NCBI RefSeq assembly: GCF_964355755.1
Contig: NC_092680.1
Location: forward strand, 20,747,001-20,811,000
Source: Antedon mediterranea
Lineage: Eukaryota > Echinodermata > Crinoidea > Comatulida > Antedonidae
DNA length: 64,000 nt
Reading direction: 5' to 3'
Shown: one piece after another, positions 1-64,000 of the stretch
Numbering within the stretch: the stretch's first letter is position 1
How the letters are laid out: the number at the start of each line of letters is the position of its first letter
Position numbers and translations under genes: made by a program
Notes under the pieces: generated by a model
What the model saw: the letters and a program-made list of their open reading frames with translations, nothing else
The model's database searches: none
What the model was told of the DNA's origin: nothing

Positions 1-27
1 ATCAGTGTCTTGTTTATGTTTAAATAC

Positions 28-277
28 AAAAGGATATGCAATGATGTAACGTGTCAACTTCTTTTGTTGATCGCTGTCAACACCTGAGAAATAAACACAA
101 ACACCTCGTAAAAAACTAGGCAAGCTAAACGTCTGTTCATGATTCGTTGGATTCATTGCTAAGCTTGAAGTTGATGGTTTGTCAACGTCTGATTGGGTCA
201 CTACAGTCTGTTTGACGTCTGATTGGCCGAAAGTCTGTTTGACTTGATTTTTCCTGCTTTTTCTTGGGTAATAATAT
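28..277 (-). CDS. CHD1L: CHD1L copy 1: first part of C-terminal BRCT domain
   Basis: After the junction TTTAT|ATATTATTAC the correct frame would read [12 protein letters not shown], a Ser/Gln-rich tether, then [17 protein letters not shown] and [12 protein letters not shown]. This is the start of a BRCT fold (first strand, helix and second strand) like those in DNA-repair scaffolds. A GTATTT donor follows YPF at 27, and the rest of the domain is off the window. The domain itself is open in this exon but is reached out of frame because of the 7-bp deletion upstream. Confidence 0.7.
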
Positions 278-3200
278 CTGATTAATTAGTGAAGAATACT
301 GAACAGAAAAATGTACAGTGAATATCACCATTTTAAACTTATTTATTTGTTGGAATTGGAGATGAAACTTTTTACATTTAATACAAATCAAGAATTAACC
401 AACCACCTGCACCAGCACTGTTTATTAAGTGAGCAGGATATTATTTGTTATAATATTGTGTTAGGGTAATAATAGTGTAGATGATGAAAGTGACAGGGTA
501 AGTATTACCAAGGGTTTTCTAAACATTACAGAACCCTTGAGCATTCTCTAATGTTACTAACATTCATCTTCTAAAATCCCATTGCTACCATAAAGGATAC
601 ATAAAAACAGGTATTCCTTTAGCTGTTTCCTTAGCAGTCGTTCTGTTCCATACCAATTAAAACCTGCTGTTGCATAGCCTATCCTTGGCAGGTAAACACT
701 TGCTACAAAATTGATTCATTTAATTTTATTTCATATATTTCGTCAAAGAAGTATAAACACAGATATCTTATTTTTTAGACAATTCTCCTAGAGAGGCCAT
801 ATTGTAAGAACAACAAGTAAAGAGTAACATTGTCAAGATAAAATCTATGAAATTTTTTAATCATCGTCGTGGTATTTTAGAACAATATAATATATTTTTA
901 TTGCCTTATAAAAATGTTGATTATAATTATTATTGATGAAGTATAATGGATAATAATAATAAAAGCAAGAGATGTTTACCTTTCTTTTTTTTGGCAATAA
1001 CATAGATTTTTTGAAGAGCTGTCTCTAATGCAGATAACTTAATACCTGATAGGTTGTTATACTTATCCCTATGCTGAGCCACTACTAATATCAGCTGCAA
1101 AATAATTTATATATTTGTTTATTTAATGTTATATTATGTTTATTTCTTTAAATTAAATCACAATTTTAATCGAATCAACATTCATGTGACATGTCGAAGC
1201 ACTGTGTTGGAGAGTTATTGAGTTTTAGGTGTCCAAGTAAAGTGGTCTGTAGTCATAGTAATAGGTCATCCATTAAGTGGTCTGTAGTCATAGGGATAGG
1301 TCATCCATTAAGTGGTCTGTAGTCATAGTAATAGGTCATCCATTAAGTGGTCTGTAGTCATAGGGATAGGTCATCCATTAAGTGGTCTGTAGTCATAGTA
1401 ATAGGTCATCCATTAAGTGGTCTGTAGTCATAGTAATAGGTCATCCATTAAGTGGTCTGTAGTCATAGTGATAGGTCATCCATTAAGTGGTCTGTAGTCA
1501 TAGTAATAGGTCATCCATTAAGTGGTCTGTAGTCATAGTAATAGGTCATCCATTAAGTGGTCTGTAGTCATAGGGATAGGTCATCCATTAAGTGGTCTGT
1601 AGTCATAGTAATAGGTCATCCATTAAGTGGTCTGTAGTCATAGTAATAGGTCATCCATTAAGTGGTCTGTAGTCATAGTAATAGGTCATCCATTAAGTGG
1701 TCTGTAGTCATAGTAATAGGTCATCCATTAAGTGGTCTGTAGTCATAGTGATAAGTCATCCATGGAACTAGTAAACCTACCCAATCTTTAGTATCTTTCT
1801 GTGATTTTATATCATCTAATTTCATAAGGTGTGCATCGCCAAGGTTTAAATCTAAAGAATAAAACAAAGACAAGAATCTATCCTTAATTATATCAATGAT
1901 AATAACAACACTTTCAATCAAATTTACAGTAGTTTCACAATAGGTTATGTATATAAGATTCATAAACTCTAAATATTATTGATTTAATATCAATTTAATC
2001 AATATAAAATAAAATACAGCAAGCTATGCCAAAGTGTAATTAATGACCACAGACATTAATTAAGGGTATGTTTGACTGTCATTATTTATCTTTATCTATA
2101 TATTATTCAGGTGAACAGCATTACACACCTTTCATCTCACCAGCTAGTTCATACCTATCAGCTGGCGTTGGACTGCGTGCATCAATGGCAGAGAATAAAC
2201 CACCTGAACCCCAACTACCGCTGTCATCTATACAAAAAGAAAAAAGAGATTTTACTTTTAATATGAACACTTAATTTTGTTTGCAAAAATTGAATTGATG
2301 AGGAAGTAATGATTAATGTCTATCTCTTTCTCTATGTTTTAATTTCTCATTTATTTCTTTTTTTGTTTTATCCTACATTTCCTTGCACATGGTTGTGGTT
2401 CTGATGATTTACAAATGTATCAATACTATATCAATTAATTCATTACTACAAACAAGAATTGAAAGTACTGAAATCTGATAAAATAAAAAAGAAATGTTAA
2501 TTTTAATATGAACTAAATTCTTTTTTATCCTCCATTTCTTCGCATAACCTTTAAGCAAATATAGACGATTTAGTAGTGTATCTTAAGTACTGAAATCCAG
2601 TATTTAGAAAGGAACATTACATTTCAATGAAAAATGCACAATTTACACTCTTCAAAAACTCACCAACACAATGAACAATGAGGGCGTCCTTGCCATTGGT
2701 ATTTACTGGATGTGTAACGTCACCACCAACATAACCAAGAGGTGTGTCATCTTGGTCATCTAATTCATCTTCATCCTCTTCATCTTCAGATGGTACATTC
2801 AGAGATTCATAATCATTCTCTTTCCACATTTTCTCACTGAATAAAAAAATTCAAATATAATTATAATCTTTTCTGTCACCAATGTTACAAAGTTTTTTAA
2901 AAGGTCAAAGTTTACAGATAAATAAAATATAAGTTATCATTGGTTAGCGCTTACAGTTTTCGTCTTCTTTCTTCTGTTCGTTTCATTTCAGCTTCCTGCT
3001 TCAGTCTAGCACGTTTGGTGGCAGCATCTTGTCGTTTCTTCTTTAATTCTTCCTGTTCCTCATCTGTAAGAATCTTCCTCTTTCTATGTGGTAAGTCTTT
3101 TAATGACAATGATGATGTGTTCGTACTTCTCCGTGACCTTTCACCTGATGTGCTCTGTTCATTTTCTATTATCTTGGCTACGTAGTAAAGTAACATTTAT

Positions 3201-6200
3201 TTTATTTTATTTATTTTATGTCTTTAGGCAATGTGGCCAAGGATTACCAATAGTGAATTAATCACTGTCCTATCAGATAGGTGGTAATCCTCCTGATACA
3301 GGGGCTATTGTGTGAACCAGTTCACCGGGGTAACCCCCTACTCTTTTTCGAATAATGAACTGGGTTCTTTAAAGTACACACAGGTTATAACTGTGTACAC
3401 TGGACCTACGGTTTATAGTCCTTATCCGAGAAGACTTGTTCCACCACCAGAACTAGGAGCGAGTCGGCCTCGAACCCTTGCCGATGTTGTTGTTGGCTCT
3501 TTAGATACGGTAAACGGCGCCCCTGCCTTAACCGCTTGGCCATATGACTCGCAATTTTGAATAGTTTAATTAACAAATTTGTGTTTTTGTTAATCCTTTA
3601 GGTACACAGCCATGGATTATTAAGAGAGACTGTGTCCACCCATCTGTTGAAGATAGAATTGTTTTGATATACAAGTACAAAAATATTTGCACATTTTTCA
3701 AGTATGCTTCAACCCTTATATTTTATATGACAATCACCATTCACAAACATTAAAAATGATTACCTGCCAACATTTCATCAAAAGCATTGAGGGCAGCAGA
3801 GCTGGTTTCTTTCGAGTAATCTTTACCTTCAAACATGTACATGTGACAATCTAATATTAAAATGTATATCAAACAACAAATTATTAATATAAAACTTAAG
3901 AGGCCAATAGTAACTTTATTCAGTCTGTCCTACTACGATTGCTTGAGGCTGTACTACTGAATTGAAGTCAAGTTGTAATTTATTTTTCTCAATTCTACAT
4001 TAAATAATAAATTAATTCCAATACCTTGCGTTTGGAAATCCTCACATGAGTCACTTATCAACTCAGCATCATCTTTGGCAGCGTCTAAATCCTCGTTATT
4101 CATCTTCCATTCTCCATCTACACTTGGTCCTAGTATTCTCTCAAGATCAATTCCGTTTGTCTGTTCTTCTTCAAGGAGTTTATCAAGTCCAAACTTAAGC
4201 ATTTCAGACAGCTAAAAAAAACCCATGTTCTACATTTGTTATAAATTCTCACAAAAAAAAAAATAAAACAAAAGAAATGAATTTTACATGAAAATTCAAT
4301 GGGCTCAGAACTACAACCACCAGGAAATAGATTTTGGTCCTAAAAAAATAATTTTTATATAATTAGTCATAACTAACACACCTGTTGTGGAGTTTCTGAT
4401 GTACCATTCTTGGTGCCTAAGGAGAATTGACCGCCCTCTATCACCGAATTGGTTAGCTTAAGCTTAGCATCTGCCCTTCGTAAAATCACTTCCTCAACTG
4501 AATCTTTTCCAATTAAACGAATAATCTTTACTGGCCTTAAAAAAACAAAATAAACAAGTTTTGATTAACAATAAAAACAAAAGTTTAGAATTTAGAATAA
4601 AGCTATTAGAAACAGATTACAACTAACGTTTTCAAGAGTGCATTGAAAACCTATCTGCTTTGGTTTTCCACAAGCGCCTTGAGCACTTTGGTGGATATGT
4701 ACGCCTAACAAATCCTATTATAATTTCTATGATGTATAAAGAAAAAATAAGATAACTTACCGAGATTGTCCAATTCTATGAGCACGTGCAGAAGCTTGTA
4801 GATCATTCTGTGGGTTAAAATCTGTATCCAAGAATATCACGGTGTCTGCACTAACCAAGTTTAACCCTTGACCTCCAGCTTTAGTACTTAGTAAGAATAC
4901 AAATGTCTTGTCATCTCGATTAAAATTCTTAATTGCTAAGAATCGTTCTTCACCTCTCACTGATCCATCAAGTCTTTCATATGAGTAGCCTAGTGAGCAC
5001 AATAAAGAAACATAGAATGTTAACAATACAGGTCTGTTTTACAGTACAGTGATGTAGCCTCAAGAAAGTGGTACAAGAAAAGGAAACAATATCTGTTTAA
5101 GTCACTTGGTTGTCAAAGGCCTCTGTAAAAAAGTGGTCAGGTTGAAACTTTACAAACCTTATTAGTGGCTGAGGCCCTGCAGTAGTTTTGATAGCTTTTT
5201 TAAATGTTATATATTATATGTATCTCCACTGATGTCCAGCCACTGATACACACGGCATTGTCAATTTTTTAAACAAGTTGCCTTTCGATATACAACTATA
5301 TTAGTAATGTAACAGATGGATACAATTTGTATACTGTATTGTGGATTTGTGGTGTAAATTATGTATTTATGTGTGTTTGACCTGAATAAATGAATACCCT
5401 CGGTACTCTTTGGTGTTTGTGTTCCTAAAACTGACCTCTGAATCCTAGGTAATCCTGTACTATGTCCAACATCCTAGTCATCTGAGAGAAAAGAAGGACC
5501 TTATGACCTTGTTGATATAGCAACAGAAGTAGTTGATCTAACAGGTGCAATTTACCACTTGCTTCAACCAGGTGTTCCCCAAGTTCAAATGGCTCTGGTT
5601 CCACACCTGCATAGAGAAAGTTTACCTTTCCTTACTTCAACTTTTTATGGTAAGATTTGATAATCTCTAAAGGAGGTACTGTATTAATAAATTGAACTAC
5701 TGTATTAATTGAACTATTGACATTAAAAAATATTAAGTTGAAAATTAGGATTAGTAAACAATGCCCAGGTGGAACTTAACATAAATTTTAAAGTGTATTA
5801 TTCTCACAAATCATGTGCAAAAGTACATACAATACAAATATCAAAGCAATGAAATTCCTAAATAAAATTACCATCAAATAAATATGGGTGACTGACACAT
5901 TTCCTGAGTTGAATCATAATGTTCATAAGTTGTGTCTTAGATGGTCCAATACAGTCTTGATTAAATGCAGCTGGAAAAAGAACATACAGAAACTATTATC
6001 TAGTACTCTTAATTACAAGTTGTACGTAATAACATTAAAAACTGTTGAACCAGAGGTGTACAGTACATGAGAAATGTCATTAAAGTGAAGCTACAGCTTG
6101 AATTAGCAAAATTAAACGATATTGCTTCGTAAAGCTCAGCTTTATTAGATTCTTGGCCTTTTAAAATCGATTCAAGTTTTTTTTAACAAACGATTCAAAC

Positions 6201-9200
6201 GATAGCTGGTCTTCGCTTTCGAATTCAGCAGGCTTGGTATTTGCTCGTGTAGATCGTGACATGGCTTGTCGTGATTGGCCTAGAGAAAATTAATATGCTA
6301 AGTAGTGCGTTTCAGGAGCTCGTTGTGTAAGCGTCTTACTCCGATCGAATCATTGAACTGTATTGACCTAGTGCCAAGGTTGTAACTCACCACTCTTATC
6401 AACTCCACTCCCTAAGCCTCAAATGAGACTTAGTTTATAAGCATGATAAATTATTAAATAGTTTATCCATCCTGTAATTGGCGAGTTTACTCACTGTTGG
6501 ATATAAGTATGAAATTAAAAAAAAGGTGATATAAATCCGATTGAAAACTTGCTTTATAAATGTCACAAGATGGATGCACAGAATTCAACTGACCATAGTC
6601 TTTAAGAAGCACAGCTTTGTAGTACTTTTTCTGTAGGGCTGTTATTCCATGAAATAGAACAACTTCAGTCTTCTTTGGCAGATCACTCAAAACTTCTGAT
6701 TTAGTTCTTCTGAGTAGAAAAGGTGACAGCAAGTTGTGCAACTGGTTTTTCACTGTATGTGTATAATATAATAATTCATTATTTGGAAGGTTGAATTTCT
6801 ATAGTTTTAGATTTTTAATACAATCATTTAGAAATGTCAAGAATTTGTTAATATGCCTAATTTTTCAATTTCTTTGTTATAAAAGGCTGTAGAACAAATT
6901 AAGCAGAGTATATTTATAGACAAGAATTAACTCAATTGTTTTTGTTTTTAAATCCAATTTAGAACTACCTGAATCGTCATCTATATTTTCAAAATAATCT
7001 ATGAAATCTTGCGAGTATTTCTGTTTGAATATCTTGGGTGCAATGAATGCTAACAGGTTATACAGTTCCTTTAAATTATTCTGTACTGGTGTTCCTGTGA
7101 GCAGAAGACGTTGTGTCACATCAAACTAGAACAAACAAGAGGGCATATTTGTAGTTATAAACATATCAAATAAAGACTGTGAGCTTGAACAGGATCATGT
7201 AGGCAAATACAGTAATCTAATTATAATACTTTTTTTGAACATAAAAACACCTTTAGTTAAATGATATTGACTTACATTACTGAGTGCTTGATGAAGCATA
7301 GAGTTTGAGTTTTTAAGTCGATGAGCCTCGTCAACTACCAAGGCTTCCCATAGTATGCTCTCGAGAAATGCAACATCTTTAAGCACCATCTGAAAATATA
7401 TTGCTGGAGTATTAATATACACAGTAATAAATATTGCTTCCTTCTTCTAGCAATCGTGCTGGAGTTGACTCTATGTTGCAGGTGCAAACAGTGATGTTGT
7501 ATATTCATATTCACATTCAATTTTGTTGTATCTATATTTTGCAAATTTAACCTGAACTGTGACATGTACATGACCTGTACTACTATTAGTAATATTCAAT
7601 GTAAGACTTATTTATTACAGATACCTCATAAGTTGTTAGTATCACATGACCTGTACATTACCTGTACTACTATTAGTAATATTCAATGTAAGACTTATTT
7701 ATTACAGATACCTCATAAGTTGTTAGTATCACATGACATGTACATGACCTGTACTACTATTAGTAATATTCAATGTAAGACTTATTCATTACAGATACCT
7801 CATAAGTTGTTACTATCACATGACCTGTACATTACCTGTACTACTATTAGTAATATTCAATGTAAGACTTATTTATTACAGATACCTCATAAGTTGTTAG
7901 TATCACATGACATGTACATTACCTGTACTACTATTAGTAATATTCAATGTAAGACTTATTTATTACAGATACCTCATAAGTTGTTACTATCACATGACCT
8001 GTACATGACCTGTACTACTATTAGTAATATTCAATGTAAGACTTATTTATTACAGATACCTCATAAGTTGTTACTATCACATGACATGTACATTACCTGT
8101 ACTACTATTAGTAATATTCAATGTAAGACTTATTTATTACAGATACCTCATAAGTTGTTACTATCACATGACATGTACATGACCTGTACTACTATTAGTA
8201 ATATTCAATGTAAGACTTATTTATTACAGGTACCTCATAAGTTGTTACTATCACATGACATGTACATTACCTGTACTACTATTAGTAATATTCAATGTAA
8301 GACTTATTTATTACAGATACCTCATAAGTTGTTACTATCACATGACATGTACATTACCTGTACTACTATTAGTAATATTCAATGTAAGACTTATTTATTA
8401 CAGATACCTCATAAGTTGTTACTATCACATGACATGTACATGACCTGTACTACTATTAGTAATATTCAATGTAAGACTTATTTATTACAGATACCTCATA
8501 AGTTGTTACTATCACATGACCTGTACATGACCTGTACTACTATTAGTAATATTCAATGTAAGACTTATTTATTACAGGTACCTCATAAGTTGTTACTATC
8601 ACATGACATGTACATTACCTGTACTACTATTAGTAATATTCAATGTAAGACTTATTTATTACAGGTACCTCATAAGTTGTTACTATCACATGACATGTAC
8701 ATTACCTGTACTACTATTAGTAATATTCAATGTAAGACTTATTTATTACAGATACCGCATAAGTTGTTACTATCACATGACCTGTACATTACCTGTACTA
8801 CTATTAGTAATATTCAATGTAAGACTTATTTATTACAGATACCTCATAAGTTGTTACTATCACATGACATGTACATGACCTGTACTACTATTAGTAATAT
8901 TCAATGTAAGACTTATTTATTACAGATACCGCATAAGTTGTTACTATCACATGACATGTACATTACCTGTACTACTATTAGTAATATTCAATGTAAGACT
9001 TATTTATTACAGATACCTCATAAGTTGTTACTATCACATGACATGTACATTACCTGTACTACTATTAGTAATATTCAATGTAAGACTTATTTATTACAGA
9101 TACCTCATAAGTTGTTACTATCACATGACATGTACATGACCTGTACTACTATTAGTAATATTCAATGTAAGACTTATTTATTACAGATACCTCATAAGTT

Positions 9201-11187
9201 GTTACTATCACATGACCTGTACATGACCTGTACTACTATTAGTAATATTCAATGTAAGACTTATTTATTACAGATACCTCATAAGTTGTTACTATCACAT
9301 GACATGTACATTACCTGTACTACTATTAGTAATATTCAATGTAAGACTTATTTATTACAGATACCTCATAAGTTGTTACTATCACATGACATGTACATGA
9401 CCTGTACTACTATTAGTAATATTCAATATAAGACTTATTTATTACAGATACCTCATAAGTTGTTACTATCACATGACATGTACATGACCTGTACTACTAT
9501 TAGTAATATTCAATGTAAGACTTATTTATTACAGGTACCTCATAAGTTGTTACTATCACATGACCTGTACATGACCTGTACTACTATTAGTAATATTCAA
9601 TGTAAGACTTATTTATTACAGATACCTCATAAGTTGTTACTATCACATGACCTGTACATGACCTGTACTACTATTAGTAATATTCAATGTAAGACTTATT
9701 TATTACAGATACCTCATAAGTTGTTACTATCACATGACATGTACATGACCTGTACTACTATTAGTAATATTCAATGTAAGACTTATTTATTACAGATACC
9801 TCATAAGTTGTTACTATCACATGACCTGTACATTACCTGTACTACTATTAGTAATATTCAATGTAAGACTTATTTATTACAGATACCTCCTAAGTTGTTA
9901 CTATCACATGACATGTACATGACCTGTACTACTATTAGTAATATTCAATGTAAGACTTATTTATTACAGATACCTCATAAGTTGTTAGTATCACATGATA
10001 TCCTTGTGATCCATTTTTAATTCTTGTTTGAATGTCAGCTCTTATCTCCTTATCACCAATGTACCGAACAATCTTTAAGCAAGGGGAAAACCTGTAATAA
10101 AACCATATAAGTCATATTTCGTTATTAAGTTATCATAAATATACATTACGTTATACTTTTTACACAATAAATAAGTTATTTTAAAGGTATACTGTATAAT
10201 ACATTTTATTATTATTTTTATTGTGAAAATTTGGATCTATTGTCTTGTTTATATTTATTTTACTTATATATTTTGTATGTTATTGTAACTTGTTATGTGA
10301 GCGATTGTGCCTGTCATGAATTTCCGCAAGGACCAAATAAATCTGAAACTGGATCTATGGTCTAATGTCAAATCTAAAACCCATTTAAGCGAAGCACACA
10401 ATAGCCTGCGTCATTATCTTACTTTTCAAATTCATTTTTCCAATTATCCATGACCGATAGAGGGCATACCACAATTAAAAGCGTTCCTTTTTGTTAACCA
10501 TTGCCAGAACTGCAATTGTCTGCAAAAAAGTAAAAAAATAGTTTTATGATCAAAATCTTATGTCACCAATGATAAAAAATGATTGATGATGATGTATAAA
10601 ATGCAATGCAAAATTACTGACTGTAGGTTTTGAAACGATAAATAAATGAACGATAACAAATTGACGATGATATATCTAGTATAATTGTTATGATATGAAT
10701 GGGAAAGAAGAAATGATGGTCACGTACTTCACAGGTCTTTCCCAGACCCATTTCATCTCCCAGGATACATCCGTGGTTTTTCAAGCAGCGTGCAACCATC
10801 CATTTTACTCCTTCCACCTGATAAGGTCTTAAGTGTTATCCCTAATAAAGATAAAATGTCGAAATAATAACAATCAATTAATAAATACAAAGTGACAAAC
10901 GTCTGTGATTTAAAGCCGATTAGTGTAACATCTTTGTCGATTATTAAGATTGATATTGATATCAGCATAGTTTGACACCACAATCAATAGTTAATCTTGA
11001 CCTGCCCTTCAAACCACAATGCAGCCTGTAGGCTAGGCTAGCCTAAAATAAAAAAAGGCCAGCTACTTAGAGGTCGAGTATAGGCCTAAAACTAGGCCAC
11101 TTCATTTATTAATAAACCATCCATATAACTTATTATAACAATAACATATAAACATAAGCGCCTACCTTTCAAGAATGGTTCAATCAT
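28..11187 (-). CDS. CHD1L: CHD1L/ALC1-like chromatin remodeller, copy 1 (20 exons seen, frame-broken)
   Basis: Exons read on the minus strand, in order: 11187-11166, 10841-10728, 10519-10423, 10091-9974, 7389-7276, 7125-6969, 6752-6594, 5970-5872, 5606-5436, 4989-4761, 4535-4382, 4211-4025, 3850-3764, 3177-2955, 2836-2664, 2227-2129, 1851-1781, 1094-980, 702-601, 277-28. All have GT/AG borders with matching phases and follow vertebrate CHD1L from motif I to the end of the macro domain. The family slides nucleosomes with ATP once its macro domain binds poly(ADP-ribose) at DNA breaks in the nucleus. The chosen start (MIEPFLKG) gives a shorter N-terminus than the human protein and is uncertain. 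Three frame breaks are visible: an extra A near 10829, one missing base near 10488-10492, and a 7-bp deletion near 624. The last exon runs towards the window edge, so the gene's 3' end is missing. It may be a pseudogene or contain assembly indels. Confidence 0.9.
601..2836 (-). CDS. CHD1L: CHD1L copy 1: macro domain (exons 15-19), with 7-bp frameshift
   Basis: Exon 2836-2664 ends in YVGGDVTHP and ALIVHCV. Exon 2227-2129 gives [16 protein letters not shown] and YELAGEMK. Exon 1851-1781 gives [13 protein letters not shown], 1094-980 gives [15 protein letters not shown], and 702-601 gives [20 protein letters not shown]. The order matches the ADP-ribose-binding macro domain of CHD1L. In the last exon copy 1 lacks seven bases (plus-strand GCCAGAT, between 624 and 625) that copy 2 has. 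Copy 2 reads [13 protein letters not shown], whereas copy 1 shifts to [10 protein letters not shown] and puts the BRCT exon out of frame. Confidence 0.9.
1238..1766. repeat. 35-bp minisatellite, ~15 copies, next to a splice donor
   Basis: A head-to-tail array of a 35-bp unit beginning AAGTGGTCTGTAGTCATAG, with variants TAATAGG, GGATAGG and GTGATAGG. It begins only about 15 bp downstream (in transcription) of the donor of the 1851-1781 exon of CHD1L copy 1. The same place in CHD1L copy 2 (63476-63546) has just two units, so it expanded after the duplication or contracted in copy 2. Confidence 0.95.
2955..4211 (-). CDS. CHD1L: CHD1L copy 1: linker and basic coiled segment (exons 12-14)
   Basis: Exon 4211-4025 encodes [13 protein letters not shown] followed by an acidic stretch. 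Exon 3850-3764 encodes [12 protein letters not shown], very close to the human linker. Exon 3177-2955 is a charged Lys/Arg/Glu-rich helix ([19 protein letters not shown]). In the human enzyme this linker holds the macro domain against the ATPase in the inactive state. A tRNA-derived SINE sits in the intron between the last two exons. Confidence 0.88.
3205..3556 (-). mobile_element. tRNA-derived SINE in CHD1L intron
   Basis: Read on the minus strand the head contains an A-box-like TGGCCAAGCGGTTAAGGC (about 3543-3526) and a B-box-like GGTTCGAGGCC (about 3477-3467), spaced as in a tRNA-Leu/Ser-like RNA polymerase III promoter. A body of about 250 bp follows and ends in a TTTATT-rich tail near 3205. 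It lies in the intron between exons 13 and 14 of CHD1L copy 1. The tRNA part lacks a complete cloverleaf, so I call a SINE rather than a tRNA gene. Confidence 0.75.
4382..5970 (-). CDS. CHD1L: CHD1L copy 1: helicase lobe 2 (exons 8-11)
   Basis: Exon 5970-5872 gives [14 protein letters not shown], the conserved hinge. Exon 5606-5436 gives [14 protein letters not shown] (motif IV). Exon 4989-4761 gives [29 protein letters not shown] (motif V) and RAHRIGQ (motif VI with its arginines). Exon 4535-4382 gives [17 protein letters not shown], the C-terminal bracing helix of SNF2 enzymes. All four are open and in phase. This half couples ATP hydrolysis to DNA translocation, and no catalytic residue appears lost. 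Confidence 0.93.
5037..5405 (+). mobile_element. Short retroelement 3' end (tentative)
   Basis: The intron between exons 9 and 10 of CHD1L copy 1 has a block ending in TTTGACCTGAATAAATGAAT, a tail typical of non-LTR elements and their SINEs in marine invertebrates. Similar short tails occur at 10250-10360, 29880-29950 and 44500-44550. The left border is uncertain. Confidence 0.35.
6594..11187 (-). CDS. CHD1L: CHD1L copy 1: SNF2 ATPase lobe 1 (exons 1-7)
   Basis: The exon at 10841-10728 carries Walker A/motif I (DEMGLGKT) after the Q-like motif [10 protein letters not shown]. The exon at 10519-10423 carries [10 protein letters not shown] (motif Ia). The exon at 10091-9974 ends in VILTTYE (motif Ib). 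The exon at 7389-7276 has the DEAH box in [10 protein letters not shown] (motif II), 7125-6969 has [11 protein letters not shown] (motif III), and 6752-6594 has [19 protein letters not shown]. Splice phases join all seven. The junction AAA-G|GG-ATA fuses exon 1 to exon 2, but exon 2 then has one base too many (CTTAAGACC where CTTAGACC keeps frame), and exon 3 needs one more A in its run of five to reach LLIVVCPL. As written, motif I is out of frame with the start. Confidence 0.9.
7560..9973. repeat. 87-bp minisatellite, ~28 copies, carrying a splice donor in each unit
   Basis: An array of about 28 near-identical 87-bp units in the intron between exons 4 and 5 of CHD1L copy 1. On the minus strand the unit contains ATGTGATAGTAACAACTTAT then GAG|GTATCTGTAA. 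This is the last 24 nt of exon 4 plus its 5' splice site and early intron. The array abuts exon 4, which ends at 9974. Units near both ends have TTAGTATC where central units have TTACTATC, as expected when the middle is homogenised. Because 87 is a multiple of three, both strands show long periodic open frames, but none looks like a protein. Confidence 0.97.
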
Positions 11188-11224
11188 TAACAATTGAAAC
11201 AAATTATTTTGCTTTTGTTTACAG

Positions 11225-11398
11225 ACATCTTCATTGTCAAGTTTATAAAGGAGTTGACTTATTTTATTCGTTTAGGAATCATCGTTCTAGGCCTAGGCCT
11301 ACTAGTGTACTGGCTTCAGTGGGGAATCACACACGTCCAAACTTGTATGTCCACCGCCAGCACAATTCATGGTATGGAAATAGAGGGAGACATCAAAC
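11225..11398 (+). other. Possible single exon of an unknown plus-strand gene
   Basis: A good acceptor (TTTTGCTTTTGTTTACAG) precedes a 174-bp open segment that ends at AAAC|GTAGGC. It would encode about 58 residues with a hydrophobic stretch (LGIIVLGLGLLVYWLQWGI) flanked by charged ends, like a single membrane pass. It begins about 40 bp upstream of the proposed CHD1L start, on the opposite strand. No partner exon is recognised, so this is tentative. Confidence 0.2.
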
Positions 11399-12709
11399 GT
11401 AGGCTAGGCCTTTTATTATTAGATAGTCTGTTTCTTTACCTAATTTATTAGGTGATCCATAACCATTTAAACGGTTTAGACTCTACTTCAGTAATGTGGA
11501 GTTTCTAAAATAATATTAACTTTTATAGAATTTTTAAGATCGAATATTTTGTTCACAGATGTTTACAACTGAGCAGCATGCATTACGTAACTAGTTTATG
11601 ACGTAATTAGGGAAAATCCCTCTGCTGTACTTTTTGAAAAACAAACAAATATATAATAATAATAACAATTATCTCGCATCTTCCTCTTCTATTTTATTGA
11701 AATTCATCTCTAGACTGTAAAAGTATTTTATAAATCTATATTATTAATGCCATTAAAAAACATCAATGTTCACTTTTTACATAAACTTATTCAATTACAA
11801 TTATGCCTATCAATCTAATAATTCGTATAAATATCAGCATTGGTACAACATTTAAAACAAATTGTACTGTACCTATTTAATTATAGTTTTTTTTCTAAAT
11901 TAACATTTTAAATTAATAATGGGTTTTCATAATTGTTCTATTTTAAGTATGTACTTTAGGAAAGTTAAGTAAATAACTCTAATTGTAAGACCATGATGTC
12001 GATAGGTAATGTGACAGGAACTTATAAGATACAATCAGATACCACTCGATCATGCTAAGGAAATTTTTTTTTTACTGTATGAAAAAAAACTATAAAATCA
12101 GTAAAGTCAGAATAGCATTATTTATTCATTTAAATATACTGAATTTACAGGCAAACAAATTCTAAATAGCCTGCTGAAATACTAACAATTCATTTTTAAG
12201 TGGTAAAAGCAAGGAAATCTGTGAGATATAGGCCAACAAAAAGAAGCAAAATTGAACAAATATACATGCTTTACAAATTGAAATAAGACAATTTTAGTAC
12301 AAATTTAAAACTCAAGAAAGACATCACTACAGTAGGAACAAACAAGAAGGAAAAAAAAAAGAAATTGATATTATTAGAAATTGATATTATTTGAATTTGA
12401 TAAATACAGTTAATCTGAGCACTAAACAACAAGAATACTATCACAATTTATAACAATATAATAAATCATGGATTATTCATTAATCCATCAATAAATCTTG
12501 TACATTTTTCAGTCAAAAAAATTACTAAGGAATATTAATTTACTCTTATAGGCCACTTACATTTTATCATGTGACCCACAATTGTACAATTAAATGATAG
12601 GAATCTAGGTGTCATATAAACATGTATTGATATTCAGTAGTCTGAAGCATCTTGCTTTAATGTAGGTACAAAATTAATTTAATGTTTTAATTTAGGTTCT
12701 GAATTAAAG
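11399..12709. other. Gene-free AT-rich stretch
   Basis: About 1.3 kb of AT-rich sequence upstream of CHD1L copy 1 with no open frame, splice-bounded exon or clear repeat family. It should contain the CHD1L copy 1 promoter, but I see no TATA box or strong element that I could place. Confidence 0.5.
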
Positions 12710-14328
12710 CAGGGGTGGCGCCAGGATCTTCCCGACGCGGGGGCTACATTCCCCGACGAGGGGGCTATGCGAGCGAAGCGAGCATCACTAGGCTGGGGGC
12801 CAGGGGGCCGCCAAGGGGCCCGGTGGGGGTCCAGGGGGCGAAGCCCCCGGAAGCAACGCGTTCTAACGTCATTTGAGGTCATTTTAATCATATTTAGGGT
12901 AGCCATTTTTTCCATTTTTTATAATGCATAAATAAAATACTGCGTGCAAATAAACGATGCGCGATGACTGTTTAAATCCATATTTTTCAATTTAAAAAAT
13001 AAAAGTTCAAAGAAAATTTAGAAAAATAGAGTTGGAGGTCCCGGAAATTGGACTTATTATACTTCAAAACATGAAACAAAATATATAAGTCCCTATCACG
13101 GTTGTGACTGAGCTAAGAAAAATAGAGATGTTAGGTCCCGGAAAATGCACTTCTTGTACTTCGAAATATGACCAGCTTTATTGTTTGGGCTGAGCTAAGA
13201 AACTGTTTAAAACTAGAGCAGCAGGTCTTCAAAAAATTGCATTTTATACTTTGGAAACATCAGGCCTAGAGGCTTAAAAAACGCAAGCGTAGACCTTTTT
13301 CAGTCGGGGAAATAAGTTTATTCCTCCCAAGTGTATGCGTGCGTACCATCTGGACTTCCGAGTGGTGAGAAATTCATGACATACAGGACATTGAAAATGT
13401 AATAACTTAGCTATAATAAGATGTTGGCTAAGCGAAAATGGCATGTTTTTTTTGTTTAGTAATGGATGAAAAATTTATTTTAGGTGCCCCACGGTACAGA
13501 AGGTTACTTGTAAATTAAAAAATTGGTGAACATACGAACAATTAACATAATTCGTTTTTGCTGTAGTGTGTAGCGTACGTCGACGCAGTACACGACGTAA
13601 CCGTCAGTAAACTTCGCCTGGAAAATAACTACAGTACACATTTTGGTCCCTGGATGGAACATGATATCACCCGTTTCGACCCAACGTTGAACGATTCGTA
13701 CAAAGGGATACCGCCAGACAAGTGCGAACCTAGCTATTGTTTAGTAGTAAGTTAGATCGCTGGCAATAATGGATGCATATAAAGTGCATAATATCACTCT
13801 GACGTACTCTCACAGTCAATGAAACGTCGTGGTTTCCTAGGCGCTGAAACTTGCTACGAAGTGAACGCGAACGCTTTTTACTGTATATTATATTCCCCAA
13901 CAAAAGTACCCGTGTTCCCTTCGGTAACCGTCGGTAAACTTCGCCTGGAAAATAACTACATTACACATTTTGGTCCCTGGATGGAACTTGATATCACGCG
14001 TCTCGACCCAACGTTGAACGATTCGTACAAAGGGATACCGCCAGACAAGTGCGAACCTAGCTATTGTTTAGTAGTAAGTTAGATCGCTGGCAATAATGAA
14101 TGCATATAAAGTGCATAATATCACTCTGACGTACTCTCACGGTCAATGAAACGGGGTCGCAGTTTTCTAGGCTCTGAAGCTAGCTACGAAGTGAACGCGA
14201 ACGCTTTTTACTGTATATTATATTCCCCGACAAAAAGTACCCGTGTTCCCCGACGGGGGGGCTAGGCTCCCCGACGAGGGGGCTAGAGCCCCCGTAGGCC
14301 CCCCCCCCCCCCGCTGGCGCCACCACTG
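12710..14328. mobile_element. Non-autonomous hAT DNA transposon
   Basis: The left end is CAGGGGTGGCGCCAG and the right end, reversed, is CAGTGGTGGCGCCAG. An exact 8-bp target duplication AATTAAAG flanks it (12702-12709 and 14329-14336). These are hAT hallmarks. The ends are GC- and CpG-rich with GGGGGCGAAGCCCCC-type words, while the middle is ordinary AT-rich sequence. It contains an imperfect internal duplication of about 320 bp (about 13570-13850 and 13915-14150). No transposase is visible. Confidence 0.9.
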
Positions 14329-14336
14329 AATTAAAG

Positions 14337-15059
14337 GCACACATTCTGTTGCCTGAAAAGTCTTGCTAATTATGTCCAATGTTATTTTCTTATGTACTGC
14401 ATTTGAGTATTCATGAATACTCTAGTGGGAACCAAGCTTTAGTCTAAAGTTTGATGCAACTTTAACATTAAGGAGTAAAAAATGATAGTGAACTTACATA
14501 GAGATCCAATGAGATAATCGTAAAAACAAAACTACTATGTACAATGTTGTAATAAGGAAAAACATTGAATCAATTGTGGTCTAATAGTTTGGATTTCCAG
14601 TTCTATTTCTGTGTAGCATATTTATTTATATTACTCTATGGTTGGTCAAGTTATGATTGGGCCTGGGTGCTAAACTACACATGTCATCTCTTAATTTCAA
14701 TGTGGTGACTTCTGGGTGATTTAAACAGAAAATAACCTATAGATACAATACCAACTGTCAATTACCAAGACAATTTGGTCTAAATCAAAAACCTCTACTT
14801 TCACCTATATACAACATTTATAACAACAAAATATCAATTATCAGGGTATAATGCCTCTACCTTTATATTACGTAGGCCTCTGTGTCCAAAACAATCTGCA
14901 CAGAAGTATATAGAGTATTATGGAGTGGAGAAGATATCACAAATCTTTAAACAGCGAATCTTCAAAAGGTTGTCTGAAAATTATTAAAATAAGAACCAAA
15001 CACGTTAACCACTTGATACGTGGTTCCCTAAACTTATTTGGTAATAGTTCAAATCGGAT
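14337..15059. other. 3' flank of ROCO copy A, shared with copy B
   Basis: This segment aligns by eye with 44450-45440 downstream of ROCO copy B (shared blocks GAGATCCAATGAGATAATC and GGTTGGTCAAGTTATGATTG). It contains one copy (about 14731-14768) of the 37-bp unit that is repeated about 15 times in the copy B flank. It is probably 3' UTR or downstream sequence, with no convincing ORF. Confidence 0.6.
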
Positions 15060-15845
15060 CTATTCTAACTTTCCTGCAGCAACTGTCATCTTGTTCAAAT
15101 TCAAATATTCTTTATTCATCCTCAATCATGAAAATATACAACAACAATATATGAGAACAAAAAAAGGTGAAAGGGAAACACATAAAAACTCAAAAGAGCT
15201 TGATTAGTTGTGTCCCCCTATGTCCCTAACTAACCTAAAAAACTAAAACATAAATAATAAAAAAGCTAAATCCTGCAACAAGTATTATTTTTAAAATTAT
15301 TTGTAAAATGATAATAAATGTTCTTTAAACAATGATTTAAATATATATATTGATTTGGTACTTTGTAGTTCGTCTTCATCTTATTCTTTTTCAAAGTTTT
15401 AACAAATGATTGCAATTTATTCTTCCCTTAGAATGCCCCTTTCTTCAAGATCTAGTATCACAGTCCACTGGTTGTCACGTTGTTTCCTAGAAACATCATT
15501 TAGATGAATGAGCTTTGTTACATTGTCTTGGGAAAAGCATTTTGCCGAAATCTATCGGCTTCTGTCGATACGTAATTGTAACATTTGTTACATGATGGTC
15601 GTATTCATCAAACGCGTTCTTAAGATATTTGTTAGCCTCAAGAGCACCTTGGGTACCGGTGACATTGCTGATATCGATAAGAACTTTAAAGTTGGTAGTG
15701 GTAAGATAGCCAGCCTGTTTCAACAAATTACTCCATGGTGGTATCAGCCTTCTGTAGAGCATTGTAAGGTGTTATCAGATCTTTTCACAACACCTTCATC
15801 ATATCAAGTGAGTCATGCTCATCATACCAATTGTCTGAATTTATG
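15060..15845 (-). pseudogene. ROCO copy A: broken last DED exon (DED-b)
   Basis: Matches the intact exon of copy B (46187-45661) but is damaged in four ways. Its first ~45 bp and acceptor are missing or changed near 15835. A 5-bp loss after the TTME codons gives a stop. One extra T near 15535 shifts the frame after DFGK. A 279-bp retroelement interrupts it at 15097-15375. The protein of copy A probably ends early or in this wreck. Confidence 0.8.
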
Positions 15846-18800
15846 ATGTGATTCTGTATAAAAACAATACTTAATATATTAACATGATATTGTAGACATT
15901 GGTACACGAACGAGTAAGTAACAATCTATGTAGTTATTTTACTTAATATAAATATCGTTACCTCCAAAAATCCTCAATGACACTAACTCTGACTTCGACT
16001 CTGACTTTGGCACTTACTCATGCTTTGGCTTTAGCTTTGGCACTGGCACCGACGTCTTTAGTTCTGGCTTTGGCACTGACTCTGGCTTTGGCGCTGGCAC
16101 TGGCTTTAGATCTGACTCTGGTTTTGGCACTGACTCTGGCCTTGGCGCTGGCACCGGCTTTAGCTCTGACTCTCGCTTGGGCACTGACTCTGGCTTTGGC
16201 GCTGGCACTGGCTTTAGCTCTGATTCTCGCTTTAGCACTGACTCTGGCCTTGGCGCTGGCACCAGCTTTAGCTCTGACTCTCGCTTTGGCACTGACTCTC
16301 GCCTTGGTTTTAGCATTGGCTTTGGCGCTGGCACTGGCTTTAGCTCTCGCTTTGGCACTGACTCTGGCCTTGGCTTTAGCCTTGGTTTTGGCGCTGGCAC
16401 CGGCTTTAGATCTGACTCTGGCTTTGGCACTGACTCTGGCCTTGGCGCTGGCACCGGCTTTAGCTCTGACTCTGGCTTTGGCACCAACTCTGACTCTAGA
16501 TCTGATGCTGGCAATGATCCTAGCTTTGGTACTGGTTCTTTAGTAGGGCCTATATAATGCAATAACACAATACTAGCATTAGTATAGTTTTATTTTGATT
16601 GATAATGATGAATAGTGATGACAATGATTGAGAAATAATTATGATGAAGTAGTGACGAAGATAAAGCATAACAGCCTAACGATACCTAACTATCCATAGC
16701 TTTCTTTCTACATGGAACAGAAATAAAATATTATAATACAAAATTAAATACTTACATAAAATATTTCTTGCTTTCTTTCCAATACGTGCTGCAAACGCAC
16801 TTAATTTGGATGGTTCATCCTCAAGCTGTAATTCACTTTCCAAGTTAAAAACCACGTCCCACATGTTTTGAAAACCAAATCTTCGTAGTCCATAATAAGC
16901 AATGACATCTTGTAACTCCTTTTGTCCCACTTCGTTCAATGCCGTAAACAATCGCTTCCGGTAAGAGGATAACTTATCACCAGTACATTTGACGTTGTTA
17001 TCTTTCATATACTGCTTTACCTGATCTACAGCAAGCTGCAAACCTGATAATTCGGCAACCTCAAACAGGATGGTGACGTCATTAGGTTTGATTTCACAGT
17101 GGTCATGGAGTATATTGAACAAATCAGTTGCTATGAAATCAGTACCTGTGAGGTATGCTCTAGGAATAACATCAAACAAGCAACATTTTAGCCAAAGGTA
17201 TCTTTCCCCATCATAGTGTTTGCCAAGATTATATTTGAGGTTGTTGAACTTGGTTTGTAAGTCTGACATTTCACTAGATGTTGGTTTGGTCTGAGATTCT
17301 TCAGACAACTCTGTACAAAGACAAAATATAAGAAAATTATTTTCAACAAATAGTATTATTATGACACTAACACTGGAAATAATACAATTACAACAATATC
17401 AGGTCAATTGTAGAATTGAATTATGAATACCAGGAACCACACAAGATGAGAAAATAGGTGAAGGCAATTACACAGGATTAAGATGTTGTGGTATGTCTGT
17501 ATATGCATATATGCTGTAAAAACCAACATATAAATTCAATACACATTATTGGTACAACCATGGACCTATTATAGGTCAAAGGTACAACTATGATTATATA
17601 AAAAATAAACACTGTGCATAAATTGATGGTATAAGAGCAAAGAACTGGTACAAGTTCTTATCTTGTCAAGTATCTTGTTCCTTAGTTAACGTTGGTGCAA
17701 ATTAAAACAAAAGATTGTATATTTGTAAGATGAGGTTTCTTTCTTTAGAAAATAATTATAACAAAAATGTAATTATAACAAAGCTGGTTAAGACAACGAT
17801 AAAGCAAAAACAACACTTAATATATTAACATGATATAGTTTAAATTGGGAAATACAACGAACGAATAAGTAACAATCTATATATTTATTTTACTATATAA
17901 AAATATCGTTACCTCCAAATACCCTCAATGACACTGACTCTAGCTTTGACGCTGACTCCGACTCTAACGCTGGCAACGACTCTGGCTTTGGTACTGGTTC
18001 TTTAGTAGGACCTATATAATGTAATAACAAAATACTAGCATTAGTATAGTTTTTATTTTGATTGATAATGATGAATAGTGATGACAACGATTGAGATATA
18101 ATTATGATGAAGTAATGATGATGATAAAGCATAAAAGTCCAACTTACCAGTTGAAAAAAAGTGTTTGATGTGAGCAGTATCCATAGCTTTCTTTCTTCCA
18201 CATGGAACAGAATCATTTTGCAAACACTTATCAAGATCAATTAAGTGATGCTCATATGGTTCACAAGCAGTGCATAACACACGTAGATTGTAGCCAATGC
18301 CCTTGTAGATATTGCAAACAGTTTTCAGTTGCTCCTGCAGGTAGTTTAGAACCTAAAACATGGATTGACATTTAATTTTTGGTAAATTTATTTTTATTCA
18401 TTTTGTGTTATTTAAAACATATTTTTACAGGATAAAAATAATTCAGAAATATGGTAGTTTTCAATATGGTCCTGTTTAAAGTCATAACTAAAACAAATGT
18501 ACTATTTGTTTGTTATTTTGTTTAAATGTAATAATCTAATATTGATTACCTCTATGCAGACACTAGGTTGTGGTTCAGATATCAACTTTCGTTGAATTTC
18601 ATCAGCTTCTGTACCAACACGACGCTTGATTTTATTCCAGCGTGATATTTCAAGCTATTAAGGAAGATATTTATTTAATAACAAACTCATCAGATTTAAT
18701 TGCTAATAATACACGATTTAATTTATTTTGCACCGTTTGTACATTATTATGACCATACTAAGAAAGTAAAAGTGTGCAAAATAGACAGAGAGCAAATTGC

Positions 18801-21800
18801 ATACACTACATTTCAACAATTTTATAATATTGAAATACAAAATACTAAATCTTGAACTATAATATAATCTTTTTTTGATCAGGCGTTGAATGCAAATTTT
18901 ACAAGATTTTTCTAGTTGTCTTTTAATGATTTTTTCTAGTTGTTGTGTTTATTTAATATTTTATTACTATATAATTTACATTTAATTTTACATATATATA
19001 TATATATACATTTAGTTTTTATATATGTAAAATTGCCTGTATTTCTTTTATTGAATAAAAATATACCTTAAATAATAATAATGAATGAAATCTGTAATTT
19101 ATTTCATACCTTTAATGCGTATGGTTTTTCCTTTTCATGGTTAATTTTGACAGAACCTAAACTGACAGTGTGATTACTAAATTTGAAATCACTACGATTC
19201 CGGAACACTTCTGATTCATCACTACCCTTTTCAGTCATCAATTCGAGGAATGCAACAACCAAAGTGTTGTACACAGCGTCAGGAAGAAAGTCTGTCGGAG
19301 TCAGATAAATTGATACCGTTTGTGCGTCATCTGCTGTGACTTTCAGAATGTCTTTTTTGTCAACTTTCATTCGGCAAGGAACCAGGAATACCCGATTACC
19401 TTCTTCAATTCCCTGTTAATATAAACATCACAATTACACATAAATTGGTACAAGTGATTAGTAAGAGCTTGATCAAAGAAACCGTTAAAAGTTTATAGTA
19501 TTTACCAACCTTTCTCCTCTCAAAGAGCAAACGAAAAACTTTCATCAATTCTACAAAGACATCAAAGAGATCTTCATCTTCGTTTCTCCACAAATAACGT
19601 AGTAACTTTTCCTCAAGAACCCCTTCATTGCTCAGCTTTTCCCATAGCATCTGTAATTGCTTCCGATCTTCTGCTTCATTCTGTGCACAAAAAACACAGT
19701 AAATATAGAACAACTGATATATTAAAGCAACCAATATAATACCAAGTTTCAAAACTATAGAAGGCTACATTATTCTGGGTCATATTATTTTACTCTAATG
19801 TGAAATCTAGTATTATATATAATATTCCATGCCTATTATATATACCTACCACCTCAATAGTTGGCGTAACTACTGTGATAACTTTAGTCAAAATTTGAAT
19901 CATCCAGCAAAGATTTGTTATCACAATGTCTCTTAATTTCTCATTATTCCTGGTATACATGATTATTCCAGTGTCATTCAGATACGTTATCACAGTGGTG
20001 AGCACATGTTCGGATATTCCACATTGAGTTGCCATCTCAGATACCTAATACAGAATTAACATTTTATTATAATGGTATTACACGAAATTCACTCGACAAA
20101 TAATAAAACAGGAAAGTACTAGTTTAGTACAGTAATAGTAGTTACTGCAACTACAAGTCACTGTATTGGAAATATTATACCAGCTGCTCACGACCGTGTT
20201 AAAATGTTTGATTATAATTATTCACTTTCTAAAGTAAACATTCAGAGTACACATACAACAATTTGAAATGACAGGATACTCTAATTTGCACATATTGCTT
20301 CAAATTATCCTAAAATGGCATTTGTTTAAAAACGTTTGTATATATACTGCTAATCTGATTTACATCTGCCTATGTTTACATGAAAACCAAATTCATTCAA
20401 CCCTTACCTCTTTCAAGGTAATGTACAATCTTGTTTTTCCAATTATTTGCAACTTTTCCTGCAAATTAACCCACTTTACAGGAACTTTCTCCACCATTGC
20501 TTTCATGTATCTACCAACGTTTCGTTTAAGTTTTTCAATACCTTCATGTGACTTTAAAGTGTTATCCACCATGTACATTTCACGATCTACATGCTTGGCA
20601 TACGGCATTCCTTTCATTGCATCAAACATCTGCATGAACATCCCCTCAGCCTTTATTTGATGAAATTGTATAATCATAACATTACTAATTAATAAAGTAT
20701 GTTTCTTTTCTTTCTTATACTACAAATTTGTTCAGTTTTATTGAATAGTTATATAAATGTATACTACAGTTATTACCTTTATCTGTTTTTCTGTTGGTGT
20801 TCCTGACAATTTGTCCATATGTGTAGCAATCAAACAGATTGGAGGTGACTCTATGCTCTTGTCATCAACCAAAATGGGATTTCCTAAATCATGTTGTAAC
20901 ACAGTATGTTCATAGATGGACCTTATCCAGAACAAATTCATGTCCAAATTGGTCATTCCGAGTGAATCCTGAAATCAAAATCAAATTGTAATTTAAAGTT
21001 TACTAACATTATAACTATAATCAATACCAAGTTATGTTTTAAATTAAACAATTGACTGTGAATAAATTTGACTTACTATTGACGAATCTCGTGGATTAGC
21101 TAATTCATTCAAGTTGTTCGTAACACAAAATGCCACACAATACGACACTTTATTTGTGAGGAAAAACTAAAAAAACACAAAAGGCTAATAATGACCATAT
21201 AATTTTTCCAGTTGGAATTTAAGATTCATTGTAGTTATCTGTGAATGTCAAAATGGTCAAAATGTTATACATTGATGTGGGTTTATTTGTAGTAATTACA
21301 TTACATTGTTTGTTGATAATATTTCCATATATTATTTAAACTTAAGAAGTTAACAAATGAAATTAGTCTTATCAACAGTATACCCATAAAGGCCAACTCA
21401 GACAGCATCGTACAATGAGGCCTGACGAGAAAATTAAACATTTTTAATGTTTTCCCAACAATCTAAAAACTATGCTCGACGCTATATGAAGACAACTCGT
21501 CAGGCCTCGTCTCGTCAACTCAGACAGAACCAATGAGTCAAGACCTTTGGTTGGGCCTTAAGAAGGAAGCAAATGATACACTTTATTTAACTATACGCAT
21601 AAGAAAGAAGCAAAAGATGCACATCTAGTTTTAAATATGATTTTACAACACAAATTATCCCAAAATAAAAATAAACATACCCTGTGTGTTATGTAGTAGT
21701 CTAGTTGACCAGCGTAGTCCCATATAGTAGTTATGTCACTCACATCTACTTTTCCTGTTGCCTTTGTAAAACCTTTCCATGCAATATTCACAACTTTAGC

Positions 21801-24800
21801 CCAGATTGTGCCATTGCCTTTTAAACACAATAAAAAAAATCACTATGGTAATATTGCTTGATCAACCTAAATCTGCATATATAAAAAATAATAACATTCT
21901 AATGTTTTAGTATGTGCTTACCTTCATCTAATTCCTTTTCTAATGCATTTGCACGAATTTGCTTGGATAGTTCAACACCTTTAATACAAAGCAAGAAAAA
22001 TGAAACATGTATATTTATAGATCAACAATATTTAAAAATGAAATACATGTTTAAATACATTCTAACATTGTTCTATCATTCTGAACAATGCTTTGTTAGT
22101 TTGTTTGATGTAACTCACCATCTACATCTTTCACTTTTTTCCACTCTCTACAATCCTTCTTTGTTGCTTGAAACACTGTAGTTGTTACGATACCATCGGT
22201 TGATGGCTCTCTGGAATTGAAGCTAATATAACAATGTATAGTAAAGTTAAACATAATTAAAGAATATTCAAGACTGAAACATATATTATTTACTGAAAAA
22301 CAGAAATTATAAAAAAATTAAAAAGGCAATCCTAGCTAGCATAGGTTTACTTTTATACAACTATGCACTTGAGTAAAAAGTTAATACAAAAAATCATCTA
22401 ATAATAATGTTTAAAATACAAAAATACTAATATTAAACAGGATTTTACAGTTTCTAAGTTTTCAATAATTCTGTCTGAAAATTCAATTCAATTCAACAGG
22501 GAATAATGTTTTTGAATAAGCAAACAGGCTTTCTTTTCAAAGTACTATTGATACATTACTACAACAAATACTTATCGATTTTTTCAGGGAAGAGTGACAA
22601 TAATTTTAGTATTCCCTGGTTATCTATTACCTTTCACCAAGCATAGCCTTTACACAACTAGTCTTGCCAGCACCTTCTTTCCCAAGAAACATACATCTTG
22701 AATTCACAACTGCAATTTCACCATTTTGAAGCTCATATTTGTATATTTTAATAGCATATTTACCCTTGGAATATATCTCTGCTGGAACTAATATTTCTAA
22801 TAAAAAAATATTATTATAACACTTTCAAAATGTCAAATTTCAAATTCATTTTTTATTTGTTTTCATACATACCCTCTTACAAGCTAATAATATTAACATC
22901 TAAATAGACATTGATAAATAATTTAATTTTTGTCAAAGATGTATTGTTCCCCCCAAAACATGAAAAATGAAGACTTTGAATAAGCCATTATCCAGTTATA
23001 ATAAAGTTATTCAAATTCGTGGAGATAAAAAGAACAAAAATAATAATAATTTCACATAACAGGCAAAATAATGTTTGACCGACAATTATGACTATTTTTG
23101 GCTTTCAAGTAGGCTACTGTAAATCAATATTTTTTTCGATCCAAATTTTGGTCAAAGTGAACTAGCATATTTACCATTGGAATATACTGCTGGAATTAAT
23201 AAATGTAATATAAAAATATCAAAATTTTAAACAATTTCAAATATTGTTATTGTTCATAAATAACCTCCTACAAGTTAAAAATAACAAAGTAAGGCATCAC
23301 TTACTGTCAAAGTCAAATTTTAAAATCTTCTTTCTTTCATCTGGGTATATGTATCTATTATTTTCTAAAACAGTCATTGGTGTATTTCCTTCCTATAAAC
23401 AAATTAATGTTTTAGTTAGTATTAACAAATAATATGAATTGATAATATTTGCTACTGAGCGGTACTATCCAGACACCATTATCAAATAAAAACCATTATC
23501 AATAGTAGACTATGATATCTATAAATGTGAAAGAGACACACATGCTAGTATGCTTCATATACAGACACTACTACTTGATAGACCCTACCATTAAAACAAT
23601 GGTGATTTCATGCACTCTCAAAGTCAGATTAAATAGCAAACTCCTTTATTGTATTTATTTATTATTAATTAATTAATTTTTAAATTTAACAATTCAACGA
23701 CATCAAATGAATAATAATAATTTTAAAACGGATATTGTCACTTTTTAATATATTGGTATCTTTGTTAAACAATAAAAACATATTGGTAAGGTATGGTAGG
23801 GACCCTTTCCAAATCTATTTGTGGTACACCCAAAATATCCATATCTCTTCACACTACAAAGTTGCATATAATGGTGTGTGTAAATTTATTTCTTTTCTAT
23901 TGGAAAGGAAATCGGAGATAAATCGGATAGAACCCATATTATAGTAAGAAGTCTATAAAGGCAATGCGATGATCAAAGGGCAAACTGCTTTTTAGTGAAC
24001 TACCGTAATCAATACATTTTTATATATTTCATGATGTAAATTATGTTATTTGCTAGTTTGTTGTTATTGTATTACAAATAGTTAAAGACTAAAAGTAGAA
24101 CTGAAAAAATCTTTATATAACTATAATAATCATGAAGTTTTAAAAAAAACTAGATAAAATATTTTTCTGACACATTAATAATAATAATACATTTTACTCT
24201 GTTGTGTTAGGTTTACAATATATACTATATATTATTCATATTATGATATTATACCATTCTCAATACAGTAAATAATCCTAATTACAGTATTTTTAATGAT
24301 AAACAAGACACGTGCAGGAAGTGATTAATTGATTATCGTTATCATGAGTGAGAGAAAATATGGCTACAGTTACTGTAACCATATTTTATAGTAAGAATTA
24401 TCTTTGTAACCTTATGAAATGTTATACCTAGTCTTGAAAATAATTTCAATTTGAAATTAGTAAAATTACTTCTTTTTTGTTGATCCACTACAAAAAAAAC
24501 CCAAACAAGTATGTAATAAGTATGTTGAAGTTCGTGTATGTACTGTCACACAGTAATTGTGTATTATTGTAAATAAAACAATTACCTTATTTTGCAATGA
24601 CAATGATGCACCATGCTGTTGTATGAGGAATTTCACTATTTCCAAGGTACAATATATATTTCCCACATACAAATGAAGTGGAGTGTTTCCATCCTTGATA
24701 AACAAAATCATAATCATAAGTTCAACAATATTGATAACAGCTATATAAGTAATTGATAAGTGCTAAATAGACAACCAATAAATGTATAGCAAAACACATC

Positions 24801-27800
24801 TCATCACAGATGGTAAAGTATACTGTGTGTATTCTCTTGCAACTTAATCCTGTAGTAAATTTGTTGCAGTTGGTTCATTATAATTTACGTCATTGTCTAC
24901 CTTTGTTACAGTATCTTTACATAGTAATTTATGCAATCTTATGAATTGTTATACCTAGTCTTGAAAATAATTTCATTTTGAAATGAGTAACTTATTTCTT
25001 TTTTTGTTGAGCCAATACAAGAAAACAAATAAGTATGTTTAAGATTGTGTAAGTACTGTCATACAGTAAATGTATAATTGTGAAAAAAAAATTACCTTAT
25101 TTTGCAATGTTAGTGATTCACCATCCTGTACGAGGCATGTCACTATTTCTGATGCAGGTATATATCTATTACTCACATACAAATGAAGTGGAGTATTTCC
25201 ATCCTTGATGAACAAAATCATAATCATAAGTTCAACAATATTGATAACAGCTATATAAGTAATTGATAAGTGCCAAATAGACAACCAATAAATGTATAGC
25301 AAAACACATCTCATCACAGATGGTAAAGTATACTGTGTGTATTCTCTTGCAACTTAATCCTGTAGTAAATTTGTTGCAGTTGGTTCATTATAATTTACGT
25401 CATTGTCTACCTTTGTTACAGTATCTTTACATAGTAATTTATGCAATCTTATGAATTGTTATACCTAGTCTTGAAAATAATTTCATTTTGAAATGAGTAA
25501 CTTATTTCTTTTTTGTTGAGCCAATACAAGAAAACAAGTAAGTATGTTTAAGATTGTGTAAGTACTGTCATACAGTAAATGTATAATTGTGAAAAAAAAA
25601 ATTACCTTATTTTGCAATGTTAGTGATTCACCATCCTGTACGAGGCATGTCACTATTTCTGATGTAGGTATATATCTATTACTCACATACAAATGAAGTG
25701 GAGTATTTCCATCCTTGATGAACAAAATCATAATCATAAGTTCAATAATATTAATAACAGCTATATAAGTAATTGATAAGTGCTAAATAGACAACCAATA
25801 AATGTATAGCAAAAAACATCTCATCAAAAATGGTAAAGTATACTGTGTGTATTCTCTTGCAACTTAATCCTGTAGTAAATTTGTTGCAGTGTAAATTCAT
25901 TATAATTTACATCATTGTCTACCCTACAGTATCTTTACATAGTAATTTATGCAATCTTATGAATTGTTACACCTAGTCTTGAAAATAATTTCATTTTGAA
26001 ATGAGTAAATTATTTCTTTTTTGTTAATCCAATACAACAAAACAAGTAAGTATGTAAATAAGTATGTGTAAGTTTGATGCGGAATTTCACTATTTTCAAG
26101 GTACAATATATATTTCCCACATACAAATGAAGTGGAGTGTTTCCATCCTTGATAAACAAAATCATAATCATAAGTTCAATAATAATAATTAATTCCTTTT
26201 TGTTGATCCACTACAATAAAAAAGAAAAAAAAAAGTATGTAATAAGTATGTGTAAATTTGTGTATGTACTGTCATACATTAAGTGTTTATTAGTGAAAAA
26301 ATTACCTCATTTTGCAATGTTAATGATGAACCTTGATTTATAAAGAATGTCACTATTTCCAAGGTACACTTTCCATAACACAGATAAACATGAAGTAGAG
26401 TGTTTCCATTCTTGATAAACAAAATCATAATCATAAGTTCAATAATATTTATAAAATCTATTATAAGTAATTGATAAGTGCTAAATAGACAACCTATAAA
26501 TTTATAGCAAAACACATCTCATCACAAATGGTAAAGTATACTGTGTGTATTCTCTTGCAACTTAATCCTGTAGTAAATTTGTTGCAGTTAAGTTCATTAT
26601 AATTTACATCATTGTCTACATTTGTTACAGTATCTTTACATAGTAATTTATGCAATCTTATGAATTGTTATACTTAGTCTTGAAAATAATTTCATTTTGA
26701 AATTAGTAAATTTTTTCTTTTTTGTTAATCCAATACAAGAAAACAAATAAGTATGTAATAAGTATGTGTAAATGTGTGTATGTACTGTCATAAAGTAATT
26801 GTGTATTATTGTAAATAAAACAATTACCTTATTTTGCAATGACAATGATGCACCATGCTGTTGTATGAGGACTTTCACTATTTCCAAGGTAAAATTTATA
26901 TTTCCCACATACAAATGAAGTGGAGTGTTTCCATCCTTGATAAACAAAATCATAATCATAAGTTCAATAATATTGATAAAATCTATATAAGTAATTGATA
27001 AATGCTAAATAGACAACCAATAAATGTATAGCAAAACACATCTCATCACAAATGGTAAAGTATACTGTGTGTATTCTCTTGCAACTTAATCCTATAGTAA
27101 ATTTGTTGCAGTTTAAATTCATTATAATTGTAATAAATGTATGTAAGTTTGTGTATGTACTGTCATAAAGTAATTGTGTATTATTGTAAATGAAACAATT
27201 ACCTTATTTTGCAATGACAATGATGCACCATGCTGTTGTATGAAGACTTTCACTATTTCCAAGGTACACTTTCCATAACACAGATAAAAATGAAGTGGAG
27301 TGTTTCCATTCTTGATAAAAAAAATCATAATCATAAGTTCAATAATATTGATAACAGCTATATAAGTAATTGATAAGTGCTAAATAGACACAAAAAAAAA
27401 AGTATGTAATAAATGTATGTAAGTTTGTGTATGTACTGTCATAAAGTAATTGTGTATTATTGTAAATAAAACAATTACCTTATTTTGCAATGACAATGAT
27501 GCCCCATGCTGTTGTATGAGGACTTTCACTATTTCCAAGGTACAATTTATATTTGTCACATACAATTGAATTGGAGTGTTTCCATCCTTGATGAATAAAA
27601 TCATAATCATAAGTTCAATAATATTGATAACAGCTATATAACTAATTGATAAGTGCTAAATAGACAACCAATAAATGTATAGCAAAACACATCTCATCAC
27701 AGATGGTAAAGTATACTGTGTGTATTCTCTTGCAACTTAATCCTGTAGTAAATTTGTTGCAGTTAAGTTCATTATAATTTACATCATTGTCTACCTTTGT

Positions 27801-30800
27801 TACAGTATCTTTACATAGTAATTTATGCAATCTTATGAATTGTTATACTTAGTCTTGAAAATAATTGCATTTTGAAATGAATAAATTATACATATCTTTT
27901 TGTTGATCTAATACAAGAAAAAAAAAGTATGTAATAAATGTATGTAAGTTTGTGTATGTACTGTCATAAAGTAATTGTGTATTATTGTAAATGAAACAAT
28001 TACCTTATTTTGCAATGAAAATGATGCAACATTCTGTTGTATGAGGACTTTCACTATTTCCAAGGTACACTTTCCATAACACAGATAAAAATGAAGTGGA
28101 GTGTTTCCATTCTTGATAAACAAAATCATAATCATAAGTTCAATAATATTGATAACAGCTATATAAGTAATTGATACATATCTTTTTGTTGATCTAATAC
28201 AAGAAAAAAAAAGTATGTAATAAATCTATGTAAGTTTGTGTATGTACTGTCATAAAGTAATTGTGTATTATTGTAAATGAAACAATTACCTTATTTTGCA
28301 ATGACAATGATGCAACATTCTGTTGTATGAGGACTTTCACTATTTCCAAGGTACACTTTCCATAACACAGATAAAAATGAAGTGGAGTGTTTCCATTCTT
28401 GATAAACAAAATCATAATCATAAGTTCAATAATATTGATAACAGCTATATAAGTAATTGATAAGTGCTAAATAGACAACAACAAAAAAGTATGTAATAAA
28501 TGTATGTAAGTTTGTGTATGTACTGTCATAAAGTAATTGTGTATTATTGTAAATAAAACAATTACCTTATTTTGCAATGACAATGATGCACCATGCTGTT
28601 GTATGAGGACTTTCACTATTTCCAAGGTACAATTTATATTTCTCACATACAAATGAAGTGGAGTGTCTCCATCCTTTATAAACAAAATCATAATCATAAG
28701 TTCAATAATATTTATAAAATCTATATAAGTAATTGATAAGTGCTAAATAGACAACCAATAAATGTATAGCAAAACACATCTCATTACTAATGGTAAAGTA
28801 TACTGTGTGTATTCTCTTGCAACTTAATCCTGTAGTAAATTTGTTGCAGTTAAGTTCATTATAATTTACGTCATTGTCTACCTTTGTTACAGTATCTTTA
28901 CATAGTAATTTATACAATCTTATGAATTGTTATACTTAGTCGTGAAAATAATTTCATTTTGAAATGAGTAAATTATTTCTTTTTTGTTAATCCAATACAA
29001 CAAAACAAATAAGTATGTAATAAGTATGTCTAAGGGTCATTCTTCAGTAAGTGTCTAAAATCGTGTCCCGATACTTTGGTGGGATAGAGACTGAAAATTC
29101 ATCAATAAAAAATAAAAATTCTTGACTTAAATCATAATCAACATTATTGTTAATATAATTAATTACATAAAACAAAGATAATTACATTGATATTCTTAAT
29201 TTTTATAAAAATGTTTCAGGCAACCCCCTAAAATCTTATGTCCCGATCGTACATCTTCAATTTTATGATCGCCGTATATATTTGATAACAGGACTTTTGT
29301 TATCGAAAATATTGTAAAAAGTTAGTTAATCATGATTTCATGCGATTATCTCTACATACATTAAATCTCAAACTTTAAAGTTTTTGTTTGGAAAAAGCTT
29401 GTCCCGCAGTTTTGTGTCATTTCCGTCACATAATTTAAATGTACCGTCTACAGTTTAATGAATGGCGGAAAAAAAATTGACTGTGCGTTGTAAACATACG
29501 AAGATATTGAAATTAAACTAGCCGCACATCATTTTCAATAAAAGAGGAAAAAAGCTAAAAAAACGAGGTTTTAGAAAAATTACAGCTGCGTACCTTTATT
29601 GAATGTCATATCCGAACGGTATAGAACTCATTAAATAATTATAATTTCTGTTTTTTTTTCAACTGGAAGTACAAGTTATTCACGGTATCTAGAAGTATGC
29701 AATCCGTCTCCGCTGTCAGACATGCCTACGATGTGATCCTAGGCTGTCCAATGCTAAATACATCATCTCCGTCACGGTCAGCTCCGTCACATTTCCCAAT
29801 GTTTCGTTGTGACGGAGATGACGGCCCGTGACGGATATGACTTTTTGTTATTGCCAGGGCCTTTTTTTGTTGTACATTTTGTTTTGTATATCTTTATTAT
29901 GTTATTACATTGTATATCTATGTGACTCTGGTCAATAAACATAATCAAATCATATATTAAAGTCATCTCCGTCACAAGATTTTTTAGGTTCGTCATATCC
30001 GTCACGGTTTCATCTCCGTCACATGGATATTTTATCCTTTTAAATCCTAAAATATTTAAGTAATGAACGCAATTATGTGGTATATTGAAATATAAACAAT
30101 ATTCTTCTACTATGTCAATGGATAGTAATATTAGTTCAACAGAATTTTGTAAAACATCAGTGACAGTCATACTATTTTCTGAAAATTATTATTTTTTGGA
30201 ATAGTAAATGGTTTTGAACGTATAACATCATACTTATAAATGTTAAAACAATCATTTTTTTATTAATAGAGACAAAAATAATATATAGTATCAAAGAATT
30301 AATAATGGAAATAATTTTATAATTCCTGAACCATTATTTTTTCTATCTTTGTATATTCCATAAATGTGACGGAAATGACAGTAACATAGAACCATGTATT
30401 TATAAATACGAATAAAATACGAAATATATAATAAAGATTGCGCCAAACATACGCTTGCCATGTAATACATGTTCATTTATCTGAATAAACTTTTAAAATT
30501 TAAAAAATGCAAATTTTAAAATCGATTTTTTATAAACCTGAAATTAGACACTTACTGAAGAATGACCCCTAAATGTGTGTATAGTGAAAAAATTACCTTA
30601 TTTTGCAATGTTAATGATGAACCTTGATTTATAAAGAATGTCACTATTTCCAAGTTACAACTTCTATAATGCAGATACAAATGAAGTGGAGTGTTTCCAT
30701 CCTTGATAAACAAAATCATAATCATAAGTTCAATAATATTGATAACAGCTATATAAGTAATTGATAAGTGCTAAATAGACAACCAATAAATGTATAGCAT

Positions 30801-31487
30801 AGCGTCATTTCATATAAGTGTGTTTTGTAAAAAGGAAACGTTCTCTGTAAATCTAAACTATGCATAATGTATGATTCTTTTTATATACCTCATCAGTAGT
30901 TTTTAAAATATCTGGATGTTTCTTGCATATTTGTTCAATTGTTTTCAAGTCCCTATTACGCACAGCGTGTTTCAACTCGTACCTGTCAAAATGCAAGAAA
31001 TAATGCATTAATGTATTACCGTAGATTTGATGAGAATAACAGTTCAGGATAATATTTATAATTTTTATTTTCAGTGTAGCATATGACCATTGTACCCTGT
31101 GTTGTTTTTTTTAAATATTAATCTTTTAAATAATTATGCTTGGTTACACTTGATTCAGCCAAGGATGTTTTTCAGGCACAGCCATAAATAAACAATATAG
31201 ACACAAAAGAAAACATTAAAAATATAATAATTTAGGTTAGTAAACTCATTTCACATTGTTTTTCAATTATTATACACGTCAAAATAACATTTGAGAATGA
31301 ATCTCATGGTGGATTTAAAATAAAATTTAAAAATCCCACTTCTCCATTTACAAACATTCATTCTGATTAGTATAAAATGAAATTTACATTTTAATCATTT
31401 CTATATTTTTTAATGTTAGCGTATACATCAAATCTTTGCTTGATTTGAAGTAAAAAATAAAACAACATACCACTTAGTTGAAGACAT
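15060..31487 (-). CDS. ROCO copy A: ankyrin-Roc-COR-DED protein gene
   Basis: Roc-COR (ROCO family) GTPase with N-terminal ankyrin-like repeats and C-terminal death-effector-like domains. Exons run from ATG at 31487 (MSSTKW|YELKHAV) through 30982-30889, eleven ankyrin exons, 23392-23305, Roc exons (22796-22631, 22210-22119, 21978-21922, 21817-21681, 21166-21077, 20968-20777), COR exons (20650-20408, 20044-19850, 19680-19510, 19412-19110), 18654-18550, 18353-18148, linker 18011-17913, DED pair 17310-16756, linker 16549-15962 and a broken DED exon ending near 15060. Splice phases agree at every junction I checked. The design resembles DAPK1 without the kinase, so a GTP-switched apoptosis or immune scaffold is a fair guess, not shown here. 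It differs from copy B by more ankyrin exons, an extra DED pair and a damaged last exon. A 1.5-kb transposon sits in an ankyrin intron. Confidence 0.82.
15097..15375 (-). mobile_element. SINE-like retroelement inserted in ROCO copy A last exon
   Basis: Copy B has no such sequence at this site. The flanks repeat TCATCTTGTTC (15086-15096) and TCATCTTATTC (15376-15386), a target duplication. Read on the minus strand, the insert ends GATGAATAAAGAATATTTG, a non-LTR style tail. No pol III boxes are obvious, so it may be a 5'-truncated LINE end. Confidence 0.75.
15962..16549 (-). CDS. ROCO copy A: long Pro/Glu/Lys linker exon (coding minisatellite)
   Basis: The minus frame encodes about 195 residues starting PTKEPVPKLGSLP, then many variants of PESVPKRESELKPVPAP, ending RIFG|. 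Borders are TATATAG| and GGAG|GTAACG, the same as in linker exon 1, and the phase fits. The opposite strand is also open as an apparent Ala/Leu-rich hydrophobic repeat, but it lacks splice support. An extended flexible spacer between DED modules is the likely role. Confidence 0.7.
16756..17310 (-). CDS. ROCO copy A: tandem death-effector-like domains (DED-a)
   Basis: A 555-bp exon starting ELSEESQTKPTSS. The first half reads LKCCLFDVIPRAYL, ATDLFNILHDH and VTILFEVAELSGLQLAV, the six-helix spacing of a death effector domain (hydrophobic L-K-x-L, 'DLFNIL', 'L-x-E-L'). The second half (YRKRLFTALNEVGQKELQDV, then GFQNMWDVVFNLESEL) looks like a second, more divergent death fold. The exon is flanked by two linker exons. 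Copy B has no intact counterpart; fragment C keeps only its first ~46 bp (42402-42357). Confidence 0.68.
17913..18011 (-). CDS. ROCO copy A: short linker exon 1
   Basis: A 99-bp exon after TATATAG encodes PTKEPVPKPESLPALESES and ends SLRVFG|, with phase matching the exons on both sides. It is Pro/Glu/Ser/Lys-rich and has no fold signature. It is a short version of the long linker at 16549-15962, starting and ending with the same words, so one is a duplicate of the other. Confidence 0.65.
18148..18654 (-). CDS. ROCO copy A: post-COR Cys/His-rich segment
   Basis: Exon 18654-18550 (LEISRWNKIKRRVGTEADE) links COR to exon 18353-18148, which reads VLCTACEPYEHHLIDLDKCL, then a short spacer, VPCGRK and a final TAHIKHF. 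The spacing of Cys and His residues (CxxC, HH, C, C, H) looks like a small metal-binding unit; this is inferred. The same exon is present in copy B (47331-47127) and in fragment C (43514-43625). Confidence 0.75.
19110..20650 (-). CDS. ROCO copy A: COR domain
   Basis: Four exons follow the Roc domain: HVDREMYMVDNT and VPVKWVNLQEKL (20650-20408); VITYLNDTGIIMY and ITNLCWMIQILTKVI (20044-19850); LQMLWEKLSNEGVLEEKLL and FVELMKVFRLLFE (19680-19510); and NRVFLVPCRMK with YLTPTDFLPDAVYN (19412-19110). These are the winged-helix and C-terminal signatures of COR (C-terminal of Roc), the dimerisation module. They are nearly the same in copy B (most residues agree), which suggests that this part is under constraint. 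Confidence 0.88.
20777..22796 (-). CDS. ROCO copy A: Roc GTPase domain
   Basis: Six exons make a Ras-of-complex domain. G1/P-loop is FLGKEGAGKTS (exon 22796-22631). A G2-like EPSTDGI is in exon 22210-22119. G3 is WDYAGQLDYYITHR (exon 21817-21681), where the DxAGQ form is usual in ROCO proteins. G4 is ATHMDKLSG (exon 20968-20777), the THxD variant of NKxD also common in the family. All nucleotide-contact motifs look intact, so GTP binding is likely. Roc domains typically control partner binding or dimerisation through the following COR domain. Confidence 0.88.
21388..21560. mobile_element. MITE-like hairpin in ROCO copy A intron
   Basis: GAGGCCTGACGAG at about 21419 is perfectly inverted as CTCGTCAGGCCTC at about 21497, and CAACTCAGACAG occurs on both outer sides. 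It is absent from the same intron of copy B, so it inserted after the duplication. Confidence 0.5.
23305..31487 (-). CDS. ROCO copy A: N-terminus and expanded ankyrin exon array
   Basis: After a 17-nt start exon (31487-31471) and 30982-30889 (YELKHAVRNRDLKTIEQIC) come ankyrin exons of 105-108 bp at 30701-30597, 28673-28566, 28397-28290, 28111-28004, 27586-27479, 27310-27203, 26935-26828, 26410-26306, 25713-25606, 25203-25096 and 24693-24586. A capping exon follows at 23392-23305 (EGNTPMTVLENN). Each repeat exon reads like DGNTPLHLYV...TLEIVKVLIQQHGAS.SLQNK, with the TPLH ankyrin signature and phase-0 borders, so any number can be spliced in or out. A twelfth, truncated exon lies at 26147-26076. 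Introns between units are near copies of one another. Confidence 0.85.
24700..25745. repeat. ~510-bp exon-plus-intron tandem duplication
   Basis: The block at about 24700-25210 and the block at about 25210-25740 are almost identical, including an ankyrin exon (25203-25096 and 25713-25606) and the TATAGCAAAACACATCTC intron segment. The two peptides differ by one visible residue. This is the freshest step in the ankyrin array expansion. Confidence 0.85.
27900..28460. repeat. ~287-bp ankyrin exon tandem duplication
   Basis: Ankyrin exons 28397-28290 and 28111-28004, with the flanking ACATATCTTTTTGTTGATC intron piece, repeat at a 286-287 bp spacing with few differences. The unit is shorter than the 510-bp unit at 24.7-25.7 kb, so the array grew by more than one kind of duplication. 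Confidence 0.8.
29034..30568. mobile_element. 1.5-kb DNA transposon with perfect 25-bp inverted repeats
   Basis: The ends are GGGTCATTCTTCAGTAAGTG followed by TCTAA on both sides (29034-29058 and the reverse at 30544-30568), flanked by CTAA on each side. No transposase is recognised; the longest minus frame (30170-29787, 127 codons) is of unknown nature. The interior has many copies, in both orientations, of a word like GTGACGGAGATGAC. It sits in the first long ankyrin intron of ROCO copy A and is absent from copy B. Confidence 0.88.
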
Positions 31488-31845
31488 ACTGGGTATTCAT
31501 TTACCATTAATCGTGTCAGTGACTTATTAAAAAGAAAATAGGAAAGACAAGGTGTAAATTATGTAATCTTTTCTGATAAAACTATTTTTTCTTCTCATTT
31601 TCTGAATAATTCTTCTCTGGCACTTTTTAGGCATCAGTTTATAATCAATTATTTTTTCTGAAATTTTCATATCCATAACACTAATTGTTTAGGATTACTG
31701 ATTACTTTTGCTAGATTAACCACATAAAAAAATAACTTTTGTCATAGGCCTACTGAATCAGTAGCAAATCAATGCAAAAACTACTACTGTCTGTAAGTAA
31801 CCTTTAGTATGGTACAAAAGAGGTACTATATATTCTTTCGCCTAA

Positions 31846-32034
31846 AGGCCAATTTACACAGACGAGCGGTAACGGTAATAAAAATATAGAATCTATGTTA
31901 TTCCTTGACCATTTACACACAACGCAGAGCGGACGGGGGGGGGGGGGGGGTTTCCGCTAAGGATAGATACAGATACGTTGGATAAGTATGCAGTTTTCCG
32001 CTTACCGTCACCGTTCGTCTGTGTAAATTGGCCT
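31846..32034. mobile_element. MITE upstream of ROCO copy A
   Basis: Inverted ends AGGCCAATTTACACAGACGA and, reversed, AGGCCAATTTACACAGACGA, with GCGGTAACGG / ACGGTGACGG just inside. It contains an 18-base G run at about 31933. The same element lies upstream of ROCO copy B (57027-57204), so it predates the duplication. Confidence 0.85.
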
Positions 32035-32800
32035 CAATAGTACATTCAAATAGTGTTAACAAACAATAGGTCTGTATTACCACCAGTGTAAAGAACGTCC
32101 TGGTATTTGAACAAATGTACCAACAATTTAACTTGACTGTAGTTTTGGAAATATAAAAATGTTGTGTTAGAGACATTGTATTTTCGATCATTTTTCAACG
32201 ACATTTAATGTTCAAAAACAATAAATATTTATAAATTATTTACTGTTTTTGAGATCTTATATCAAGTCTCTACACACTTTGTAAATATTTCATAAATGAT
32301 AGAAACGATCCGTCGGGTTGCAGACAAATATAAATACTGTAGTCATTATTTGCTGTCGGAAGTTCGGCAACATTATTCCGTAAAAGCAGAGGCTGATATA
32401 AACTACTTAAAAAAGTCATTATTTTATTTTTTTAAAACAAGGGTGTTACTAACACACCTGCTTCCATGATAGCCACATCTGTGTAGATAATAACTTAGTA
32501 GTTCAATTGGCAGTGAGGCAAGACAAAATTTATGCAGCAAGACATTATTTTACATCAAAGATCAAAGAGCTTATAAATACCAATCAAGCACCGAATAGTC
32601 ATTTAATTGTTGCTAATTTGCAACTGTCATCGGAAGAGTGTTGGTGAGATAATATAAAAAAGGGTGAATACAGATGACATATATTAATATCTGTTGAGGG
32701 TTAGGGCTATCTATTTAGATATATTATAAAAGTATAAATAATTGATTGATACTATCATTGCATAGTACAGCATGCTAAGATATGCCTCGCACGTTTTGAA
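32035..32800. other. Upstream flank of ROCO copy A
   Basis: AT-rich sequence with no exon or repeat I could recognise. The part next to the MITE matches the 57.2-57.3 kb region of the other copy, and the remainder does not. It could hold regulatory elements for ROCO copy A, but none can be pinpointed. Confidence 0.4.
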
Positions 32801-35800
32801 ATTGTAAACTATATACAGCATGTCTATGGAAAGAGGTAAACAGAATAATTAAAGCAGTAAACATAAATTGTAAACTATACAGTATGTCTATGGAAAGAGA
32901 TAAACAGAATAATTAAAGCAGTAAACATACATTGTAAACTATACAGTATGTCTATGGAAAGAGGTAAACAGAATAATTAAAGCAGTAAACATACATTGTA
33001 AACTATACAGTATGTCTATGGAAAGAGATAAACAGAATAATTAAAGCAAAACATACATTGTAAACTATACAGTATGTCTATGGAAAGAGATAAACAGAAT
33101 AATTAAAGCAGTAAACATACATTGTAAACTATACAGTATGTCTATGGAAAGAGATAAACAGAATAATTAAAGCAGTAAACATACATTGCAAACTATACAG
33201 TATGTCTATGGAAAGAGATAAACAGAATAATTAAAGCAGTAAACATACATTGTAAACTATACAGTATGTCTATGGAAAGAGATAAACAGAATAATTAAAG
33301 CAGTAAACATACATTGTAAACTATACAGTATGTCTATGGAAAGAGATAAACAGAATAATTAAAGCAGTAAACATACATTGTAAACTATACAGTATGTCTA
33401 TGGAAAGAGATAAACAGAATAATTAAAGCAGTAAACATACATTGTAAACTATACAGTATGTCTATGAAAGAGATAAACAGAATAATTAAAGCAGTAAACA
33501 TACATTGTAAACTATACAGTATGTCTATGGAAAGAGATAAACAGAATAATCAAAGCAGTAAACATACATTGTAAACTATACAGAATGTCTATGGAAAGAG
33601 ATAAACAGAATAATTAAAGCAGTAAACATACATTGTAAACTATACAGTATGTCTATGGAAAGAGGTAAACAGAATAATTAAAGCAGTAAACATACATTGT
33701 AAACTATACAGTATGTCTATGGAAAGAGATAAACAGAATAATTAAAGCAGTAAACATACATTGTAAACTATACAGTATGTCTATGGAAAGAGGTAAACAG
33801 AATAATTAAAGCAGTAAACATACATTGTAAACTATACAGTATGTCTATGGAAAGAGGTAAACAGAATAATTAAAGCAGTAAACATACATTGTAAACTATA
33901 CAGTATGTCTATGGAAAGAGATAAACAGAATAATCAAAGCAGTAAACATACATTGTAAACTATACAGTATGTCTATGGAAAGAGATAAACAGAATAATTA
34001 AAGCAGTAAACATACATTGTAAACTATACAGTATGTCTATGGAAAGAGATAAACAGAATAATCAAAGCAGTAACCATACATTGTAAACTATACAGTATGT
34101 CTATGGAAAGAGATAAACAGAATAATTAAAGCAGTAAACATACATTGTAAACTGTACAGTATGTCTATGGAAAGAGATAAACAGAATAATTAAAGCAGTA
34201 AACATACATTGTAAACTATACAGTATGTCTATGGAAAGAGATAAACAGAATAATCAAAGCAGTAAACATACATTGTAAACTATACAGAATGTCTATGGAA
34301 AGAGATAAACAGAATAATTAAAGCAGTAACCATACATTGTAAACTATACAGTATGTCTATGGAAAGAGATAAACAGAATAATTAAAGCAGTAAACATACA
34401 TTGTAAACTATACAGTATGTCTATGGAAAGAGGTAAACAGAATAATTAAAGCAGTAACCATACATTGTAAACTGTACAGTATGTCTATGGAAAGAGATAA
34501 ACAGAATAATTAAAGCAGTAAACATACATTGTAAACTATACAGTATGTCTATGAAAGAGATAAACAGAATAATTAAAGCAGTAAACATACATTGTAAACT
34601 ATACAGTATGTCTATGGAAAGAGATAAACAGAATAATTAAAGCAGTAAACATACATTGTAAACTATACAGTATGTCTATGGAAAGAGATAAACAGAATAA
34701 TTAAAGCAGTAAACATACATTGTAAACTATACAGTATGTCTATGGAAAGAGATAAACAGAATAATTAAAGCAGTAAACATACATTGTAAACTATACAGTA
34801 TGTCTATGGAAAGAGATAAACAGAATAATTAAAGCAGTAAACATACATTGTAAACTATACAGTATGTCTATGGAAAGAGATAAACAAAATAATTAAAGCA
34901 GTAAACATACATTGTAAACTATACAGTATGTCTATGGAAAGAGATAAACAGAATAATTAAAGCAGTAAACATACATTGTAAACTGTACAGTATGTCTATG
35001 GAAAGAGATAAACAGAATAATTAAAGCAGTAAACATACATTGTAAACTATACAGTATGTCTATGGAAAGAGATAAACAGAATAATCAAAGCAGTAAACAT
35101 ACATTGTAAACTATACAGAATGTCTATGGAAAGAGATAAACAGAATAATTAAAGCAGTAACCATACATTGTAAACTATACAGTATGTCTATGGAAAGAGA
35201 TAAACAGAATAATTAAAGCAGTAAACATACATTGTAAACTGTACAGTATGTCTATGGAAAGAGATAAACAGAATAATATAAGCAGTAAACATACATTGTA
35301 AACTATACAGTATGTCTATGGAAAGAGATAAACAGAATAATCAAAGCAGTAAACATACATTGTAAACTATACAGTACGTCTATGGAAAGAGATAAACAGA
35401 ATAATTAAAGCAGTTAACATACATTGTAAACTATACAGTACGTCTATGGAAAGAGGTAAACAGAATAATTAAAGCAGTAAACATACATTGTAAACTGTAC
35501 AGTATGTCTATGGAAAGAGGTAAACAGAATAATTAAAGCAGTAAACATACATTGTAAACTATACAGTATGTCTATGGAAAGAGATAAACAGAATAATCAA
35601 AGCAGTAAACATACATTGTAAACTATACAGTATGTCTATGGAAAGAGATAAACAGAATAATTAAAGCAGTAAACATACATTGTAAACTATACAGTATGTC
35701 TATGGAAAGAGATAAACAGAATAATTAAAGCAGTAAACATACATTGTAAACTGTACAGTATGTCTATGGAAAGAGATAAACAGAATAATATAAGCAGTAA

Positions 35801-36454
35801 ACATACATTGTAAACTATACAGAATGTCTATGGAAAGAGATAAACAGAATAATTAAAGCAGTAAACATACATTGTAAACTATACAGTATGTCTATGGAAA
35901 GAGATAAACAGAATAATTAAAGCAGTAAACATACATTGTAAACTATACAGTATGTCTATGGAAAGAGATAAACAGAATAATTAAAGCAGTAAACATACAT
36001 TGTAAACTATACAGTATGTCTATGGAAAGAGATAAACAGAATAATTAAACCAGTAAACATACATTGTAAACTATACAGTACGTCTATGGAAAGAGATAAA
36101 CAGAATAATCAAAGCAGTAAACATACATTGTAAACTATACAGTATGTCTATGGAAAGAGATAAACAGAATAATTAAAGCAGTAAACATACATTGTAAACT
36201 ATACAGTATGTCTATGGAAAGAGATAAACAGAATAATTAAAGCAGTAAACATACATTGTAAACTATACAGTATGTCTATGGAAAGAGATAAACAGAATAA
36301 TTAAAGCAGTAAACATACATTGTAAATAAACTATACAGTATGTCTATGAAAGAGATAAACAGAATAATTAAAGCAGTAAACATACATTGTAAACTATACA
36401 GTAAGTCTATGGAAAGAGAGATACACAGAATAACTAAAGCAGTATACATACATT
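32801..36454. repeat. 64-bp satellite array, ~57 copies
   Basis: A 3.65-kb head-to-tail array of a 64-bp unit (core TGTAAACTATACAGTATGTC then TATGGAAAGAGATAAACAG). Units differ by single changes (GAGAT/GAGGT, ATTAAAG/ATCAAAG, TATACAG/TGTACAG), and some lack one G. Neighbouring groups of units share variants, showing higher-order duplication. It lies between the two ROCO copies and has no coding frame. Confidence 0.97.
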
Positions 36455-36989
36455 TTCCAGTTATTTTCTTTTAAAAAGCTTTTATTTGAAACTGACAACG
36501 ATTACATCAATAAATTATACACGTTAGAAGCATTCTGTATCTATAAGTAAAGATTATAAGTCTACTAGAAAAAGATAAAAAAAATACCTTGTTGAAAAGT
36601 GGATTTTTATTTTTTCCTTGTAAATAGATGATTTTGAATATAACTTGTATTGTAAATGGAGATATATGCTTTGTAATTGTTTATTAAAAAATTGTTAATT
36701 TAAAATATGTTTCGTAAATAGATGCTTTGAAAAAAAAGGTAATTTGTGGAAATATGTTTTGTAAATAGAATTGATGAGTAAATAAAACTTATGTTAAAGG
36801 GTGAAAAATAGTATTTTATAGAAAAGAGAGAAATGCATTGTTAAATATATGTTTGATTAAAACAAATGCAATTAGTAGAAAATATGAATTTTTTAGATAT
36901 AATAACCAATGAGCAGACAGTACTGTTTGGATCTTATTATATCTCGTGATTGCAGCTCAGGTTTTGAAATGATACTATGTACAGTACCA

Positions 36990-37432
36990 CAGAACTAACT
37001 AACAAGCCTGTTAGTGGCGATGATTTGCTGAACTAACTAACTAACTAACCAGCCTGTTAATGGCGAAGATGATTCGCTGAACTAACTAACTAACAAGCCT
37101 GTTAGTGGCGATGATTTGCTGAACTAACTAACTAACCAGCCTGTTAATGGCGAAGATGATTCGCTGAACTAACTAACTAACCAGCCTGTTAGTGGCGAAG
37201 ATGATTCGCTGAACTAACTAACTAACCAGCCTGTTATGGTGATGATTCGCTGACCTAACTAACTAACCAGCCTGTTTAGTGGCAATGATTCGCTGAACTA
37301 ACTAACTAACCAGCCTGTTAGTGGTGATGATTCGCTGAACTAACTAACAAACCAGCCTGTTATTAGTGGCAATGATTCGCTGAACTAACTAACAAACCAG
37401 CCTGTTATTAGTGGCAATGATTCGCTGTTGGT
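36990..37432. repeat. ~45-bp minisatellite, ~10 copies
   Basis: Imperfect units of 40-48 bp built of CTAACTAACCAGCCTGTTA and GTGGCGAAGATGATTCGCTG. Length varies by CTAA steps and small deletions. The array follows 0.5 kb of AT-rich unique sequence after the 64-bp array. Confidence 0.9.
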
Positions 37433-37470
37433 CTGGAACGAAATTAAGAATAAAGAATACACAATACCTG

Positions 37471-37677
37471 TATAGGCTGAGTCAGTTATGTGGGACATTG
37501 TACACTGATTATGAACACAAAGAGTGCACAAACTCAATGTATAGGCTGAGTCAGTTATGTGGGACATTGTACACTGATTATGAACATAAAGAGTGCACAA
37601 ACTCAATGTATAGGCTGAGTCAGTTATGTGGGACATTGTACACTGATTATGAACACAAAAAGTGCACAAACTCAATG
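37471..37677. repeat. 69-bp x 3 tandem repeat
   Basis: Three near-perfect 69-bp units starting TATAGGCTGAGTCAGTTATG at 37471, 37540 and 37609. Both strands are open across the array because 69 is a multiple of three. No gene is inferred. Confidence 0.93.
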
Positions 37678-37689
37678 AGCGTGCTATGC

Positions 37690-38985
37690 AAAGTACAAAT
37701 TAAGCATAGATAGCCTATATATAAATCCAAAGCCAAATTTGTACAGATAAAACATAGAATGGGACAAACCCAGATGAGATGTTAAAATGGATGGATTTAT
37801 TTAACATAAAATGGGTTACTAGATAATCTGTATTAAGAAATGTATACGAGTATAAATTATGTATGTAGATGATGTAAAAAAAGAATTATGTTACTAAGGA
37901 AAATAATAAGTTTGTGTTTTAATCGAAAATGAGTTTTAAAAATGATATGTATAAAAAGAGGAATGCAATATTAGTAGAATTTACAAGTTAAACAGATGAA
38001 AAAATAATGGAAAGAGTAATATGTAAAGAAAGGAATACAACTTTAAAAAAATTGTATGTAATGTAAACAGATAAAAACAAATATTGTAAATAGAATAATA
38101 GAATAATATATATAGTGTATAGAAATGAAAATGTGTTTAGAGACAAATATATATGTAAAGAGGAGCACGTATATGGAAATAAAAGTGGGAAGAACCCACA
38201 TAAAATAAAATTTACTGTAAAATGTAAAATTTTAATTTCTAAGTTTTAAAAGGGTTATGGAGATATGGCCATTTGGTCGCCATTTTGAACTTGGGGCTGT
38301 TACCATGGTTACGGGATTGTGAAAATGTGTTACCTAGCATTTTTGGTATCCTAGCACCATAATAAAGTGAAATCAAGTGAAATCTCACTTTGGGCATTAA
38401 AATCCTACGGAAATACACGAGGACCCTGAATATTAGGACGAAACGTACGACATAAGCACAACGCAATTGACCAATGACAAGCATTGGAGTAATCAAAAAT
38501 AATCATTTCATTTCATTTATTTATTTGACCAACAAAGTGACATAATATACAATGTATAAAGATGAATTGGTCAGGAACTGCTAAAGTAATTAATACTATG
38601 TAACTAAGAGTCAGCAGTCCCATGATCTTAACTAAAATAAATATATAATATATAATAAATAAAGTAAAAAGCTGTGAGTAGGCCTATACAGACAAAAAGA
38701 ACAAATATGATATACAAAAAAATTGAATTAAATATACAAAAAAAAAAGAATTAAAGAAAATTATCATGAAGGAAAGAGTCAAAAGATGATAAAAGATGAG
38801 GAAAAGATTCAGTAACATTGGGGCTTGCGTTGCGTCCTAGTTGGAACCCTACTGTACATCGCTAAAAATATTAATTTCCTCTCATAGAGTTAGTGCGCAC
38901 GCTATACGAATAATGTGAGTGTGATTTTTACATTTTACCAATGAAAGTGTGGGAGCATCAATCGCCTCTTTGATCTCTAGAAAGC
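37690..38985. other. Gene-free stretch with a LINE-like tail
   Basis: Mostly AT-rich non-coding sequence. At about 38510 the motif CATTTCATTTATTTATTTGA starts a block up to about 38760 that looks like the 3' end of a non-LTR element read on the minus strand. No supported gene. Confidence 0.4.
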
Positions 38986-38991
38986 TGCAAG

Positions 38992-39192
38992 ATGGCTTCT
39001 GTAGCAGCAGCAGCACGAATATCGGCTGCACAACTTTGTGTCTGCACAATGCAAAAACTTTTCTACGGATCTCCTCCATGTGGTAGTACCTACCTTATCC
39101 TATCTGTCTCATGCAGTTCCGTAGAATTTAGATTGAGTAACAGTAGTTACTGTTCCATTCTATCTTATAGAAGATACCATGAAGAGTTTTAA
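38992..39192 (+). other. Possible orphan first exon or short ORF
   Basis: A 66-codon frame begins MASVAAAARISAAQLC after AAGATGG, a good translation-start context. Ala/Arg-rich starts like this resemble mitochondrial presequences, and a possible donor (TGTG|GTAGTA) lies at about 39079. No downstream exon is recognised, so it may be chance. Confidence 0.2.
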
Positions 39193-39589
39193 CACGAAAT
39201 GTCTGATTTCATGGGTAGATTGTTAAGCGTCGGTAGTTATTTCCGGGTGTGTTAATCCCTTTGCAACAAAGAATGCACAACACACCGCTTGTGTCAAGCT
39301 AGCCGACAATAAGCCAGCCGACAATAAGCCAGCCCACTTTTATTTTTTCCAGCCGACAATAACTAACCTACACCTTTCATTCTTTCGGTAAATAAATCGT
39401 CATGCTGACGAAACTGGCATTATCTACTTATTATATACGGAGAGCCATTTATGCATTTAAACTTTTAAAATAAAAATAGTACTACGGTGTAGGGCCTAAC
39501 TGCTCCAGTGGATCCAATTTGGCACAGCGGGAGCACAGTGAAAAGTCACTAAAGTGTAATATCTTTTCGATGTACACTATGCTCCATTG

Positions 39590-40980
39590 GACTCAATTTG
39601 ATCACACTATTTTACTTTCAAATCTCTTTAACTAATGGTATCCTGGCATTACTCTTGACCTATTCAAAGACTATCTGTCCAATCGACTTACATACAGTAT
39701 ATCAACAATGTTCTGATTTTAAAACCTATTGTTTGTGGTGTAGGCCTACTTCAAGGGTCTGTATTAGGTTTTTTAGGTGTTAAGCATACACAATTTCTTG
39801 GAGTACAAATAGACGAAAAACTAACCTTAAAAACCCATATTAAAGAAATCGAAACTAAAATTTCTAAAAAATATTGGAATTTTATATCGTCTAATTCCCT
39901 TTACTTATCCAAACAAATCCTTTGCATTATTTATTGTTCACTTATTTTACCTTTTATTTCTTACTCCAATCTTGTCTCGTCAAACAACTATATTTCAAAC
40001 CTCAACAATATTATGTTTAATCTCCAAAAAAAAAACCCATTCGCCTCATCTCTGGTGCATCACGCCTAGATCACACGAGTGTGCTTTTCTCTTATTAGTT
40101 AGTTTATAGAAGAAAGAGAGATTCTCTGATCCAAGTATTTAAAATACTGAAAGGATTCGGTAAATTGGACATTGAAACCTTTTTTAATATGTCAACTATC
40201 CATTATACTAGAGGTCATTCTTTCAAACTATGAAGCCGCGGGTCAAAACTAAATGGGGATCAAATAATTTTGGAGCAAGAGTTGGAACGCCGCTTGCCGA
40301 GAGTTGTTGTAGAGTCAAAGTCATTGAATCAGTTTAAGTCTAATTTGAAAGAACACTGAAAAACCACCACCAGAAGTTTCAGCCGTATGTAAGAGATTTG
40401 TAATTCCAGAGAGGCGAATAAGCAATTTGCTTTAGCCTTAATTTCAAGCTAATTATCTTAAATCGTTAACTGAACAACATCAATATATCCTCCAACAATG
40501 CACTCGTCAATTGTCTACTTCCCACTAAAATTGCTTGCAGCTTCATAAAAACAATAACATCATAGCGTGATCTTCTTGTAACTTACCAAATTAACATTAT
40601 GCAACATAATATCCGTTATTATTAGCACCAAATTATATAATGATCTCCCTGACAAAATTATGATACCTTCAAAAAAATATTTTCTTTTAAATTAAAAAAA
40701 AAAAGGAGTAACACATTTATTTGGTTTTCTGTGATTCCATAGTATAAACATGGTCTTGTCTTGTTGAGTGCTTTTCTTGTTTGTCCTATTTTCTTTATGC
40801 ATGTTAAATTAAACATAAACATGATTGCAACTTCTTTGTTTTCTTTTTCTTAACTAGCTACCCGTCACAAGTTTGTTTGGACGGAGACCTTCAAATGTTG
40901 TTACTTCCTGGGTTTTGCCTCTTTATTATTTATATTTGTATTATGTTACCTTGAAAGAGAAAAAGAAATAGAAATAATAT
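39590..40980 (+). mobile_element. Decayed non-LTR (LINE) retrotransposon, 3' half
   Basis: Reading through several frameshifts, the plus strand shows LLQGSVLGF (reverse transcriptase box like PQGSVLGP). After an internal deletion it shows QFLGVQIDEKLTLKTHIKE with ISKKYWNFI, then IQVFKILKGFGKLDIETFF and YTRGHSFKL. These are the thumb and C-terminal words of LINE ORF2 proteins. Many stops are present, so it is dead. A 3' UTR-like region runs to about 40980. Confidence 0.75.
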
Positions 40981-41201
40981 TTTTATTTGATTTGGCGCCA
41001 GTCGAGAGTGATATAAAACATAATTCAAGTCAGTAAATTTTGATATGTGTTCATGTGTTTATTGTTAATACACCGTGCTCCAGTAGTGAACCCTATTTGG
41101 TGCCAGTGGACCACAATGAAATGGTCACATACAAAACACATCGAGAATAAATACTTTTCGAATACAAAAATGTTTCAAATTTGTTGGTATAATGTATATA
41201 A

Positions 41202-41600
41202 TAGACCAGCTTCAGATTGGTTCCACCACCCACCCGAAAAGGGCATTTGACACAATGTGTGTATATATTATAGACCAGCTTTAGATCTAGCTGGTGCCAC
41301 CCGAAAAGGACATTACAGTAATGACACAATGTTTGTATATATTATAGACCAGCTTCAGATCTAGCCGGTGCCACCCGGAAAGGACATTACAGTAATGACA
41401 CAATGTTTGTATATATTATAGACCAGCTTTAGATCCAGCTGGTGCCACCAGGAAAGGACATTACAGTAATGACACAATGTTTGTATATACTATAGACCAG
41501 CTTCAGATCTAGCTGGTGCCAACCGAAAAGGACATTCCAATAATGACACAATGTTTGTATATATTATAGACCAGCTTTAGATCTAGGACATACAGTAATG
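41202..41600. repeat. ~74-bp minisatellite, 6 copies
   Basis: Units begin TAGACCAGCTTCAGATCTAG and contain GACATTACAGTAATGACACA. Starts at 41202, 41271, 41345, 41419, 41493 and 41567 give periods of 69 then 74 bp. Confidence 0.92.
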
Positions 41601-41609
41601 ACACAATGT

Positions 41610-42356
41610 TTTCTTGAGTCCTATATATTATTATGTGTGAACAGGAAAGTTCAGGTAAACGTTTCAGGTACCCAAAACAAAAAAAAAAGTGTAAAAAATA
41701 GATCCAGAAATTAAAAGAAAGAAAAATAAATAAATCAAAATCAATGTTTTTGTTGTTGAAAACTTTCTAATGGTACTCTAATGGGTTGTGTAGAATTACC
41801 ATCAGCATCTTGGAAATACTACTCAAGTTAAGGATCAGGGTGGATTTGAGGTTTGTAGAAATTATTTTCTAGTCAGGGCTGTGCTTTTTTTTTCAGTCAG
41901 GGTTGCGTAAGTTAGGTTTACTCGTTGGCTCCTACTGTAATCGTCGTTGGAAGATACATAAGCATATCACGGAGGCATTCGAGAGAGACTACTGTCTCAG
42001 AATTATATTGCTGACTGCAACTGCAGAATGACGTAAACAAACATATGCATGTCTATGACAATAAACTACATGGTTACATTCAGTTTATACTCATCGTATG
42101 ATATTGTTAAATTGTGTTGTACGAGATTTAGTATACAGTAAACAAGGCAAAACCATTTTAAATTCAATAAAACTCTATGGCACTATCTATGATGATGATA
42201 AAACAATACATCTGCATTTTTTACAGTTCAGTGTATAACTTAATTCTTAAATTCCATATTTTGGTGATTTTTTTAGCTCTATCTGTACCTATTCGGCCTA
42301 TACGATACGATATAAATACATCTGAATATATTAATTACAATTCTATTTACAATTCT
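41610..42356. other. Gene-free stretch
   Basis: Between the 74-bp array and ROCO fragment C I see AT-rich unique sequence with no exon, inverted repeat or array. Confidence 0.4.
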
Positions 42357-43625
42357 GACATTTCACTGGATGTTGTTTTTGTCTGAGATCCTTCAGATGA
42401 TTCTGTACAAAGACAAAACAAGAAATTAACATTTTAATAATTTTAACAAACAATATATTATGACACAAACAATGGAAATAAAATAATAAAATTAGGCCTA
42501 GCATAATTATTGAGTAAATACTGGGAAACAGAAAGTTCTACTGCCAGCAATAGACTGAATTTAATATATAGCATGCAGGCGTCGTGCCATCAGAGAAGAA
42601 GATTACGGTAGCTTATTGCCGATTGTTTTAGTGTTTAGTGATGAATATATAGCATGCAGGCGTCGTGCCATCAGAGAAGAAGATTACGATAGCTTATTGC
42701 CGATTGTTTTAGTGTTTAGTGATGAATATATAGCATGCAGGCGTCGTGCCATCAGAGAAGAAGATTACGGTAGCTTATTGCCGATTGTTTTAGTGTTTAG
42801 TGATGAATATATAGCATGCAGGCGTCGTGCCATCAGAGAAGAAGATTACGGTAGCTTATTGCCGATTGTTTTAGTGTTTAGTGATGAATATATAGCATGC
42901 AGGCGTCGTGCCATCAGAGAAGAAGATTACGGTAGCTTATTGCCGATTGTTTTAGTGTTCAGTGATGAATATATAGCATGCAGGCGTCGTGCCATCAGAG
43001 AAGAAGATTACGGTAGCTTATTGCCGATTGTTTTAGTGTTCAGTGATGAATATATAGCATGCAGGCGTCGTGCCATCAGAGAAGAAGATTACGGTAGCTT
43101 ATTGCCGATTGTTTTAGTGTTCAGTGATGAATATATAGCATGCAGGCGTCGTGCCATCAGAGAAGAAGATTACGATAGCTTATTGCCGATTGTTTTAGTG
43201 TTCAGTGATGAATATATAGCATGCAGGCGTCGTGCCATCAGAGAAGAAGATTACGATAGCTTATTGCCGATTGTTTTAGTGTTCAGTGATGAATATATAG
43301 CATGCAGGCGTCGTGCCATCAGAGAAGAAAATTACGATAGCTTATTGCCGATTGTTTTAGTGTTCAGTGATGAATATATAGCATGCAGGCGTCGTGCCAT
43401 CAGAGAAGAAGATTACGGTAGCTTATTGCCGATTGTTTGTGTTTAGAATACTGATGATGAAACAATTGAGATTTAATCAAGATGAGTTAATGGTGAAACA
43501 AACATGAACTTACCTGTTGCAAAAAGCGCTTGACATGAGCAGTATTCATAGCCTTCTTTCTTCCACATGGAACAGAATCCTTTTGCAAACACTTGTCAAG
43601 ATCAATTAAGTGATGGTGGTCATAT
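42357..43625 (-). pseudogene. ROCO fragment C (two exon remnants around a satellite)
   Basis: 43625-43514 reads HHLIDLDKCLQKDSVPCGRK and TAHVKRFLQQ|GTAAG, equal to the Cys/His-rich exon of copies A and B. 42402-42357 reads ESSEGSQTKTTSSEM-like, the first ~46 bp of the DED-a exon, with its acceptor and matching intron. In copy A a linker exon lies between these two exons; here an 81-bp minisatellite occupies that interval. It is a relic of a third copy or of a rearranged copy B. Confidence 0.75.
42565..43437. repeat. 81-bp minisatellite, ~11 copies
   Basis: Unit starts ATATAGCATGCAGGCGTCGT and ends with GTTTTAGTGTTTAGTGATGA. Changes are few (TTT/TTC, GGT/GAT and one GAT/AAT). The plus frame is open for 276 codons only because 81 is a multiple of three. 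The array contains no in-frame ATG start, and the minus frames all have stops. Confidence 0.95.
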
Positions 43626-44038
43626 ACATTACAATTACAACAATCAATTCCCATGAACTTGTATTGCAAACATGCTTAGGCCTAATTTATCTCATAACGA
43701 TCTCTATGCTTGTCTGAAGTTTGAATGTACTGCTGATAAACTTGCTATTATTGAATTCCGCGCAGCGGCACTTAATTGTAATTTAAAAAATCAAAACCCC
43801 GCAAAATGCTCTGTTGTGCCATCCACTTTTGAAGACGCGTGTGTGCGCGCGTTGCTGAATCAATTCTTGTTATATAAAGGTATATATATATAAATCGAAG
43901 TACTGTTGTAAGTTACAGTAGGCCCTACTTTGTAAAATCTCGAGTGCGCAGGGCTATTTATAAGAACAAGCATACCCAAGTTTCTTTTGATGATTCACCT
44001 GCTTGTGTGTTATAATATTATAGGGAGAAATACGTGTG

Positions 44039-44156
44039 TACTGTCGCACTTTATAGTAATCGTCGCACTTTGTAATACCTGTCGATATTTGTAACAAAAC
44101 TATCCTATACTTTGTAATATTACAAAGTACGATGATTATTACAAAGTGCGACAGTA
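44039..44156. mobile_element. Short inverted-repeat (MITE-like) hairpin
   Basis: TACTGTCGCACTTTATAGTA at the left is matched, reversed, by TACTGTCGCACTTTGTAATA at the right, and the GTCGCACTTTGTAAT word recurs inside. The whole 118-bp unit could fold on itself. No target duplication is clear. Confidence 0.6.
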
Positions 44157-44790
44157 GGCTTACGTACGTCCTGGTGTCTTCAAACTGACATGTTTACTCA
44201 ATATAACAATTAAAACATTTGAAAATTACTAGCATTCAGATTCTAATTTATTAAAATGTATCATTCTGTATGGACTAAACTAATAATTCACTACAGTATA
44301 TTTTATATGAAATATGTCTTTAAATATACATATAAACACAATCACTTTAAATTTGATGAAATCTTAGTAGCAAACTCAAACATATAAAAGCATAATAAAA
44401 AATAAATATATAGTAATAAAAAATACATACTTTAACATTAGGAGTAAAAAAAAAAATAGTTTTTTATTTACATACATAAGATGATATGCCAGTTTTCATA
44501 ACAAATTTCTGTTAATTCTTTGTAATAGACAAATAAAGATACTATGACTATGACTACATAGAGATCCAATGAGATAATCTTAAATACAAAACTACTATGG
44601 TACAATGTTGTAATAAAGGGAAAATGTAGAATCAATTGTGGTCTGATTGTTGTGATTTCCAGTTCTATTTCTGTAGCATATTTATATATATTACTCAATG
44701 GTTGGTCAAGTTATGATTGGGCCTGGGTGCTAAACTACACTTTTCATCTCTTAATTTCAATGTGGTGACTTCTGGGTGCTTTAAACAGAA

Positions 44791-45346
44791 AATAACCTAT
44801 AGTTACAATACCAACTGTCAATTACCAAATAACCTATAGATACAATACCAACTGTCAATTACCAAATAACCTATAGTTAAAATACCAACTGTCAATTACC
44901 AAATAACCTATAGATACAATACCAACTGTCAATTACCAAATAACCTATAGATAAAATACCAACTGTCAATTACCAAATAAGCTATAGATAAAATACCAAC
45001 TGTCAATTACCAAATAACCTATAGATACAATACCAACTGTCAATTACCAAATAACCTATAGTTAAAATACCAACTGTCAATTACCAAATAACCTATAGAT
45101 ACAATACCAACTGTCAATTACCAAATAACCTATAGTTACAATACCAACTGTCAATTACCAAATAACCTATAGATAAAATACCAACTGTCAATTACCAAAT
45201 AACCTATAGTTACAATACCAACTGTCAATTACCAAATAACCTATAGTTACAATACCAACTGTCAATTACCAAATAACCTATAGTTACAATACCAACTGTC
45301 AATTACCAAATAACCTATAGATACAATACCAACTGTCAATTACCAA
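44791..45346. repeat. 37-bp minisatellite, ~15 copies, 3' of ROCO copy B
   Basis: Unit AATACCAACTGTCAATTACC plus AAATAACCTATAGATAC with A/T variants (GATAC, GTTAC, GATAA, GTTAA). The matching site downstream of ROCO copy A (14731-14768) has one unit. Confidence 0.96.
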
Positions 45347-45660
45347 GCCAATTTGGTCTAAATAAAAAACCTCTACTTTCACCTATATACAATATTTATA
45401 ACAACATAATATCAATTATCAGGGTATAATGCCTCTACCTTTTGATTACGTAGGCCTCTATGTCCACACACAATCTGCACAGAAGTATATAGAGAATTAT
45501 GGAGTGGAGAAGATATGCCAACTCTTTAGACAGCAAATCTTCAAAAGGTTGTCTGGAAATTATAAAAATAAGAACAAAACAAGTCAACTACTTGATATGT
45601 GGTTAACCATTGCTGTATTTCCCTAAACTACCGTTATTTTGGTAATACTTCAAATCGGGT

Positions 45661-46187
45661 CTATTCTAACTTTTCTGCAGCAACAGTCATATTATTCTTT
45701 TTCAAATGTTCGATAAATGACAGCAACCTGTCTTCCCTTAGGATGCCTCTCTGTTCAAGATCTAGAATCACAATCCACTGGTTTTCACGTTGTTTCCTAG
45801 AAACATTATTTAGATGGATGAGCGTTGTTACATTGTCTTGGGAAAGCGTATTGCCGAAATCTATCAACTTCTGTCGGTACGTTGTAACAGTTGTTACATG
45901 ATGATCGGATTCATCGAACGCGTTCTTCAGATATTTGTTATCCTCAAGAGCACCTTTGGTACCGGTGACATTGATGATATCGATAAGAACTTTAAAGTTG
46001 GTTACGTGAAGATGACCAGCCTTTTTCAATAAATTAAACAACTCCATGGTGGTGTCAGCCTTCTGTAGAGCATTGTAAGGCGTTATCAGATCTTTGCACA
46101 ACACCTTCAGCATATCAAGTGAGTCATGCTCATCATACCAATTCGATACTTGTACCAACATTGTTTGAAATTTCTCCTTTGATGATT
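45661..46187 (-). CDS. ROCO copy B: terminal DED-like exon (DED-b)
   Basis: Begins ESSKEKFQTML, then LKVLCKDLITPYNAL, TTMELFNLLKKAG and FKVLIDIINVTGTKGAL, a death-effector-like helix pattern. A second unit follows (YRQKLIDFGNTLSQDNVTTL, then ILDLEQRGILREDRLLSFI) and ends VAAEKLE-stop. Two tandem death folds are likely. Distant similarity makes DED versus another death-fold class uncertain. Confidence 0.68.
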
Positions 46188-49100
46188 CTTTAAAAAAGCA
46201 ATGAATAAGTAAAAACACAATATTTTTTCTAAAATATAATAGTTAATTATATCTCAACCGTAATAGTAATAGTAAATAATAATTGTTGACTATTTTTTAT
46301 TTTTTAAAGGTATTCAGTTAAAATATATACAATAATTATGTACAATATGTATTATATGGATGGAAATTAGAAGAAAATAATATTAAATGTCTGGTGTTTT
46401 TAAATTTTCTTTTTAATAACACATGTATATTGCACCAATAATATTAATGCTCAGTATATCACTGGGTGGTTTAGAGTTTCTTATATGCCTATTAATATAT
46501 AAATATAAACATAGTTACCTCCAAATGCCCTTGACAAAGACTCTGACACTGACTCTGGCTGTAACATTGGCTCTGGCTCTGACACTGACTCTGGCTGTAA
46601 CATTGGCTCTGGCTCTGACACTGACTCTGGCTGTAACATTGGCTCTGACACTGACTCTGGCTGTAACATTGGCTCTGACTCTGACACTGACTCTGGCTGT
46701 AACATTGGCTCTGGCTCTGACACTGACTCTGGCTGTAACATTGGCTCTGGCTCTGACACTGACTCTGGCTGTAACATTGGCTCTGACTCTGACACTGACT
46801 CTGGCTGTAACATTGGCTCTGACTCTGACACTGACTCTGGCTGTAACAGTGGCTCTGGCTCTGACACTGACTCTGGCTGTAACATTAGCTCTGGCTCTGA
46901 CACTGACTCTGGCTGTAACATTGGCTCTGGCTCTGACACTGACTCTGGCTGTAACATTGGCTCTGGCTCTGACACTGACTGTAACATTGGCTCTGAAGTT
47001 GGATTTGAATAATTATAATAAGTAAATATAAGAATATGTAAAAAAAGGAAAGAAAATTGCATAATATAATAATGACAATAATTATGATGAAGTAATTTGT
47101 ATGACAACGAGCAAGTACAGACTTACCGGTCAAAAAAAATCGCTTGATATGAGCAGTATTCATATTCGTCCTTCTTCCACATGGAACAGAATCATTTTTC
47201 AAACACTTGTCAAGATCAATTAAGTGATACTCTTTTGGGTTACAAGCAGTGCATAACACACGTAGATTGTAGCCAATGCCCTCGTAGATATTGCAAACAG
47301 TTTTCAGTTGCTCCTTTAAATAGCTTAGTACCTAAAACATAAGATTGATGTGTTTACAGTATTTATAGATTTATATTACATATTACAGGATAAGTTTGTA
47401 CATAACACATAGATTGTAGCCAATGCCCTCATATATATTACAAATAGTTCTCAGTTGCTCCTTTAAATAGCTTAGTACCTAAAACAAAGATTGATGTGTT
47501 TACAGTATTTATATGACAGGATAAGTGGATTACCTCCATGCAAACACTTGGTTCTGGTTTAAATATCAACTTGGTTTTTTTTCCATCACCTACTATAGAC
47601 TGCACAACTTCAGTCCTGCGCAATATTTCAAGCTGCCAAAAAACAAAATGTATTCATTAACAAATGTAATAGCCCATCCTCTGATTTTATACTCTATACA
47701 CATTTGAACATATTTGCATGGTAGGGGCATGGTGATCAGATTAAAATGTTATATATACTATTGTTACCTAAATGTTATGCTTTTTCTTTAAATAAAAATG
47801 TTATAGAACAAATAGTAATCAAATTCATACCTTTAATGCATGTGGTTTTTCCTTTTCATGGTAAATTCTGACAGAGCCTAAACTGACAGTGTGATTACTA
47901 AATTTGAAATCACTACGATTACGGAACACTTCTGAATCATCACTACCCTTTTCAGTCATCAATTCCAGGAATGCAACAACCAACGTGTTGTACACAGCAT
48001 CAGGAAGAAAGTCTGTCGGAGTCAGATAAATTGATACCGTTTGTGTGTCATCTGCTTTGACTTTCAGAAAGTCTTTTTTGTCAACTTTCATTCGGCAGGG
48101 AACCAGGAATACCCGATTACCTTCTTCAATTCCCTGTTAATTTAAACATCACAATTACACATAAATTGGTATAAGTGATTAGTAAGAGCTTAATCAAAGA
48201 AACGATTAAAAGTTTATAGTTATTTACCAACCTTTGTCTTCTCAAAGAGCAAACGAAAAACTTTCATCAATTCTACAAAGACATCAAAGAGATCTTCATC
48301 TTCGTTTCTCCACAAATAACATAGTAACTTTTCCTCAAGAACTCCTTCATTACTAAGCTTTTCCCATAGCATCTGTAATTGCTTCCGATCTTCTGCTTTC
48401 TTCTGTGTACAAAACACACAGTAAAATAGATGTTATAGACCTACTGATGAGTTAAAGCAACCAATATAATACCAAGTTTCAAAAACTACATTAAACAGGG
48501 TCATATTATTTTACTCATGTGAAATCTAGTATAATATATAATATTCCATGCCTATATATACCTACCACTTTAATAGTTGGTGTAACTACTGTGATAACTT
48601 TTGTCAAAATTTTAATCATCCAGAGAAGATTTGTTATCACAATGTTTCTTAATTTCTCATTAGTGCCGGTATACAAGATTATTCCAGTGTCATTCAGATA
48701 CATTATCACAGTGGTGAGTACATGTTTGGATATATTACATTGAGTTGCTATCTCAGATACCTTTAAAACACAAATGACATTTTAATAAAATGCTATTATA
48801 CTAAATTATCTGACAAACAAATTTAGCATTAGTAAATACAGTAACAATGTTTTCTCCCAACTACAAGTCATATTATGCTTACATCAGGGAGTCTTATTTT
48901 ACAACTAACTGGCTTCCATTAACTATTTGGGAATCTATTCGTTTTCATTTATTCGTTTATTCGTTTTGTTTATTCAATAAATATTCTCCACATATATTAA
49001 AAATACATACGAATAATACATATAAATAATAATAAAAAGTGAAGTACAGAGAGATTAGCCTATAGGAAGGTTAGCCTATACAAAGAGTCAAGTTTACTGT

Positions 49101-52100
49101 TTTGAATACATTGTTTTACATGACACTATAATGACAGCTGTTTTTAATGTGTATATTATTTTTGATCTGTATTTAATTGGATTTGTGTTGTTGTAGAAAA
49201 ATGTTTTTGTGTTGAAAACCAAATTCAAACCTTACCTCAGTTAAGGTAATGCTTAATCTTGTTTTTCCAATTATTTGCAACTTTTCCTGTAACTCAACCC
49301 ACTTTACAGGAACTTTTCTCACCATTTCCTTCATATGTCTACCAACGTTTCTCTTAAGTTTTATAATGCCTTCATGTGACTTTACAGTGTTATCCACCAT
49401 GTACATTTCACGATCTACATGCTTGGCATACGGCATTCCTTTCATTGCATCAAACATCTGCATGAACATCTCCTCAGCCTTTATTTGACGAAATTGTATA
49501 ATCATAAATTTACTAAATAATAAAATATGTTTGTTTTCTATCTTATACTACAAATCTGTTGAGCATATTGCAGGTTTAGTTTTGTTGAATAGTTATATAA
49601 ATGTATACTACAGTTATTACCTTCATCTGCTTTTCTAATTTTGTGCCTGACAATTTGTCCATATGGGTAGCAACCAAACAGATAGGAGGTGACTCTATGC
49701 TTTTGTCATCAACAAAAACGGGGTTTCCTGAACCATGTTGTAACACAGTATGTTCATAAATAGACCTTACCCAGAAAAAATTCATGTCCAAATTAGTCAT
49801 ACCAAGCGATTCCTGAAATCAAATATGAATAATCAAAAAAGGATATTGAAATTACAATTTAACTCATTTGTATTAAACAAAATTGCTAAATAATACATTT
49901 TACTTACTATTGTTGAATCTCGTGGATTAGCTAGTTCATTCAAGTTGTCCATGACATTAAATGTAACACAGTATGATACTTTATTTGTGAGGAAAAACTG
50001 AAAAAAGTTAAGGGACCATTTACCTTTTCTTTATCTTAATTCCTTATTGTAATATTTACCTGATTCGTTATAACTATCTGTGGATGTCATAATGGTAAAA
50101 ATGGTTAAATTTGTTTGGTTTTTTAGTCAGTACCATGAGAAAATTGTGCACATATGCAGTAATTTAATTTAATAACTGAATTTTATAATAAATTTCTAAA
50201 AATGCCGACATTTTTAGAAAGAAATGTCACTGATATCAGATACACCGTACTAGTCTACAATATTACATTATATCGAATAGTAATATAGTGGTAGTACTTT
50301 ACAGAATAAGTAATTACGTATTCTTTAAAAAAAGCTTTCATGTACAAAACATACTTATTCAGGTGAAGGTTAGAATAATATATAAATGCATAAAGTTTGT
50401 AAAAATGGTATTTGGGTAAGAGAACACAGATTTACTCTGGTGGTCCTCCATAAATTTAACTTATAGGCTTACATTGTTTGTTACTACTTTCTATTTAGGT
50501 CTAGAATAAATTATAATAACGGAAGTGAACAGATGCAATTACTTGTATCTATATTAATACCCAAATAAGAAAAATCTAGTTTTAAATTCCAAAATTTCTC
50601 TTATGAATGTAATAAAAATGCCCCAAAATAAACATACCCTGTGTGTTATGTAGTAGTCTAGTTGACCAGCATAGTCCCATATACTAGTTATGTCACTCAC
50701 ATTTGCTTTTTCTTTTCCAATTATTTTCATCCAAATATTCAAAAGTTGACCCACAATTGTTGTATCATTGCTTTCTAAAACAAAAATTATAATATTTGTC
50801 TTTAATTAAAGACTGTGTGTATATGAAACCCACAAAATAGATTGATCAATCTGTGTTGTAAATCTGCAGATGATTTTAGAATGATTTTTTAATTCAGTAG
50901 TCTGTGCCTACCTTTCCCTAATTTCTTATCCACATTTTCTGCTAATGCATGTGCACGTACTTTCTTGGATAACTCAACACCTTTACAAAGCAAGACAAAA
51001 AAGCATGATCATAGACAGAGTGGTTACGAGTTAGAGAAAGAAATACAAATAGTAGGACCTACATTTAAAATAGAAATAAATAATTCATTCCTTTTAAACT
51101 TTGATGTAATGGGGTGCAAATTTATGGAATTGGTGCAATATTTCTAAAGACTTCATAATTTAAAAATAGAAAATATTTTAATTAAATTTAATGTAGAGTA
51201 TATACATACACATTCTTTCTAACATTGTTCAATCTGTCTGTCTTTATACTATGTATGTAACTGAACAATGCTTTTTTTATTTGTTAAAGTTACGAGAGTT
51301 TGTTTGATGCTGACTCACCATCTACATCTGTCACTTCGTTCCACGTACTACAATCCTCCGTTGTTGCTTGAAAAACTGTAGTTGTTACGATACCATCTGT
51401 TGATGGCTCTCTGGAATTAAACCTATTATAATAATGTATGGTAAAGTGAAACATTATCATGATTTTAAAATAATCAAGACATATATTATTTACTGAAAAA
51501 ACAGAAACTGTATAAATAATAAATTAAATAATCATTGTATAGTTTACTTTTGTAGAACTATATGCATTTAATAGTAAAAAAATCATCTAAAAATTCAATT
51601 AAATCTTCAATTCAACAGGAAATAATGTTTATTTGAATAAACAAACAGGCTTTCTATCAAAGTACTATCATTACTCATAGCGGTTATTTTTTACCTTTCA
51701 CCAAGCATAGCCTTTACACAACTAGTCTTGCCAGCACCCTCTTTCCCAAGAAACATACATCTTGAATTCACAACTGAAATCTCACCATTTTGAAGCTCAT
51801 CTTTGTATATTTTAATAGCATCTTTACCCTTGGAATATACTTCTGCTGGAACTAATAATTCTAATATAAAAATATCAATATAACATTTTGAAAATTTCAA
51901 ATTTGAAATTCACTTTTTTATTCACACATAACATCAGCATACAAGATTAACATCTAAATCTAAATTATTTATCAATGTCTATTAATAGACATTGATAAAT
52001 AATTTAATTGTTGTTTTAATATTTTTTATGTATTGTTCCGCAAAACATGAAAAATGAAGATTGATAAAAAGCCATTATGTAGTTTTAATCAAGTTATTTC

Positions 52101-55100
52101 CTGAACAGTCACAATGACATCCCACAGACAATTTGACTTTGAATAAATTTCAAATACTGTAAATGATTGCGTTCTTCGGTTACATTTTTGGTCAAAGTAA
52201 ATAACTACCATATTTACCATTGGAATATACTGCTGGAACTAATAAATCTAATATTTATATCATTATCAAATTTAAAACCATGTCAAATAATGTTTTATTG
52301 TTCATAAAGAACCTCTTACAAGATAAAAATATAAACTTACTGTCAAAGTAGATTGCAATCTTGTTTTTTTCTTTTTCACTGATGTATGCATTTTTTTCTA
52401 AAATATTCACTGGTGTGTTTCCTTCCTATAAACAATTAATTAATATTTTAGTTTAGTATTAAGAAATAATATGAATTGATATTGGCTACTGAGCGGTACA
52501 TAATCCAGACACCCATATCAAAAACAATCAAAAATCACTATTCTGTAGTGTATTCTAATAATGTGTAAAAGAGAAACTGCTAGTATGGTTGATATACAGA
52601 CCCTACACCATTAAACCAATGGTGATTTCATGCTATCTCAAAGTCAGATTAAATAGCAAACTCCTTTATTGTATTTATTTATTATTAATATTAGTAATAG
52701 TAAAGCAATTTTACAAATGAATAACCATTTCAAAACTCATATTATCAATTTTTTATAAATATATTGGTATCTTTATCTTTATAAAAACATAGTGGTAAGG
52801 TTGTTAGGCACCCTTTCCAAATCTATTCGTGGTACAACCAAAATTTCCATATCTCTTCACACTACAATTAAGTTGTAAGTATGGGTGTGTGGAATTTAGT
52901 TCTTTCTTTTCTATTGGAAAGGAAATCGGCAAGCCATTGCATGATACAACCATACAAAAGTAAGAAGTCTACTGTATAAAGGCAATGCGATGCGATGAGT
53001 GAAATAATCAATTTATGGTACATTTTTATATATTTTATGGTGTAAATTATGTTATTTGCTTTTTGTTGTTATTATATTACAAATAGTTAAAGACTAAAAG
53101 TAGAACAGAAAAAATCTTTATATAATTATAATAATTATGAAGTTTTAAAAAAAACTAGATAAAAGATTTTTCTGACACATTAATAATTATACATTTTACT
53201 CTGTTAGGTTTACAATATATACTATATATTATTCATATTATGATATTATACCATTCTCAATGCAGTAATTAATCCTAATTACAGTATTTTTAATGATAAA
53301 CTAGACACAAAAAGTGATTAATTGATTATCATTATCATGAGTGAGAAAAAAAATATGGTTACAGTTACTGTAACCATATTTTATAGTAAGTATACTGTAT
53401 GTATTATTCAGATAATTATATGACTAGAATTGACTGGCCAAAACGCCTCAGATGCTATCTCCGGCCGTCTAGAAAAAAAATTTTGGACCCGGACCCCCCT
53501 AGACGATTATTTTCTCATATCGGCCCCCTCTTTATCAAAATCCTATATGGATAACAGCTATATAACAACCAATAAATGTATAGCAAAACACATCTCATCA
53601 CAAATGGTAAAGTATACTGTGTGTATTCTCTTGCAACTTAATCCTGTAGTAAATTTGTTGCAGTTAAGTTCATTATAATTTACATCATTGTCTACGTTTG
53701 TTACAGTATCTTATAGTAATTTATACAATCTTATGAATCGTTATACCTAGTCTTAAAAATAATTGCATTTTGAAATGAGTAAATTATTTCTTTTTTGTTA
53801 ATCCAATACAAGAAAACAAATAAGTATGTAATAAGTATGTGTAAATGTGTGTATGTATAGTGTCATACAGTAATTGTGTATTATTGTAAATAAAACAATT
53901 ACCTTATTTTGCAATGACAATGATGCACCATGCTGTTGTATGAGGAATTCCACTATTTCCAAGGTACAATATCTATTACTCACATACAAATGAAGTGGAG
54001 TGTCTCCATCCTTGATAAACAAAATCGTAATCATAAGTTCAATAATATTGATAACAGCTATATAAGTAATTGATAAGTGCTAAATAGACAACCAATAAAT
54101 GTATAGCAAAACACATCTCATCACAAATGGTAAAGTATACTGTGTGTATTCTCTTGCAACTTAATCCTGTAGTAAATTTTTTTTTTTTTTTTTTTTTTTT
54201 AACCATATTTAATGAGGGTGATCCATCCAGCTGTTGCTGATCATTAGGGACCCTCAGAGGTTCACAAGACAAACATATACACAAGATGCTCTACATAAAC
54301 AAAGTCTTATTACAAGTCTTTGGGAGTGGGGTAATTTGGTCCTTAGAAAAAATCCTGACATGTGACGGGACTTGAACCCAGGATCATTGGAGTGGTAGAC
54401 AAGCATCATAACCACCAAGCCACAACTCCACTGTTGCAGTTTAAATTCATTATAATTTACATCATTGTCTACCTTTGTTACAGTATCTTTACATAGTAAT
54501 TTATACAATCTTATGAATAATTGTTATACCTAGTCTTGAAAATAATTTCATTTTGAAATGAGTAAATTATTTCTTTTTTGTTAATCCAATACAAGAAAAC
54601 AAATAAGTATGTAATAAGTATGTGTAAATGTGTGTATGTACTGTCATACAGTAATTGTGTTTTATTGTAAATAAAACAATTACCTTATTTTGCAATGACA
54701 ATGATGCACCATGCTGTTGTATGAGGAATTCCACTATTTCCAAGGTACAATATCTATTACTCACATACAAATGAAGTGGAGTGTCTCCATACTTGATAAA
54801 CAAAATCATAATCATAAGTTCAATAATATTAATAACAGCTATATAAGTAATTGATAAGTGCTAAATAGACAACCAATAAATGTATAGCAAAACACATCTC
54901 ATCACAAATGGTAAAGTATACTGTGTGTATTCTCTTGCAACTTAATCCAGTAGTAAATTTGTTGCAGTTAAGTTCATTATAATTTACATCATCATTGTCT
55001 ACCTTTGTTACAGTATCTTTACATAGTAATTTATGCAATCTTATGAATTGTTATACTTAGTCGTGAAAATAATTTCATTTTGAAATGAGTAAATTATTTC

Positions 55101-56624
55101 TTTTTTGTTGATCCAATACAAGAAAACAAATAAGTATGTAATAAGTATGTGTAAATGTGTGTATGTACTGTCATACAGTAAGTGTATAATAGTGAAAAAA
55201 ATTACCTTATTTTGCAATAATAGTGATTTACCATCGTGTACGAGGCATGCTATCAATATTTCTGAGGTAGGTTCTGTATCATACAACGACAAATACAAAT
55301 GAAGTGGAGTGTTTCCATCCTTGATGAACAAAATCATAATCATAAGTTCAATAATATTGATAACAGCTATATAAGTAATTGATAAGTGCTAAATAGACAA
55401 CCAATAAATGTATAGCAAAACACATCTCATCACAAATGGTAAAGTATACTGTGTGTATTCTCTTGCAACTTAATCCTGTAGTAAATTTGTTGCAGTTAAG
55501 TTCATTATAATTTACGTCATTGTCTACCTTTGTTACAGTATCTTTACATAGTAATTTATGCAATCTTATGAATTGTTATACTTAGTCTTGAAAATAATTT
55601 AATTTTGAAATGAGTAAATTATTTCTTTTTTGTTAATCCAATACAAGAAAACAAATAAGTATGTAATAAGTATGTGTAAATGTGTGTATGTACTGTCATA
55701 CAGTAATTGTGTATTATTGTAAATAAAACAATTACCTGATTTTGCAATGACAATGATGCACTATGCTGTTGTATGAGGAATTCCACTATTTCCAAGGTAC
55801 AATGTTCATACCACAAATACAAATGAAGTGGAGTGTCTCCATTCTTGATAAACAAAATCATAATCATAAGTTCAATAATATTGATAACAGCTATATTAGT
55901 AATTGATAAGTGCTAAATAGACAACCAATAAATCTATAGCATAGCGTCATTTCATACAAGTGTTTTTTGTAAAAAGGAAACGTTCTCTGTAAATCTAAAC
56001 TATGCATAATGTATGATTCTTTTTATATACCTCATCAGTAGTTTTTAAAATATCTGGATGTTCCCTGCAAATGCGTTCAATTTTCTTCAAGTCCCCATTA
56101 CGCATAGCTTGTTTCAACTCGTACCTGTCAAAATGCAAGAAATAATGCATTACTGTATTACCAGAGATTTGATGAGAATAACAGTTCATTATAATAATAT
56201 TTATAATTTTATAAGAAAATCGTACCCTAGTGTTTTTTTAAAATTTTAATCTTGTAAATAATTATGTATGTTTACACTTAATTCAGCCAAGGATGTTTTT
56301 CAGGCACAGCCATAAATAAAATTATAAACACAAAAGAAGGAAACCATTAAAAATATAATAATGTAGGTTAGTAAACTCATTTTACATTGTTTTTCAATTA
56401 TTATACTTCTTATACATTTCAGAATGAATATCTAGATGGTGGATTTATAATAAAATTTAAAAATCCGTCCGTTTCACTTATTCTGATTAGTATAAAATGA
56501 AATTCAAGTTTAATTATTTCTATATTTTTTAATGTTAGTGTATACATCGAGTCTGCTTGATTTGAATTAAAAAATAAAAACAAAATAAAACAACATACCT
56601 AGTATACCACAGAATTGAAGACAT
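45661..56624 (-). CDS. ROCO copy B: ankyrin-Roc-COR-DED protein gene (apparently intact)
   Basis: Exons on the minus strand: 56624-56608, 56124-56031, ankyrin exons 55843-55736, 55319-55206, 54791-54684 and 54010-53903, capping exon 52425-52341, Roc 51860-51695, 51410-51319, 50980-50912, 50774-50638, 49997-49908 and 49812-49621, COR 49478-49236, 48760-48566, 48402-48232 and 48133-47831, then 47632-47534, 47331-47127, linker 46991-46519 and final exon 46187-45661 (TAG at 45661-45663). Every junction I tested keeps the frame, giving about 1,200 residues with no stop. Start is MSSILW|YELKQ. As in the family, it is likely a cytosolic GTP-switched dimer; the ankyrin and DED ends suggest protein binding in a cell-death or immune pathway (inferred). 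Compared with copy A it has four ankyrin exons instead of eleven, one linker and only the last DED exon. One tRNA-SINE lies in an ankyrin intron. Confidence 0.87.
46519..46991 (-). CDS. ROCO copy B: Gln/Pro/Glu/Ser linker exon (coding minisatellite)
   Basis: The minus frame encodes about 157 residues made of 12-14-residue units like EPEPMLQPESVS or ESEPMLQPESVS, ending AFG|G. The exon begins after AACTTCAG and its phase fits G|AG-CCA. Unit content is quite different from the linker in copy A although it holds the same place, so the linker is evolving by repeat turnover. The opposite strand is open too but has no splice support. Confidence 0.7.
47127..47632 (-). CDS. ROCO copy B: post-COR Cys/His-rich segment
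   Basis: 47632-47534 (ILRRTEVVQSIVGDGKK) is unusually diverged from copy A. 47331-47127 keeps VLCTACNPKEYHLIDLDKCL, VPCGRR and TAHIKRF, so the Cys and most His positions are conserved (one of the HH pair is Tyr here). The change around them points to constraint on these residues. Confidence 0.72.
47391..47480 (-). pseudogene. Partial duplicate of the Cys-rich exon of ROCO copy B
   Basis: The intron between 47534 and 47331 holds a second copy of the exon's first ~75 bp (GTACTAAGCTATTTAAAGGA and onward), with an intact TTTTAG acceptor in front. It stops after the GYNL codons. Not seen in copy A. Confidence 0.7.
47831..49478 (-). CDS. ROCO copy B: COR domain
   Basis: Four exons with the same signatures as copy A (VPVKWVELQEKL, MYLNDTGIILY, LQMLWEKLSNEGVLEEKLL, NRVFLVPCRMK). 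Differences are scattered and conservative. This module normally pairs two ROCO chains. Confidence 0.88.
49621..51860 (-). CDS. ROCO copy B: Roc GTPase domain
   Basis: G1 FLGKEGAGKTS, G2-like EPSTDGI, G3 WDYAGQLDYYITHR and G4 ATHMDKLSG are all preserved in six exons with the same borders as copy A. The most diverged exons between copies are 50980-50912 and the start of 50774-50638 (the loop before G3), while the motifs themselves are unchanged, consistent with constraint on nucleotide binding. Confidence 0.88.
51961..52006. repeat. 46-bp perfect palindrome
   Basis: The left half TAAATTATTTATCAATGTCT plus ATT is followed immediately by its exact reverse complement. The same intron in ROCO copy A (about 22905-22925) has only one arm. 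Confidence 0.9.
52341..56624 (-). CDS. ROCO copy B: N-terminus and four ankyrin exons
   Basis: The repeats read NGDTPLHLYLWYEHCTLEIV, DGNTPLHLYLSLYDTEPTSE, YGDTPLHLYVSNRYCTLEIV and DGDTPLHLYVSNRYCTLEIV; the capping exon reads EGNTPVNILEKN. Phase-0 borders and length (108-114 bp) equal those of copy A. The second repeat has two extra codons. Fewer repeats than in copy A probably means a smaller or different binding surface. Confidence 0.85.
53420..53545. mobile_element. Short foreign insert, probably transposon fragment
   Basis: The sequence between AT-rich intron blocks changes to GC-rich words (CATCTCC-like, CGGCCGTCTAG, GGACCCGGACCCCCC, CCTAGACG) with an inverted CGTCTAG / CTAGACG pair. 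Copy A lacks it. The family is unknown. Confidence 0.4.
54180..54432 (-). mobile_element. tRNA-derived SINE in ROCO copy B ankyrin intron
   Basis: On the minus strand the head reads GTGGCTTGGTGGTTATGATG (A box) and, about 40 bp on, GGGTTCAAGTCCCGTC (B box). The body runs to an A-tail seen as about 23 T on the plus strand at 54178-54200. It interrupts the TAGTAAATTT|GTTGCAG intron word that is intact in sister introns. It differs in sequence from the SINE at 3205-3556. Confidence 0.85.
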
Positions 56625-57026
56625 ACTGCATCTACATTTACCTTTAATCGTGTGTCAATGACTAGAAAAAAAAAATAGGAAAGACAAGGTGAACATTTAA
56701 TCTCTTCTGATAAAACTCTTTTTTTAACTCTTTTCTTTTTCTGATTTTCTCTCTGAATATATTCTTCTCTGGGTACTTTTTAGGCATCAGTTTCAGGGTT
56801 CAAATTGTTTTACTTTATAATCAATTATTTTTTATTATCAATAACACTAATTGTTTAGGGTTACTGATTATTAGTTTTTGCTAGATTGACCACATAAATA
56901 AATATTAACAAATAACTTTTGTCATAGGCCTACTGAATCAAACCAAAAAGCAATACAATAACTACTACTGTCTGTAAGTAACCTTTAGTATGGTACAAAA
57001 GAGGTACTATATATCCTTTCGTCTAA

Positions 57027-57204
57027 ATGCCAATTTACACAGACGAGTGGTAACGGTAATAAAAATATAGAATCTTTGTTATTCCTTTTGATCATTTACC
57101 ACAACGCGGAGTGGACGGGCGGTTTCCGTTCAGGATATATTATACGTTGGACAAGCTACGCGGTTTTCCGTTTACCGTCACCGTTTGTCTGTGTAAATTG
57201 GCCT
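57027..57204. mobile_element. MITE upstream of ROCO copy B
   Basis: Same element as 31846-32034 with inverted CAATTTACACAGACGAG / CAGACAAACGG-type ends; the long G run seen in the other copy is absent here (CGGGCGG instead). Shared position shows insertion before the duplication. Confidence 0.8.
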
Positions 57205-58687
57205 TAATAGTACTCGATACTGAAATAGTGTATCGGACTCTTGTTAACAAACAATAGGCCTGTATTACCATCGTGTAAAGAATGACTGTACTGGTATTTG
57301 AAAAAATGTACCAACAATTTAACTACTATTATGCAACAGAAAAACTTACATATAATTACTGCACTTTCAGTAAAACTGTGTTACTTTTAAAAACTATTAT
57401 TTTATACTTACATAACCACTGTTCAGGTAGAAACATTTACATAATAGTCATGGCGACAGAACCCGTCTCCTGGTGTTACTGATGAACTTTAGACTTTACT
57501 TTGGCTACAGTAAACTTTTATCTTAGGTAAAGATAAATAAAACATATTGTCTACAACTATAAACACCATGTTTACAAAACTTGAGGACTCAAGTTTTTAT
57601 GTAATTCACACATACAATTTTTTACCTTGCCTGATCACCTGAGGGTACAGTTATAATGTACAAAAAACCTAATGATAAAAAATCTGTTTTTGTCAAATTT
57701 GTCATTTATACCATCTTTAAACAAGACCCTATTTCATTTCTTCTGCTGTAAAAAAAGATTTTTATTAGCATTAAAAGTGTAAAATAAAAGTAAAGAAATT
57801 AAAACATTAAACCATTACAGTATAATGGGAATTTTGTTTAGGAGGGGATGGGGGATATTTTTTATTTTTGAGGGAGGGGAATAGTTCTTTGAAGAGAGTT
57901 TTTGTTTGTTATTGTAGGCCTAATGCACACATAATAATCAATAATAATGACTACAAATACAATTAATATCAAGTGATAAAATACAGTAACAATTTTATTG
58001 TAAAGTTATAGATAATCTACTCATTAATTTCACTGATACAAATAGAAATGTGTTTTTAACAAATATATTTTGCAGAACATCGAGCTAATAAAGGAATACT
58101 GTCCCATACCTGAGGAACACATTAGCAATATTAGCACATTTATAATTTAATTCTGGAAGGTACTGTATATAAGATTGTATTATATTAATGCTACAGTTGT
58201 TTTGTGTTTTCAATGTAAACTAGTACATAATACATGTAGTTTTAACAACTTACAAAAGCCTTTAGAGCAGTCACAATGATAATTTTTTTGTTCCAATTTC
58301 TGATTGTGTGAATAAAAATGTAGTAGGTATACAGTAACAACAGACTACAAAGGTCTGTTCTTATTACTTTACACAAATATTCAAGAGTACTATAATTCAC
58401 CATTATTACACTTGCATTGCATTTTCTATCATATGTGGTTCTATAAAGTTGTTTTTTTTTGCTTAGATTCGGTCCCCATAAAAATCTTTCTGTTCTTTTG
58501 AGATAGGTTTATTGTGTAAGTTGCTTTACCAGTTTATGTTAACATGACCTATAGTTGGCACACACACATGCTTGTCTGTTTTATTTTTCTGATAAATCAT
58601 ATCATAGCCTATTCAATTCCAATAAATAGATAGACAGACACTACCATGGAATCCATTGTAATCTATTTCATAATAAGAAGTGTAAAT
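57205..58687. other. Intergenic region between CHD1L copy 2 and ROCO copy B
   Basis: About 1.5 kb of AT-rich sequence. It should contain the 3' UTR of CHD1L copy 2 (a minus-strand AATAAA is at 58585-58580, about 105 bp past the stop) and the promoter of ROCO copy B. No other exon or repeat stands out. Confidence 0.45.
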
Positions 58688-59626
58688 CTATTCGTTGAGA
58701 AGCTTCTGTTTCTGTATACACTTCCACATCCATTTGTCATCAACAACTTTGGCAGATGAATCAAGTTTAATCTAAAAAGATAAAATGAATTGTTACATTG
58801 TGAATTTACTTTGGACAATCAAGCATGATGGGAGTTTATCACAATTTCTCCAAGTATTTGTGTTCTGGCTTAGGTATAGCCTAAACGGGAGTAAAGTACT
58901 ACAACATTTGGTTCAGACCTACTAACCAATGACACACTAGGATAGTACATTACAATAGGTATGTCTCTTGATAATCAGTCTGTTATTAGTCAAACATTAT
59001 TTGTCAGTCACTAAAACTAAAATCGAGTCAACTACAATATCCAAAACTCAATCAACCAAATCAACAAATGAGTCAAACACATGAAACAAAACTACAACAA
59101 ATAATTAAATAAACATCATATTGATCATTTTATAGAAAAGTGTAGGTTTTGTAAATGAGGTAGACTTACTATTTGAGGATTGTTGCCTTGTATGATGTGT
59201 GTAACTGATGGTTTAAGATCTTTTACAACATCACCGTCATAAGTAAGTAGCAGTTAATAAAATATCAGAAACCAATGACTAATAAAATAGTAATCATCCT
59301 TAATCTACTTCTGAACGTACAAAAATATTACAATTATTTCCAAGGCCTAATATTATGTGCCTTGTTGTGAACTTTTAAAAGGATATGCAATGATGTAACG
59401 AGTCAACTTCTTTTGTTGATTGCTGTCAACATCTGAGAAATAAACACAAACACCTCGTAGAAAACTAGGCAGGCTAAACGTCTGTTGATGATTCTTTGGA
59501 TTCATTGCTAAGCTTGAAGTTGATGGTTTGTTGATGTCTGGTTGGGTCACTACAGCCTGTTTGACGTCTGATTGGCTGACAGTCCATTTGACTTGATTGT
59601 TTCGGCTTTTTCTCGAGTAATAGTAT
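58688..59626 (-). CDS. CHD1L: CHD1L copy 2: C-terminal BRCT domain
   Basis: Three pieces together look like one BRCT domain: [17 protein letters not shown] with [12 protein letters not shown] (59626-59377), [19 protein letters not shown] (59241-59170) and [18 protein letters not shown] (58771-58688), the last with the BRCT Trp and helix-3 pattern. BRCT domains bind phosphoproteins in DNA repair. The human protein has no such domain in the length I know. Oddly, the border after YPF lacks a GT and the one before YDG lacks an AG. Without splicing, the first piece runs to a stop at 59353 (KSSQQGT). Confidence 0.72.
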
Positions 59627-62600
59627 CTGATCAATTAGTTAAGAAAACTGAACAGAAAAATTTAAAATGTACAGTGAATATCACCATTTTCAACTTATTA
59701 ATTTGTTGGAATTGGAGATGAAACTAAATACATTTAAATATACAAATCAAATCAAGAATTATTAAGTGAGCAGGATATTGTTTGTTATAATATTATTGTG
59801 TTAGGGTAATAATAGTGTAGATGATGAAAGTGACAGGGTAAGTATTACCAAGGGTTTTCTAAACATTACAGAACCCTTGAGCATTCTCTAATGTTACTAA
59901 ACATTCTTCTTCTAAAATCCCATTGCTATCATAAAGGATACATAAAGACGGGTATCCCTTTAGCTGCCAGATGTTTCCTTAGCAGTCGTTCTGTTCCATA
60001 CCAATTAAAACCTGCTTTTGCATAGCCTATCCTTGGCAGATGAACACTTGCTACAAAATTTCGTCAAAGAAGTATAAACACATATAGTATAGGCTGGTAT
60101 GTCGTTTATATGAATGTCGTGTATATTTTTTGTTAAAAGCAAACTTTGACTTTATTTCATATCTTGATAATATAAGGAATGAAAAAAAATATGTTGCCAT
60201 TTTTTCAAAAGACATTTAAAGGACCAAATTCAAGATGGCCGCCAACATTCAAATAACCCTTTTAAAAATCAGAATATCATCAATAATACAAATTATAAAT
60301 GTGGAACAAGTCCGTTTTGATGGTATTACTGTACCCATTATACAATCCTAACTATGTAAAGCGATAATCTGTCGGCCATCTTGGATTTCAAAATGGCCGC
60401 CACTAAAAATTAAATTCTTTAAATAATTTTAAGGTGTAGGCGATTATTATTCAAAGTGTTTTATTGGGGAGGCGTTTATTCAAATAAATACCATCATAAT
60501 ACATTATTTAATTTAAACATCTTTTGAAACTAACTTCCGCGACAGTGTAGGGCGTTTCGGCCCAAGAAGGAAGATGTTTTAGACGGCTTGCAATATGGGC
60601 CCTAATGGGGCACAGATAGCCTACAGTTATTCCTGCCAGCTTACTCAATAAAACTCGGCTATCGGGATTTTATTTTTTAACTACTGTACCTTCACACGCA
60701 TGGTTCAATCCGAAAATAAACAAAAAACTAAAATAGCTAATAGCCACTAACGACCAACTTTACTGAAACCAGGTAGTTGCAAGGTGAACCTGTGAACTCA
60801 TCGTGAACCCGGAAATTACTTTGACCGCGTACAATTGAAATTGAGTTGAAAATCTACCGATGAATCAGAAATTTTGTTTTAAAACTCTTTATAATATATT
60901 CCTAAGATAGAAATATGGAACAATATCGTAATAGTGAAAACTGTTTTACATTTCGCGGTACACCTGAGATAGTTCAGGTAGGTATCCAAGGCAGAAATTT
61001 GTTCCAAAGTTTTTCCATTGTGCTCGCCTATGTCAGAATTAACCATAATTTATATATAGATTCTAAATTACAGATCTCATTTCTTTTCATGAAACTGAAA
61101 CTTAACAGGAGACAGGACCACAATATAAAACAAGTGCATTTATACCTTATTGTGAAATCCTGTATAAATATGTTAAATAATAAATGCGTTATTGCTATGT
61201 AATTCAATGTCTGAACCTTCAGAGCCATAGTCACCAGTATGGTTGGTAAGTTTCAACCTATCAACTTTTGGCAGAAGCTTGAAGGAAATACAGATAAAGC
61301 TCTGCCTATAAATAACCTTGTAAATGAATGAACTCCTACTTCTCATCTTCTACAATCTCAACCAATTTCATTAGATATGTACCCCCTACAGACAGACCAG
61401 CATTATACACTGGTTTGATGAGTGCACATGGTTGTGGTATAAAAACCCATGTACTAGGGAAAGACAAGAATGCCTGGTGATGACTCTTACCCGAGATGAG
61501 TGGAGGTGGACAGAAATGACATCAAAAAGCAATTATTATGTCGACCCGGTGAACTATATGGCTTTTGGTTGGACATGTAGCATTGTGAAAATAGTGTTGA
61601 GGCAAGTGCTTTTGTTGAAACTGAACTTGTATTACCTATACAACTAGTGACACAAATCGGGACAAAAATATCTTAAATGGAAAACATCTGTAAAGGACAA
61701 AAGAACACTAATTCTGCTTTCTCTCTACAACTTGCTTCTACAAATGCAGACGGAGAAAGAGATTCTAAGTTAAGTATCATTTTATTTGAAAGAGGCTGAT
61801 CATAAAGATATTAACTTGAATACAGAGAGTCGACGAAATCTAAATGATGTGGTTAAACTATATCCCTATATACAGTATGGTATGTATATGAGAGGACATG
61901 TATGTGTGAGACTTGCTGGATTTACATCAATTGATCAGGGTCATTGAGCGTGGTATCATTGGAATAACACAAATTAATGATTTCATCAGAGCTGGCAAAT
62001 TTAGTTTACATTTAAAGAGAGATGATATCCCGATTAATGAAGAATGCTGCAATTCGCACAAAGGTGTTTGTTGGCCATGGCATGATGAAATTGGACAGAA
62101 AATGTTTGAGGCATTGGTAAAAGTCTTGTAGAAGGCAAACTGTCTATATGGGATCCTAAGAAAACAACGAATATTGGCAAAAAATATATATGACGGTGAA
62201 TACAGGTGACAAACTTATCAAAGTAAAAGAAGACTCCTATAGAGATTATTTGCCGGTGAAATGAGGTATTTCAGTTATTTTGCCAATTTGTTTCTGAACA
62301 AGGTCTGTGGAAGTTTGATGGATACAGCAGTAGAGAACGAAGGAAGGTCAACTTACTGTATCGCATCCAAGATTAGAAATATTTCATTGAAGGACTTTGG
62401 CAGAGTTAGTTGTCATTTAACTGAAGAAGTTTATGAGATGTTTTAATATGAAGAAGTGTACTGTCAGTAATGTAGACCTCCTGATGGTCAACATTTTGTG
62501 TTAATCACCATGTTGTTGTCATAAGCATATCATTTTGTATATTTCAATCTAATTTTATTTAACTTATACAAGTTTTAATAAGAAATTTAACCCATTTAAA

Positions 62601-64000
62601 AAAAATTGCGGCCATTTTAAAATTCAAAATGGCCGCCATTTTGTGTTAATCACCAATGTTGTTGTCATAGGCCTATCATTTTATGTGATTTCAATCAACG
62701 TCATAACTTGCACATGTTTTAATAAGAAATTTAATCCATTTTTTTAAAATGGCGGCCATTTTGAAATTTAAAATGTCAGAATACTAATGAATATAGGTTT
62801 ATAATAATTCTTATATAGCAGAGAACCCATATGAACTTAAAATATTATTCATAATGGGTGTTACTTTGTCCAATATGGTACATTTATTGGATATTTTACA
62901 TATTGGCGGCCATCTTGGATTTGACACCCTTAAGCTTTTTAAAAAAAATGGCAACATATTTTTTTCATTACTTTACATCCTAAAGACACTAAATCAGCTG
63001 GAATTTTGCTTTTAACAAAAAAATGACACGAAATTACATACTGGCCTACACTAATATCTTATTTTATTTTATGACAGTTTTGAGACAATTCTCCTTGAGA
63101 GGCCATATTGTAACAACAAGTAAAGAGTAACATTGTCAAGATAAAATATAACAATATAATATATTTTTATTGCCTTATAAAAAGGTTGATTATAATTATT
63201 ATTGATGAAGTATAATGGATATTAATAATAATAAAAGCAACAGATGTTTACCTTTCTTTTTTCTGGCAATATTATAGATTTTTTGAAGAGCTGTCTCTAA
63301 TGCAGATAACTTAATACCTGATAGGTTGTTATACTTATCCCTATGCTGAGCCACAACTAATATCAGCTGCAAAATAATTTATATATTTGTTTATTTAATG
63401 TTATATTATGTCTATTTCTTTAAATTAAATCACGATTTTAATCGAATTAACATTGAGTTTTAGGTGTCCAAGTTAAGTGGTCAGTAGTCATAGTAATAGG
63501 TCATCCATTAAGTGGTCTGTAGTCATAGTGATAGGTCATCCATGGAACTAGTAAACCTACCCAATCTTTAGTATCTTTCTGTGATTTTATATCATCTAAT
63601 TTCATAAGATGTGCATCGCCAAGGTTTAAATCTAAAGAATAAAACAAAGACAAGGATCTATCCTTCATTATATCAATTATAATAACAACACTTGCAATCA
63701 AATTTACAGTAGTTTCACAATAGGTTATGTATATAAGGTTCATAAACTCTAAATATTATTGATTTAATATCAATTTAATCAATATAAAATAAAATACAGC
63801 AAGCTATGCCAAAGTGTAATTAATGACCACAGACATTAATTAAGGGTATGTTTGACTGTCATTATTTATCTTTATCTATACATTATTCAGGTGAACAGCA
63901 TTACATACCTTTCATCTCACCAGCTAGTTCATACCTATCAGCTGGCGTTGGACTGCGTGCATCAATCGCAGAGAATAAACCACCTGAACCCCAACTACCG
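58688..64000 (-). CDS. CHD1L: CHD1L/ALC1-like copy 2, C-terminal part (runs off the window)
   Basis: Exons: 64000(edge)-63909, 63631-63561, 63366-63252, 60050-59942, 59626 to about 59377, 59241-59170 and 58771-58688 (TAG at 58688-58690). The first four encode the second half of the macro domain ([60 protein letters not shown]) and match copy 1 almost residue for residue. The last exon of the macro domain keeps seven bases lost in copy 1, so [16 protein letters not shown] stays in frame with the BRCT domain. A 2.97-kb transposon lies in the intron between 63252 and 60050. The upstream ATPase exons are beyond the right edge. Confidence 0.9.
60085..63053. mobile_element. 2.97-kb DNA transposon in CHD1L copy 2 intron
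   Basis: The left end TAGTATAGGCTGGTATGT is matched by the reversed right end TAGTGTAGGCCAGTATGT. Similarity continues over about 130 bp (TTTTTTGTTAAAAGCAAA, AATATGTTGCCATTTTTT). CHD1L copy 1 has the empty site, near 745. The flanks share only ATA. The interior has several ATGGCGGCC / GGCCGCCAT words in both directions and a string of short plus-strand ORFs (60915-62446), probably a decayed protein gene of a family I do not recognise. Confidence 0.85.
60915..62446 (+). pseudogene. Decayed ORF string inside the 2.97-kb transposon
   Basis: Plus-strand open pieces at 60915-61202, 61432-61647, 61913-62131 ([20 protein letters not shown], then WPWHDEIG) and 62261-62446 lie in different frames with stops between. 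They may be exons or frameshifted parts of an old transposase. No catalytic signature can be named. Confidence 0.35.
63476..63546. repeat. Two-unit version of the 35-bp minisatellite
   Basis: Same unit and position as the 15-copy array at 1238-1766, in the matching intron of CHD1L copy 2. Confidence 0.9.

Follow-up and report, generated by a model that had tools for sequence, protein, structure and literature searches.

One of two CHD1L copies in the crinoid Antedon mediterranea carries, across the border of its fourth exon and fourth intron, an 87-bp minisatellite that repeats the exon end and its splice donor 28 times. We consider it likely that this array, in copy 1, is a young minisatellite grown over an exon border, that it belongs to a recurrent class in this genome, and that it is tolerated through splicing within a decaying gene copy. 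Positions without a contig or locus name refer to the window, the whole stretch of 64,000 nucleotides that was analysed. The features around the array are as follows, a slash within a motif marking the exon border.

9974-10091, minus strand: exon 4 of CHD1L copy 1, 118 nt, the final 24 nt of which seed the array; the one-unit counterpart in copy 2 is at L009
9963-9973, minus strand: donor 1, GAG/GTATCTGTAAT, the sole donor among the 28 that preserves the reading frame
7560-9998, minus strand (C11:20754560-20756998): 87-bp minisatellite of 28 units, each with the 24-nt end of exon 4, the donor and 63 nt of intron 4
7614-7624, minus strand: donor 28, nearest to the acceptor; if used, it would leave an intron of about 234 nt, close in length to the one-unit intron of copy 2 (207 nt)
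7390-9973, minus strand: intron 4 of copy 1, 2,584 nt
7276-7389, minus strand: exon 5 of copy 1, beginning after ATATTTTCAG

TRF resolved the array into 28.0 copies of the 87-bp unit with 97% match, 0% indel and a score of 4633 (7560-9998), head-to-tail repeats within the range of about 10-100 bp that defines a minisatellite. A preliminary description had proposed a unit of exon end, donor and early intron repeated about 28 times, and this was confirmed on the minus strand, where 28 near-identical donors, GTA(T or C)CTGTAAT, occur with all 27 of their 27 spacings at exactly 87 nt. The span that it gave, 7560-10091, extends past the array to the 5' limit of exon 4 (9974-10091). The exon part of the unit reads CATGTGATA, C or G, then TAACAACTTATGAG (24 nt), and the 63-nt intron part begins with GTATCTGTAA. 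Each unit has the donor GAG/GTATCTGTAAT, typically GAG/GTATCT, identical to that of the exon itself as in the human IFI6 gene discussed below; GTATCT is found in 24 of 28 units and GTACCT in the other four. Two of the 28 units carry GCG/GT instead of GAG/GT, differing at position -2. The segment from TACTAAT to TACAG is invariant across the 28 units, and the sequence TACTAATAGTAGTACAG is present in every one. An array of 28 copies cannot be due to chance. On its plus strand there is an 841-aa open frame (window 7495-10020), as is to be expected of a unit whose length, 87 nt, is divisible by 3; the frame does not point to a gene.

Long tandem arrays are difficult to assemble, and the HELLS donor array described below has matches offset by about 1.6 kb that resemble a duplicated block. 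That the copy 1 array is itself an assembly artefact is nevertheless extremely improbable: its units vary as a patchwork, and its single-copy flanks align to the paralogue. The units comprise 14 distinct versions and the longest pair of identical runs is three units, which argues against a simple assembly duplication.

The identity of the host gene, named as CHD1L in the preliminary description, was established through the paralogue. Exons 1-13 of copy 2 joined in silico give an open protein of 600 aa, whose best solved match is 7epu, human CHD1L, with E = 1.7e-216 over 563 aa; it is thus an SNF2 ATPase best matching CHD1L (ALC1). Macro-domain exons are seen later in the gene in both copies. 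The window ends within copy 2.

60001-64000, minus strand: 3' end of CHD1L copy 2, the remainder lying beyond the window in L009 and L030

A genome search with one unit returned the 28 matches of the array and a single further match, in CHD1L copy 2, about 62 kb away. The same intron of copy 2 holds one unit within its 207 nt and no remnant of an array. As the paralogous intron has one unit, growth of the array after a recent duplication of the gene is most likely, and the lack of any remnant in copy 2 makes growth in copy 1 likelier than collapse in copy 2. The change in copy number would be recent, given that introns 2-12 are 93-100% identical between the copies (intron 1, 84%). A second array differs in the same direction, and one intron of copy 1 has an insertion that is missing from copy 2 (window 3240-3560); with tRNA-like boxes GGTTAAGGC and GGGTTCGAGGC, the insertion is probably a tRNA-derived SINE.

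1240-1763, minus strand: 35-bp array wholly within a later intron, 15 copies in copy 1 and 2 in copy 2 (63473-63543)

Copy 2 has a frame open across 13 exons, whereas the frame of copy 1 is open in exons 4-13 and fails in exons 1-3.

11166-11282, minus strand: exon 1 of copy 1, 5 nt longer than in copy 2; reads MIPKRIK and then a stop
10728-10841, minus strand: exon 2 of copy 1, 1 nt longer than in copy 2; frameshift
10423-10519, minus strand: copy 1 exon 3, with 97 nt where copy 2 has 104 (net -7); frameshift, with an in-frame stop after ERF

Because of these lesions, full-length CHD1L cannot be made from copy 1 as assembled. Copy 1 is probably a decaying duplicate. Its exons 4-13 differ from those of copy 2 by 11 non-synonymous and 10 synonymous changes (pN/pS 0.3). 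Beginning at a start further on, copy 1 could still yield a shorter protein under constraint; alternatively the damage could be very recent, or the indels of exons 1-3 could be assembly errors.

The consequences of donor choice follow from the frame. A unit is 3 x 29 nt and preserves the frame, and the sequence retained with any later donor runs GTA TCT GTA ATA AAT AAG TCT TAC ATT GAA TAT TAC TAA, so every donor but the first leads to an early stop. Where introns are short, splice sites pair preferentially with the nearest site on the other side of the intron (PMC9225289). By this tendency donor 28 is a serious candidate for use in the cell, and such pairing would favour a stop-containing mRNA. 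According to a textbook donor matrix with approximate frequencies, the normal donor GAG/GTATCT is weak (0.75 bits), and 13 units hold a stronger CAG/GTAATG at +51 (3.57 bits on the same approximate scale). Column variation across the 28 units revealed no conservation of the donor columns: 3 of 10 donor columns are variable, and of the remaining 77 columns 5 are (Fisher p = 0.046), a difference toward more variation at the donor. In none of the other three border arrays described below is there a significant difference between site columns and the rest. Selection preserving the donors of the array is unsupported by this variation. Since copy 1 is probably a decaying duplicate, its donor choice is likely to be free of selection and would probably be mixed.

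The preliminary description saw in the array a ladder of equivalent donors, whose copy number changes the intron and perhaps the transcript. In a functional reading of this kind, many of the 28 donors would be used and the number of units would tune the level of productive mRNA. Such a working ladder is unlikely. It would draw on 28 near-identical donors that all match the normal one, on the stronger donors lying beside that weak donor in 13 units, and on introns that are short here, so that nearest-site pairing would favour donor 28 and its stop-containing mRNA. However, copy 1 with its frame-breaking indels in exons 1-3 seems incapable of full-length CHD1L whichever donor is used, later donors reach TAA 13 codons on, the donor columns are not conserved, and copy 2 is without sign of a donor array. 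We regard the 28-donor array as most likely passive, in a damaged gene copy.

That array units could act as micro-exons, as was also suggested, is scarcely conceivable. Each unit does contain TACTAAT, an AG and a donor, yet a usable acceptor needs a workable branch distance and the first AG, and the unit offers neither: the branch A lies 11 nt from the last AG, two AGs are nearer, and a pyrimidine tract is absent. The resulting micro-exon would measure 37 nt, shift the frame and read TGA. Branch-AG spacing and frame together rule it out for copy 1.

Alignment of the two copies revealed that copy 2 in turn has an array missing from copy 1, 22.9 copies of a 90-bp unit at L009 2379-4439 (C11:20813379-20815439). 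Its unit joins the end of intron 9 to the start of exon 10, running from TTGTTAAC to TTTCTTTATTGTGCTCACTAG at the intron end and opening the exon with GCTACTCATATG, and 23 acceptors were counted.

4761-4989, minus strand: copy 1 exon 10, preceded by one acceptor, where copy 2 has 23 repeats of this border

Acceptors 1-22 lead to a stop if used, and the frame is preserved only by acceptor 23. A donor-like GAG/GTGAAG lies 36 nt past the acceptor in every unit, and an in-frame micro-exon of 36 nt with a 54-nt intron is formally possible in copy 2; stepwise splicing through the array would add 12 in-frame codons per unit. The CHD1L copy 2 gene looks intact.

Two further border arrays are found on contig C3 in a gene whose best match is lymphoid-specific helicase (HELLS; 9z04, E = 4e-71). 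They are two exons apart, in a locus made up of L067, L061 and L027.

C3:1610272-1614445: HELLS donor array, 94 x 44 bp, each unit with an exon end and GAG/GTAAGC
C3:1615653-1617058: HELLS acceptor array, 39 x 36 bp, each unit with CTCCTCCCAG/GTCCCTGT

GAG/GTAAGC is intact in 65 of 93 units of the donor array. Of the acceptor choices tested, only the last reads on into the following exon with no intervening stop. The self-matches of the donor array, offset by about 1.6 kb, possibly reflect a block duplication or an assembly duplication. The HELLS gene looks intact. The units of every border array (copy 1, copy 2 and the two in HELLS) are confined to their own locus, that of copy 1 being present once more in the paralogue. 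A dispersed repeat or mobile unit is ruled out, as each is restricted to its own locus and any single-copy counterpart.

Since the CHD1L pair and HELLS each hold two border arrays, one could suppose that splice borders in this genome actively attract minisatellites, through R-loops, for instance, or through spliced RNA being copied back. Arrays in helicase-type genes were surveyed, and in this small, non-random set of 13, found partly through paralogy and with the copy 1 array left out, three hold a border against 2.2 expected (P(>=3) = 0.38, Poisson-binomial, the null being built from the exon density of one gene, CHD1L, and the 32-bp array at L071 being entered as non-border without a known gene structure). 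Several of the surveyed arrays are purely intronic, and those below were judged to hold no border.

C11: 56-bp array
C5: 39-bp and 69-bp arrays
C3:37.65M: 28-bp and 33-bp arrays
C6: 55-bp array, ending just before an acceptor
L069: 29-bp array, beginning about 20 nt after a donor
L070: 38-bp array, ending about 15 nt before an acceptor

With three seen against 2.2 expected, chance placement in intron-dense genes and survival of those arrays that splicing can remove suffice, and a border preference in the birth of arrays is unneeded; active attraction is thus very improbable.

For the copy 1 array the route that we infer would begin with a tandem duplication of the segment that reaches from 24 nt on the exon side to 63 nt on the intron side of the exon 4/intron 4 border, after which the duplicated unit would have grown to 28 units via slippage or unequal exchange. 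More generally, minisatellites would arise often in intron-dense genes, some of them spanning a splice border by chance, and those would survive because the array is still spliced out in full when the outermost site is used. For copy 1 that site would be the exon-proximal donor, all others being predicted to give early-stop transcripts.

Tandem growth can also be seen elsewhere in the window. A second duplicated gene with ankyrin-like exons occupies 14495-31000 and 44555-57300, and a 37-bp array in it (44790-45346) has 15 copies in one gene copy and about one in the other. On the minus strand at 27129-28754 there are about six tandem units of 276-286 bp, each with an ankyrin-like exon, so that here whole exons appear to have multiplied through tandem growth of a similar kind. 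An 81-bp array (42563-43438; 10.8 copies, 99% alike) holds a 293-aa plus-strand open frame, possibly coding, in which EYIACRRRAIREEDYGSLLPIVLVFSD is repeated. Two forward frames of 36-48 kb, scanned against Pfam, had no match. Several unrelated genes (L015 2702-2893, L021 1863-1933 and L031 1039-1166) contain a dispersed 21-bp minisatellite, which reads GTGATGTGCCCAAATATGGTA or the complement of this.

Donor minisatellites are already known. In human IFI6 a minisatellite supplies multiple splice donors (Turri 1995, as cited in PMC4526556), and that citing account has downstream repeat units used as donors, giving three mRNA species (PMC4526556). As far as IFI6 is described there, the copy 1 array resembles it in being an exon-end minisatellite with a donor in each unit and several donors in a row; it differs in its size of 87 bp x 28, in being known from sequence alone, in that its later donors break the frame, and in its damaged host. 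Internal tandem repeats have been described where exons meet introns in human segmental-duplication paralogues (De Grassi and Ciccarelli 2009, PMC2812944), and there, as here, recent paralogues differ in minisatellite copy number at such boundaries. Those repeats average about 30 bp x 4, 160 bp in all, compared with 87 x 28, 90 x 23, 44 x 94 and 36 x 39 here. A potato RdRp gene gained an intron when a segment crossing an intron-exon border was duplicated in tandem (Ma, Lan and Niu 2016, PMC4974935), the duplicated segment comprising branch site, pyrimidine tract, acceptor and a donor from formerly exonic sequence (PMC4974935). The unit of CHD1L copy 2 has the same parts; the potato case is one duplication, whose new intron has transcript support, whereas copy 2 has 23 units read from the genome only. 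A limited literature search found no precedent for an acceptor ladder. The earlier remark that few introns are built this way is not supported, in view of IFI6, the boundary repeats of human paralogues and at least three more such arrays in this genome; new to us are the sizes of the ladders, the acceptor form and the recurrence in one genome.

We propose tentatively, and with slightly more doubt than belief, that this genome holds a general class of donor and acceptor ladders, which put 20-90 near-identical sites into an intron and have arisen again and again as minisatellites grew over exon borders. If this is true, the cell needs a rule for choosing splice sites that holds over 90 equal rivals. 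The CHD1L pair suggests that such minisatellites can be born and reach 20-30 copies on one duplicate only, within a few percent of divergence. Choice between identical splice sites has mostly been studied in built constructs with two sites. The introns described here are natural cases, with 28 or 94 equal donors in the two donor arrays and 23 or 39 equal acceptors in the two acceptor arrays, and among their hosts are the intact-looking CHD1L copy 2 and HELLS genes. With the frame preserved by the outermost site only, each ladder would pit exon-proximal against intron-proximal choice within a living gene: nearest-site pairing (PMC9225289) would ruin the messages, while use of the outermost sites would save them. 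The broader class of ladders in intact-looking genes is more interesting than the copy 1 array itself, and may serve as a natural test of how cells pick splice sites.
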